From Patiria pectinifera (taxonomy: Eukaryota; Echinodermata; Asteroidea; Valvatida; Asterinidae), in the NCBI GenBank assembly GCA_029964075.1, contig CM057136.1, forward strand, positions 8,308,001 to 8,372,000: a DNA stretch of 64,000 nt, written 5' to 3'. This document shows, piece by piece, positions 1 to 64,000 of the stretch. Under the pieces are notes generated by a model, which saw only the letters and a program-made list of their open reading frames with translations, was not told the origin of the DNA and made no database searches. The first letter of the stretch is position 1, and the number at the start of each line of letters is the position of its first letter. Position numbers and translations under genes: made by a program.

Positions 1-80
1 CTTATCCTAAGCATTTCGGGGAACATCGGTATTGGGGAAAATAGGGTAGACCCCCTATTTTTGGAACATACTGTATACAT
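1..80. repeat. Dispersed repeat related to telomere-like loci
   Basis: The first 80 bases carry GGGGAACATCGGTATTGGGG preceded by ATCCTAAG. The same wording flanks the TTAGGG-type runs at 25537-25690 and 45452-45520. The copy is cut by the window edge and the TTAGGG run itself is not present here. Confidence 0.6.
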
Positions 81-636
81 GCCTGCGGCTCGACCGCGTT
101 GTAGCTGTGTCTTTCGCAATTCTGCTTTTGCTGCTAGTATTAAGCCGATTATCCCCAGGAATTTAGATTTAATTTAATTTAATACAATCAATCAATTAGT
201 AGTATTTTTTTGAGGGGAGGCAAATTTAACGGGGGAAAAGATTTATAGACATTTATACAAAAGTATTTCATAATACGTGTTTATCTAAAAGTTGGTTGAC
301 CGGGTTTTAGGACTTAATCCTTCTCTCAGGGTAGATAGGGTCACAATACCTATGAATTTTCAAATTTCGATTTCAATCAACACATATTTCCATAATGACA
401 AAACATAGTATAAAAAAGACAAATACATGTAATGAAATACAATTGATATAATTAAGAACCCACAGGAAAGAACTTGAATAAATTGAATGGCGATTATAGA
501 GGCATATCCCGAAGCCTAGGGCTTATATGAAGATGCCTAACCATACACAAGGAAACCCGACGCGACATACCTTACAAAATACATTGACAGACCAATAATT
601 GGACAAACGTAGATACAACACACATGAAAATAAGTA

Positions 637-770
637 TTACCCTGGATGGACATTTTGGAGACATCCCCATAGACTTGTGCTTAAAAATGTTCAAGCTGAA
701 ATATCCACTAACCCAATATTCCCTTGTCCCTTTTCCACGAATTTTGGTATGTTTACTTATTAAACCACGA
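637..770. repeat. Dispersed repeat, copy 1 of 2
   Basis: The sequence from ACCCTGGATGGACATTTTGG to TTTCCACGAATTTTGGTATG is closely matched by 58032-58168 inside a RET intron. No coding potential is seen. It lies just upstream of the foldback at 803-958, and the GGAGACAT wording occurs in both, so it may be one end of the same element. Confidence 0.75.
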
Positions 771-802
771 GCAACAAAAATAACATAATTGCAACAAGAA
801 CA

Positions 803-958
803 TTTTACCTCTAAAGGGGAGACATGTTATCGTAATTTCTTCGAACGGTGGGAGACATCGATCGTCAGGGAGACATGAAAATGTCTCCCTGACGATCGAT
901 GTCTCCCACCGTTCGAAGAAATTACCATAACACGTCTCCTTTATGGTACATTTAGAGG
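803..958. mobile_element. Long perfect-like foldback (hairpin) element
   Basis: Bases 818-876 are the reverse complement of 881-939 with two mismatches, leaving a 4-base loop (GAAA). The symmetry continues imperfectly outward, where CCTCTAAA at 808-815 pairs with 951-958. Near-perfect arms of about 59 bp imply recent origin or ongoing homogenisation. It resembles a foldback/MITE element; no transposase is present. Confidence 0.8.
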
Positions 959-1194
959 AAAAATGGTGCTTATATACATATAAGGTTTCAAAGCGGTTCA
1001 TCAATATTTCCCTGCTCATTGGGCAAATAAAACGTTCAAACACCATCTCAACTCCCTGGGGTGAATACAACTCGATGCTGCCATTTCGGCGCAGAGCAGC
1101 TAAAATCAAACACAATAACCACTCTACCCTCACAGGTACACATTTACTCCTTGGTGGAGAGAAGCAATGAGTGATAAAGAGCCTTGTCTTAGGG

Positions 1195-1300
1195 CACACG
1201 CACCATAACCCCGGGCTGGACTCGAACCCACAACCTGCAGAATTACCCGCAGACCACAAGTTCAATGCTCTAGACCACGAGGCCAAGGTACTCTAATTGA
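1195..1300 (-). repeat. tRNA-like (SINE-head) segment
   Basis: On the minus strand the stretch contains a B-box-like GGTTCGAGTCC (1218-1228) and an A-box-like TGGCCTCGTGGTCTAGAGC upstream of it. It has the layout of a tRNA-derived RNA polymerase III promoter. The acceptor arms do not pair, so it is not a functional tRNA gene. Confidence 0.55.
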
Positions 1301-1860
1301 TCGTAACATGATTTTTCACGTGTAATAAATCATCATGAGAAAAAAAAGAAATCCTTTAGCAAAAGAACCCCAAAAGAGGCAAACATTTCCTGTCAGTTAG
1401 ATGTTGTTTTGCTCAATCTTTGCTTTTGATATTTTTTGTTTTGAAATGGCACACTCTTGCCCATTTTTGTTTTGGCATTTCATCCGCTGTTGATTAATCT
1501 TAGAGTCCCCAAAAGGGATTTGCTGAGTTTCGTGTCCAGAGCCGCTGGTGTAGTGTTTTTGCCGGACGTGCACTACGTGCCATAAGTGGACATCGTATCG
1601 TCTCAGCGGGTTGATACACAATCACACAGAGCTTGACAATTTTTTAAGGATAATTCGCTAGCCCAAAGATTTGATTGCTTGGATCCCAAATGATCATGGT
1701 GTAATTAATAATTCAATATCGGGGCTTTTGATAAGTATCGTAGAAGGTGTCAGCTCGTCAATCTTTAATACAGACAGCCAATAAGACGGGTGCCTTGCAA
1801 ACGCCCACGGGGATGAACTAGAATAAATCCGCTTGATTGCTTTTTCGGTTTTCATTTCAG

Positions 1861-1977
1861 CTAGTGAAGATGTTTGCTACAATCGTGTTACTCTTTGCCC
1901 TGTGCTACTTGCCGATCCAGATCTACACCATCGTCCAAGATAGCAACCAAAATGTCCTCTTCTTCTATTACATCAAG
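1861..1977 (+). CDS. Class A neuropeptide GPCR, penultimate coding exon (TM6)
   Basis: This 117-nt, phase 0-0 exon has a clean acceptor (TTTTCATTTCAG before 1861) and donor (AAG/GTGGGT at 1977). It encodes 39 residues starting LVKMFATIVLLFALCYLP: transmembrane helix 6 with the toggle-switch proline motif written CYLP instead of the usual CWxP, followed by extracellular loop 3. It joins in frame to the TM7 exon at 2759. The wording resembles tachykinin, luqin/RYamide and NPY-type receptors, which are plasma-membrane peptide receptors coupled to G proteins. The exact ligand cannot be assigned from two exons. TM1-TM5 are not visible upstream in the window, so the gene is partial here. Confidence 0.8.
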
Positions 1978-2040
1978 GTGGGTTTTCAACATCAGTGTAA
2001 ACAGAGCGAGCGGCCGGTACCGCGCTTTGAATCCATCTCG

Positions 2041-2758
2041 TAGGAGGTTGCCACGCGATGGCCACCCTCCTTGTTTATCACACTCGAGACTTGAGAATGA
2101 CGTCTGGATACCAGGTCAACCATTAACCCCTGATCGATGGATTCTGACTGGGGATGTATCGACCGCCTCGGCTCTTTTCATGGTCGATCAACACTAATGT
2201 CTTGGTTTAAAAGGTTAACTTGTGCAAATCTGGCGAAATCGTGCAATCTAAGCGTATTGGTTTTCACTCGCGGAAAAGAACCAATACTTTTTGGTAAATT
2301 CATACCCGTACCAGCTTCAATAGCCAACAAAGTGCAATGGTTGAAGAATAACCTAATGAATCACTTCAACTGAGGCCACCTGTAAAATTACTCAACCTAA
2401 TTTCGGTCTAAAAACCATCTCAAGTCGTTTGCGAGCTGAATTTTGAGTGGAAATTCGTTGAAAGCTACTTTGCGATTTCAATCATTCATATTCAGGGGCC
2501 ACTTAGGAAAATCAGGGAGGCTTATACGCCCCATACAAATAAGATAAACGGATATCCTAACACCGTTTCGTTTAATTTTGATAGTTTGAAAACAAAACAA
2601 CCAAAATTCTCCTTCTTACTGAAATGAGACCACAAAACACTGTAAACATTCACATTTCTTCGTATCAGACAATACAGTAATCTGTTCAGCCTTTTGCCAA
2701 AACGCACCTTTGTAGTCTTTTTTTTTTATAATAAAAACATGTTATTGTTTATTCTCAG
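2041..2758 (+). other. GPCR intron between TM6 and TM7 exons
   Basis: This phase-0 intron starts with GTGGGT at 1978 and ends in TTGTTTATTCTCAG at 2758. I see no further exon and no clear repeat in it. The short open frames inside are chance. Confidence 0.75.
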
Positions 2759-3073
2759 ATTATATATCTATGTGCCCTGCTAGCTGCCATGAGCAATTGC
2801 GTCTACAACCCTTTCATCTACTGCTGGATGAACATCAAGTTCCGGAACGGCTTTCGGTCCGTGTTCCGTTTCCTGCCTTGCGTTACGTACCAGGGGGACT
2901 GGAACGGGTTTAAGGGTCTTCGGCGGGCCAACACGGGCCAGACCCAGATGGAGACATTGTCCACGGGGTCCAGGATGGACCGGGGTCGCTGGTGGACCCA
3001 CGACCAGGCTAAGCCCAACAAGAACGGCAGGGCCTCCAACTCGGACGGCGAGACGCGGACGTCTTTCATGTGA
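2759..3073 (+). CDS. Class A neuropeptide GPCR, last coding exon (TM7 and C-tail)
   Basis: The terminal exon has 104 codons plus TGA at 3071-3073. It opens with IIYLCALLAAMSNCVYNPFI, which is TM7, and completes the NPxxY motif as NPFIY at about residues 16-20 of the exon. YCWMNIKFRNGFRSVF follows as the helix-8 segment, and FLPC offers a likely palmitoylation cysteine. The remaining tail of about 60 residues is rich in R, K, G, S and T and ends TSFM. The YNPFIYCWMN..FRNGF wording is typical of tachykinin/luqin/RYamide-like receptors; I infer that family at moderate confidence only. The acceptor polypyrimidine tract (2740-2758) fixes the start. A 122-bp tandem repeat begins 20 bases after the stop. 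Confidence 0.85.
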   Translation: MIYLCALLAAMSNCVYNPFIYCWMNIKFRNGFRSVFRFLPCVTYQGDWNGFKGLRRANTGQTQMETLSTGSRMDRGRWWTHDQAKPNKNGRASNSDGETRTSFM

Positions 3074-3093
3074 TGAGTGCCGGTAGTATGGAA

Positions 3094-3455
3094 GTGATGA
3101 GAACGAGGTTGCTCCCACTTTTCACACACTCGTCCAGTAAATGGAGGTCATTATGTCACGTGCCTGCGAACTTGGTTCTCATTGGCACGACCATGGCTGG
3201 TTCCCGGCCATGTCAGTGATGAGAACCAGATTGCTCCCACTTTTCTCTAATTTGACCAATGAATGGAGGTCCTTATGTCACGTGCCTGCGAACTTGGTTC
3301 TTATTAGCTAGGTCATGGTTGTTCCCGGCCATGTCAGTTGATAAGACTGAGATTGCCCCATTTTCACACACTCGACCAATGAATTGAAGTCATTATGTTA
3401 CGTGCCTGCGAACTTGGTTTTCATTGGTTAGGACATGGCTGCTTCCCCGCTTGCT
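3094..3455. repeat. Three-copy ~122-bp tandem repeat in GPCR 3' UTR
   Basis: Units begin at 3094, 3216 and 3337 with GTGATGAGAA..GAGGTTGCTCCCA-type wording. Each contains TTATGTCACGTGCCTGCGAA and a GGCCATG/GGACATG segment. The repeat lies directly downstream of the GPCR stop, so it would be transcribed if the signal at 3542 is used. The copies differ by scattered substitutions. Confidence 0.85.
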
Positions 3456-3541
3456 GCCAAGATTTTCTTTCCCGATTTCAGTCACTTTAAATGTTGACTC
3501 CTATACGAGAATACTACTCGTTGGCGGCATAGACCAATCTG

Positions 3542-3547
3542 AATAAA
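3542..3547 (+). terminator. Candidate poly(A) signal of the GPCR
   Basis: This is the first AATAAA after the stop codon on the sense strand, about 470 nt downstream and after the tandem repeat. It is a candidate only; no cDNA evidence is available. Confidence 0.4.
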
Positions 3548-3649
3548 GACACTTCCTGTCTGTCGATCCAGCACGCTCATTGGCCAATTAGATGACAACT
3601 TTGGACCCACTGACCACGGAAGCTTGGTCAAATGTTGTAACAAGCACTT

Positions 3650-3895
3650 TTAGAAATGTTGTTACAGTTGGTAATTTAGTAATAAACGGATCACGTATCA
3701 CCAACCGATGATGTAACAACAACTGACCAATACTGTATCACTAACCGATAATGTAATACAAAACTGATCAATAGTAGTGTAGCAAAATGTACTACCCTAT
3801 CAGTCAACAAACTTTGTTACAACTGGTAATGTAGTAACCAACGGATAACGTATCATCACCGACCGATAATGTAACAACCATTCACAAACACTGCA
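3650..3895. repeat. Diverged direct repeat
   Basis: Segments near 3657-3725 and 3840-3890 share AACGGAT(C/A)ACGTATCA and ACCGAT(G/A)ATGTAACAAC wording about 180 bp apart. A weaker copy lies between them (3740-3790). It looks like an old tandem array. Confidence 0.5.
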
Positions 3896-3899
3896 TTTA

Positions 3900-6800
3900 A
3901 TGTACACAAACCAAAGATGGGTTGGGCACTCGGGCTAATGACCAAATCTGGTGGGTCCATTACTCTGCGGTTGAATGCTCCCTTGAACAGTTATGTTTGG
4001 CTAAAGATTAACATGATTTCCGAACGTTATCCCATTTCATCAAATCATATGGATCCGCACAATGGATATTGTAAAACAAGCAACATTTTTCTTAGCACCG
4101 ATGTTCCAATTCGGCGCGGATGTTTAATGTATAACAAGTTCTTAAACGGTTGGTTTGCTTGATTAAAAGTGCCTATACCGTTGACATGAAGACAATCGAA
4201 CTTTTTGGCAAATTAGGGTGTTAATGTAATTGATCGGCAAATATCAAATAAATTATTGATCAATCACAGAGAGTGTGCGAAATGGTTTTGAATAAGTTAA
4301 TTAATGCAGATGGGTTCTAAATAAATATAATGGCAACATCATAGTAGTGGGGAAATAATCTTAATAAATTAAAACCAAGTAATCCGAACAAATGCAGAAG
4401 ATATTAAAATACTATTTGTAAGCTTACCAAATGTTAAAATTGATTTTTGAAGTCTGAACTTCACAATAATGTAATTAATATATATACATATTTCAAGCAC
4501 ACTTCCAGACTATGTAAACTCCCCAGCAACCCTCATGCACAACGCAAAAAGAAGCAACCGAACCATATATAAAGTAGAATTAAATATAAGTAAAATAATA
4601 CTGAAAATGCGGTAAATATTACTATTTGTTATTACAGATGATTTTATCAAAATTGAAAGTCTATATCAATAAAATATAGTAATGCGCATTGAGCCTGATT
4701 TAATAATGCTGCTGTCAACACACGTTTATCTGCATGTAATATTTTATATTAATACTATGATATTATTAATATTAATATGTAAGTGTAATTTAGATGAAAA
4801 GTATTCACAAATAAGCGGCTTTCTGTGCCTGCAGAGTTATTTTATTGTTTAAATTGTGCACTGTAGAGAACTCAGGATTTTACAACACTGTATATCAACG
4901 AGAATATATAATATCATAAAACATAAAATGTAATGAATGTATATTGAGGAAACTAAATGAATATTCTTTTGAAGGCATTCTACAACGATGTAAACATAGT
5001 TGCCTTTTTCTAAACCAGAGGAGAATCATTATTGCACGTTGTATCCTTTACAAATTGAAACACTCCTTAAATCAAAATGTCGTTTTTATGGTATTATATT
5101 AAGGACCAAATATTGGCATTTTAAAGGCACTGTGTATGGTGATAGTTTGGAACGGGCATTATCTTGCAAGGTGGATGCTGAAAATGACGCCAAATCTTGA
5201 TCAGCTTAAGCGCTAAGAAAGAACACTTGCTAAAAAAAAACCACTCTGACCACGGTTCCATGGTTCAACACATTTATTGAAATCGCGTATACTGATGTGA
5301 AGCAGTGTAATAACAGAATTAATAAAAACGTAGTGATGGTGACTGACTCACTAGAAGTTATTGACAAATTAAGAACAAAGTATAATCATAACATCTTTGA
5401 ATATGTTATGTCAAATGAGATAATAATGGAGGGAAAATGCATGTTCTTCCAAGGCGGAACATTTTATCTTTTCATCATAAAGCCCCACATCTGTGTCACG
5501 TCTTGACCATATATTCACACAGATACTCTATCAGATACCCACTGTGATAAGCATAGGTCGTAATATGCGAATGTGATGCGAAAGATGCGTCAGCATGCGA
5601 GCGCGTGTGGGGGAGGATGAGGCTTCTGAAAGTGATGACAGAGCCAGAAAGCGAGGATCATGTGTACGGATTTGGAGAGAAAGATGAGTGGGAAGAAAGG
5701 ATTAGAATGACGTAATGAGAGCCGGGAATGCCGAGTAGGGAAGGAAAGGTAAGTTGATGAGAAAATAGGAGAGCAGATGAAAAAGAAACAAATGACCTTT
5801 GCCCAAAATAGGTCGGTGAGCGTGGTTGAACTTGATTACTCACTCCATGTTTTTCAACAAATTCGTTTGTTTCCTGATCCTTACAAATTAACGATTTGTA
5901 TTTTTTTAGCTGCGGGATAGCAGCTCAGCAAATCATCATGTCTCTCCGTTGGTTAGTTAGTTAGTAACAAACGTTGACATTGTCTATTACTCCTACATAA
6001 TATTTTGACCAATTTCAACTTAACTATGTCAAAAGTATGAGTAGCCCAGCCCCAACATGTCCCACCACCAAACTGGGATTAAAGGTCATCATTGGGTACT
6101 GGAGTCAAACACCTGTTTTTGTTTTACTCAAAACACTACTCCTTCCAGGCTTCCGGGCACGGTCATGTGACTTATGCATGAACACGAATTCGTTGACCCT
6201 CAGCTTCCGAGATATATCCTATCGAGCTTGTTTTAGACGAGAACATCTTGCCGTCTTAGGCGTCTGAAACCCCCTTTAATCATGTGGGCTCTTTTTGACC
6301 ATTGATTTTGCGCATTTAACGCAACTATCGTCCCGAAAATTAATTCGAAATACCCAATTAATAACTATAACCCTACATCTCGATCAAGTTCTCATTTAAA
6401 ATTGAAAAATTAAACTTTTCCATTGCTGGAAAAAATAGAGGGAAAAAAATCATTAACAATGGTATTTATTTCGGGGTTTAAACTGGACAATTTTACGGGG
6501 AAAGCAACTTTAAGTTGGTGAGGCTTGAGAAAATGTAGGAGAAAATAGAAGCAGAGAAAGTGGAATGACTGGAAATTAAGGTATAGACGAAATGAAATTG
6601 AAAAGTGATGTGTTATAGACCCAGAAATGGGTAAGTGTGGAGTGATGGTGTATGACAATAATGCTAAGACAGTGTCAGACTTTAGAGTTAGACAATTATT
6701 CACAAATCCAGATTTTGCACTGAAAGCGTATTAAAGGAAACATGCAGTGGAAACTCAGCTCATCTTGTTTGAATGCACATAACTATGTGATGCAACAGTA

Positions 6801-8010
6801 CATACGAGATCTTAATACTTGTTTTTATTGGAAGTGACAAGAAATTGCTATTTTTTTCAAATATTAGCAAATTCTTTCATTAATACATTAATAAGAGGGC
6901 GCTTTTTTGCTTTTGTCACTTAAGGTACTCCTTGTCAAAAGTGCATATGAACAGTACACAAATTAGACAAGTCTTTTTAAAAATTAGCCACAAAAAGTTT
7001 TAAAGAAATAATGGCCACTACTATTGTCCAAACAAGCTGTTTAACATGAAAAAAAAAACAAGTAACACTCCAAGTTATTCCAAGAAAATGAAAAAAAAAA
7101 TGATATATATTTGTACACAAAGTTATAGAGACACTACTGTTCTGCCTTGAATGACATCACGCTTTGGTCATGAATATGGAAATTTTCATTTGCATAAAAA
7201 CTAACATGTTGAAATTTCTCCCTTTCACTACTACAAAGGAGGTTGGGAGTCATAGTAATATGGCAAGAAATTAGCTGTTTCAGATGTATTTAGGCCATAA
7301 CAACCCTATTGCATGTTTCCTTTAAGCAAGTGATAACTTCAGATGTTTGTACGAACATCTTAGAAGTCCCCTAAATTTGATTAATGTCTGTTGTAGATGT
7401 ACAATGCACACTGGCAATATCTAACTGCAGTCTGCCTTGGGTTAAAGTATTTTATGGATGTTAAGTTTATGTCTTTCTTTTAATTCGCTGTGTGCTATCT
7501 CTTGTGAACGATCGAAACAAGGTTCTTGGTATTAGGTTCATTAGGGCAAATAAGAAGCAACTTATAGGTAATTCACCTTATAGATGCGATTTTCATTAGG
7601 TAATTTTTAATGAAGTTTGTTTGAAATGAAAATTTTCAAAATGTGAAAAACGAATGCGACATTGTTTTTGATTTTTTCAAAGTAATCAGAACAAAACTTT
7701 TAAATTAATGCGGGTGGTGATAAAATGCACCGATTTTAAGTTTACTTTAAAATCATATATTATAAGCTCTACGTAGAGCAATATTAAGGTACATTACAAT
7801 CATTATTGTTTCATTATTATTTTTGTCTGAAGATACGGTAAGATATAGTAGTGAATCTATTTAGCCATAGGCCTACTTGGTTTAGCCAACGCTTTAGATC
7901 CAAGTGGACACAATATTCAAGATATTCTAAATCTGACCCCTTTTCCCCGTACCATGGGGAAGTCCGTATATATACATTTGTTTGTCTTTGAAAACAAATT
8001 GTACTATGAC
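3900..8010. other. Intergenic, AT-rich; no feature supported
   Basis: I read both strands for exon-like conserved protein wording, tRNA boxes and inverted repeats and found none that I can support. Short open frames at 3917-4162, 5000-5506, 5658-5843, 6037-6267 and 6410-6703 have no recognisable domains and look like chance. Confidence 0.5.
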
Positions 8011-8877
8011 GTCATAAGTGAGGGATACAATGACGTCATCACTGTAGCTGTCTCTTTGGTGTGTTCGATTAGCTCACCCGGGTCGACTCAGTTTAGTACC
8101 GTGCCGTTCGATTAGCTCTGACGGTCCCGCTCAGGGCTCAACCGGGTCAGCCACCACATAGACCCTGCTCGTGGAGCAGAGTCAGTGGTGGATATACGCC
8201 ACACGCATGCGCTGTTCATTCCAAGAAACGGACAAATATGGCAGCCGGACAGCGGAAAAGATCAAGTGGACTGGTAAGTCTCAGTCCGAAAAGGCGTTTT
8301 GTCAATGGCTATACGGCCGTGGCTATGGACGTGGCTACGGACGTCACGTGAGGATCACGATGGCCCGCGTTTCAGCGATTGGCTAACCCGTGGCTAGCCC
8401 GTTTGCCGTTACCCAAGTCGACCCGGATGAACTTATCGAACACAACGTAAGTGCGACCAGGAAAACGCTTGACTTTCATTAAGATAAACAGCATTTCGTC
8501 GTCTTTTATTGGGGGGTAGTTTGTTAAATATATCTTATTACTGAGATAACTGTTGAAACTGAGGTAACTGTTGAAAAAAAGGTTCAATCCTTTACTTTAA
8601 CCACGAGTAACTTGTAAAATAATGCCCAATAAATTCGTTATTTCTTTACACTTTTGTTGGTGTGTACTTGTATGTGTTACCCCTGCATCATTAAAACAAT
8701 TACAACGATGAGCACATGTTGCATAAAGCCATGCTTTTTATATTAATATCCTCATTGAAAAGCAACCACATAAAACAACAAACGAACACGCCGATAACAT
8801 TTTTTTTTTTCATCACTGCCCTTTCAGCGAGAAAACCTTTCACGAAGAGATAACTTGGGTCGGGAATTAAAAAAATG

Positions 8878-9200
8878 CATTTATGAATAAGACAATTTAC
8901 CCATTCCTATTGGTCAAGAGCCTGTCACGTGGCCTGTTTTAAGCGGTTGATAAAGACCGACTGGATGGTCTTAAACACATTTCCAGAGCCACGTGAAATT
9001 TTGACTCTTAAGTCCTAAATTCACACTACACCGGCACAGCTGCGTTCTGCGCCACTCACGCAGTACGCGCGACGCGCGCACCAATCTCCATATAAATGGT
9101 TGTTTACAACTTCTCGCGAGAGGGCCGTTCCATAGCATAGCTAGAGGGGTGTTTCGAAAAACATGAAGTAAAACTGTTTAACAAAATTGTTGGAAATGTA
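8878..9200. repeat. Dispersed repeat, copy 1 (inverted relative to 55985-56460)
   Basis: The text from TTATGAATAAGACAATTTAC through CCTATTGGTCAAGAGCCTGT to AAACATGAAGTAAAACTG matches the reverse complement of 55985-56460 along its length. The second copy has about 85 extra bases. A fragment (CCAATTCCTATTGGTCAAGG) also occurs at 28430-28450. Confidence 0.75.
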
Positions 9201-10100
9201 TAATAAGTCTTGATTTTTTAATGGAAAAATGAATGGGATGCTGATATATGACTGTGTCTTTCGGACTCCAACCGGTTTTTAAAACGGGCCTAGCACACAT
9301 TTATTTCCTTATGTCGGATAGTACAGCCATTATCTGAGGTTCAAATGGTTCACCCCAAAAAAGATTAAATTCTTTTTAAATATATTTTGCTTGCTTACAG
9401 GATGTAGACGCTTTTTACTCTTCCCCTCTCGACATCGAAAGAGACTATGACGGATTAATATTTAAGATCAAAATAATGGTTGAAAGAGTACAAATGTAGA
9501 TGTCTGAAAGACTTAAATGGCTACACGTGCGTTTTCTTTTGTGAAGTGATTTTTTAAGAGGGCACTTTGCCAAAGCAAAACAATTAAAAGAGTAATTACG
9601 TGGGTTTAGAGTGGCGCGTTTCTGGTTATTTGATTCCGCTTACACGTATCACTTTCCTCGCATTTCCGAAGCACTTAACGGTGTATCCGGATTGATTTCA
9701 AGAAATGCATGCTAAATTTGTTAATGCTTTTTCGAGTATCTCAGTCTGCAAAAACATTTTCAATCTGCCCTTAATTTTGGGCAAATAATAAAGAAAAGGT
9801 TCATGTATGAGAAACCCAATGAAGGAATGGAATATAAGTATTGTCAGGCTGTAAAGCAAGAAGCTAACGAATTTATTGCATGCAATATACTTCAAATTAC
9901 CAAGTTTTTCTGGCATCATATAGAAAATCATAAACACAGAAACACAAAAGCAACGCTTCAACCCTTCCAGAGCCGTAATATTGTTCATCTTGCAGCCGGG
10001 GCTCAGATTCCGTGCCCGCTTGAACTTAAACAAAATGAGATGTCCGACAGTTTTGAAATATAGTGTTGTTGAAGAAACATTTTTGTTTAATAGTAGGCCT
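9200..10100. other. Intergenic; no feature supported
   Basis: The 144-residue minus-strand open frame at 9698-10132 has no recognisable motif and overlaps the start of the TIR element at 10106. I do not call it a gene. Confidence 0.5.
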
Positions 10101-10105
10101 ACACA

Positions 10106-10565
10106 CAGAGTGTGTCCAGAAAAGTGCAACATTCAGAAAACAAATAATTAAAACTGTTTAATATTTTTTCTTCAATAAAATTATATATTACATTAAAGCT
10201 TGACTATTTCTCAATCCACTCCTTTTTACTCCATTCCATTTGGGCCCTAGATCCAGAAATACAATCAATTAAGTAAAAGGGTGTAAACTTGAATCGGGAC
10301 ACTCTCACCTGTGATGTCACCAACTCCATCAATGCTTACACCAGATTTAGCGTGTCCATGTGAGAGTGCCTCTAGTCAAATTCACACCATAAACTTAATT
10401 TCTGGATCTAGGGACCCAAATGGAATGGGGTAAAAAGGGGTGGATTGAGAAATAGTCAGGCTGTAATGTTATATAGCCTACATGTATAATTTCATTGAAG
10501 AAAAACACACTAAACAGTTTTAATTGTTTGTTTTCTGAATGTTGGACTTTTTTGGACACACTCTG
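10106..10565. mobile_element. TIR element (CAGAGTGTGTCC ends), almost fully palindromic
   Basis: CAGAGTGTGTCCAGAAAAGT at the left end is mirrored by TTTTTGGACACACTCTG at the right. The arms stay complementary for about 200 bp each, for example TTTGGGCCCTAGATCCAGAAA against TTTCTGGATCTAGGGACCC. No transposase is encoded, so this is a non-autonomous MITE-like element. Confidence 0.8.
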
Positions 10566-10852
10566 TATAGGCCAAGTCATAGCTCAATCTATACAAGCGT
10601 TTTAGAATTATGATGATTCCACACTTCCGTCGGTGAACGATATTGCTACCTTTCGCGCGCCTACTTGATGCAGTTTTTATACAGTAAAACGATTGTGTCA
10701 AAAACGTCCGCAAGACACCAGGTTGCAAACTCATAAAACCTCGCAAAGAAAACAAAATATAATAGCAATGAAACTGGAAAATGTAAGGCGAGACGGAAGT
10801 CGCCTCAGGCCTCTTTTGATTTCAGGGGTTAAGCTTCCATTCTTAAAATGTA

Positions 10853-11702
10853 CAGGGTGTCCCAATAACCATTGTGCATGAAGAAATCGTTGATTTTCTC
10901 AAAGGTTGGTCAGACTAGCTAGTCAAAGTTTATAGCGTTTTCAAGCCTATGGTCTTGTTTATGATTGGTGAAAAAAATCAAGAAAGTCCAACCATGCAAA
11001 CCAGACATATCATTGGTTTGGTAAGGCTATGTATTTTTCGACCTGCACAGTGTAATTTCCTCAATTAGTATTTGCTTGTACATGTATTTAAACCAATTAT
11101 TAGCTTAAATATGTTTTACACAGTGCTTGAAATATTACATGGCCTTTATGTAAAAAGATTTTTTTTTTGTAAATAAAAGAAGAAACAATATAGCTAGAGG
11201 GTGCGCATTTGATTGTTTATCGAGGAAGAGTATTCAAAAGCACGTGGTAACTGCTCTATTTGCAAATTACTCGAGCGTCAATGTTGTATAGACCCTTTTG
11301 CCATTCTTTGTTATTCTTGCTTAACTACAGGATTCTATAAGATTTGAGGCTTTGCATGATGGAGTAACGGTATCGTTTTGGTTTGCGGTAACACCATGTG
11401 GTAATTACTACTGCTTAGAAGATATTGAAATCTGAAGAGAACTTGTCCTGCTTATTATCAACTTTCGCCAAGTAGTTTTAGTTCTGTTAAGAACAGGATT
11501 CTAATTGTGCAGGAGGAAAATAACATAGCCTTACAAAATTAACGATATCTGTGGTTTGCATTGATGGATTTTTTTTGATATTTTCACCAATTATAAACAA
11601 GACCATAGGCTTTAAAATAATACCAAATTTGACTATCTAGTCTGACCACCTTTTGAGAAAATCAGCGATTTCTTCATGCTCAATGTTTATTGGGACACCC
11701 TG
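10853..11702. mobile_element. TIR element with CAGGGTGTCCCAATAA ends
   Basis: The left CAGGGTGTCCCAATAACCAT is matched by ATGTTTATTGGGACACCCTG at the right. The arms of about 150 bp include GCCTATGGTCTTGTTTATGA on the left and TATAAACAAGACCATAGGC on the right. A 500-bp core has no coding capacity. It is probably non-autonomous, Tc1/mariner-like by its ends; family assignment is inference. Confidence 0.75.
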
Positions 11703-12340
11703 TTTACGACCCTCCTCCTTCGTCTGCGCACCCTAATTTCGAAATCTGCAAAATTCCTGAAACAGAACGTTCCAAAAAAATAAAAAACTGGAGAAAGTTG
11801 GGGCACATTGCCGTCGTTTTGCCGACTGTTTACATTATGTTACCGTGACATCTTCAGACAGAGACGATATTTTTGAAAAGAGGGAACTTGTGTTATCCTA
11901 AGAGGAAAAAAAAGCAAGACATACAACCTTCCAAGCACTCATCTAAGTGCTGTTAGTTATTTCTTGCCGCGGGAGCCTTTTGATTTAAAAGAAGTGAAAA
12001 TGTCCACTCTTTTTCATTCTCTCTCCGAGTTGTTCCTCAGGCAAAACTTTTTTTTTGCATTCTAACTCTTTAGGTTTTTTTCTACTTTTCCAATTTTCCC
12101 GGTGTAAAGTGACTTTTTAATAGTCACTCGTTTTCTCCATGCACTCGTCAACAATTGCCTGGAAGGGGCAGCCGATAGGTTTCGCTCATTCATGATTTGA
12201 TGTAAAAAATATTATGGGGTTTCGATGTCCCTTTCGACGAACGGAAATATCTTGGAAAAATTCTGATGAGGTTAAAGGGGATGTACAGCATTTTCTTTTG
12301 CTGCAGTTTTCACAAATAAATGAATTTGGAGGATCAGTAT
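11703..12340. other. Intergenic; no feature supported
   Basis: I see neither exon wording nor clear inverted repeats here. Confidence 0.5.
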
Positions 12341-12344
12341 GTTA

Positions 12345-12709
12345 TAGCAAATATTGTTAGTATGACTTGTTTCACGTTTTGGGCTTGTAGAAGCTGGGAA
12401 AAAAACCAAGAAAACTAACCACGTTCTTGTGTTTTCGTTTCCCAACCGCACTTAAGATGAAACAGAGCAATTTATAGACTTTGGGAATTTAAAGATCAGA
12501 TAATTAGTCGAGAAGTCTTGTACCCCTTCACAGGTGTGTGATCAATTGCAAAGAACACTCGGAATAACTAATTAGGAAAAATTAGCAGTTTTTGAGAAAA
12601 AAAGCTAGTGTTCTGCAACGCTGGTCGGCCTACCAGCGTTGCAAAAAATACAATTTTTCTTGAAAATGTCAGCACAGCAGGAGCCATGATTTTACAGGAT
12701 GCTTTACAC
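12345..12709. repeat. Dispersed/duplicated segment, copy A left part
   Basis: The segment aligns with 42203-42540: GAAACAGAGCAATTTATAGAC against GAAACGGAGCAATTTACAGAC, and ATGATTTTACAGGATGCTT against ATGATTTTACAAGATGCTT. The alignment resumes at 13831-13945 after the hAT-like insertion. Confidence 0.7.
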
Positions 12710-13335
12710 CAGTGATGTAGTGCCTTGATGCTGGGCCTTGGCCTTAAGGCTGCCTTAAGGCTGAATTTTAGGGCCTTGACCTTGGCCGCGAGGCTGGAGG
12801 GCAAACGCCTTGGCCTTGGCCTTGAGGGTTCAGGGCCTTGCAATTTTGAGTCAAGGCTCTTCAAGGCCCATAGATTTTTGCATTTTCCAGATAAATCTGT
12901 TCGAACTTTTGCTGTTACCATTTTAATCGTATTACCATGGAGGCGGGAAGCACCCTATAGATTTGTGTGTTGGGCACACTTCCACTTTTGTAGCATCACA
13001 TTTTGTTACCATTGTAGTAGATTTGCTGCAAAAGTATTCCGTACACTTGTGGGGCTAATGAGATGATCACTTTAATTGCATATAACTATGGAATAGATCT
13101 GATTGGTTGTATATGTCTCCCTGATAAGTGCTAAAGATTTGCATGTATCTGTTTTAGATAATGCTGATATTTCTGACCATGTTGGGCCAGCAAATAAAAA
13201 TTTCCCAAATCTGTTTGAAGACCTGAACTTATACTTTAATAGGTACAGTGCAGTCATAAAACGGTGTAGGCCTATGCGAGCATGTTGATTGCAATTAAAG
13301 AAATGTTGTTCTTCGTAATGACCAATTCGTTATGA

Positions 13336-13627
13336 TAAGGGCGGTCCAGGAGGGCCAAAAGGGGCCATGCCCCCCCCCCCCCCCCTAAAAAAAAACGAAA
13401 CCAATTTTTTTATGTGACGTCGTAATAAAGGCAGGCAATGAGTACACCACCATCTTTTCCTTAAAAACATCAAATCGCACCACAGAGCATCTCGAATCCA
13501 AAATTTTTTCGGGGCCCTTAAGCGGGCCCCGAAGCCCAAGCCGTAATTTTTGGACCCACCTTTTTTTTGGGGGGGGACCAAAATTTCTTTGCCCCCCCAA
13601 AAAAGTTGTGTTCTGGATCCGCCCTTG
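13336..13627. mobile_element. Nested TIR element, AAGGGCGGATCC family
   Basis: The ends are AAGGGCGG and GGATCCGCCCTTG, flanked by CGTTATGA (13328-13335) and CGTGATGA (13628-13635), an 8-bp duplication with one mismatch. The body contains poly-C tracts and GTGACGTCGTAATAAAGGCA. The same body recurs at 35319-35614, and reversed at 51293-51602. Confidence 0.85.
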
Positions 13628-13689
13628 CGTGATGATGTGTCACTCATGTGACTATAATTAGTTCTATATCAGTGGTCATTTCATAAAAC

Positions 13690-13822
13690 AGGGCCTTGTT
13701 CTTGGCCTTGGCCTTGAGGGTTAAGCCTTGGCCTTGGCCTCGAGGCTTGAGGGTCAAAGCCTTGGCCTTGGCCTTGGCCTTGATGGTCAAAGCCTTGGCC
13801 TTGAGGGTCAAAGCCTTTGCTC
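13690..13822. repeat. CCTTGG short-unit repeat inside the hAT element
   Basis: Degenerate iterations of GCCTTGGCCTTGAGGGTCAAA occupy this stretch. Related wording occurs near the other end of the element (12725-12870). Confidence 0.7.
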
Positions 13823-13830
13823 CAACACTG

Positions 13831-13945
13831 CTTTACTCTGTCATTCCTTACAATCCAGTTAGGTATTCGTGATCATTTAGTCATTTTGTTTTGTGATGTT
13901 TGCAAATGTTGTATCTTCCCTTTAACACCAAGCTGAAGTTGGGAA
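13831..13945. repeat. Duplicated segment, copy A right part
   Basis: The text continues the paralogy with 42540-42660: CAATCCAGTTAGGTAT against CAGTCCAGTAAGGTAT, and ATGTTTGCAAATGTTG in both. Confidence 0.7.
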
Positions 13946-14533
13946 GTGGAAGACCCTTCGACATGGCCAGTGGACTATGCAAATGTCAGGAGGGTGGGAG
14001 AATTCATGAGATGTATCGCTGGTGAGGTGTTGAGCTCGGTAGATGACACTGTCTTGTTTGATTACACGGCAGAGAATGAACTACCTGTACTAGACAAGAG
14101 CTGGTTTGGAATCACGGGAGGGAAATGAATACCTTAAGATCGTCCTCCTCGTGGTTTTTTGGGTTCACTTTCGTATGTGCATCCTGAAATCACTGCGCCC
14201 TGAGGAGCCCAATAACTCCTCTTTCGAAGATTTCGAAGAGGAGTCACGTATTTGGGGAACCATGAGGAAATAAGAACCACGAATATGGTTAGCAGGACTA
14301 GAGGCCTTTTCATAATCTAGTAATTTAGTGGTGTCGGTGATGGCGTTTTCATATATTGAGGCTTTATTGGACTTGGAGCTATAGCAGATAAGCAGATATT
14401 GCGCTGTGTAACACTTACTGTGGATGTATTGGCTGGTGTGGTTTACTACTTCAGTCTTTGAGGATAGATATTAAAATGTCTGGAGTTCACTTATATCATA
14501 TGATTGTGCTTATTCGAGTGTGTTTAGCACTTA

Positions 14534-15202
14534 TACAGTGTGTCTCAAAGTACCTGCAACTTTTTTTTTCGAGGCTCTAGCGTCAGAGCGGAAACACGTA
14601 CCGGTGTTATTTTTATACCATTTTAAAGCTTGGAATCTGAACTTTATCTCTGGTGAGTATTGGTTTGATATTCAAAGGAGTGTTAACATTATTCGTGCTC
14701 AAATAAAGGCATGTCGAAAACAAACTCAACCGATTTCAAGGAAAATCGATGATGCGGTACAACAGATGCAAAATCGAGTCACAGTTTGAGCGGGCTTTTT
14801 GAATAGGTACATACTTGCCCGTGCATTTCAAAAATAACAAAAACAAAGAACAATATTGTGAATTCATTTAAGATGTAGTCTACGTGGATCGAGAAGAATA
14901 GGAAATACGGGAAGTAAAAGGCAATGCAATCGTCACATCATGAACATGATGAAGCATTCCACATTAGTAAAAAAAAAAATGCGCTCGATTGATTTTCCTT
15001 GAAATCGGTTAAGTTTGTTATTGACATGACTTTATTTGAATACGAATAATGTCAAAACCTTTTTAAATATCACACCAATACTCGCCGTGGATACAGTTAA
15101 GATTCCAAGCTTTAAAATGATTTTAAAAATAGCGGTATGTGTTTCCGCGGCGACGCTAGAGCCTCGCGAAAAAATGTTGCAGGTATTTTAGGACGCGCTG
15201 TA
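14534..15202. mobile_element. TIR element flanked by TA (mariner-like MITE)
   Basis: TA followed by CAGTGTGTCTCAAAGTACCT on the left faces AGGTATTTTAGGACGCGCTG then TA on the right. The arms of about 230 bp include CGAGGCTCTAGCGTC on the left and GACGCTAGAGCCTCG on the right, plus CCGATTTCAAGGAAAATCGA on the left mirrored on the right. The TA flanks fit Tc1/mariner target choice. There is no transposase. Confidence 0.8.
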
Positions 15203-15234
15203 TGTGGAAATGTACCGAGAATATTAGGGAGTAA

Positions 15235-16085
15235 TTGTTTTTGAGGCCTGGGCACATCCCACACTGGATGCCTGTGCCTCCTTGCGGCCATCCCCTTGGC
15301 TGGTCACTGGATATCAGGGATTCAGAGAGGAGTCCATTCTTCCCGATTGATCAACAGCAAGTTCACGACACAAGCCACCCGCGATCAGCTAATATATCTC
15401 CACCCAGATCCTCGGGAAACGAAGGGGCCAAAAAGTCGCCAAGAGTTGGCAGGCTCAGTCCAGTCACACTCTGCCGAGGCTCCCCATAGACCATTCGGCA
15501 GCGTGTAGTTGGGCTTACTTAAACTAAAGAATTTTGACATTTCAGTCCACACGGAACATGGAAATTCACGCTCGCGGCTAGCGATCAAGCTTCCATGTGT
15601 CCCCCTGCGAGTTCGCCGTTTTAACAGATTTTATCCCCGTGGACACATAAAAAAAATGTGAGACAAAGTGCAACATTTTTCACTCGGACTCTAAGTTCTT
15701 TTGCCATTCTCAATCAAATTCACCATTTTGCAATGTCAGTCGCAACTCGGCAGTTATTACCCGAGCCGAACGGCTAGGGATTAGCGTAAGAACCCTCCCT
15801 CCCCCCAACTCCATTGCCGTTCTCTCCCTACCGTCGACAACACTTGTCGCACTTTCTTATCGAAGCCTGTCCAACGGCCATATCTGTCTATGGCGAGGGT
15901 GAGCTACCGTCAATTTTCCAAATAGTATCCTTCGTCGGCATTCGGTGGTGGATTACGTCACTCTCTGGCGCCGGTAAGATACATGTATGACGATCAATCG
16001 AGGTATGAACTCGGGGGTGTTGAGAGACCAACCTGTCACGAAGACGAAGCTCGGGGGATCGGTGTATATATCAATCTCAAAACTG
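15235..16085. other. CpG-richer non-coding block, unexplained
   Basis: Base composition is visibly higher in C, G and CpG than its neighbours, especially 15700-16060. Overlapping short open frames show no domain. A GT-rich splice-like site (GCGCCGGTAAGAT near 15970) exists, but I cannot support an exon. Confidence 0.35.
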
Positions 16086-16090
16086 TGTTT

Positions 16091-16210
16091 AGCGAATAAA
16101 CACAATTCTAAACACTTTCTTGCTATCAGTTTGTAAACATGTTTACATGCTAAACACTTTTAGCATGAGGCGACAGCAAGAAAGTGTTTAAAATTGTGTT
16201 TTTACTCGCT
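16091..16210. repeat. Short inverted-repeat element
   Basis: AACACAATTCTAAACACTTTC on the left and GAAAGTGTTTAAAATTGTGTT on the right form arms of about 30 bp around a spacer that itself contains TAAACATGTTTACAT. It is MITE-like. Confidence 0.65.
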
Positions 16211-16560
16211 GAAGACATTCTTTGTAGGCCAGTCAAATATCCACACAGAGGCAATTAGGCTACCTTTCTTCCAATGCCTAAAATGGAAAACTTGGTCCCA
16301 TGTTCAATTTGATCTCTCTTTGAACATTACTCATAACTCAAAAGTTGTCAGATTTTGACGTTTGATGTCTCATTTAAAAAATGAAAGGCGTATCTTTCAA
16401 ACCATACCTATATTATCTATGTTGGTCACACATTCTACGTCTGGCATTCCGTTATATTTTGTTTGCATGTTTTCGATACACACTGTATATCATTAATTAA
16501 ACGCATAATACGGGCATCTACAAAGTAGCTACACTATGGACGCGTAATACTTTGCTTTCA

Positions 16561-16800
16561 TTACCTCCGTAAAAGAGGTGATGTTTTCATCGGGGTTTGT
16601 TTGTTTGTTGGTTTGTTTGTTTGTTGGTTGGCTTGTCTTTGAACAGGATAACTCCAAAAGTTATGGAGGGTTGGTCCTTGGTACAAGTGCAAATCGATTA
16701 GAGTTTGGAATTGATCCGAATCTGGGTGTGGATGCAGGATTTGTTTTAAGGATTCTTCACCATTTAAGATCACAATTAACCTCTGTGTACAAAAACCGGT
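16561..16800. repeat. Dispersed repeat with ACCTCC..GAGGT hairpin and (TTTG)n tract
   Basis: A short hairpin ACCTCCGTAAAAGAGGT is followed by GTTTTCATCGGG, a (GTTT)n run and AGGATAACTCCAAAAGTTATGG. This layout is familiar from interspersed repeats of marine invertebrates. A weaker relative with (GGTT)n lies at 21320-21385. Confidence 0.5.
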
Positions 16801-17871
16801 GACCCTGTATGCCTTCTTACCCATATAATCTAACCCCACAGGTCAATGAACTAGACCATTTTATACAAGGGGGGAGTGGAGAGGTAGACCGACACATGCA
16901 TATACGTGTACATGCAAACTACAAAATGTTTGAGCTTAAGGATTTGTTTAAACTAAAACTGTCGTTTCACGAATAAAGCAGCCAACATTGCTGTTTTTCG
17001 ATAAAATTGAGAATATGACAAATCATGTATACATTTTCATTGTGCAAAAAAATATGGAAGTCCAGTGGATATGCGAGTATATCTTTTTTTATGGCGGGGA
17101 ATTGTTCAGCCATGGCAGGGGTTTGTACTTTCTAGTTGTGCTGTTTTTTGTTGACTTTTTTTTTTTTGACAATTCCTACTTCTTTTTTGCTTTATAAACA
17201 TCATTTGAAGAGATGTCGTTCTCGCTTCCATGAAATTGACTGTTTTCATTCTGGCAAACGGTATCATTCTGTTATCATGCATGATAATCGCCCATTTCTG
17301 GCATTCAGGAATTGCGTTAGTTCCTACGGATAAAACCGAGTCCGGTCAAAGTAATGCCAACTACCATTAGGTCTACTGTTATCGCAATGGGATTTTCCAA
17401 CTTGTTTCTATACTTTCTTACTTTAGACAGAAATCTTCGCTAAAGAGTCAGACGAAGCAGAACACAAATCTAAATGCAACATTCCCAACAGGTACATTAT
17501 TTTGTCTATGACAGTGCCGAGAGTTATATTTCCAATACAAATAAAGCGTGTCGCGCCGAACCGCTAAGTGTGTTATGTTGACATACATGCACCGATAATG
17601 ATATTTTTGAGACCTGATTTTCGAGGCTACAAAAACATTCGAAACGGCAGGATGGACACAGTCAGAGAGAGTTGAAATACGAAACAAACATTGGAGACTT
17701 GAACAAAATACTCTTGATGTCTTGAGTGATTTGGAGCAACGTGTTGTCTGTATAGACTCCAGCACATTTTCTTCTGTGATTTTTAGGAGCGAGAATTCCA
17801 TTATGTTTTCCATTCCTGATTACTTTTCAAATGATTGAAACACCTTTCAGTTTTCGTTTTTGAAACAGGGC

Positions 17872-18145
17872 TTCCTTCTACAAACCTTTTAGCTAGTCTG
17901 GGTGTCACCCGTTGTCAAACGGAGCTCCTCTGTATCGAACGTCAGGTACATCTGAGCAATGCAGTTTTTATGCGACTGCGCGCAGCCAGCCAATCGGAGT
18001 CGACTTCAGATAACGTGACGTCATTTCGATCAGCAATGTGGACTAAGGTGTCGAATGGTCAATTTGGGTGACGTGTTTTGTAATACAACAAGGGGTTATG
18101 GAAGACCCAATACAAAGCGCCTGCAGAATGGTCAGAATCTTGAGG
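17872..18145. repeat. CRE/CCAAT-bearing dispersed repeat, copy 1
   Basis: The copy contains CCAATCGGAGTCGAC, TGACGTCATTTCGATC and GGTTATGGAAGACCCAATAC. It matches the reverse complement of 22160-22345 (left part) and of 37495-37705 (right part). TGACGTCA is a CRE-type site and CCAAT a promoter box; activity is not shown. Confidence 0.7.
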
Positions 18146-18164
18146 TCAAGACGTAACCTTGTTT

Positions 18165-18460
18165 GTGGTGCGCTGTGGTCCAATGGTTACGGAGTTCGGC
18201 TCACTTGCCGCGGTACGTGGGTTCGAACCCGGACGGGGAACATATGGTGCTTGTGTTCTTGGGCAAGACACTTTACTACAATTGCCTCTCTCCACCCAGG
18301 AGTATAAATGGGTACCTGTGAAGGTAGAGACCAGATTGCGCTGATCTTGAGCTGCTGCAGAACTGGTCTCATGGCCTGATGAACAGGGGTAATAATTGTG
18401 AAGCGCTTTGAGACCTTTGGTATAAAGCGCTATATAAGCACTATATTATTATTATTATTT
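18165..18460 (+). mobile_element. tRNA-derived SINE, complete-looking
   Basis: The SINE has an A-box-like TGTGGTCCAATGGTTACGG, a B box GGTTCGAACC at 18220-18229, and a body with GGGCAAGACACTTTACTACA. The 3' end reads GAAGCGCTTTGAGACCTT..AAAGCGCTATATAAGCAC followed by (ATT)n. Head and tail layout are those of RNA polymerase III-transcribed SINEs mobilised by a LINE. It shares its head with the SINE at 52392 but not the body. Confidence 0.85.
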
Positions 18461-18469
18461 CACAATTAA

Positions 18470-19065
18470 TCTCCGAATCTGCTCGCATGTCATAGACCCT
18501 TGCTATGCAAGGTGTATTCCGAAGACAACATTTTACAATTATTTCAGGAGGAAATATATCATTTTGTTTTCTCTGCCGACAGTTTCTGCAACAAGAAATT
18601 TCGGAGGTTAAACTCATTTTTATATTCACGAATATCTCATAAGATAAATAACATCCTCAAAACTAAGCATAAACGTGAGGTGAACGGACTATTCAAAGTG
18701 CAAGTTCAGGTACGCCGTACTTTACAAAACAGAAAAACTACCTGATGATAGGTATAATCCTGTGTTGCTTAGTAGTCAAGCTGAGCCAACGTAATGATAC
18801 TCATGAAGGCTTCCTTGGCATTAACCATTACAAGTTCACTGAAATCTTAATGTACTGAGTACGAACGAACTTAAGGGACATCCACATTTGTCGTCCTGAC
18901 ACCCCATCAGGGATACAATTACCGTAAAAAAAACAGTTTGAGTAGACATAGTTAATGTTAATGGCAATTGCTTATTGGCCTATACACTTTTGCTGCATTT
19001 TCGATAATTAGTAAAACCTCGGCTCTCTGTTTCCGCAGAAGTAGCATTGACAAATAATACTACAA
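18470..19065. other. Intergenic; no feature supported
   Basis: Short open frames only, with no recognisable protein or repeat wording. Confidence 0.5.
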
Positions 19066-19069
19066 AATA

Positions 19070-19372
19070 TTGAACCTTGTTTTCGTTTCGGACTATTGAA
19101 CCTTCGGAATAATTAACCTTATTCTAACTTCGGACTTTTGAACCTTTGGATAAATGAACCTTCGGACTAATGAACCTTCGGATTAATGAACCTTCGGACT
19201 ATTGCATCAAATGTTCGGATTAACAAACCTTATTTCATTTTCGGACTATCAAACCCCTCTTACGGAAATTCTGTGCATTCGGACTATTGAACCTTCGGAC
19301 TAAAGAACCTTCGGACTAAAGAACCTTCGGACTGAGAACCTTCGGACTAAAAAAACCTTCGGACTATCGGGC
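19070..19372. repeat. Minisatellite, ~16-17-bp unit GAACCTTCGGACTAAT
   Basis: More than a dozen imperfect copies of GAACCTTCGGACTAA(T/A) run through this stretch, with slippage variants (CTTCGGACTATTGAAC). The array ends abruptly at CGGACTATCGGGCGGCCCCC. Confidence 0.9.
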
Positions 19373-19379
19373 GGCCCCC

Positions 19380-21685
19380 AGCCATTATGTACGCACCATG
19401 CGATAGATTAGCACCATAGTAATATGGCACGAGGGATTAAAAGCGTTTCCTACACTGTAAACCTAAGTTAGTCATTTGGGCACAAAAGTTAGTCGAAATG
19501 ACTACTTCAGAACCTTACTCGATCAATTTTGGCTAATTGTTTTCCTCTTTGATCAACCTCTTAGTCAGATTGACAAATACCCCTCTGTAGTCTCCTGGGC
19601 ATTTATGCACGAAAACTAATCCAGTGAAACTGGCTTCCAAATAAGCAGGAAGCAGGGCGGACCTAGGAATTTTCACGGGGATGGGGGGGGGCATCAGCAA
19701 TTTTTAAAAAAGATATTTCTATGATTTTCTTTTGACAGAGCTGGGGGTTTGACCCCCCCCCCCCCCGCACCTGAGGAAAATTAACTCTAAAAGTACATAT
19801 AGAAATATCTTATTGCTACACAATAAAACGATAGGCAATCGTAAAAGGGTATATTTTTTTGACTCGCACTGGAACTGTGTTTTCAGTATCAGCATCTTGC
19901 AATGGAAGAGAAGGTTGCAACATATGGTGGTCTTTGAAATCGAACCGTTCTGCCGAGCTACGCCGGTCGCCATTCCATTACACGTGTCAATGAACTAGGT
20001 TATTTTAATCAGGACATGTTTTAACTTCAAATGTTTGCTGCAGTTAACGTGATGGCACAAGCACTAGGTATGAATTATTATACGATACCAGTCTAATAGA
20101 TTTAGCTCAATTCTAAGGGCATTATTAACTTTTGGAAATATGTCTAAGCTAGATACATACTGAGAGCCGCGTTAGATGTCAAAACAACTTTGTTTTAAAC
20201 ATTTTCTTCGTAGATGTAGAAGGTCAAGTGGTATTTTCATTGACACGGACATTGAAAAAGAATCAGATAAACTGAAAGGACTAGATTTTAGGCGTTCTCA
20301 AAGCACCTTGATAAGCTGTCAATCAATTCCAGTCTCCGTTTGGATACAGAGGTTCAGGAAAAGACACCGCTGCACAGAGTAAAATATAGAAACAATTGCG
20401 AGGCAGGTGCACAAAGGAAGGCGCATCGCAAAGGGACTAATGAAAGAACAACCGCTTCCGAACTCCTCATGCGTTATTCATTCAGCAAACACAAGACGCA
20501 TCGCCAAGCGGGGCCGGCAAATGACGCGGCAAACGGGTGCACCAGATGTCACCGCTCGCTTCAAAAACATTTCACGTTCCCCCGCGTCGTACCAGACTAA
20601 ATTAATTTGCGCTGACATTCAGGAGCAGGAGCGATTACAAGCTGAAATCCCCAATAGTGCATGTTGACCCTGGCCCAGATGTTCCGATTAATTCCATTTT
20701 GTGGACCGCGACTTGGTTTTAATTTAATACCGGAACGCCGGGGGAATGCAAATAGCCGACGGGGGGATTGTTTTGCACCAGTGCTCAATCGCGGCGGCTG
20801 TTAAGCTGGTGTGTGCGATGTACGGTGTAGTCGGGAGGCCGGGGGCGGAAGGCGCACTTCACCTGACGATAACGCAGGCGAAACTTGGGAAACCCACTTC
20901 AGATCATAATCAGCGCTCTTGGACGGCGGGCTCCGCGCACTTTCCATACAAGTCGCCACACTACTGGATGGCCGACTGGGGGTAATGTACCAAACGCCCT
21001 CTAGCGGATCTGATTAGGTTGGTCATCCCATAAAGGGTCACCTGGCCAATGTGCATCCGTAGCATGGACGAATTGCAATATAAAAAGCCGCATCTTTCAC
21101 TTGATAAAAACACGTACTGTTGCAATATGTGCCTTTCATGTCTTTGTAAGGATCAGGTCTTCCCTCCGGATATAATTTCTCAAAATGTGAATAGACTTCC
21201 TGTTTCTTTATCATGCGAATTTGGAGAAGGCTATTTATAGCGTTTTGTGCGGTCAAACAGGTACGAGATAAGAAACAATTGTGAAAAGAGTATAAATGGT
21301 TATAGACTTTTACAACCTCCGTTTTCATCGAATTTTGATGTTTGGTTGGTTGGTTGGTTGACTTGTCTGTTTACAAGATAACAGATACGTATGACGTCTT
21401 TACCACGCTTGCCAGCTAACACCTCTTCATCCAATCCTGGATCCACCTCTGAATAAACAAAAATTAGGTAACTTGCAACTTCTAAACTGTCTTCTAAAGA
21501 ATAACACTCTTTCAGGAGGTTAAGAGTATACAGAGGTTTGAACCGATGCAAAACACAAGTTTTAGGAACTTATCTGTGAAATATTATGAAATCAACTGTA
21601 CATTTTCCTTGTCGACATATGTAAGACTAACCGTGCAAGGACAAGCAGGTTGTCATGAAGCATGCTCACAAACAACACTAATGTG
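19380..21685. other. Intergenic with a CpG-richer block; no gene supported
   Basis: A degenerate C/G-tract element related to the AAGGGCGGATCC family may lie at 19650-19765. From 20150 to 21000 the sequence is richer in CpG and has several overlapping short open frames with no recognisable domain. I cannot tell a regulatory block from an old repeat here. Confidence 0.4.
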
Positions 21686-21691
21686 AGTTTT

Positions 21692-21740
21692 GACCATTGA
21701 TCTCCATATACACAGACTGTGTATATGGAGATCAATGGTT
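21692..21740. repeat. Perfect 23-bp palindrome
   Basis: ACCATTGATCTCCATATACA and its exact reverse complement meet around a single central base (CACAG-A-CTGTG). No further features are attached. Confidence 0.85.
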
Positions 21741-22159
21741 TTGACCTATTGCGCCCTCTGTTGATAACATATGCGGTATGTGTGTGGCGCCGTATAACCC
21801 ATGCCTAACATGCGGGAAACGGGCACAGCACATGTGATGTTGAGGCACATCGTGAAAGATCATCTTTTTTGGTGAAATTGCTCATTTCAGTCTTTTGCAC
21901 CGTCATTTTGAAGGGTGTGATCTGTGCCGCGTTTATAGTTGATATGATGCCAGTATCCATGTTCAACAAAAGTAATGACACATTCAGACGCTTACGTTTC
22001 ACATCATAAGAACTTGTTCAGCCTGGAAAATGTTCCTAATACACGACAGCCAATCAGTGGGCAGACCTTAAGCACTAATTGATTTTACGCGATAGCAAGC
22101 TTGTCTAGGTTTTATCGATCTATATATGCCCGGCCGTAATTGTTGTACAAAACACTGCA

Positions 22160-22345
22160 TTCGAAGTGACCAATCAAACAGTTAGTCCTGATTTGGGAAT
22201 GAAATGACGTCACGATTGAGTAAAGTCGACTCCGATTGGCTGAGGCGCGGGATCGCATAAATCTGCATGCTTAGATATATCAGACGTTATACAGGAGACT
22301 GGGCTCCGTGGATAACGGGTGATACTCAGACTAGCTAGCGCGTGC
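22160..22345. repeat. CRE/CCAAT-bearing dispersed repeat, copy 2 (inverted)
   Basis: GAAATGACGTCACGATTGAG, GTCGACTCCGATTGGCTGAG and GATAACGGGTGATACTCAGA are the reverse complement of the wording at 17880-18035. Confidence 0.7.
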
Positions 22346-22934
22346 CGCGGGCAGCGCGGCATCCCGCTAGTATGATAAAAAAAAAAGTGCCCTTCAAAAC
22401 GTTTAGTCCATGCATAGCGAGTTTATTCACAACCCCTTTTATGGACTGTGTGATATTTTTTTTCACGAGGATTTTTGGAATATACCCGACCAAATCTATG
22501 GCTTGAGAAAAAAACTGTCAAAAGATGTAACGACATTTGGATGCCCTTTCAAAACAGTAAGTACATTGGACCCGTGATATTTCAGCCTGTATGTTTATTG
22601 GGGTCTGGAAAACTGAGTTTGCGTTTAGCAATTCAAATGTAGGAAAGAATTGTCGGTTCGATTATTTAGATCGGTACAACGTGGAAGGACACCGGAAATG
22701 TCAAAGGTGTTTACTGGAAAAATGATCATTGCATATGTGAAGCAAGTGCGCAGGTATTGTTGAAAACAAAAAAAGCTCTCACTATTATGCTTCAAGTTGA
22801 CAGCCTGAAAGCAAAACACCCAAGGCGTAATAGCTTCATCGTCCCGTGTGCTGCAAATCGGGTGTAAGCACTTTGATTTGTGTATCCTGTTGGAACATCA
22901 CGTTTGAATGTGCTTGGCTGCTTTTTTGTTCAGA

Positions 22935-23198
22935 CACTTTGAGGTTTTTATAGCGTCAGGCTTGAAAATGCCAACCGTTTAGTGACAAATCTACGGAGTC
23001 TTAGAAGTGCCCTTGATTCACAGGGCAGTCACCGTTGGTAACTAACGTTGGAATGCACTATACTATGCACTTTGAGTTTTTATAGCGTCAGCTTGAAAAT
23101 GCCAACCGTTCAGTGACAAATGTACGGAGTCTTAGAAGTGCCCTTGATTCACAGAGCAGTCACCGTTCGTTACGAACGTTGGAATGCACTATACATCA
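22935..23198. repeat. Two-copy tandem duplication, 133-bp unit
   Basis: CACTTTGAG..TTTTTATAGCGTCAG begins at 22935 and again at 23068. Both units run through GAAAATGCCAACCGTT, GGAGTCTTAGAAGTGCCCTT and CGTTGGAATGCACTATAC. They differ at few positions, so the duplication is young. Confidence 0.9.
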
Positions 23199-23219
23199 CC
23201 TTGGACAACTCCTGCCTAA

Positions 23220-23508
23220 GACCACCAAGAATTCGTCACGGAGAGTTCTTTTTCCCCCAGTGCATTGTGGGAGATGGTCGACAAATTCACAGCGAGGGAC
23301 ATTTGAAATTGTTAGTTTTTCCGGTCAGTAGTTGTTTTAAGGCGGCAGATCCCTATGTCCCAATCTACAACAAATTAGCTCAGACAAGTTGTCTCGTGAC
23401 ACTCATTCAAATGGGCTATGTTTTGTCGACCGTAAACTTGGAAAATGGACTCTCCATGGCAAATTCTTGATGGCGCAGTACTGCATTGTGAATCGCCCGA
23501 ACTAACAA
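23220..23508. mobile_element. TIR element family AATTCGGGCGATTC, copy 1
   Basis: GGGAGATGGTCGACAAATTC on the left and TGCATTGTGAATCGCCCGAA on the right match the elements at 31325-31692 and 62609-62975. This copy has lost the far left terminus. Confidence 0.65.
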
Positions 23509-25536
23509 TCACGACCAAGTGGGAAAGTGATGTTTATTGTGTCACTCACTTTACACTTGCATGAACACAAATGCGTTGGCCGGCATCTTCCGAAATCATC
23601 CTGAGCTTGTTCGTCATTTCATGATAGTTTGTGTGGAAAACACAGAAACACGGATGGTCAGTTAAGGCTTCCGTACGTCACAGTGCAGACTATATTGCCC
23701 GATTTAGTAGGCGTGGGCGGACAATACTGTTTCGGTGAAAACCTCACGGCAACATCAGCTGAAAGGGATAGTTTCCCGATATGAATGGCTTACATAAAAT
23801 CCGAAAAGCAGAGTATAATAAGTGTTTGTACGTGACTTTAAGTAACCTGTTAACAATAGATCCGAACATTTAGACCGGCAGCCCAGAGCATTTTGATCAA
23901 ACGAACGAGGTACCAATATCCAAGCACAGAAACATTTATTGTGTAACCTAGCATATTCATATCTGGATGTCTGCCGGAACCCTGCCATAAAACCAAGTTT
24001 AAATGAACAATTACACCCTACTAGGTATAAAATATCCATTGCCAGACAAATTGTCTGCTGCATAGGGCCCGCCAGACACACCCAAAGTGGATGGAGGGGG
24101 GGGGCGTGGCTGTCACCCCCTCCTTTTCATTTTCGCTGATACGGTTACAACGTGATGATTCACAAAAAAATTAAACTAGTTTATATTGATGCCTTAGCAC
24201 TTGTAGAAAATAAAAATGTAACTTAAGAGTGATTTCAGGTCAGGCTAATTAGTTTAAGAGTGGGGCAGAAAGCGCGAAGGGGGGCGTGGCCGCCACCCCC
24301 TCCGTGTACATTTCGGCTTATATCGTCACAATGCAATTTTTAAATAATGCCAAATTTCTCTGACAGGTGTGCTAATGTCTTGCAGTTATTTTGACACCAG
24401 TTGTATGAAATTAGGGCATATCTTCGTCAACAAATGTTCATTTTCCAGAACAGGTAGGCCTAAGTTAACTTTTCCCATTGAAAATGTACACGTATGCACA
24501 TATGCATGGAAGTGCACTTGAGAGTGGCTCAGGCTAACAGATCGAATTAAAACTTCCCAGATGCAAAAAATACAAATTTATGAGTATGAAAGTAAAACCA
24601 TGTTTTATTGGTGCCTTGGTAGTTTTAGAAAATTACATCGTAAGAATGATTTCAGGTTAGACAAAATTAACGTCCATATCGTCACAATGTGTTTGTTTTT
24701 AATCCTGCCAAGTTTCTCTGACATATTTACTGATGTATTTCAGTTGCTTTGAAACCAATTTAATAAAAATAGAGCACACCTTCGTCGCCAAACGTCCGTT
24801 TTCCAAAACAGGGAAGCCTAATGTTAACTTTTCCATGATCATGTTTAATGTCTATGACAGTGCGCTTGAGAGTGCCGACTTTAGATGACCATGGCAACTA
24901 AATATTTTTAGAGGTTCAATTGAAAGTTCACATATGTACTTCAGATGTCCGGTGGTGTTTTTTTTTTTTTATCTAAGTACCGGTAATTACATTGAAACAC
25001 ACAGGACTAGATTTGACTAGTCATAGAACAGTAACGGCTTTGTGGATTGGGCTGAAGATGGAATTGAATCTTAATGGGCAGCAGTGCAGGGAAATTGAGC
25101 ACATTTTAACACATTTTTTAATGGAATATATGGCAGTATTCACTATTACACCAGTTGTATCCATATCGACTTGGGTAAACCACGTGTTAACTCTATCAAT
25201 CCAACTGGTCACCGTCAGAGTGCGACGTTTGTCCGATGTGCCTGTTGTAAATATTCATTTGCACCTGCTTCGGCATTAAAAGGGGGGGGGGGGGTGGAGA
25301 CCAGAGGATGTGAGAAAATTGTCTCTGGGGTCTAAATTCTTAACAAGAAAAAGGTCGCATTTTGAAGTAAAGTGGGTATACAAAGTTCACTCAGTGACCT
25401 CTTAAAGGTCACCAGAGGTCAGACATGAACTGTCCATATAGCCTATGTGGAAATTCATATCGTGGCAAGAAGACTAGAAGTTTAGATGTTGGTCGTGAAA
25501 AAGTAGGGTTTACTTAGTTAATACATAGTCTACCTG

Positions 25537-25690
25537 ATGTTCCCCAATACCGATGTTTCCCGAGATCCTTAGGATAGAAGGCTAGGGTTAGGCGTAGGGT
25601 TAAGGTTAGGGTTAGGATAAGGGTTAGGGTTATAGGGTAAGGATTTCGGGGAACATTGATATTGGGGAACATCGGTATTGGGGAACAGAA
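25537..25690. repeat. Interstitial telomere-like TTAGGG run between inverted flanks
   Basis: Degenerate (TTAGGG)n spans 25585-25640. Its left flank TGTTCCCCAATACCGATGTT is the reverse complement of the right-flank wording AACATCGGTATTGGGGAACA. It sits in the spacer of the 3.8-kb palindrome. Related loci are at 1-80 and 45452-45520. Confidence 0.85.
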
Positions 25691-27429
25691 GTATGCACCT
25701 GCTCCATGGTTAATATCACCATTGAGGTTTTTCTACCCTCATGATATCACCAAAAACCTTGGGCATTTGAACATTGATCTCTTGAAGCACACCAGAGGTC
25801 AGAGATGGAATGCCCTGCACGAAAATTCTTTTCAAAGCATAAACACCTGCAATTAGAATTGGGTTCTGAAAAAAATTGCCTAAGTTAACTACTTGTAGTT
25901 GTCGAATAAATAGCCTATAAATGTACACAAAAGCCATGGCCTCTATGGCCAATTATGAATGTTTCCATATCGGATCATTACTTATTTTGTATATAGAACT
26001 TAAATTGTATATATATTGTATATACGAATTGTTTGATCTCAAAGTAAACAACTGTTTAAGATGTTTGACTTTAACAGTCGATACTGCTCAATAAGATTCA
26101 ATTCCATCTTCAGACTCAAGTCCCAAAACCACTTTGACTAGTCATCTGCTACCTGTGTGTTGTAATTACTTATAAAGTTTTATAATAAGAGGACCACTTG
26201 ACATCTGTAGTGTAAGTTTTAACTCAACCTTTTATAATGCATAGAAAACATGTCAGAGAAACTTGGTACGATCAAAACATGCATTGTGACAATATACAAA
26301 TGTAGGCACAAATGCACATGGAGGGGGTGGCGGCCAACTCTTTTTGCACCACTCTTAAGTTAATTTGTCTACTCTAAATCTGGCACATTGTAATTTTCTA
26401 AAACTACCAATTAAGGCATAACAAAAACTGGTTATATTTTCGTACTCTTAATTTTAATGCATCTGGGAAGTTTCAAATGAATTCGATCTGCCACTCTCAT
26501 GCATACTACCGGTACCATGCACATGTGCATGTGTGTACATTATCAATGGGAACAGTTGTTCAATTATGAATGGGAGCTCTGTTTTCATGGTTTCAAAACA
26601 ACTAAAATACATCAGTAAACATGTCAGAGGAACTTGGCGCCATTAAAAACAAACACATTGTGACGATATAGACGAAAATACACATGGAGGGGGTGGCGGC
26701 CACGCCCCCTCCATTCTTTTCTTAAATATGTCTAACCTAAAATCATTATTAAGATGTAATTTTCTAAAACTACCAAGGCACCAATAAAACATGGGTTTAT
26801 TTTCATACTCTTAAATCTGTAATGCATCTGGGAAGTTTCAATTCGATCTGTTAGTAGCCACTCTCAAGTGCACTTCCATGCATATGTGCATACGTGTACA
26901 TTATCAATGGGAAATGTTAACTTAGGCCTACCTGTTCTGGAAAATGAACAATTGTTGACAAAGGTATGCCCTAATTTCATACAACTGGTGTCAAAATAAC
27001 TGCAAGACATTAGCACACTTGTCAGAGAAATTTGGCATGATTTAAAACTTGCATTGCGACGATATAAGCGGAAATGTACACAGAGGGGGTGGCGGCCACG
27101 CCCCCCTTCGCGCTTTCTGCCCCACTCTTAAACTAATTAGTCTGACCTGAAATCACTCTTAAGTTACATTTTCATTTTCTACAAGTACTAAGGCATCAAA
27201 ATAAACTAGTTTCATTTTTTTTCGTAATCATCACGTTGCAACTGTATCAGCGAAAATGAAAAGGAGGGGGTGACGGCCACGCCCCCCCCCCCTCCATCCA
27301 CTTTGGGTGTGTCTGGCGGGCCCTATGCAGCAGACAATTTGTCTGGCAATGGATATTTTATACCTAGTAGGGTGTAATTGTTCATTTAAACTTGGTTTTA
27401 TGTGGTACCTCGAATGTTTGATCCAGCCC

Positions 27430-27530
27430 ATTATTTGCCCCCTTCTTTTGGGCCCCAGGGGCCACATGCAGCAGGGGTTCCAGCCCCCTTCTTTTGGGCC
27501 CCAGGGGCCACATGCAGCAGGGGGTTCCCG
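27430..27530. repeat. Two-copy ~53-bp direct repeat
   Basis: CCCCCTTCTTTTGGGCCCCA followed by GGGGCCACATGCAGCAGGGG occurs twice in a row. The block is absent from the opposite arm of the surrounding inverted repeat, so it arose after the arms formed. Confidence 0.85.
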
Positions 27531-27640
27531 GCAGACATCCAGATCTGAATATGTTAGGTTACACAATAAATGTTTCTGTGCTCGGACATTGGTACCTCGT
27601 TCGTTTGACCAAAATGCTCTGGGCTGCTGCTCTAATTGTT

Positions 27641-28440
27641 AAGAATGGTGAAAAAGTAACAATCCAAAGACTTGCATTAAACACCTACACATGCATCACT
27701 TTATTACACATGTTAAGGGGGACGGAATAAATCAACAGACTGCAACAGATGGGATGCATAATTTCACACTACATGAATCGATTTCATCCGAATAAAATAC
27801 TCCCATAATAAGTATCCCATAGGGCCATGCTTAAAACACCGTGACATCCGGCGAGCGTAATTTTTTATTCCCAGGATGGTTATGAATAATTCAGTAGTTT
27901 CGATCGGACCAGTATGTATATTCATGAGAACAGAACAATGACATCAAGAGCCTTAATTGTTGTTATTTAGTCAACCAGTTACACTAAAGCATTTTTAAAG
28001 TACGGACGTCGTCGAGCTACCACACAGTAGCGTAGTGGATAGCGAGATGAGCTATGGATACAAAGATTCCTGGTTCGAATTTACGTCGTCGAGTCGCTCC
28101 CCATTTTCATCGACTGTTATTTTTCTCCAAATTCATCGGTGAGATAATTTTAATTTAAGAGAGAAGGAGAACCTATGTCTTGCAATAATTCAAAGGAAAA
28201 ACTGAATTATTCATAATTTTGCCCCTGCCACTCGTGGGAAAAAAATACGCGTCTGAAAATGTGTTTCCAAATTACTCTAGACGATGGGCGGAGCTTTGAC
28301 GCATCGTGTTGACAGTTTGTCTGAAACAGCATGGCTTCATCACGTATGTCATTTTCGATACACTTATTTCAAACCAATCTACTTTAAAAAGGGGCTCCGA
28401 TATTCAACGTCATAAATAAGACAGTTGACCAATTCCTATT
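27641..28440. other. Intergenic with a tRNA-like segment
   Basis: The stretch at 28027-28092 (+) has A-box-like TAGCGTAGTGGATAGCGAG and B-box-like GGTTCGAATTT, the layout of a degenerate tRNA-derived SINE head. Nothing else is supported. Confidence 0.45.
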
Positions 28441-30770
28441 GGTCAAGGTCCAATTCGATTTCTGGACAGATGTGCTTTTCGGAATGAAATTTCAACGAGA
28501 ATTTGGGGTGAAATCAGTCAAAATAATGATTTTTTTTCTCAAAAAATGTAAGATTTTTGCCTAAATCTTCAAAACATTGGGTGTTTGAATGTTGATTGAT
28601 GCTCCTCTTGCCTTTAAAATAATTGTTGCATAGTTTGGAGAAAGTGATATTTTTTTGGCCAAATTTCCTCAAAAAAATAAAGGCTTACCCCTTGTGTTAT
28701 TTTTTATTTGTCCAAAGAATGGAATTGCTTCAAACTTGCTGGAAAGATGCCTAAAGGACCTTACAACGCATTTCAACACGATTTCTGAACAGATGTGCAT
28801 TTAAGATGAAATTTCGACGAAAATTTAAGATAAAATCTGTCAAAATAATTATTTTGTTCTCTAAAACTCGATGATTTTTGTCCAAATCTTCAACATATTG
28901 GGTGTTTGAATGTTGATTGATGCTCCTCTTGCCTTTAAAAGGATTTCTGCATAGTTTGGAGAAAAGTCATATTTTGGCCAAATTTCATCAAAAAAGTTAG
29001 GCTTACCCCTTGTGTTTGTTTCGATTTTGGCCAAAACATGAAATTGCTTCAAACTTGCTGGAAAGATGCCTAAATGACCCTAGAACACATACCAATTCGA
29101 TTTCTGAACAGATGTGCTTTTCGAAATGAAATTTGCACGAAAATATGGGTGAAATCTGTCAAAAAATAAATATTTTGTTTTTCTAAAACTCGAAGATTTT
29201 TGCCCAAATCTTCAAAATATTGGATGTTTGAATGTTCGTTGATGCTCCCTTGCCTTTAAAAGAATTGTTGCATAGTTTGGAGAAAAGTCACATTTTGACA
29301 AAATTTCATCAAAACAGTAAAGCTTGTGTTTTGTTTTTTGTTTTTTCGGCCAATAAATGAAATTGCTTTTAACTTGCTGGAAAGATGCCCTAAGGACCCT
29401 AGAACACATCTTAATTTGATTTCTGAACAGATGTGCTTTTCAAAATGAAATTGCGACGAAAATTTGGGGTGAAATCTGTCAAAAAATAATTATTTTGTTC
29501 ACAAAAACCCGTTGGTATTTGCCCAAATCTTCAAAATATTGGGTGTTTGAATGTTGATTGATGCTCCTCTTGCCTTTAAAAGAATTTCTGCATAGTTTGG
29601 AGAAAAATTTCATCAAAAAAGTAAGACTTACCCCTTGTGGTTTTTTTTACGATTTTGGCCAAAAAATGTAATTTCTTGAAACTTGCTGGAAAGATGCCTA
29701 AGGGACCCTAGAACACATCTTAATTTGATTTCGGAACAGATGTGCTTTTCAAAATGAAATTTTGGGGTGAAATCTGTCAGAAAATCCTAATTTTGTTAAC
29801 TACAACTCTATTATTTTTGCCAAAATCTTCAAAATATTGGGTGTTTGAATGTTGATTGATGCTCCTCTTGCCTTAAAAATAATCTCTGCAAAGTTTGGAG
29901 AAAAGTCATATTTTGGCCAAATTTCATCAAAAAAGTAAGGCTTACGCCTTGTGTTTTTTTGTGATTTTGGCCAAAAATATGAAATGTTTTGAAACTTGCT
30001 GGAAAGATGCCTAAAGGACCCTAGAACACATCTCAATTCGATTTCTGAACAGATGTGCTTTTCAAAATTTTTGGGTGAAATCTGTCAAAAATAATTGTTT
30101 TGTTCTCTAAAACTCGATAAGTTTTGCCTAAATCTTCAAAATATTGGTTGTTTGAATGTTGATGTGCTTTTCAATGCACAGACTTTCTTCACAGTTTGTC
30201 ATTTTTTTGGCCAAATTTCATCAAAAAGTAAGGCTAACCCCTTAAAAATGAAATTGCTTCAAACTTGCTGGAAAGTTGCCTAAAGGACGTTCAAACACAT
30301 CCCAATTCGATTTTCAAAGAGATGTGCTTTCAAAATAAAAACATTGACGAAAATTTGGGGCGAAATCTGTCCAAAAAAAAAAAGTTCTATAACTCGACCT
30401 AAACCTCGACCATAGAACACATTTCGATTCGATTTCTGAACAGATGTGCTCTTCAAAATGATCTTTCCATTAAAATTTCGGTTGAAATCAGTCAAAAAGA
30501 ATGATCTGTTTCTTTTAAAATTTAATGATTGAATGTTGATTGATACTCCTCTTACTTTGGAAAGAATGTCTGCATAGTTTGGAGAAACTGCTTTTCTTTG
30601 CCAAATTTTATCAAGTAAGGCTAAGCTCTTTGTATTGTTTCAATTTTGGCCAAGAAATGAAACTGGCAGGAAAGATGCCTTCAGGACCCTAAAACACATT
30701 CCAATTCGCTTTCTGAACATATGGGCTTTTCAAAATGAAATTTCGACGACGAGCCTGAGGAACGCACAAT
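28440..30770. repeat. Satellite-like tandem array A, ~320-bp unit, about 8 copies
   Basis: A unit containing CAATTCGATTTCTGAACAGA, GGGTGTTTGAATGTTGATTG, TGCATAGTTTGGAGAAAAGT and CTTGCTGGAAAGATGCCTAA repeats with starts near 28448, 28770, 29092, 29410, 29722, 30032, 30301, 30424 and 30691. The spacing is about 322, 322, 318, 312, 310 and then shortens. Units diverge by substitutions and small deletions toward the right end. Short open frames inside are by-products. Confidence 0.9.
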
Positions 30771-31324
30771 GACCATGCTAGCAATGCAACAAAACAAAAT
30801 ACCATCCAGTACTAACGTTATTGGATGCAGGGAACGTGACTGCAATGGTTGCAGTACGATAAAGGTATATTATTGACATTAACGCCATATGCAGCGGCCA
30901 ACGAAAAAGCAACAATAATCCTCGAATTGGGGTAAAAGGGTAGATTCCGCATTTGGCGCGCGTAATGAAGTAGAGACGTGATGGCTGAGCGATAACGCGT
31001 GATCTGTCACAAACTGCCGCCGCCGGAGTATACCAGCGCAGCGAAGCTGCCGGGGAGATCGGCGATGCAGATAGGCGGCAGAAATCACTCTGTGGGCGTG
31101 GGCGGTGTGGAACACTTAGACATCCCTCAAACGTTAATTGCGGTCGAAGAGCGAGGCATTTCCTGTCGAATTCCCCGGCTGTAGACGGCTCCGGTGTGTG
31201 TTTTAACGCGCTCGGTCACCATCTGTACTTATTAAAAGCTCCGAATTGTAATACTAAATAATTAAGGTGTTCCGGAGGTATCTATCAATATATCCTTTCG
31301 TTGTTTAGTATTCTCACACGGAAC
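30771..31324. other. Array A terminus and CpG-richer block
   Basis: At 30806-30842 the text CCAGTACTAACGTTATTGGA leads into TGCAGGGAACGTGAC, which is also found after array B at 36928-36960. The following 30880-31200 is richer in CpG, with no recognisable exon. Confidence 0.5.
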
Positions 31325-31692
31325 CAATTCGGGCGATTCACAATGCAGTGCGCCACCAAGAGTTTGCCATGAAGAGTCAACTTTTCAAGTTTACGTTCGA
31401 CAAAACATGACTCATTTCAATGAGTGTCAGTAGACATTTTGAGCTTATTTGTTATAGATTTGGGCAAAGCGTTCTGCCGCCTTACCAAAAATCACCACAT
31501 TGATAAAAAGAAAAGAAAATGGCAAAGGTATATTCTAATCATACGCTTATGAAACTAGTGACCGGAAAAAAAGAACAATGTCAAATGTCCCGCGCTGCGA
31601 ATTTGTCGACCATCTCCCACTATGCACTGGGAAAAATTAACTCTCAGTGGCAAACTCTTGGTGGCGCACTGCATTGTGAATCGCCCGAATTG
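31325..31692. mobile_element. TIR element family AATTCGGGCGATTC, copy 2
   Basis: CAATTCGGGCGATTCACAAT on the left is mirrored by ATTGTGAATCGCCCGAATTG on the right. The arms include AGAGTTTGCCAT. The internal TTCTGCCGCCTTACCAAAAA segment matches the copy at 62609. Confidence 0.85.
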
Positions 31693-32267
31693 AATGATCA
31701 AGGAAACTTTTTACTCTATGTGCTGAAAGCTGTTTAGGCGAAAAAATAAAATCTTCGGTTTCTGGTATGGAGCTTGGGTTTTTTTCCCCCTAGGCCTACA
31801 TTTGTTTTCTTTCAAACATCGGCTGATGTTGCAGATGACGTTTCGATCCCCTCCGAACTCTCAAAAATATCCTTCAGGGTGGAGCGTGAGGTTATAAGGT
31901 CATAGAATGGACCTTGCGAATTCTGCACCCACTTACGATCTCGACCGACACGAAAATTATTCGGGAAATGTGGAAAGTCAAAAGAAAAATCAGAGAAAAC
32001 GTCAGACCATAAGGCGACATCAACTTCGTGCATGTGCTGCCAGGCCGGTCATTAGTCTGCTCCCGTATATATTGCCCTTATTAAAAAGCGTTTACAGGTT
32101 CCAGATACACGACCATCTCTCCCTCAGTCTGGCTTCCAGACGCACAATTACAAAATTACAACACTTCCTGCAAATGATGCCGAACTAAATTTAGTGCACA
32201 ATAATATATGGGAGCCAGAGAGGCCACATAAAGCTTATTATCGATTGAAACCCCATCTAAGAACACG
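31693..32267. other. Intergenic; no feature supported
   Basis: Short open frames at 31812-32188 on both strands have no recognisable motif. Confidence 0.5.
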
Positions 32268-32433
32268 TTAAAATTGTGCAGCAGCAGGATTCCAGTCAAA
32301 ACAGAAGGTTGGCGGTTTTGAAACATCATCTTACATTGAAGGGAAAAAAAAAGTTTTAATTTTGCCGACGCGCATGGCTACGGGCGTGCGCGCGCAGACC
32401 AGAAACCGGAGACTTATTTTGGCCTTAAAAAGC
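32268..32433. repeat. Dispersed repeat, copy 1 (inverted at 49776-49936)
   Basis: TGCAGCAGCAGGATTCCAGT, AACATCATCTTACATTGA and GCCGACGCGCATGGCTACGG match the reverse complement of 49776-49936. The text ends in AAACCGGAGACTTATTTTGG, which corresponds to an element terminus. Confidence 0.8.
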
Positions 32434-34640
32434 TGCTTCCATATTGAATTAACCCTCCATCTCTCGCTGGCAAAATCAGATACACCATCACAGCAGTGAC
32501 AATCAATCAAGTGACTGTTGGAACAGTTACGAATTCCCTTGTTAATTTGATATAGCGGTGCTTTGACTGTAGGTGATTGATATGCCAACTGTACCTACCA
32601 GATACCTCGTTTTGTCCTTTGATGGAATTTGATTAGTCACAGTGTTTACACGATAGGCAATCTGACTGTTTGTTTTACTAGTCTGTGTACAAACTGACAG
32701 AGAAAGTGGACGAAAATGTTGACTGTCTGTGACTGATCAAAACAATTTAATGATAAAGTCTCTCCTTATGGAAAGTTACAATAATGCTTAATTTTAGTTT
32801 TACTTATTATTTGCTGTGAACATATTCATCTAAGGATATCCCTTGTAGGTTCTGATTGTACTTAATTTGTTTTTGGCTTGTCCTGCTTGTGTTTGCCCTT
32901 TGTCTCTGTATATGTGTAACTTAAAGTGTACTTCATTGTGTAGTTAAGTTAAAGGAACCAATGTAATTAGTATTTATCATGATATATAGTTTCTTCTACA
33001 CATAATGGACATCTCCTCTTAAGCCCAACGCTTAATCTTATCCGTTTATCTCAATTATTGTCTAAACTTTTACCTTCAAAATGATTGAGTGGAAATAAAT
33101 ATGAATGAATGAATACCATAGCGAACTTTTATACTATTGTTTATGTTTCAAAACATGGCAACGTGAACATTCTAGCATTATGTTTCACTGAGCAAAAAAT
33201 GGGCTACAAAACGCGTTTTGAACGAACCGGTATTAAATGGAAAGAGCATGTAAAAGTAGGATAAAAGCGTCCACACAATCATTCTTTAAAAACTGGTCAT
33301 TTGTGTGTTATTCCTGTATTATGCGTGAGAAAACGAATTTCGGGGTCCACTTTTGCGAACCCCCCCCCCCCCACCCCCCAAAAAATTCGGGCTGTTCATG
33401 CTAGTTGTGTTTCTAGCCGTAAAGTGCTCGCCTTCGGCGAACGTGTTAGAAACCACATTGTGCTGCGTGTAATGTATGTAACACACAACGTGTATCGTAC
33501 ATTGAATGAAAACGACAGTAAAAACGTATGCGTACTCCGTCGTGTCTGATGTGAACAACCGGGGTTTTTTTCGGGAACGGTAAAACATTAGGTTAGTTTC
33601 CTTTCAAATAGACCTTTTAGATAGTGTAAGTAAACAATCCAACGCATGACATTTTCGGGGATTTCAGGACCTAATGCCCTTTTAACTAGACAATCACATC
33701 AAATTCAGCCCGCACAGTAGTTGTTACAAGAAACTTCTTCCTTGGTTATGTACAAGGGCGCCAGCGAAGTGAATATACAACACCGTGGGGAATATAGATA
33801 AAATCAGAAAATGAGTAGAAAACACAAATGTCGAATGATAATAGTTTTTAATCCCGTGAGGACCTTTATGTGAGGAATAAATGACAGCGTGAAAAGGGTA
33901 TTGTCAAAGGCTTCTCGCAAACCGCGTGGGACCGGGATGTGCTAGCTTTCTTGACCCCTACACACATTGCATACAGAGAGGTAAAAAGGGTCTCTTTGGG
34001 TAAGTTTTTGTCTCTTCAGGCAACATTTGGTCTGGGTATTGACAACAGTCAATCAAAAAAATCACTAACATTCATCCATGCATGCAAGGGATACAGGTCT
34101 TTCTTTGTGACTACCCAAAAACGCTATACCAACACAATGTTTCGTAATATTTAAAAGGTGGTATTTAACGTTATTTTAATGGCGCAAACAAGAACCTGAA
34201 CAACTAAGGGGCGCCAAAATCTCCAGATAACTGAGTGAATGATTTTGCACGACATTTGCTCTTGTTCTACACATCCCAAATATGGTCTGTGCACGGACAG
34301 TCCGTTGCTAGGGGAGCCGAAAATCTCTTTATACTCACACAATGCCGTCTACAACTGCTTAATACGGCAACAAAACGTTAAATTTTGCACATTCAGATGT
34401 CTAGTTATTTTGTAATTTCGAGTTGAATTCGGACGACTTTCGGCTGCCAGTGTTCACGAAAGCGTCGTGCTAGCTGCATGACGTCATGGGTTGTGATAAT
34501 CGCGCCCTCACTAGCTTGCATCAAAATTTGATGTGCAGTGGTGCGGCTGTTGCCTGTCATTCAGTTTTGTTCAAAAGTGCGCCCGCATACATGCTTGCGT
34601 TCCAACGACAACTTTCTGGGATAGTTTACTAGGATTTACT
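32434..34640. other. Intergenic; possible LINE 3' tail
   Basis: At about 33060-33117, GAGTGGAAATAAATATGAAT followed by GAAT iterations resembles the 3' end of a CR1/L2-type retroelement. The upstream 200 bp has no readable coding part. The remainder is unassigned. Confidence 0.3.
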
Positions 34641-34642
34641 CC

Positions 34643-34965
34643 ATCATGCCGAAGTCTCGTCCGAGTTTTTCTTCGGCTCTTCGTGCACGGTGTCTCGACC
34701 CCCAGATGATGAGAATCCTCCTTCGCCGGCTACAGTAGACATTTTAGCCATGGCGGCTAAAGAAATTTCCTTGTCAGGGGTAAATTTAGCGGACAAGCAG
34801 AAAGAGTTGGCCTACCATGATATAACGTTGCATTCGTCATTTGATATCAACTGGGGAGGGGACAAATCTCTTGAAACTTTTTGGAAAGATGCCTCGACGA
34901 CTGCTCATAAAATCCCCCTGGATTTCTGGACGGATTTGCCAATTAAGGATAATTATGGCGCCTAA
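34643..34965 (+). pseudogene. Possible frame-broken retroelement gag-like remnant
   Basis: One frame reads MPKSRPSFSSALRARC from 34646 and then diverges. The next frame continues SRPPDDENPPSPATVDILAM and runs to a stop at 34963-34965. A basic Ser/Arg start followed by an acidic-Pro stretch and a predicted helix is reminiscent of gag-like first open frames of retroelements. I cannot name a family. It may equally be a chance frame, because its last third overlaps the first degenerate unit of satellite cluster B. Confidence 0.2.
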
Positions 34966-36700
34966 AAGTTAATGCAAAAAAAACAGTCAATATAACTTTT
35001 TTCCCCGAAAATTGCAATGAATATTAAGTATGAATATTGAACGAGACTCATCTGGCAACTGACAGGCGTTTCTGAATCCTTTTTGTTTTTGGAAGCATTT
35101 TTTTTCATTGGTTTTTTTTTTCGTCCAAAAACAAATATAATTTGCTTGAAACTTTGTAAAAAAGACCCCTCGACGAACCGTAATCGCATTCGCACTGGAT
35201 TTCTGCACGGATGTGCAAAATGAACAATAAATACGGTGTCGACAATTTGTTAAAAGACACACTCCCCAGTCAAAATATATTTATTTTAAGGCCCTAAATT
35301 GCGTATGATTTCCAAATGCAAGGGCGGATCCAGGGGGGCCAATGCCCCCCCCCCCAAAAAAATCCCAATTTGTCTTTCGTTTTTTAAGTGACGTCGCAAT
35401 AAAGGCAGGCACTGCGCACACCATCATCTTTTCCAGCAAAATTAGTCAAAGTGGTCAGAAATTGCCTCAGATCGAACCACACAGCATCTGGAATCAATTT
35501 TTTTGGGGACCCTAGCGGGCCCCGAGCCCCACGCCGTAATTTCTTTGGACCCACTTTTTGGGGGACCAATTTCCCCCCCCCCCCCTTCAAAATTGTGTTC
35601 TGGATCCGCCCTTGTCCAAATGAGGCTCGTCTGGCAGCAAAAGCATTTGGGAATCATTTCAAGATTTTTTTGGGGCCAATTTTAATCGATCTTTCAAAAG
35701 ACGCACAATAAGTCGATAAGAATATTTTTCCTGTTTTATTATTTTTGTTTCAATAAAGCGAAGAGTTTTACCCAAATATTTTAAATTGTTGGTGTTTGTT
35801 TATCAAGAGATTGTCCTTTTGTATCTGCAGGCAATCCTGAGTTATTTGGAGACTGTCAACCTTTGGCCAAATTTGATTTAAAGTGTAAACTTGCAATTAT
35901 TATTTTTGTCAATGTTGGCCAATTAAGGACAAAGGCCAAAAATATTCCAACTCGCATTGTGGACAGATTTGGCATTGCAAAGAAAAGTTGCGTGACAAAT
36001 TTTGGGCAAAATTAGTCCTGAATATTCCTTTTTTTCCCAATAAATGCATGATTTTTTTCGATGTCCTCAAAACGTTTGGTGTTTAAATATCGATCAATAC
36101 GTCTCTTGCATCCAAAGGCATATTTCTCCGTTTTTGGCCAAATTTGATTATAAAGTGAGGTTAACCCCTGGCATATTTTTCAATTTATGGAAATAAAATT
36201 GCTTGAAATCCTTGCCTCGACGACCCATCATCACAATTCCCACTGGATTTCTAGACGGAAGAAATATGACTTCGTCGATATTTTGATGGGAAAAACCAAC
36301 AACACTTTAATATTTTAAAAACAAAATAAGTTTAGCCCTCATCTTCAAAATAATTGGCGAATGAATATTAAATGATGGTAATCTGGCACCAAAAGGCATT
36401 TTTTTTTAGTCGTTTCCAGAAAAAAATGGATTTACACTGTAATTAACCCCGTACAATTTCTTTTCAAATTGAGCCAAAATTTTTTAATTGCCTGAAACTC
36501 TACGCCTGTACGACTTTTTGTCCCATTCCAACTGTTATTCCCGACAAACGTGCCAATTAGGAAGGCGCACTTACAGTAAAAATAATATTGTGCAGAAAAA
36601 CACTCAGTCAAAATTAGTAATTCATTTCCCTCGAGAATGATATTATTTGGTCTAATCTTTACATTAATTGGCATATGAATACTTAATGATGCTCTACTAG
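34850..36700. repeat. Degenerate satellite-like cluster B, related to array A
   Basis: Diverged units share CTGGATTTCTG.ACGGAT.TGC, CTTGAAACTTT..AAAGA and GAATATTAAATGATGGT wording with array A (TTTCTGAACAGATGTGC, CTTCAAACTTGCTGGAAAGA, GAATGTTGATTGATGCT). The recurring mark is near 34920, 35196, 35950, 36243 and 36528. It is interrupted by the TIR element at 35319-35614. Far older than array A by divergence. Confidence 0.7.
35319..35614. mobile_element. TIR element, AAGGGCGGATCC family, with perfect 8-bp TSD
   Basis: CAAGGGCGGATCC on the left and GGATCCGCCCTTG on the right are flanked by identical TCCAAATG (35311-35318 and 35615-35622). The body shares GTGACGTCGCAATAAAGGCA and GGGGACCCTAGCGGGCCCCG-type wording with 13336-13627 and 51293-51602. 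The length is 296 bp and there is no coding capacity. Confidence 0.9.
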
Positions 36701-38880
36701 GATCGAACGGTATAGCTGAGTTGTTGATTTTTTTGGTGTTTTTTTTTTTTAAATTATTGGTAAGATGTATGCACTAGTAAGACAATCACGGGTTCCACTC
36801 CATAGACCATTATCATGTTGTGGCCATCTTAATTTTTTGCCCATTCAAATCAACGTGACCAAAGCGAGGCTGGAAGGAAAATAGTCTGGTTCCTTTTTGC
36901 ACAAAAAAACAACAACAACAATCATTCAGTACTGTTATTGGATGCAGGGGAAATGACCCTTAAACATGTTACATTCTAACTAAAGAAGACATTCTAAACT
37001 GCATGTCAGTGAAAAAATGCCGTCGTCGATGTCGAAATGTCAATACTGGTTCCTGTCAAAGTTGACCTTCAAGTCTGGAAGAAATCGTTCGAAAACTTCC
37101 CCAAATGTATATACATGTATTTATCCCAATTTCTTGAAATTTACCCAAGTTGTTATTTCGCGAGTAGTTGAACACTTATATCATCTAAGGTTATTCCGAA
37201 ATTCAGCACAATCTGTTGTTGCGGACGCTAGTGTTACACCTAGAACCATCTCCAAGGAAAATTTCGAAGAGGATGATGTTCCCACCCAACCCATGTGTAT
37301 TGCTCAGCAAGGCATACTAAATCCTGAAAGTTGCACGAAGATACGGTCTTCCAAAAAGGAGAAATAAATTTCAAAAATTTCACCCGCCAACGTGAACATG
37401 TCTGTGTACATGTAGTTTCATTCAAAATAAAGTGTTACTTAACCTCTAAAAACGCCCTTCGCAACCATAATGGCTGGATATGCGCGTAGATTCGACGATT
37501 GATTATGAAGATTCTGACCATTCAGCGGGCGCCTTATATCGGGTCTTCCGTAACCCGTTTTATTTTTAAAATAAAAAACATGGCAGCCAAATTTACCAAT
37601 CAACAGCTGAGTCCACGTTTCTGATCGAAATGACGTCAAAGTCGACTCCACCGATCGGCTGGCGCGGGTCATCTAAAATTTGCATGCTAGGATATTCAGG
37701 CGTTCGTTCGTGTGCGTTTGTTTATGGTGTAAACCGAGGACACACGTCCTGTGCAACATCATCGGTGAATCGAGGACAGGAACCAAACCGAGGACCTCGA
37801 TCACAAAACGTGTACAAAACCAATGAGAGCTGTTGCGAAAAAGTTGAGTACAAACAAAGGAAAAGGGAAGAGGAACGAAAGAAAATCCTCGATTTACACC
37901 ATAAACGAACGTGCTGGGCTCTGCACACGTGAATGCCCGATAGTCTAACCTCAGGGCAAAACGCCTCAGCGCAGTTCATTCAATTCAATCTTGTACTACG
38001 TTTTTTACCTTTCTTAGCAGAACATCGAGTACAGTTTTTAAAGGAAACCAAACTTGCGCCACAGTGAGACGAGTGAAGGACTACCATGGGTAAGGTGTGA
38101 TGAATGGGCCACAGGCAAAACTGCAGATTCTGGTAATACCAATCAGCAAGGGAGCTTCCACAGAACGTCAAAAACAAGCAATCCGCAAATGCCTGCTGGG
38201 GACGCGCTGTAGTTATAGATATGAAAGTTATTTCATTTTGTTTCAGAAATACATGTTCGGGGTGAGGATTTACAATTCCTATCGATTGGATTTGATCATC
38301 ATCTGCAGAAATCCCCAGAGTTGTGACTTGTCAGGGGGTTGATGGATAAAACGAAAGTAGTTCTGGTCCGCGCGTGGGAGGAATTAGCCTTCAGACAATG
38401 AAAAATGGAATTTTTCTTTTTGGCAAACAGCCGTTGGTATTGAATAGCGATGGCCATCACTATTAGAGATTTTTATCACAATACCAGTCTTAATTCTGAC
38501 GGCTTGGGCATGTTTGGAATGATTAAGTGAGCATCGGTCGTTCACCCGGATCCTAGGGGACAAGCTAGCAACATGACCCTGGGGACAAGTGGGGCTCAAG
38601 ATTTAAAGATGTCAGACACTAATAAAAGATTGAAAGCTGTCTTTCAACCGTTCGTCTTGTCGATTGATGGTAAACTGCTGGAGAACGTCCAGTACAATCT
38701 TCATATTGCTTTCAATTCAACTTGGATGAAAAACACACCTAAAGCTCTAGGCTTGATACACTCGTAACGCGCGTGTGTAGATGGTTACAAAAAATAGTAA
38801 TCTAATGTTCAGGAATTAGTTCTATCAATTGACGGCGTGTATCGTTGTCGTCGTTTGATGCACACACGTTTATAATTAAA
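36700..38880. other. Intergenic; CRE-repeat copy and cluster B terminus
   Basis: CAGTACTGTTATTGGATGCA at 36928-36950 is the flank shared with array A. The repeat copy at 37495-37705 is listed separately. Open frames at 37017-37367 and 37630-37932 have no recognisable motif. Confidence 0.45.
37495..37705. repeat. CRE/CCAAT-bearing dispersed repeat, copy 3 (inverted)
   Basis: AAGATTCTGACCATTCAGCG, GGGTCTTCCGTAACCC and GATCGAAATGACGTCA are the reverse complement of 17960-18145. Confidence 0.7.
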
Positions 38881-38881
38881 C

Positions 38882-39400
38882 ATAGCGCGTCTGATCTGTT
38901 GTCTCCAGCCAGCTCTGTCATTGGTCTCCTTGTTCAGGTCTATGCTGCCTGGGGGTTTGCGGTCGTTGTTAATTGTGTCTAACCATGTTCGTTTCTTCCT
39001 CCCGCCGGTCTTTTCACTTTTCTTTGTATCTCGTCATGTGCAATCTTAGCTGGTGCGTCTTGTGGCAAACGCAGTAGATGACCGAGCCAGCTCAATCTTC
39101 TGTTTGTGATGTTTACACTCCACGGCTTTTTGTTGGTTTGGGTGTACAGGTCTTCATTTGATTATCTTTGCTGGCCAGCGAATTCCTAGTATGTATCTAA
39201 GATGACGTCTGTGGAAAGCATCAATTTGGTTGTTCAAGTTTTTGGTTAGAGTCCAAAGTTCACTGTTGTACAAGAAGACGCTTCCAACATATGCAATGAG
39301 AATTCTTATTTTTAGTTGTGGGTTGATTTTCTTGTTGTATAGTATTGGTTTGAGTTGTCTGATGGTTGGTTCTAGTGATTTCCGGCGTTTTAAGACACAG
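38882..39400 (-). pseudogene. LINE reverse transcriptase C-terminal fragment, frame-broken
   Basis: On the minus strand the text reads LIAYVGSVFLYNSELWTL, then IDAFHRRHLRYILGIRWP. After a frameshift near 39172 it reads NRRLSWLGHLLRLPQDAP, and after another near 39000, KRTWLDTINNDRKPPGSIDL. This is the well-known C-terminal region of non-LTR retrotransposon reverse transcriptases (the stretch after the catalytic core with FHRR..RILGIRW and RLRWLGHVLRMP). The 5' part is missing, as expected for 5'-truncated LINE insertion, and two frameshifts make it inactive. The clade is not assigned. Confidence 0.85.
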
Positions 39401-41046
39401 GCTGAAAGACACAGGCCTTACGAATACGAGTTGTTTCTATTTTTGGAAGGGCGTTGTGGTTGGGGTGAGGCACGTTGCCCATGTTCACATGGGTGCAACC
39501 CTGCATTAAAATGATAGACACTAGTACTCAGTGTCCATACTTCAAAATTCTTTTTAAAATACTCAGAACTCTCACAGGTATTTAAGCTGCACAGAAAAAT
39601 GATGATCAACATGTCATATTTCACTTTCTTTTCAATCTTTGGTGGGTTGACCATTGACTTTTCGAGAAATTCTCGCCCAAAGCGAAACGGTAGCCATCTT
39701 GAAAAAGAAAACCGATCCCTCCACAACATGGCAAAATGGCGCCACTTTCGAGCCCAATTGCATCCAAAAAAGCACAGAATTGGAAGCCCCAAGTCCGGGC
39801 CAGAGGTTCATTGCCATATCAATTCCCCAATGTTATGGCTCTCAGAATATAGAATATTTTGAGGGGAATAACTTTTATTCATGAGCTCGGCAGATGGCTT
39901 TAGGCCTATTTACCGGTGTTGTGCACCCACATGGCCACATTTGAATGTGTGTGCCTACTTGTGTTCCCATTGTCATGAGGACTTAAAATATGGGGAGTGG
40001 GGACATGTCCTTGATCGATGGTGGAACTAAGCAGCGATTCAAAAATAAACAATCATGATACGCGCGCGCAGAGGTGATCCAATCAATCAACAACAACAAA
40101 AACCACGAAGTTGAAGCAATAAATGATTTAATCATGGTTCAAATAATGTTCGTATACAGGAAATAATTTAGATATTTATAATTCTATATACAGTGGATAT
40201 AATATAAGAAAGTTTCCGCAGCGCCCGTTAAAAAATATAGGTCATTTTTTTTCCAATCATTTACATTCCTTATTTCTCGTTTTTGCTGTTTTGACAAATA
40301 ATCGCCATTCTAAAACGCAAAACACGTTTTCCCCTTGCTTTGAATTTTTTTTTTTTTTTACAATATAAACCAAATTAGGAAACGGTACTGGTAAAACGAA
40401 TAACTGGGTATAATGTCATAAAATGATTATCACAAAATCCAAATAATAAACAACTTTTGTTGTGCGCCTGGATATAGATCAGCCAAATGGACCGATTTTG
40501 AAATTTTAAATAAAAAATAGCTGAAGTACTTGTTAATAAATATTTATGCAGATCTGTTAAAATAGCTAGGCCTATTGATATCGATTAAAATAGGCCACCA
40601 TTAAACAGGCATTCAACTTGGTAATCACAAAAAAAAGGAAATTCAAATTTTCCCCAGACTTTGTACAGTGTTTTTCTATTTTCAATGGCACACATGGGAA
40701 GTAAAAAAAAAAAGGAAATCAGCTGATCCGAGGAAAAGTTGCATGCCTGATTAAAGTTGGCGAAAAAGACCATTTTACCTCAAATTCTTTTTTACATTTT
40801 CAAATCAGAAATAGATATTTTATTGAATGTTGGAAATGCCCAGTTTTGGCACAAAACAAATGCCTTTTAGAAAAAAAATGCACGAGACAAGAAAGTTGAA
40901 ACAATTTTCCTTAAAAATAATGAAAATCATTTTGGAATAAATCAATGGAAATATACAATAGGTTTACATTGTTGATGAATAGAATTTTTTTTTTTTTACA
41001 TCAAGATGATGTTTATGAATCTCAACAATTTTGTTTTAAAGGCTTG
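39400..41046. other. Intergenic; no feature supported
   Basis: Open frames at 39418-39884 on both strands overlap each other and carry no recognised domain. The region from 40100 on is very AT-rich. Confidence 0.5.
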
Positions 41047-41054
41047 GATGCAGG

Positions 41055-41552
41055 CAGGGTGACCGTTTTAGCCAATTTTCGGCTAGCTTAATGACAGATA
41101 CTTTGTTAAAAAACGAGATTGACTGAAAATTTGACAGAATAGATTTTTTTTGGGCAGATTTCTGGCACAATTCTGCAAAAATGGTTATTTGACAGAAAAC
41201 CATAGCAAATTTCACCAAAAAAAATGGTACATTTGTATAAAAAAAGCTTCTATCTTTTCAAACAAACCCTTGCATAATGGGACAGGTTGGCTGGTCTGAG
41301 TGCTGAGGTTCACTGGGAACCGGACTTCGTCGTGACATGCGTTTTGCCCGAAATCACATCTTTGTGCGACTATAGATTGTTTATAATGCAATTTGAACCT
41401 TATTTAAGGAAAAACTACAACATCTGCCTGCGATTTTAAGTGTTTACATTGTATTTCGAGTAATTCTGGGGAATTTGGCAGATTTTTGAAAAATCTGACA
41501 GATTTTTGAAGTGCATTTGGCAGAATTTTGCCCTGACCTTACAGTCACCCTG
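41055..41552. mobile_element. hAT-like non-autonomous element with perfect 8-bp TSD
   Basis: The element begins CAGGGTGACCGT and ends ACAGTCACCCTG. It is flanked by identical GATGCAGG at 41047-41054 and 41553-41560. It is 498 bp long, with no open frame of note. Short TIRs beginning CAGGG and an 8-bp duplication fit the hAT superfamily. Confidence 0.85.
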
Positions 41553-41665
41553 GATGCAGGATAATCTTGGTTCCACTAACACGGTATGTTAAAGGTAATA
41601 TACATTTGCCTTTGCTGTAATTTTCAGATTTGGGGAGGGGGGTAGTATTTTATAGTAGGCCTATA

Positions 41666-41827
41666 CAAATATTGAGTGGCTCAGAGCGAAATGGGAGGAA
41701 TATTATTGCTCGGTAAAATCTGGACTTTTCCAGTTCACTCGGCTTCGCCTCGTGAAATGGAGAAGTCCAGATTTTACCTTGCGGTAAAATTACCCCCATT
41801 TTACAATTGAAAGCCACTCAATACTTG
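41666..41827. repeat. Palindromic element
   Basis: CAAATATTGAGTGGCT at the left is mirrored by AGCCACTCAATACTTG at the right. The inner arms GGTAAAATCTGGACTTTTCC and AGAAGTCCAGATTTTACC form a long stem around a CGGCTTCGCCTCGTG centre. Confidence 0.8.
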
Positions 41828-41830
41828 TTT

Positions 41831-42197
41831 TATATAACTGACATATAGATCCTTGTCATTTGACATATTTGAACTTTTATTTCAATACAAAATTGGTGGA
41901 AAATGTACTTCTCTCTTCCAAACCACCCCTTCATGAAAATGTTTGAACCCAACTCTGCAGCGCTGGATCTTTGGAACAATACGCGCCATGCGCAACGCTG
42001 AACGCCCACACCAGCATGCATTTGCACACAAATACCGCGTCATGGAACAAGAATGATCCTAACTGTTGAATAGTATTTCCCATTCCCCATGGGCGAATGG
42101 GATTTTTTGAGCCCCGGCGTGAATGGGAGCAATAACGAATGTCACGTGATGCGAGTTCCACCAATCAAATGACAAGGATCTGTATGTCAGTTATATA
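41831..42197. mobile_element. TIR element, 33-bp ends
   Basis: TATATAACTGACATATAGAT followed by CCTTGTCATTTGA is mirrored by TCAAATGACAAGG and ATCTGTATGTCAGTTATATA. The 300-bp core is non-coding. It abuts the palindrome at 41666-41827, and the two may be parts of one composite element. Confidence 0.8.
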
Positions 42198-42202
42198 ATA
42201 AA

Positions 42203-42665
42203 TATTGTTACACTGACCTGTTTAAAGTTTTGTGTTCATTAAAGCTTGGAAAACTTCTTGTAGACTGGTTCCCTGACCCTACTTCAGACGAAACGGAGCA
42301 ATTTACAGACATCGGGGAATTGTCAGGTCAGGGAACCAGACTAGCCGGCTTGCACGCGTTTACGTGTAACCGATTGCAAACAAAATGTGGAGTAACTAAA
42401 TTTGGGTGCAGTAATTGACAAACAGTCAGTATTCTTCCAACGATGGTTGGCCAAATACCATTGGACATCCATACCAAAATTCCACTTTTCATGAAAATGA
42501 CAGCACACAAGGTGATATGATTTTACAAGATGCTTGAGACTATTATCCACTTACAGTCCAGTAAGGTATATCATAACAATCTGGTAGTTTCGTTTTTTGT
42601 TATGTTTGCAAATGTTGCATATTACCTTTAACTAACTTTTCAGAGATGTAACTGCAGATGTAGCT
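42203..42665. repeat. Duplicated/dispersed segment, copy B (uninterrupted)
   Basis: The segment aligns with 12345-12709 plus 13831-13945 without the hAT-like insert, so it supplies the empty-site state. A short inverted repeat at 42261-42343 (GACTGGTTCCCTGACC / GGTCAGGGAACCAG) resembles the ends of the element at 44701-45423. Confidence 0.7.
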
Positions 42666-43454
42666 AGGACTTTACATTGAGAGAAGTAGAAGATTCCGTT
42701 AGTGGAAAATATAAACAAAATTACACGGATAATTGTGGGCATGATTGTCTTTTGTGTAACTGTACAGAATAATCCAGGTAGTCATTTTGTCATTTAAAAA
42801 AAAAAAAAAACATGGAACATATTCTTCAATATTTGAGAATTATTAATTCTCCAATACTTGTGATTTCCCAGTTACACTTTGGACGAATTTACCCGAGTAA
42901 AAAACAAGCATTTTTAAGAATTTTCACCAATTCCGTGATCAGCAGTTCCTTTATGTTTTAAGGAACCCTAACTTCCTAGGGGTGTGCAAAACCGTATTAA
43001 AATTTGAGGATTCAGGACTGTTAGGGATAATATTGCCAAAATATTTGTTAGTGTTAATGTTCATAATTTTCTTTTTCCTTACGAATTTCACTTTGCTTTA
43101 AACTTTGTTTAGTAATTTTTAATGTATACAGGGCCCCAATATTTTTATCATTGGTTTGACGAGACACATAGTCATTAATACGCTGGTTACTTCTCGTATC
43201 CGCTCCGTTCACAAGTGCACCTTCACTGGCAAAGAAAGTACAGTTGGGGGTGACCGACCGACACTATCTTGCCTGACTGCAATTTTGCCGCGACGCACGG
43301 CCACTACTAGCACTGCGTGTACATGGTACAACTGAATCCCCTGGTGTACATGCGTCACACACAAGGAACGGTGCGCGTCAACCAGCGAAATATTCCCCCC
43401 ATGGGAAGTTGTTGCTACTTAAAAGGGCGCCCTCTTTCGTTGGCGCACGGAGCC

Positions 43455-43592
43455 CATTGATTATTGTAATGCTGTTCTAGTAGGTCTCCCTACCTCATCC
43501 CTGGCCCCTTTGCAGAGGGTACAGAATGCTGCAGCCAGGCTGCTCACTGGTACAAAAAAAGTATGATCACATGACCCCAGCTCTCATTAGTC
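43455..43592 (+). pseudogene. CR1/L2-type LINE reverse transcriptase fragment
   Basis: The plus strand reads IDYCNAVLVGLPTSSLAPLQ then RVQNAAARLLTGTKK, and after a one-base slip YDHMTPALI. The DYCNALL..L..LQ.VQNAAARL..G...RDHITPVL block is characteristic of CR1/L2-clade non-LTR retrotransposons just downstream of the RT core. A 440-bp insertion with C/G tracts follows, and the matching 3' tail resumes at about 44040. Confidence 0.8.
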
Positions 43593-44039
43593 CGAGTAAC
43601 TACGGGGGGGGGGGGACGTTTTAAACTTCAGCGAAAAGTGTTAAGATCTCAGCCATCGAGTGACGAAACATTTTGAAACTCGGTACATGCATAGAGCAAC
43701 TCTTCATGAACATACCCAAGAAATTTCATGACAATAGGTAAAAGGGTTTAGGAATTATGGCTAATTAATTATTCATATGCATAAATGGTAATTCTGCTCT
43801 GTGTACACGACGTATATGGGAAAATTCAGCTTTCACGGTGCATAGCGCCGGAAAAAAATTCGCTGCGCGACAACCCCTGGTCTGATTTTTATATTTTTGG
43901 TGTCAAAAGATGCGCAAGGCTCGAGGCTAAAAAGTCATAACAGATCGGGTCGCGAAAATTTGTTTTTTTAAAGGCTATCGCGGAAAAAGTCGAGGGGGGG
44001 AGGCGGATTCCCCCCCCCCCCCCCCCCACGGCCCCTTTA

Positions 44040-44300
44040 GGGTGAATATATTGATCTATATCTTTTTAGGCAGGTTTTTGTTTAATTGATGGGTAATGGT
44101 TTTTAATGGCTAATTTTTCCTCACAGGACTTATAAAGTATTTTTGTGTATTGATCTACACCTTTACTTTAAAAAAAAATTTTTTAATTGTAATCACTTTA
44201 TCTTTTTAATGTGTACAGCGCCTAAGAGCATATCATGGATTTTCGGGCGCTATGTAAATGTTAATTATTATTTGTTTATTATTATAAATATTATTCATTA
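44040..44300 (+). repeat. CR1/L2-type LINE 3' tail
   Basis: ATGTGTACAGCGCCTAAGAG leads to GGGCGCTATGTAAATGTTAA and an (ATT)n run, the usual end of CR1/L2-type elements. It is in the same orientation as the fragment at 43455, so they are likely one broken copy. Confidence 0.6.
44275..44280 (-). terminator. Candidate poly(A) signal for RET
   Basis: AATAAA on the minus strand lies 216 nt beyond the RET stop codon. It falls inside the AT-rich tail of a LINE relic, so it may be incidental or co-opted. Confidence 0.35.
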
Positions 44301-44495
44301 TTATAAATAATATGGGTTTGTTAAGCCAAAGACTGAAGGGCGAAGATGACGAAATGCAGTTTGCATTTCGTGTGAAAGGCATATACATGTGAACTGAACT
44401 TTTGGAATACCAAAAGGGCGCCCTCTGTTTTCAGTGGAGCCCTCTACCGTCCCACCAGTGGTTAGTTCAACAGCAGAGGGCGCCACTCAACACTG

Positions 44496-44653
44496 TCACT
44501 CCAGAAACACGCTCGTCGAGCTCAGGTTGGGCTCGCTGGCCGTCTTGCACAGGGGGTCCGTGATGAAGTTGTTGTTGATGTTGCTATAGAGACGACAGGT
44601 ATCCATGTCACCGTACAGGGGACCCGAGTCCACGTTTGTCTCTTCTTCCACAA
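44496..44653 (-). CDS. ret: RET last coding exon, C-terminal tail 2
   Basis: The exon starts in phase 1 after GAATCTCCAG. It encodes [20 protein letters not shown], then [16 protein letters not shown], and ends SSTSVFLE with TGA at 44498-44496. LYGDMD aligns with the human LYGMSD region around Y1062, but the Asn three residues before the tyrosine (NKLY in human) is Gly here. LYSN is a YxN motif of the Grb2 SH2-binding type. Tail length is close to the vertebrate long isoform. Confidence 0.92.
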
Positions 44654-47600
44654 CTGGAGATTCGAAACACAAACAAACGAACCGATAATTAAGTTATGGT
44701 TAGTCTGGTTCCCAGACTAAAAGATTCCGACTATTCCTGATGAATCTTAGGTCAGGTAGCCTCCGGTAATACAATGTATTACAATTTACATCACGTGACT
44801 AAAGCGGGAGGAATTCCTCCTTTTTCCGTAAATGTCCGAAGTTTGCCGAATTCATTTCGTCGACTATCGGATAGTGTCCGAGTATTTCCGAGTATAATAT
44901 AGGTTTTATTAACTGCTAATTGCTTATTAAAAACTTAAAAAACTAGTTGATAATTAATATCTTTTGCTTTTATTTAGAAAACTTGAAATTCAACGACGAT
45001 TTTGCACTCGGATCGTATACGAGGGGCGAACTTTTTGCTGCGTCATGCACTAGTTTGAATTTGACGACCGTTACCGGCATTTACCAAAACTCGGCGTGGT
45101 CTCAATTCGGCTCCGCCTGCTTACAGTGCTGTTTGGGTGTCTAACTTTGAAGATTCCAGGTCAAAATTAGTCAATGTTTTCTTACAGAAGTATTAAACTG
45201 TATATCATAACTGTATGATATATGAAGCAAGTGATTTATTTTAAAAAAAAACATGATCGGAACTTTAAAAGCTTTATGTGATAAAGCGAATTCGGAAACG
45301 AAGCCGAGCTTTGAAAAAGGGCCGTCAGTGTCGTCATGTTTATTTTTAGCCACGGAGGCTGCCTGACCTACAATTTAGACGTTTAGACGTCGGGGGAAAT
45401 TGTCAGGTCGGGGAACCAGACTAAGTTATGGTAAGGTTCGTAGCAAAAATTATTAGGGTTAGGGTTAGGGTTAGAGTTAGGGAACATAGGTATTGGGGAA
45501 CATAGGTATACACCCTAACCATTCATATGAATCACTCAGGGTTTTTTTTCTCAATATACTCGATTTGCCACATACAAAAATGGTGAACTTGGGCACAATC
45601 ATCCTGACTCACCCTGTACAGGACGAGTAAAAAAAAAAAGTGAAAACCAAATATCGGGACCATTGTTTTAGTGAAGTTCTGCTTGTAACACTTTCAAAAT
45701 CTAGGATATGAAAGCCCAATTCATAAGCTTTCTTTTAGTACAAGAATCATCTAGATCACTCATGTACTTTTCAAGTTACGGAATTTTAAACACAACCACC
45801 GTTTTAAAGTTCTATCCACGGATCACAAAAAAAAGGTGTGCGTTCTTTCAGCAAAACGAACACAATTCACACACATCCCTATGTTATTCGGTTTCGTTTT
45901 GCTTAAAAAACACTACCTTCTTGTGATCGATGGTTGTGTTTGATATTCCGTAACTCAAAAAGTACATGAGTGATTTGCATGCTTTCTATACCAAAAGAAA
46001 GCTTATGGATTGGGCTTTCATATCCTAGATTTTGAAAGTGCTACATGCAGGACTTCACTAAAACAATCGCCCCGACATTTAGGTTTCGCTTTTTTGGACT
46101 CATCCGGTACTTACGAACAATGGCCCAAGCGAGGAAATGATCCTCCCCTAAAAATATATTATCGCTATGAAACTGGTGATTGTCAAATAAAAGAAACAAA
46201 CATACTTATTTCTTTGAGGTGAACATCATCCGTCAAATGACGGTCTTTCCTGAGGGACACGGACATGGGCATAATCTCCGTCGAGTCCGAGGTGGGGAGC
46301 TGCAGCAGGGGCACGGCGCTGCTGATCGGAGCGGAGTCTTCGGCGGCGCTGTTCGAGCCCTCCGCGTCCGAACACTCCCCGTACGGTAAACAGGACAGGT
46401 CCAGATAGTCCTGCAGATCATCGAAAACAAATTCAATCTCGAGAACTGTCGCGCAATACAACTGAGACATAATGACGTCAATTAAGCTTTGTTTACATGA
46501 GTGCTTTCTTATGGGAGTTTGGTGGCTCATTGTGCCCACCTAGCTCCCACGGGAACGCCCATAATTTTGAGAACAAAGTGTGACGTCATTATGTTTCAGG
46601 GCCATAGGCAGTGTTGTAGTCCAAAATAAATTCATCACAGGCCCCATACAATTATCCCGGCACCATCTGTGACAGAGTGCACCCCATGTCCCTCTACCCT
46701 ACCCACGTCCTAGACTACTGTGTAGCACGCCCCCAAAGACATCTCAAATAGAATTCTGAGATTCTGGAAACACAAAGACCAACACACAAGAGGGGGGATC
46801 CCTCTGTCATATATCTTGCTACATATGTACCAATAAGTCATAAGTCAATTCCAAAGCCCAGTCACAATTAACATGGGATGAGCAATAACAGAGCAATGCT
46901 TTTGTAGCAGTTCACTTGAACAGCGTGTGACTTCAAATTAGTCTGGATGATGGACACGTGGTGCATTGTGAGGATATCGCAAGTCATCACTAGACCGGTG
47001 ACCAGTAATTCACAGGCCCTTTGGAAGTTACAGTCGCGAGAAACAGGAGTCAACAATCACTCATGAATGCTAGCTTGCGACTTCAATCAATCAATCAATC
47101 AATCCACTTCAATACCTGCAATAAGCCATTTGCGTGTTAAATCTGAATAAAATCTGGCACGCTGACTTAATCCAATGCTTTGCACTTTTTAAGTTTGCAT
47201 TCTCCCGACCAAAGAGACTGTTACTATATCATGTGGTTCGGGGCAAGCCTTATGCTAGCAACCCCAGCTCCGGCATGGTCTGGTGTCTTTGTGCCATTCT
47301 CACCCATTGTGAACAATGTATTGGTGCTGAGCGTCTCTCACGTAACTATGCAAGAGCTTGCCCCGAATCATGTGATTAGCAACAGTGTCTTTGGTCTGGA
47401 GAATTCAAGGTTAAAATGTGCCAAGCATTCTGAGCAAGTCAGTGTACCAGATGTTTTTCAAATGTAAATCCCAAAGGGTGTAGGTTACTCGCAAATGGCT
47501 TATTGGTCAAAAGGTTGCCTCTTGGCGTGAGTCTACATTATGTGGCACGATATGTGAAAGAGGGACCCCCCCCCCTCTTTTGTGTCGGTCATTGCGTTAC

Positions 47601-50600
47601 CAGAATCTCAGGATTTCTTGAGTATCTAGGGGGATGTGTTAGGTGGGGAGTCAGGTTGGCGTAGCGTACTTTCCTCGCCTTCCACCGCTGTGACCCGGGT
47701 TCGAATCCCGCCTGGGTCAATATGTTGCTTGGGTTTTCAGTCCCTACCTGATTCCGTGGGTTTTCCTCAGAATACTCTTCTGGGCTTTTCCTCCCACCTC
47801 TAAAACTGTAATTTCTTCACATTGTCTTCTCTTTACTGGGACCCATGGGAGATCAGTGGATTCCACTGAATGGACTACCCAGTTAAAATAAGAAATAAAT
47901 AAATAAATGAATAAATATAGGTAACAAATAGTCTAGGGTGTGTATAGCGTACTGGGAAATTGGGGGGGGGAGGGATACTGTCACATATCGTGTTGGTATG
48001 TGAGTTAAGGTGAACTTTCAACCGACAACAAAACTTACAGCATCTTTTTCCATGATCCGTTCCAACATGGTGCCGACTACTTCGAAATCCGGCCGGTCGT
48101 CGGGATCGCTCAGCCAGCACTTCTGCATTATATTATACCTAAAACAAATAAAGATACAACCCACCTTAATTTAATTGAAAGAAAAGTGAAGAAAACAGTT
48201 TGAGACTACTACACAGAACAGCTGTTTGGGTTGTTGTTAACAATGGAGACAAGCAGGCCTACTAAACGACCGTTTTCAGTAGTCCTGATTCATACGTAAG
48301 CACATGTAGTTGCAACCGATACTTTACAAACGAATAAAAAGAATCAAACGAACCTTAAAAACACGCAGAATAAAAAAATGTTACAATACGAATGAAAGAT
48401 CAGCCTGGGGCCAATTTCATAGAGCTGCTTAAGCACAAAATTTACTTAAGCACACAAACGTCTTGCTTAATAAAATCAGGTTACCGGCCAAAACTCCATG
48501 CGATTGTTATGCTAAGTAAACAACAGCTAAATACCAGTCACAAGCAATGTACATCACATGGAGTTTTGGCAATGTACATCACATGGAGTTTTGGCCGGTA
48601 ACCTAATTTTACTAAGCAATGTTTTTTCGTGCTTAAGCAAATTTTCTGCTTAAGCAGCTCTATGAAATTGGGCCTAGGCTAGGTAGTATCTCATACTGTA
48701 GGAACTCACTTAATCAAATTTAGCCTAAATATGCAATTTTTGAACGCATAAGGGCTCGAATACACTCCACCAAAAAAGAAAGTCCCCCCTTCCACTTTTT
48801 TCTGTCTAACTTTTTGTACAACTCATCAGTACAGAAATTCCTTAGCAATTGAGCCATACTCTTTACTTGGCCCAAAACAGTGATAATGTGTACACATTTA
48901 TGCAATTTATGACAAATACCGAAAACTGTTGTACTTTTGTATACATGGAAGTTGTGGTTCACACTCGCCGTGCATGTATACAAAAGTGAAACTTTTTTTT
49001 TGGTACCATTTGTCAAAAATTTCATAATTTTAAACACATTCTCACTGGTTTGGGCCAACAAAGGGCATGGCTGGATTGCTAAGGAATTTCTGTACTGATC
49101 AGTTGTAATTTGAGCAAGTTGTGACCAGTAGTTTTTGAGTTAGACAAAAAAGTATTAAGGGGGACTTTCTTTTTTGGTTGAGTGTATGACAACACTTTTG
49201 GGCTCAATGCTAAATTTCTTCATTACAGGTGATGTTTTTAACTGTCTGCACCCAGCAAAATTGCAACATTATGTATATGTACAGCGCCCTCATTTGCTAA
49301 AAAAATGCCAGTTTTTTTCTTACAGTTCTTCCGCGCAGCCGTCCGGTCGTTCTAGCCTGTAGCCTTGTCGTATCAGCTGGCAGAGTTTGTGAGACATGAT
49401 ACCGGGATACGGCATGGCGCCCATGGTCAGAATCTCCCAGAACAGAACACCAAACGACCAGCTAAAGTGGGCGGAAAAAGGCACGTAATTATAGGTATCG
49501 TTTGTAAAATATTGCAGCTTTCAGGTTTTTACCATCAACGCTGCTAACTGCACTAACGATTGACCTCATGTGTATAGCGCCCATTTTAGAGGGCAAGGCT
49601 TAGGCTGTAGAAATATGGATGGTAGATTTTCGTACATTCACTGTGAGTTATAATGTGAAAGAACTTCATGTAAGAGAGTCGCGACGCATAATAACCGGTC
49701 CACGATTTGAAGGGGAGGGGTGGGGGTCCCATCCGTCCCATATCTTGTTACAAATGAAAGTTTGAACTGTGTTGTTAAGGCCCCCCAAAAAAGTCTCTGG
49801 TTTTTGGTATGCGCGCGCGTCGCCGTAGCCATGCGCGTCGGCAAAATTAAAAAAAAAAAAATGTCAATGTAAGATGATGTCTCAAAACCACCAAACTCAC
49901 TGGTTTGACTGGAATCCTGCTGCTGCACAATTTTAATGTGTATTTTAAAAGGGGTTACGATCGAGTTTAAGCTTTATGTGGCTACTCTGGGCTCCCATAC
50001 ATTTTGCACTGAATTTAGTCGGCCATCACTTGCAGTCATCAGCCGACATTTGAAGGGAAAAAAAGTCAAAAAAAAAAAAAAAACCACGTTGCCGCACCAC
50101 TTTTGGGGCGAGCTCCATACCAGAAACCCGAGACTTTTTGTTTGGGCCTAATAGTTTTACAAAACATTTGGTATAGTTTCCAGCGATAAGACCTAAAGAT
50201 TAAAGTGACGATCTATATAGACCATGAGATTGCTTTTTTTTATTGGATACTGTGGTCACGTGATAAAACATTTTCAACTGACGGGTCTCGTCTGCACTGT
50301 ATGTATATCTCTTGAAATAAGAATGGCTTGAAAGCACGGACACCAACTGTTTAATGGGAAAATAAAGTGGAAAAAATGCTTAAATGTTGGGGTTGCCCGG
50401 TGGTTGCCTGGCGACATGACGTCACAGGGCACAATCGTCACAGGGCACAAGGGGGCAATCGTTACTGATAAGTAGGCATTCTATTAACCCTCGGAGTCGA
50501 GTGACCAAAAAAATCACACCGTGAAACCACATGGATAATTTTATCACCACACTGTTTCTAGGTCAATAACCCCCTCATGCACAAGATATAGGCAGGTCAC

Positions 50601-53600
50601 ATGGCCTTTGTGTGGGCCAGGATTGTTTACGACCTGTCTGAGCTCTGGACAGCACGAGGGGTTGACACGGAGAGATCGAGGGGTTGACACAGAGAGATCG
50701 GCGGCACATTTAAGGGGTTGGCCACTAAGATCTCCAATTACTGCACTGTATATTAGGGGTGAGGATTACATGGAATCTTGGCCTTATTGGCCCATTGAAA
50801 AACAAGTTATGACCATATTTGGAAAATGTGGAGAATTTTATCACCACGTGGACACACGGAGAGTTTAAACGTAGATATGTTTATACTTATTATTCATGTA
50901 CTCACTCAAGCTTTCATATAAATGGTACGAAAAACAACAAATGAATTAACAGAATAACAGGTAGGAAAATCATTTTTGAACTTACACGTCCGTTTTTGTT
51001 GTGTAAATATTGTCGAACAGTGACTCAGGCGCCATCCATTTCATTGGAATTCGACTCTGCAGGACAGAAAAATCATTTAATCGATTTAAGATAATGACAA
51101 TTTTTGTTTGCATTGAAGGGAATATATTCTTCTATGTCAAACACGGATGTTCCCACATGATTTAGTTCTGTCAACAAGCTTTAATAGTCTCAAATGGCCA
51201 AGCCCAGTAAAGCAAAATTGTGATTGAACAAGCAACTTTTTTTTTCCCAAGCAGCTTACGTATCTCTTATACGTAACATTGCTAGTGGTCCCCAAGGGCG
51301 GATCAAGAACACCATTTTTTTGGGGGGGGGCAAAAAAAATTTTGATCCCCCAAAAGGTGGGTCAAAAAAATTACAGCGTGGTGTTCGGGGCCCACTTATT
51401 AAGGGCCCCGAAATTTTTTTGGATTCTAGATGCTCTGTGGTGCGATCTGAGGCAATTTCTGACCACTTTAACCATGTTTTTTTAGGAAAAGATGGTGGTG
51501 TACTCATTGCCTGCCTTTACTGCGACGTCACATAAAAAAAAAAAAAAATGGTTTGTTTTTTTGGGGGGGGGGGGGGGGCATTGGCTCTCCCCCCCCCCCT
51601 TGACTGGTATCCTGTCCACCCACTGCGTCTTGCGAATGATCCAAAGTTACTGGGGGTTTCGCTCGTACCCGCCCGCCCTGCAAAGAGGACGCTGGGATAC
51701 TCTGATGAATTCACGCTCTGATTGGTTGGATTTTGCATGACCTGTGACCTACACGTCATCACGGTCATGACTCTACAAGGTTTGTAACGGCCGTTAAGAC
51801 TTATTCATTACTCTTTTATTCCAGTTTAGAGTTGTTTATTTTTTCGTTGAAAAGCGTAATAATGTAGGAAATTATCTGTGTAAAACTTATCTGTGTTGTA
51901 AATTAAAAAATTCCCATCACTTGCTCAGGCTCCGTTTTGAATCACGAACGGTCGGATTGCATTATGCAATGCTCAAAATGTTGTCCACATGGTCCGCAAT
52001 GAAACGGTATGGAATGCGTGCATTTCTATGGGAAGTTTTCGGATAGCATTTGCACACATTGTCTAACTGCAGTCTTGAACAGCTGCAGCCAGATGCTTTA
52101 TACGTAGGTCATAGGCCACTTCCTTCACAAGATTCTGTGAAGCTCATCAGAGTATCCCAGCGTCCTGTTTGCAGGGCGGGGGGTACGAGCGAAACTGGGG
52201 GTGGGCATTAGTCAGGGAGACCTTCAGGGAGTCAACTTCAAACGTATTCACGCGCCGCCGACGCCTGATGCTCAAGCGAAGATGCTGTGGCTAATAGCTT
52301 TGGCACATTTAGGAAGTCGTGCGTACTTCGCACGCGAACCAGTACAGTACAGTACGCACACGCTGTATGCCCCGCCTAAGGGGCTCTCAAAAGTGGTGCT
52401 GTGGTCCAATGGCTACGGTGTTCGACTCGTGTGCCGTGGTACATGGGTTCGAATCCTGACCATGGGAACATGGTGCTTGTGCTCTGGAGCAAGGCACTTT
52501 ACCAATATTGCTTCGTCCTTTGGATGTTGTGTAATGCACGTTAAAGAACCCAGTAACACTTATCGCTAAGAGAAGGGGTTTGCCCCGGTGTTTCTGGCAG
52601 TGGCTGCAATATGCGCCGCAGTACCTTGTAAACCAACATGAGCACCTAATTGTTTTAAAAGCGCACGGAGCCCGTTGAGGTCGTGCAATATCCATGACAC
52701 AAACGTCAAGTCGACTTTCATAATTTGGCCTGGAAGTCTCTCTGTGGAATTGTAAAGAATTGTCGAATGGCAAGGGAAACTCAACAGCCCGAATATTTCA
52801 CACTGAGACTGAACTGGATTTGAGTTCTAAATGAAAAGAAGGAACGGGTAAATTCAATGGTTGGAAAATTCACAAATCTTAGCCAAGAATCAAACAGTGT
52901 GACTGACAATATAATCATTTCTTGCCTTGGATATGTGATTTTGGGAAGGGATCAAACTACATCCTCTTGAGCAATTTCAAAATAGTATCACCTAGAATGG
53001 AAACCCACATAAATAAATTAATGGTAATCCTTACTTTTAGGACCCCGTTCCTATATATTAAGGGAAAGACTCACCAAAAACAGTTGACTAAATGACAATC
53101 AAAATGGACATTCTGATATTTCTTGACACATCTGAACGATTGGCAATGACACCTTCTTGAATATCAGCAGGTTTAATTTTGTGGAAAGAGGGCAGGGCTT
53201 TGATTTTAGAGGGATAAAAGACGAAATTGAGGGGTAAAAGACGATGATGACAACCAGAAAACAGACTCAAAAACCAAGATGGCAAACGTGAAAGCTCAAT
53301 GCAATGAAAGCGCGATGCTGATTGGCTGATAAAAAATAAACATCTTATTTATTTTTTTCAGCAGCCAATCAGCCACTCAGCATCATTTCATTATATAGCG
53401 CTTTCACTCGTGTTGTGAGAACTACAACACGCACGTCAGACTGCAAAAAAAGGTAGGAAAGTCACATTTTATTTGACAGTGCTTTCAAAATTACAACTAA
53501 CGTGAGTTTATATGAAGAGAAAAGACTGCATTAGCCTGCAAAAGTCATTTTGGTACTGGACAGCCATCTGCAAAAGTCAGTTTTGAACAGAACTCGTAGA

Positions 53601-56600
53601 AAATACAGGCGTCCTAAAGATAAGGATTACCAAATGAATAAAGAAAACCCCCGTTCTCACCTTGCTTGTCTTGACGTAGGTGCCACTCTCGTACAGATCT
53701 CTGGCCAGTCCAAAGTCCGACACCTTGATCACCATACCCTCGGCCACCAGGATATTCCTGGCCGCCAAATCTCGGTGGACAAGCTGAACGAGAGAACAAA
53801 AAGCCACAAATTGATTTTCGAAACCCTGCAGTGTGATGCCGGATTTTCTGCATATCATGCAATTTTTTTCCAACGATTGAGCGCGCTGTAATAACACCAT
53901 TTAAGGATACAAATCGTCAGGGCTTCACGAAGGGGAACAGCAACGCATGTTTTGGCAAAGTTTTTTGGTCAAAATCAGTTTAAATCAACAAAATCATGAG
54001 TCAATGTAGGTAAAATTTCACCTGAATCATATTTTGTGTTTTCACGAAGCGGCAAATTCAAAGTCTATCACGTTGCACTATGGGGCAAAAACAATGCACT
54101 TGCTGAATCTAAGCTTTCACACAGGGTATGGGTAATGGGCATTAGCAATTTGCCAAAACATCAGGCGTGTGGGATTTTGAGTTTTCAGGAACAGACGAAT
54201 CTCTATGGAGATCCATTAGTACACAATTTATTGTTTTATAATACTGTAAGTGGTATATATTCAAAGTTTAAGATCTCAGCTTACTATTGGTGTCAAAAAT
54301 TAGTCGACATGTGCTCTAAAAATAGGCGAAATCTTTATTTCAAAAAGTGACCAACTTAAAACTTGTTATTCTCAAACCACTGGTCAACACCCGTGGCCCG
54401 ATTCGTTCCCTTCGTGAAAACGCTGACGAAATAGACGTTTCAATTATTGATAGCTGAGCTCTTGGTATTAATTGGTACTTGTAGAAAATCTTCGTAAATT
54501 CTCCGTTAAGCAGGCCTACAAGAGAGTGGAATCTATGACTCGATTTTGAATGGTTATCGCATTGTACATGTTGTAGTTGCCTATAACTGTCACTTAAAGG
54601 TATAGTCCATCAGTTGTTATTTGTGCATTTTGTTTGTTTGAAGCAACAAACGTGCTCAAAAATCTAAAGAAGGGTGCTGAACAATTAACCTGATGAAGTT
54701 TCAGCTCAGCTTCGGCCATTGTCAGCTGTATATTCCGAGAAAAACAACATTCTAGGATCTCGACTTCAAATCAAAAGTTGCTGAATCATGTTTTAAAATT
54801 GGGCCTGAATTCAGTGTCTGAGACTCATTCTCACTGAGCCGATTGCAGCTACGCGATGTCGTGCACCGATCCGACATTCATAGGTTTGTAATCGATTGCA
54901 AACAAGTGCAATGGTCAATTGGGGCCAGTATTTGAGAAACAAACTACTAACGCAAATTTCCAACGGTGCATCTTAAGACGCACCGTTGGAAAGGCCTTCT
55001 TTCGTTGATTTCTTCAAAATGTCAGCTTGCCAGAAAGAATAATTTCACTGGGAGTTTATTCCCCTTACTATCTTTCAACCAAGTATGTTTTTCAACAATA
55101 ATTACGCCAGTTACTTTTTGGGTAGCTGCAATTGATGGACTCTGGCTTTAAACAGCTGGTGAGGACGAAAATAATAACAGTCTGACGAAGATGGTTTCAT
55201 ACCTTGACGCTTCTCGGAAGGAATAAGTGTTCAAGTGTTGATGTTGAGATATGGGTTCTCTCAAATTGTTGTTGTTGCCTTTCCTTGAAACCCTAGTTTC
55301 AGGCACCAGGATGTGACTAAAATCTATTGTGATAATGCGACGCGTGATTTTGAACAGGGCTGTAATCTGGTCGTTATCACGCCTCATTGGAGGGTGTTTG
55401 ACTTTGTGACTGGCTCCACAAAAAGCTATTACAACTGCTGTGCATTATCGTGTAATGGTCCGCTCAACATTGAGAGGGTGAACATTTTGTCAAAATGTGA
55501 TTTTCATTTTTTGTCATGAATGACATCTTTATTGCCTACAGTTTCAGGTTTCATTCACAGAAATGTTGATTTTGATGAATTAAGTGGAAAACAATAATTA
55601 TTTTGTGTGCACCGTTCTGTTGTTCTACAACAGAGCCAGCTATTTCAAAGCCTGTTTTCTCAGCTGTGTAATTTGAACTCCAAGGAAGTAATTAATATGC
55701 AAAAAAATTATGCGTCATATCTCCAGAACGGGAGGGGCTATGGGAGCTCTGATACCAAATGAAAGCTTACGTTCTGGGCTTTCCAACCATGCATATAACT
55801 CAATATCACTTTTTTGCGACATAATAAGGGAATAAATGTGTGTTCGGGAGGTATTATAACACTCTGTTTAAGACCGGTGGGAGTCTGGATGGGTGATGCC
55901 GAGGGTAATTATCACCCATCCAGACTCCAACCGGTCTTAAACAGAGTGTTTAATACCGACCGAACACATCTTTATTCCCATTCATAAATACCTTTTCGGT
56001 AAAAAAAAACAAAACTTTTCCCTTCCAAAAATCAAAACAAGTCAAGAACTAGACGTTGCCAACCATTTTGTTCAACAATTTTACTTCATGTTTTACAAAA
56101 CACCCCTCTGACTATAATATGGAATGCCCTTCCACAATTAGTTACCTTATAAGGACATTGGCGTACGCGTTGCGTGTACTGCGCGATGTCCCGCAAAACG
56201 CAGCTGGGCTGGTGTAGTGTGAATTTCGGACCATGAAATACTGATTCACTAGTAGTACATTGCGCATGCATACGTGAGGAATGTGAACGTTCAACGTTAC
56301 AAGGCATCGGATTTCATGGGAGTCCAAATTTCATGCAACACTGGAAAAGTGTTTAAGACCAGCTGGCCATGTCTTTATCATCCGTTTAAGACCGGCCACG
56401 TGACAGGCTCTCGACCAATAGGAATGCGTAAACTGTCTTAGGTATTTATGAATACCCTTTTTTGTGAAGCCGGTCACATTTAAGGCTGTCAGCATGTTGG
56501 TCACTGTCCTGGTTTTTGAGTAATCTCCACAAAGAAATCTTGCAGGTCTCCTTTGAACATTCTCAAGAGATCATATGGGATTCACTTTTTATTATATTCT

Positions 56601-59600
56601 AAGAAGCAATGCTGAAGTCCAGGTGTGGTTGCACAAGTTTGAAGTAGAGTATCGATTATTGATGCGGAGTATGAATATAACACTTCATTGATTAAAGCTT
56701 TAGTCCCTCATTTGCAGCTATCCGAAAAGTAACTGGCGTAATTATTGTTGAAAAACCTACTTGGTTGAAAGATAGTAAGGGGACTAAACTCCCTGTGAAA
56801 TTATTCTTTCTGGCAAGCTGTCATTTTGAAGTAACCAACAAAAGAAGGCCTTTCCAACGGTGCTTCTTAAGACACACTGTAGAAATTTAAATTAGTAGTT
56901 TGTTTTGTTATTGGGCAAAGCACGCGCAAGCATTGGCACAACGCACACGCGGTTGCTATAATTCGTCGGATCAGTGTGTGACATCCCGTTGCTGCAATCG
57001 GCTCAGTGAGAACGTGTCTCGGCCGCTGAATTCGGGCCCAATTCAAAACATGATTCAGCAACTTTTGATTTGAAATTGAGATCCTAGAATTCTGTTTTTC
57101 TCGGAATATACAGCTGAAGCTGAGCTGAAACTTCATCAGGTTGGTTGTTCAGTACCCTTCTTTAGATTTTGAGCACTTTTCTTGCTTCAAACGAACAAAA
57201 AACACAAATTACAAATGATGGACTATATCCTTAATAAACCTCAGTTACAAAGGAGACGTAGTCACCTTCAGCATTGCCAAATATTGCATCCCTTTGCATA
57301 TCTGCCAGGCGAAGGACAGCAGATCCCGATTGTTCCAGACGATCTGGGCCCTGGCGGCTTCGTCGTGAATTTTGTCGTAGATGTGCAGCGAAGCGTCGTC
57401 GTCCTGATCAACAGCCGTCGAGCGGTTCCGCCGCAGAAAGTCGCGAAGGCAGCCGTGGCGGCAGTATTCCACGATGACATAGAGTGGACCTGCCGGAATA
57501 TAATCAATTGCATAATCGCTGACGGCTGAACAATGCTCAAGTCTGGTAGACTTCAAAATTTAAAAAAAATGATTGTTGTCTTTACGGTGAGCCAGCTTAC
57601 CTTTTTGCGTTGACGCACCCAAAAGCTTGACAACGTTTGGATGGCTCAGATCCTTGAGGAGGTTCATCTCGGTAATAAGATCTTGCAAGTCATCCGCGGA
57701 GTATGAACCTGAAGCGCAAAATTAGACATGAGCGTGGGATTGCAGGAAGATCGACTATTCAGTTATTTGATAGACTATGCCTGACTCGATGAGGGCATCT
57801 TGAACAGCGCCCCCGTTGACAGATGGTGTTTAGTCCAATGCACCTTAAGCAGCGCCCCCTTGAGTCAGATTAAGGTCCATCCCCTCCCACGTGTCTCGAC
57901 ACACCATGTACCTGTAGTGTTGTAGTCGCGGTGGTTACGAAGGATCACAAGTCATCACAAGTCCATCACATGTAAATCGCACATCTTCCAGTCCCAAGTT
58001 AACTCGTGGGTTATAATAATAATAATAATAATTACCCTGGATTGGACATTTGGGAGACATCCCCACAGACTTGTGCACAACATTTTTTTTAAACTTAAAT
58101 GTGCCCTAACCCAATATTCCCTTGTCCTTTTTCCACGAATTTCGGTATGTTTACTATCAGACCACAGATTATTTGCATGGATTATTTGCTGGAGGTAAGT
58201 AATCCTCAAGCATTCCTTTGGTATTCTTGATACCGGCGTTACTTGTGGCCGGACTTCACATGTACTTGTGACCAATGTGATTGAAATTTACAATGCAAAA
58301 CTTCCACATTACGTCATATAATATGAAAACCTCAAGTCCTCTATCCAGGTCTTTAGTCTCTGCATGTAAAAAAAAAAAAAAAAAAGTCTGTTACCTTCCC
58401 AGCATTGAACAATGCCGGTACCATTTTAACACTCTGTATGTATGCTAACTAAACACTTGAACGAACTCTTTGTCAAATGACGGACTTCAACATCTAATGC
58501 TTGGTTCACACATTCCCAAATTATTGCCACGAATACCTTGATGTATCCCGAATAAAAATTAATAATGGCATCATGAGAAATTAACCCCGATTCGCTGTTT
58601 GTAAGAACAACTTAAGAATGGCACAAAAATAATCACACACTAGGAACGAATTGGAAGCCAAATTAAACCGAACCAAGCTGAATGATTGCGATTTAGTGCA
58701 GAATAAAACTGAATTGTCAAGAATAACATATGAATAACTCAAGAATCATCCAGAATGACCCAGAATTTTGCCGATTTAGTGTATTTGTAAGTTATTCTAA
58801 TAATATTTATACATTTCTTGATACATTTGTAATGATTCGGCACGATTCTGGACTGTTAGCACCTAAAGTAACTGTACAAAACTTGTAAGAATGCTGTACG
58901 AATATCCAGAATGCTATAAGAATATCCAGAATTACAGTTATGAATACAACAAGAATATAAACCAAGATTTAAAATTGGTTTCCCCGAATCACCCCGAAAA
59001 TTTTGAACATGTTCAAATTGGTCGGGGCGCTTCCTGATCTTTCACGATCTTTCACCGAACTAACACAATCATCCTGAGGCAGCCAAGAACCATCCAAGAT
59101 TTACTCAAGAATTGCTACTCTTGGCGATTCGGCTTAAAAAAATGGGGAATGTGTGAACCTAGCATTAAATAACTGTATGGAAATTGTAACAATTTCCAGA
59201 ATCCTGTAAGAATATCCAGAATTAGTTATGAATACAACAAGAATAAACCAAGAATTGAAATTAGTTCCCGAATCACCCCGACAATTTTGAACATGTCCAA
59301 ACTTATAAGATGGAATTTTTGCGCCGGGGTGATATAAATCAAATTAGGTTTTGCCTTTCACCAACGTTTAAACACTGTATACTCAGTGTGTTACTTCCCG
59401 AGTGAAAGTTGAAAAAAAATAACTCGGGTGGGACTCAAACCCATGACCTCCTGCTTTTTAGTGCAGATGTCTTACCACTCGACCACCGAGCTAACGGGAT
59501 CGGTTGGCCAGTTTGAATCTAATGTAACACACCGAGTATACAGTGTTTACGTCGGTGAAGGGCAAAACCTAATTTGATGTCCAAAATTGTCGTGGCGCTT

Positions 59601-62600
59601 CCCGATCATCTTTCACCGAACTAACAGAATCATCCCGAGGCAGCCAAGAACAGCTCCCAGATTTACTCAAGAATTGGTATACACTATTGACACTTACCTT
59701 TGAGCATTTTCACAGCTACCGTGGTGTACCCAGTGTGTCCCCGTAGGCTGAGTGCCTGGGCCCGCACCACGCAGCCAAACTCCCCCTCCCCGAGGACCTT
59801 GTCCAGCACAAGATTCCGACGAGGAAACTCCCACTTCGGGTCGAACTAAAGACAAACGAGGACATTACAAAATTCTAGACATTTTTCACTTTCTGGACAC
59901 TGTCACGAGATTTCGGACGGATATAAACACCCATCCTACATTGATGTACGCACGATACAGGTTGTAGTCGAAAACCAATTAATAAAGGTATATTGCATGT
60001 GGGGTTTTGGAATATTTTCAAATTACCTCTTGAAGTCAGATAACCAATCCACCATACAAACTTTACTTACGGTGCGTCTTAAGACGCACCGCTGGAAAGG
60101 CCTTCTTTCGTTGATTACTTCAAAATGACAGCTTGCCAAAAAGAATAAATTCACAGGGAGTTTAGTCCCCTTACTATCTTTCAACCAAGTATGTTTTTCA
60201 ACAATAATTACGCCAGTTACTTTTCAAATGGCTGCAAATGATGGATTATAGCTTTAATTCCATTAATGTTAACAACAAGAGTTATTTATGATCAAAAGTA
60301 GGACTTGTTTTTTTTTGACACATAGTATATAAAACCTGCTCGAACAGGGGAAAATCAGTACAGACCTCAGTTTTTAACCGTGTGACGGAGCCCTTGCTAA
60401 GATGCAGCCCATCGTCTGAACACTCTGACAGCACCGAGTTGAGGCGCGAGTCCGACCCCCCGATGAACACGGGCGGCTTGTAGTCACGACTAGAGAAGAG
60501 CCGTCGGAGTGGGGAACCGCGACTGGCCCGTTTGTAGACGAGGACAGCAAAGGCGCACAACACCAAAAAAGCCATCACTATAGCGATCAGGCTGTTACAG
60601 TAAGTACACTCATCGGTGCTAGATCCGTCTGGCTGGGAGACTAAGAGGCTTGGGCTCACTGTTGTCAGAAGTGAATAGGGAACCAGACCTATTGTGGTTG
60701 CTGCACATACAAAAAACACCAACGATTATGCGACTTTCATAATGCTGTCCGGTACCGTGCCTTGGTGAAAGTCAGTTCTGCGCAGTGGAGCGTCCCTCGC
60801 CATTTACATTCTGTGGCGTGGGTTCCAATCCCACCCAAGCTGATATTAGGCCATCAGCCTGGGGGTTTGGTCAGTATCAAATCAGGGCATCAATGATTAG
60901 GATGCGCAAGGTATGCCGCCCCTAGAGTGGTAACAAGCATTTTGATTAATTGGAATCTCGGTGTACACAGTGTAACAGTTTTGACTTTTTTTGTGGAAAC
61001 AATTATTCAAGGCGCATGTTGCAAACATCGTTTAACATAATTTAGTATAGGAAAAGATTGAGGCGAGTGAGTGGGATCGGATTGGAGTCGTGTCTTGATA
61101 CGGAGCGGTTATTTTCATTTTATCTTATATTTATTATTATTTTTTGTTGGGGGGGGGAGGATATTCGGTAGATGGAAATAGGTGCAAGGAATGATATTCA
61201 AGGGAAACCAAATCGAAAAGAAACTAAACTGCCGATGTACATATATGCCATCAGCCTCGGTCCAAAATTTTGTCCACCGGTATCAAATGAGGGAAATAAT
61301 CGTCATAGCGATTTTTGGCAAGGTATACACCCCTGTAGTTGGAAAAATACGTAATAGCATTGCAGTGGTTGCAGCTTTTCGGGTGTTTTCGGGTGCTTTT
61401 TTTTTTAAATGGCGACCAAAACATGCTTGTTACCACACATAAGTAATCCGGTAACAAGCATATTGGCGGCCATTTTGAAGAGAAAAAAAACAATTAAAAG
61501 TGATAACACCAAAACAACTGCCACCGCTCACACTGCAAAGTTATACACATTTTCCAACTCTAGATGTGCATACGTTGCCAAAAATCGCTATGAACATTGC
61601 GCCTTTCGATCATTTGATACCGGTGGCCCAACTCATGGATCGAAGCTGCATCAGGTGTTAGTGCTTCTAGTGGCCTGTAAACTCGGAAAGAATACAGTAC
61701 TTCTAGCCTTACACTCTTATCTTGTTAATCCCTTTGTCAACAAACTGGCCCCTGTTATCAGATAAAGCTGCTAATCCCCAGTCAATATCAGCTGTGTGAC
61801 AGCACATGTGGCTTTATTAGACTAAGTGTTAGGGATTATAAAGCCACTGCTTGGACAAAAGGATTAAGATAGATGAGAGGGCTGGCCAGTTTACAGTTAG
61901 ATTGACTGCTTTCTCTCGGAAGTTTCTAGTGGAGGTTACTCGCAATGGATAGCCTAATACGTACGATCAACACGTTGCTGCAGCACGGTGGTGTGTCGTT
62001 GCAAATTGACGGGCAGCCGTCTGTGTATACACGTGCACCCCGATCCATCGAAGTCGCAGGAGCACGGGCCTATGGCGCTCTTGATGCCCACGTTGTTGCC
62101 ATTTAGCGTCATAGAGAACACTGGACTGGCACCCATTGTCTCTACATTTTCGGGAAAAAAAAAGGATAAATAAAAGGAGAATGAAACAAAACTATAGCCA
62201 GTACATTTTGGGCGTCTGCATGCAGCCTATATTAAAAACAATGCTTCTACTTTTAAATGCTTTTGCGGACAAAGAGATCCACCCTTCGAGTAGACTGGTT
62301 CCCGGTTTCCTTAATTATAGATTCTTATAGAAGCGGAAACTTGTCTTATCTGTGCAGCCAGAAAAAAATATTGCAGGGCTGCCAACAATGCCAAATCTGT
62401 AGGGAATTTAACTCAACAAGGGCTGATTGTTATCGTTTGAATTAGCCTCATTTGTTTAACAACCTCTGTATTATAAGAAGAAAAAAAATTATTATCTATT
62501 TTGGTATTTACACACTGGTAAAAAGTATGGGCAATATGTATTAAAGCTGTTGGTGTTTGCCTGTGCCATGAAACATGCACCTTTGTGTTTGTCTATAAAT

Positions 62601-63661
62601 AGCCACCACAATTCGGGCGATTCACGATGCAGTGCGCCACCAAGAGTTTGCCATGGAGAGTCAACTTTTCAAGTTTACGGTCGACAAAATATGGCCCATT
62701 TGAATGAGTGTCAGTAGAAAACTTGAGCTATTATGTTATAGATAGGAGCATAGCGTTCTGCCGCCTTACAAAAAATCACCATATTCATACAAAGAAAAAA
62801 AAAGGGCAAACATATACTTGAATCATACGCTTACGAAACTACTGACCGGAAAAAACGAACAATTTCAAATGTCCCGCGCTGCGAATTTGTCGACCATCTC
62901 CCACAATGCACTGGGAAAAATGAACTCTCCGTGGCAAACTATTGGTGGTGCTCTGCACTGTGAATCGACCGAATTAACCGCAATCGTAAAAATTTGAAGA
63001 GCATTTTAAGCTCTGGCTTCTACATGTCACTTGGCGGTCGGTCGGTCAGTCGGTTTGTCTGTCTGTTCCCGGAAAATTGACCAAAATAAGGACCCATAAG
63101 TTTCCCAATACATGTACCAAATTACCAAAAAAAACCCAAAAAAAACCAAGCAAACAAATATAATAAATTCCTTACGGAAATTGATTATAACGTTATAGTC
63201 ATGTGGTACTAATACCAAATAACTACAAATCTAGGTATACATCTGAAGTACTGTGTTCCATATGTGCCATCGGTGTCGCATTTTTGGGACGTCGCATTTT
63301 TAAGCTCTGGCAGGGATTGTTTTGACAGATCTTATGCAAGACTTTCATGAAAGATGGCCAGAGCGTATTGAGCACTCGCATAATTTGTGTTCTTTTTCCG
63401 CGGGGAACTTTTGGTGTTGTCCTTTCTGTTGCCCACCTATGCAATCCTGCGGGCACAGCCGCGGATGAAGCCTTTCTAGATTGTCGCAGACGCCATCCGG
63501 GCAGGTCCTGAAGTCCGGCGAACACGTCGAGAAATCCTCGGAGCAGTTCTTGGTGTTTTGCTGCTGGCGCCACTTGCAGCGGCCGTCCGGTGCGCCGATG
63601 CCGCAGTGGCTGACGCAGTCCTCCCTGGCGTTGTGCCTGGAGCAAGTAGCTGGGGAGGCTT
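44496..63661 (-). CDS. ret: RET receptor tyrosine kinase, 12 exons, 5' part beyond window
   Basis: Twelve minus-strand exons join in frame into about 669 codons plus stop: 63661-63437, 62141-61965, 60700-60366, 59845-59698, 57708-57601, 57489-57266, 53783-53661, 51056-50986, 49461-49324, 48138-48039, 46410-46206 and 44653-44496. Order of domains: cysteine-rich domain, one transmembrane helix, kinase domain (P-loop GEGEFG, VAVK lysine, [11 protein letters not shown]), then a C-tail with DYLDL. In vertebrates RET is the signalling subunit for GDNF-family or GDF15 ligands with GFRalpha/GFRAL co-receptors. Ligand use in this animal is unknown. The four cadherin-like domains and signal peptide should lie to the right of the window. 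All catalytic residues are present, so the kinase looks active. Confidence 0.93.
44701..45423. mobile_element. TIR element in last RET intron, perfect 9-bp TSD
   Basis: The element begins TAGTCTGGTTCCC and ends GGGAACCAGACTA. It is flanked by identical AGTTATGGT (44692-44700 and 45424-45432). The core of about 700 bp has no sizeable conserved frame. The superfamily is uncertain, since 9 bp is longer than the hAT standard. Confidence 0.88.
45452..45520. repeat. Short telomere-like TTAGGG run with GGGGAACATAGG flank
   Basis: (TTAGGG)3-4 is followed by GGAACATAGGTATTGGGGAA. It is the same association as at 25537-25690 and the window start. It lies in the last RET intron. Confidence 0.8.
45617..46110. 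mobile_element. TIR element in last RET intron
   Basis: The left arm CAGGACGAGT..CAAATATCGGGACCATTGTT is mirrored on the right by AACAATCGCCCCGACATTTA. Further in, TTCATAAGCTTTCTTTTAGT on the left pairs with AAAAGAAAGCTTATGGATT on the right. The arms are about 200 bp and there is no transposase. Confidence 0.8.
46206..46410 (-). CDS. ret: RET exon, C-terminal tail 1
   Basis: The 205-nt exon (phase 0 to 1) starts exactly with [15 protein letters not shown], matching the human DYLDL motif (Y1015, a PLC-gamma docking site in vertebrates). A Ser/Ala/Asp-rich stretch follows, with [18 protein letters not shown], and the text ends VHLKE before donor ATAA/GTATGT. The longer open frame extending upstream to 46539 is intron read-through. 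Confidence 0.92.
46520..47640. other. RET intron; no feature supported
   Basis: Short open frames at 46868-47056 and 47134-47467 have no recognisable motif. The pair GGTTCGGGGCAAGCC (47233) and GGCTTGCCCCGAATC-like wording (47355) suggests a small inverted repeat of about 140 bp. Confidence 0.4.
47648..47918 (+). mobile_element. tRNA-derived SINE, second family
   Basis: The head reads GGCGTAGCGTACTTTCCTCG with B box GGTTCGAATCC at 47698-47708. The body runs through TTGCTTGGGTTTTCAGTCCC and CTCCCACCTCTAAAACTGTA, and the tail is (AAAT)n. It is antisense to RET within an intron. A related partial copy is at 60775-60870. Confidence 0.8.
48039..48138 (-). CDS. ret: RET exon, kinase C-lobe end
   Basis: The 100-nt exon (phase 2 to 0) encodes [20 protein letters not shown] then [21 protein letters not shown] is the kinase subdomain XI signature. 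The length equals human exon 18. Confidence 0.96.
48409..48674. mobile_element. MITE with GGCCAATTTCATAGAGCTGC ends
   Basis: The left end GGCCAATTTCATAGAGCTGC is mirrored by GCAGCTCTATGAAATTGGGCC. The inner arms TTACCGGCCAAAACTCCATG and CATGGAGTTTTGGCCGGTAA are also complementary. The segment ACATCACATGGAGTTTTGGC is duplicated in the right arm. Confidence 0.88.
48760..49187. mobile_element. TIR element, ATACACTCMACCAAAAAAGAAAGT family, copy 1
   Basis: ATACACTCCACCAAAAAAGA on the left and TCTTTTTTGGTTGAGTGTAT on the right are terminal. CAGTACAGAAATTCCTTAGC is mirrored by GCTAAGGAATTTCTGTACTG. It lies between RET exons at 48138 and 49324. A second copy starts at 63790. Confidence 0.88.
49324..49461 (-). 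CDS. ret: RET exon, kinase C-lobe 1
   Basis: The 138-nt exon (phase 2-2) encodes [20 protein letters not shown], then [20 protein letters not shown]. It is standard C-lobe text and the length equals human exon 17. The acceptor is CCCACTTTAG and the donor AACT/GTAAGA. Confidence 0.96.
49776..50152. mobile_element. TIR element related to repeat at 32268
   Basis: AGTCTCTGGTTTTTGGTATG (left) is mirrored by CATACCAGAAACCCGAGACT (right). The left half is the reverse complement of 32268-32433, including the GCCATGCGCGTCGGCAAAAT segment. Confidence 0.75.
50160..50985. other. RET intron; short tandem only
   Basis: A 22-bp GAGGGGTTGACACGGAGAGA-type unit is duplicated at 50657-50700. Nothing else is supported. 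Confidence 0.5.
50986..51056 (-). CDS. ret: RET exon, P+1 loop
   Basis: The 71-nt exon (phase 0 to 2) encodes [20 protein letters not shown] then KTD. The methionine at the human M918 position is kept. The next residues read APES, as in most receptor tyrosine kinases, where human RET has AIES. The length equals human exon 16. Confidence 0.96.
51293..51602. mobile_element. AAGGGCGGATCC-family TIR element, copy 3 (inverted)
   Basis: CAAGGGCGGATC opens the copy. The body, with GGCCCCGAAATTTTTTTGGA and TGCCTTTACTGCGACGTCAC, is the reverse complement of the copies at 13336 and 35319. The right end is degraded to a C-run followed by CTTG. It lies in a RET intron. Confidence 0.8.
51648..52201. mobile_element. 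TIR element with ~55-bp ends
   Basis: TTTCGCTCGTACCCGCCCGC on the left, continuing to GAGGACGCTGGGATACTCTGA, is mirrored on the right by TCAGAGTATCCCAGCGTCCT and GGTACGAGCGAAAC. The core is non-coding. It abuts the previous element. Confidence 0.8.
52392..52635 (+). mobile_element. tRNA-derived SINE, head shared with 18165
   Basis: TGGTGCTGTGGTCCAATGGC and the B box GGTTCGAATCC (52446-52456) match the head of the SINE at 18165. The body, with TGCACGTTAAAGAACCCAGT and AGAGAAGGGGTTTGCCCCGG, is different. It is antisense in a RET intron. Confidence 0.75.
52640..53285. other. RET intron; no feature supported
   Basis: No exon wording or clear repeat was found here. Confidence 0.5.
53288..53408. 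repeat. Imperfect palindrome
   Basis: GTGAAAGC..GATGCTGATTGGCTG on the left is mirrored by CAGCCAATCAGCCACTCAGCATC..GCGCTTTCAC on the right around a (AAATAAA) centre. It is MITE-like, about 370 bp from the activation-loop exon. Confidence 0.7.
53661..53783 (-). CDS. ret: RET exon, catalytic and activation loop
   Basis: The 123-nt exon (phase 0-0) encodes [20 protein letters not shown], then [20 protein letters not shown]. The catalytic Asp (HRD), Asn, the DFG metal-binding Asp and both activation-loop tyrosines (human Y900 and Y905 positions) are present. The length equals human exon 15. Confidence 0.97.
53790..54590. other. RET intron; no feature supported
   Basis: The open frame at 54036-54350 carries no recognisable domain. 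Confidence 0.5.
54598..55147. mobile_element. TTAA-flanked MITE, copy 1
   Basis: The element is flanked by TTAA (54594-54597 and 55148-55151). The ends AGGTATAGTCCATCA and TGATGGACTCTGGCT are inverted. It contains the hairpin CCAACGGTGCATCTTAAGAC / GCACCGTTGG at 54960-54990. TTAA targets are used by piggyBac and Kolobok transposases; the element itself is non-coding. Confidence 0.85.
55828..55979. repeat. Long palindrome, ~70-bp arms
   Basis: ACTCTGTTTAAGACCGGTGG with GAGTCTGGATGGGTGAT is mirrored by ATCACCCATCCAGACTC and CCGGTCTTAAACAGAGTGT around a 13-base spacer. The symmetry extends to GGGAATAAA / TTTATTCCC. Confidence 0.88.
55985..56460. repeat. Dispersed repeat, copy 2 (inverted relative to 8878-9200)
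   Basis: On the minus strand it reads CCTATTGGTCGAGAGCCTGT, CACGTGGCC, TCACACTACACCAGCCCAGC and AAACATGAAGTAAAATTG, parallel to 8878-9200. It carries about 85 extra bases around 56260-56340. Confidence 0.75.
56471..56649 (-). pseudogene. LINE reverse transcriptase fragment, frame-broken
   Basis: The minus strand reads [16 protein letters not shown], then two stops. In the next frame it reads [20 protein letters not shown] then [10 protein letters not shown]. The LVRPHLEYA...VQRRAARFV..DY....SVT.ML pattern is typical of non-LTR retrotransposon RT C-termini. It is in the same orientation as RET, inside an intron. Confidence 0.8.
56696..57230. mobile_element. TTAA-flanked MITE, copy 2 (inverted)
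   Basis: TTAA at 56692-56695 and 57231-57234 bound a reverse-complement copy of the element at 54598, with GCCAGTTACTT and TTTCAACCAAGTA.GTTTTTC wording mirrored. It ends 32 bp from the RET hinge exon's donor side (57266). Confidence 0.85.
57266..57489 (-). CDS. ret: RET exon, hinge and kinase-insert region
   Basis: The 224-nt exon (phase 1 to 0) encodes [20 protein letters not shown], an acidic insert with [20 protein letters not shown], and then [19 protein letters not shown]. Valine in YVIVEY is the gatekeeper, as in human RET (V804). The insert replaces the Gly/Ser-rich human one and is a few residues different in length (human exon 14 is 215 nt as I recall). Confidence 0.95.
57601..57708 (-). 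CDS. ret: RET exon, kinase helix C region
   Basis: The 108-nt exon (phase 1-1) encodes [20 protein letters not shown] followed by [15 protein letters not shown]. The Glu in ITEMN is the helix-C salt-bridge residue, and [10 protein letters not shown] is the beta-4 segment. The length equals human RET exon 13. Confidence 0.96.
58032..58168. repeat. Dispersed repeat, copy 2 of 2
   Basis: The text from ACCCTGGATTGGACATTTGG to TTTCCACGAATTTCGGTATG matches 637-770. It is preceded by an (AAT)n run. Confidence 0.75.
58850..59690. repeat. Two-copy segmental repeat (~300 bp), second copy interrupted
   Basis: TAAGAATATCCAGAATTA, GAATACAACAAGAATA, AATCACCCCGA.AATTTTGAA and TCACCGAACTAACA occur in order in 58866-59140 and again in 59166-59690. 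The second copy contains the palindromic insert at about 59300-59578. Confidence 0.8.
59338..59578. mobile_element. Palindromic element enclosing a tRNA-like sequence
   Basis: ATCAAATTAGGTTTTGCC..AAACACTGTATACTC (59338-59394) is mirrored by GAGTATACAGTGTTTAC..GGCAAAACCTAATTTGAT (59523-59578). Between the arms, on the minus strand, TAGCTCGGTGGTCGAGTGG and GGTTTGAGTCC form A- and B-box-like motifs of a degenerate tRNA. ATGTCCAAA occurs on both sides of the insertion, and the sister copy near 59010 lacks the insert. It sits 120 bp from the RET P-loop exon. Confidence 0.8.
59698..59845 (-). CDS. ret: RET exon, kinase N-lobe start (P-loop, VAVK)
   Basis: The 148-nt exon (phase 0 to 1) encodes [20 protein letters not shown], then [14 protein letters not shown], then [11 protein letters not shown]. 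The glycine loop GEGEFG and ATP-binding lysine are intact. The length equals human RET exon 12. The acceptor TTTGTCTTTAG and donor AAAG/GTAAGT are strong. Confidence 0.96.
60070..60253. mobile_element. TTAA-type MITE, copy 3 (partial)
   Basis: GGTGCGTCTTAAGACGCACC through TTTCAACCAAGTATG to GATGGATTATAGC then TTAA (60254-60257) is the right half of the element at 54598. The left half is missing. Confidence 0.8.
60366..60700 (-). CDS. ret: RET exon, extracellular stem, transmembrane helix, juxtamembrane
   Basis: The 335-nt exon runs phase 1 to 0, with acceptor TTTTGTATGTGCAG and donor GAG/GTCTGT. It opens with about 30 residues of stem rich in S, T and L, then DECTYC, the counterpart of the human C630/C634 pair. 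The helix [17 protein letters not shown] follows, with a YKR stop-transfer. The cytoplasmic juxtamembrane part (about 50 residues) is Ser/Arg-rich and contains [11 protein letters not shown]. The reading ends KTE before the kinase exon. A weaker phase-compatible acceptor near 60650 would shorten the stem. Confidence 0.9.
60775..60870 (+). mobile_element. tRNA-derived SINE head, related to 47648
   Basis: GCGCAGTGGAGCGTCCCTCG and the B box GGTTCCAATCC (60821-60831) parallel the SINE at 47648. The copy ends near 60870. It is antisense in a RET intron. Confidence 0.6.
60880..61273. other. RET intron; no feature supported
   Basis: AT-rich with a G-run at 61148. Nothing recognisable. Confidence 0.5.
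61274..61626. mobile_element. Near-complete palindrome, ~170-bp arms
   Basis: CCACCGGTATCAAATGAGG at the left is mirrored by TCATTTGATACCGGTGG at the right. CATAGCGATTTTTGGCAAGG pairs with TTGCCAAAAATCGCTATG. The centre carries GCTTGTTACC..GGTAACAAGC. It is MITE-like. Confidence 0.85.
61965..62141 (-). CDS. ret: RET exon, cysteine-rich domain part 2
   Basis: The exon begins after GAAAATGTAG with [16 protein letters not shown] and continues [20 protein letters not shown], aligning to the GIKAGYGTCNC..KCFC block of human RET. Phase 1 at both ends agrees with its neighbours. The 3' boundary is uncertain. I favour the donor GATC/GTACGT at 61964, which adds a stretch [20 protein letters not shown]. 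An alternative phase-1 donor (ACGT/GTATAC) would end the exon near 62031 and lose the last cysteine. Confidence 0.8.
62142..62608. other. RET intron; no feature supported
   Basis: The short plus-strand frames here show no motif. TAGACTGGTTCCCGG at 62291 echoes the ends of the element at 44701. Confidence 0.5.
62609..62975. mobile_element. TIR element family AATTCGGGCGATTC, copy 3
   Basis: CAATTCGGGCGATTCACGAT and TGTGAATCGACCGAATT are the ends. The body matches 31325-31692 nearly base for base. It lies in a RET intron. Confidence 0.88.
63437..63661 (-). CDS. ret: RET exon, cysteine-rich domain part 1
   Basis: The 225-nt exon is phase 1 at both ends. Its acceptor is TTTCTGCAG before 63661 and its donor CATAG/GTGGGC at 63437. 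It encodes [19 protein letters not shown], then GRCKWRQ, ending [17 protein letters not shown]. Ten cysteines and the FSTCSP..TCPDG.CD..E....CPQDC pattern match vertebrate RET. By length it seems to combine what are two exons (8 and 9) in human RET, judged from memory. The longer open frame over 63223-63804 is a different reading frame of the same DNA. Confidence 0.93.
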
Positions 63662-63789
63662 CTGCAGAAAAAGGATAGATGTGATCCAACACAACAACAA
63701 ATGAGTAACAAGTACGTTTTAGTGACCTGCCATTTAACAGAATCTGAAAATGGGAAACCAATATGAACAATCAACATTTTTACCACCAA

Positions 63790-64000
63790 AATACACTCAA
63801 CCAAAAAAGAAAGTACACTCTTCCAATACTGTTTATTTTATCTCACTCAAATAACAACTAATCAGTACAGACATTCCTTAACAATCCAGCCCTACTCTTT
63901 ATTTGGCCCGAAACAGTAAGTGTAAGAAATAAGGCAATTTATGACAAATAATATCGAAAAAAACGTTGCAAATTGAGTGTACATGTACACCACAACTTGC
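63790..64000. mobile_element. TIR element, ATACACTCAACC family, copy 2, cut by window edge
   Basis: ATACACTCAACCAAAAAAGA begins the left half, followed by CAGTACAGACATTCCTTAAC and TATTTGGCCCGAAACAGT, parallel to 48760-48960. The right half lies beyond base 64000. Confidence 0.85.

Follow-up and report, generated by a model that had tools for sequence, protein, structure and literature searches.

A probable non-autonomous foldback-type transposon with tandemly repeated inverted arms in Patiria pectinifera

The segment at positions 23865-27640 of the window (the whole 64,000-nucleotide stretch analyzed here) is very probably a non-autonomous DNA transposon of the foldback type, a class assigned on architecture and not a superfamily. 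Foldback elements are described as having long terminal inverted repeats (TIRs) that contain tandem repeats and enclose a middle part of variable makeup (PMC4079207; PMC3573991; PMC3688188). First, we found long inverted arms of ~1.2 kb on the left (23865-~25085) and ~1.6 kb on the right (~26080-27640), the outer 0.9 kb of which were 93.8% identical. Second, each arm consisted of a tandem series of units whose number differed, with three units in the left arm and four in the right. Third, the middle, a spacer of ~1 kb, appeared non-coding in a Pfam scan of the ten longest of 36 reading frames. The original prediction had held that this structure does not match a standard TIR transposon, which is correct for a plain short-TIR element, but the architecture does match the described foldback class. 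It is an ordinary kind of mobile element with well-preserved outer arms, and its architecture has precedents.

Apart from a near-fixed GC core, the element is also ordinary as a genomic feature. The feature of interest is this palindromic 24-nt site, which was nearly fixed in four of five unit comparisons while the units themselves had diverged to ~63-73%. Both chromosome inversions and new satellite DNA have been associated with foldback elements, and what their long repeated arms are for is still debated; with a near-fixed core, the idea that the arms provide additional transposase binding sites can be tested directly.

Table 1. Positions of the parts of the element within the window, from left to right.
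Feature	Position	Strand	Description
Candidate left TTAA target site (weak)	23850..23853	.	TTAACAAT shared by flanks
Left terminal domain	23865..24104	+	inverted match to 27284-27640; CAGCCCAGAGCATTTTG starts at 23879
Left U1	24100..24279	+	180 nt, shortened; core 24100-24119 with 2 mismatches; 93.9% to right U1
Left U2	24280..24671	+	392 nt; intact core 24280-24299; to right U2 92% (BLAST), 94% (multiple alignment)
Left inner (third) unit	24672..25085	+	414 nt; U3/U4 hybrid without GC core
Spacer	25086..26079	.	hairpin 25531-25677; degenerate direct repeat 25392 / 25772
Right U4	26080..26343	-	264 nt; decayed core
Right U3	26344..26709	-	366 nt; intact core 26690-26709
Right U2	26710..27105	-	396 nt; intact core 27086-27105
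Right U1	27106..27286	-	181 nt; core 27267-27286 with 1 mismatch
Right terminal domain	27284..27640	-	has a 117-nt stretch missing from the left arm
Candidate right TTAA target site (weak)	27639..27642	.	TTAACAAT shared by flanks

Inverted arms, spacer, and edges

The limits predicted originally for a 3.8-kb inverted repeat, 23865-27640, agreed with the inverted pairs recovered in our repeat analysis. The outermost pair (23865-23982 and 27523-27640) was 92% identical, the pair 23986-24104 and 27284-27402 was 100% identical over 119 nt, the pair 24164-24529 and 26856-27221 was 96% identical, and, with further pairs besides, the inner ends of the arms (25052-25081 and 26084-26113) matched at 93% identity. 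The largest inverted pair spanned 822 alignment columns and scored 1070 bits, compared with 44.6 bits for the best inverted match among 100 first-order random sequences modeled on positions 23000-28500. The innermost arm matches were separated by 1002 nt, as expected for the predicted 1-kb spacer.

When 23850-24760 was aligned with 27642-26585 allowing for gaps, 836 of the 891 positions aligned in the outer arms were identical, leaving 55 differences and seven gaps, the two largest of which (117 and 47 nt) both fell in the left arm. Differences numbered 0-5 per 60-column step until the last two steps (the final one of 51 columns), which had 7 apiece, and divergence between the arms grew toward the spacer, with identity of ~94% outside and 72% in the innermost arm alignment (24983-25081 and 26169-26084). 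High arm identity had been taken originally as a sign of gene conversion or recent mobility. The one suggestive test, the longest identical run between the arms, lends gene conversion weak support: the run was 126 nt long and was matched or reached in 223 of 20000 shuffles.

The same alignment bears on whether the structure is an assembly artefact in which two haplotypes of one locus were joined head to head. Arm divergence of 6%, together with indels, is near the allelic divergence of some marine invertebrates, as illustrated by the heterozygosity of 3.2-4.2% given for amphioxus (PMC12500494). A join of this kind would be expected to give a more even identity, however, and not one that declines toward the spacer; the unequal unit numbers, the 1-kb spacer between the arms, and the position of both outer limits at the same terminal sequence also argue against it. 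We consider a haplotype join highly improbable.

A 46-bp tandem duplication (27437-27528) lay within the 117-nt stretch specific to the right arm. We also considered whether this block contains a partial copy of the terminal domain and set the idea aside, as 10 of 500 120-mers from the window, arms included, scored equally well. The 17-nt terminus CAGCCCAGAGCATTTTG occurred twice in the window, once in each arm, and had no match beyond the arms within the window at ≤3 mismatches. A 26-nt form of the terminus had 0 matches in viral, bacterial, and archaeal contigs, a set that holds no animal sequence. Such arms could also come to face each other if one repeat had inserted twice, independently and in opposite orientations, each time with a tandem array, and the window has many dispersed and adjacent repeats. 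The outer terminus and the order of units were the same on both sides, however, and the inner ends of the arms matched each other, which makes two separate insertions improbable and favors a single foldback-type element.

Outside the arms, the flanks did not align except for TTAACAAT, which was common to both 40-nt flanks in inverted orientation; at least 8 nt were shared by 75 of 3000 random flank pairs. The candidate TTAA edges lie at a consistent position on both sides, with CAAT next to each, and the right arm then needs a 13-nt gap. No convincing target-site duplication was found: the best exact direct repeat between the 60-nt flanks was 7 nt long, and we rejected it as a target duplication because 552 of 3000 random pairs equaled or exceeded it. 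Target duplications in the Mutator superfamily are ~9 bp, compared with this best exact flank repeat of 7 nt.

TTAGGG-like repeats lay between the arms of the hairpin in the spacer, and the two copies of the degenerate direct repeat, 380 nt apart, were 64% identical over 111 columns. Short relatives of the hairpin were seen at 3-51 and 45452-45514; all three have GGGGAACAT..GGTATTGGGGAA motifs, and two of these three sequences adjoin TTAGGG-like repeats. Thirty-six stop-to-stop frames of at least 45 amino acids overlapped the element, the longest of 135 amino acids, and no Pfam family was found at cut-off in the ten longest. This ten-frame scan covered frames of the spacer and gave two weak matches there (E 0.076 and 0.095), which we dismissed as chance, both being below the curated cut-off.

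Tandem units of the arms

Units were delimited by cutting at the GC core and were numbered from the outside inward. The unit length of ~380 bp in the original prediction is borne out by the spacing in the right arm (366 and 396 nt), but U1 is just 180-181 nt long in both arms. Alignment showed that U1 consists of the start and the end of a unit, with the middle missing.

In one alignment of all seven units, U1 and U2 were each 94% identical to their partners in the opposite arm (over 180 and 385 positions, respectively). The third unit of the left arm was 68% identical to its positional partner, right U3, and 77% identical to right U4; all other unit pairs were 43-74% identical. Bootstrap values in a tree of the units were 84% for the U2 pair, 100% for the left third unit with right U4, and 100% for the U1 pair versus the rest. 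When the left third unit was divided, its nucleotides 1-112 were 83% identical to right U3 (112 columns) and its nucleotides 195-410 were 65% identical to right U4 (218 columns), and a 47-nt gap sits where the core would be. Because its start matches right U3 and its end matches right U4, this unit looks like a fusion in which approximately one unit was removed.

Taken with the unit tree, the identities of U1 and U2 between the arms indicate that multiplication of the units preceded the last homogenization of the outer arms, whether the arms were made alike through inverted duplication or through exchange with each other. We interpret the arms as very long TIRs enlarged by tandem duplication of a ~380-nt unit; the U3/U4 hybrid in the left arm suggests that units may later have been lost or fused through unequal exchange.

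The palindromic GC core

By eye, the core reads GTGGC-C-GCCAC within runs of G and C, forming a 5-bp palindrome about one base. At ≤3 mismatches it occurred five times in the window, where 0.01 occurrences were expected; all five were inside the arms, and none was found elsewhere in the window at this threshold. A core had been predicted in each unit, and five of the seven units do contain one, but right U4 retains a half-decayed sixth copy and no core is present in the left third unit.

Conservation of the core was assessed in five unit comparisons out of 21 possible pairs; these have units in common, so they are not independent of one another. The 24-nt core matched at 23, 22, 18, 22, and 24 of 24 positions in these comparisons, and in four of the five it was unsurpassed by any other 24-nt window; in those four pairs, the core matched at 22-24 of 24 positions and the rest of the units were 63-73% identical. 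In the fifth comparison, right U3 versus right U4, 49 of 343 windows beat the core (18 of 24), and the remainder was 51% identical.

This pattern fits a protein-binding site, and by analogy with the THAP domain of Galileo, the likeliest binding protein would be a transposase. We suppose that a transposase from a relative elsewhere in the genome recognizes the outer termini, that it may also recognize several sites in each arm via the repeated palindromic core, and that it would then cut and paste the element. The core presumably also resembles a KLF/SP-type CACCC/GC box; its conservation therefore need not reflect a transposase, and the binding protein could instead be a host KLF/SP factor.

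The original description of the core as self-complementary agrees with the palindrome seen by eye but not with folding, as a 41-nt stretch around the core, treated as single-stranded DNA, had a z of -0.91, and 40 of 200 shuffles folded equally well or better. This test gave no support to a role of the core as a hairpin or cruciform. It also bears on a reading in which the arms are kept because, once transcribed, they form a long hairpin RNA that enters small-RNA silencing or editing, with transposon origin being secondary. The outer ~0.9 kb of the arms, being 94% identical, would presumably be able to pair in such a transcript, yet the strongest conservation between units is in the short GC core, which pairing does not explain, and the core alone folds no better than shuffles. 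We regard maintenance of the arms as hairpin RNA as extremely unlikely and retain the foldback transposon as the preferred reading.

Genomic setting and relation to known elements

The window contains a RET gene on the minus strand, with exons at 48.1-63.8 kb. Its cysteine-rich domain lies at 63.3-63.8 kb (RET_CRD, E 1.2e-25; four RET chains matched in the Protein Data Bank), and pattern matches placed kinase motifs at 59.8, 53.8, 51.0, 49.4, and 48.1 kb. These exons mark the window as animal DNA, and an origin in bacteria or phages was rejected on that account. Relative to the last RET kinase exon identified, the foldback element lies ~20 kb downstream. A tRNA-like sequence with an unclear anticodon was seen at 59420-59492.

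Several other repeats occur in the window. Directly left of the foldback element, at 23221-23501, is a partial copy of a MITE-like element of ~367 nt, two further copies of which (31325-31692 and 62609-62975) are 89% identical to each other; the copy at 31325-31692 has 62-nt inverted ends starting with CAATTCGGGCGATTCAC. Approximately 0.8 kb past the right arm, a tandem array at 28450-30750 has a 319-nt unit in 5.5 copies (TRF) plus diverged copies; a relationship between this array and the arms was rejected, with best matches at E 0.51. Two elements at 10852-11703 and 14533-15203, which appear mariner-like, have inverted arms of ~200 nt (84% and 82% identical, respectively) and ends ACAGGGTGTCCC and ATACAGTGTGTC. 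A second long-armed element (54594-57234) is located between two RET kinase exons; its inverted arms are 82% identical over 568 columns, TTAA is present at both edges followed by AG and GG, as Kolobok requires, and a portion of the arms is found again at 60068-60258 with 91-92% identity. Whether the foldback element has the most unusual architecture in the window, as was claimed originally, is arguable, as this long-armed, TTAA-flanked element shares the window.

Like Kolobok or piggyBac-type elements, which target TTAA, the foldback element has a weak candidate TTAA site at both edges, marginal relative to chance. Kolobok ends are described as having 5'-RR next to TTAA (PMC9587614), whereas both ends here have CA beside TTAA. 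It is possible but unlikely that the element represents an undescribed foldback group, with a TTAA target, CAAT...CAGCCCAGAG ends, and a mirror-repeated palindromic GC site as its main recognition signal, in which arm growth was selected for adding binding sites. Among the matches listed, by their titles and abstract openings, there was no published description of the element itself.

As a non-autonomous foldback-type transposon, the element is most readily compared with Tetris and Galileo. Tetris of Drosophila virilis is described as having a flanking domain, tandem repeats, an inner domain, and a non-coding middle, and its alleles vary in unit number (PMC4079207). Compared by architecture and not by sequence, Tetris is likewise non-autonomous, with a middle lacking apparent coding capacity and the same overall plan, but its host is Drosophila virilis, its repeat unit is ~220 bp instead of ~380 nt, and its account reports target-site duplications of 8-10 bp, none of which were found here (PMC4079207).

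Galileo, a foldback-like member of the P superfamily, has TIRs of up to ~1.26 kb, and one long copy is reported with TIRs that are 95.2% identical (PMC3573991). A P-type transposase is described for Galileo, whereas neither a coding region nor a clear target-site duplication was found here. In one Galileo subfamily, the TIRs contain ~210-bp tandem repeats, in numbers that may be unequal between the two TIRs of a copy (PMC3573991), and the Galileo THAP domain is reported to bind sites inside the TIR tandem repeats (PMC3688188; PMC3573991). The likeness of the two elements, which rests on architecture and not on sequence comparison, consists of long TIRs with tandem repeats of unequal number, and in Galileo these repeats hold secondary transposase binding sites.
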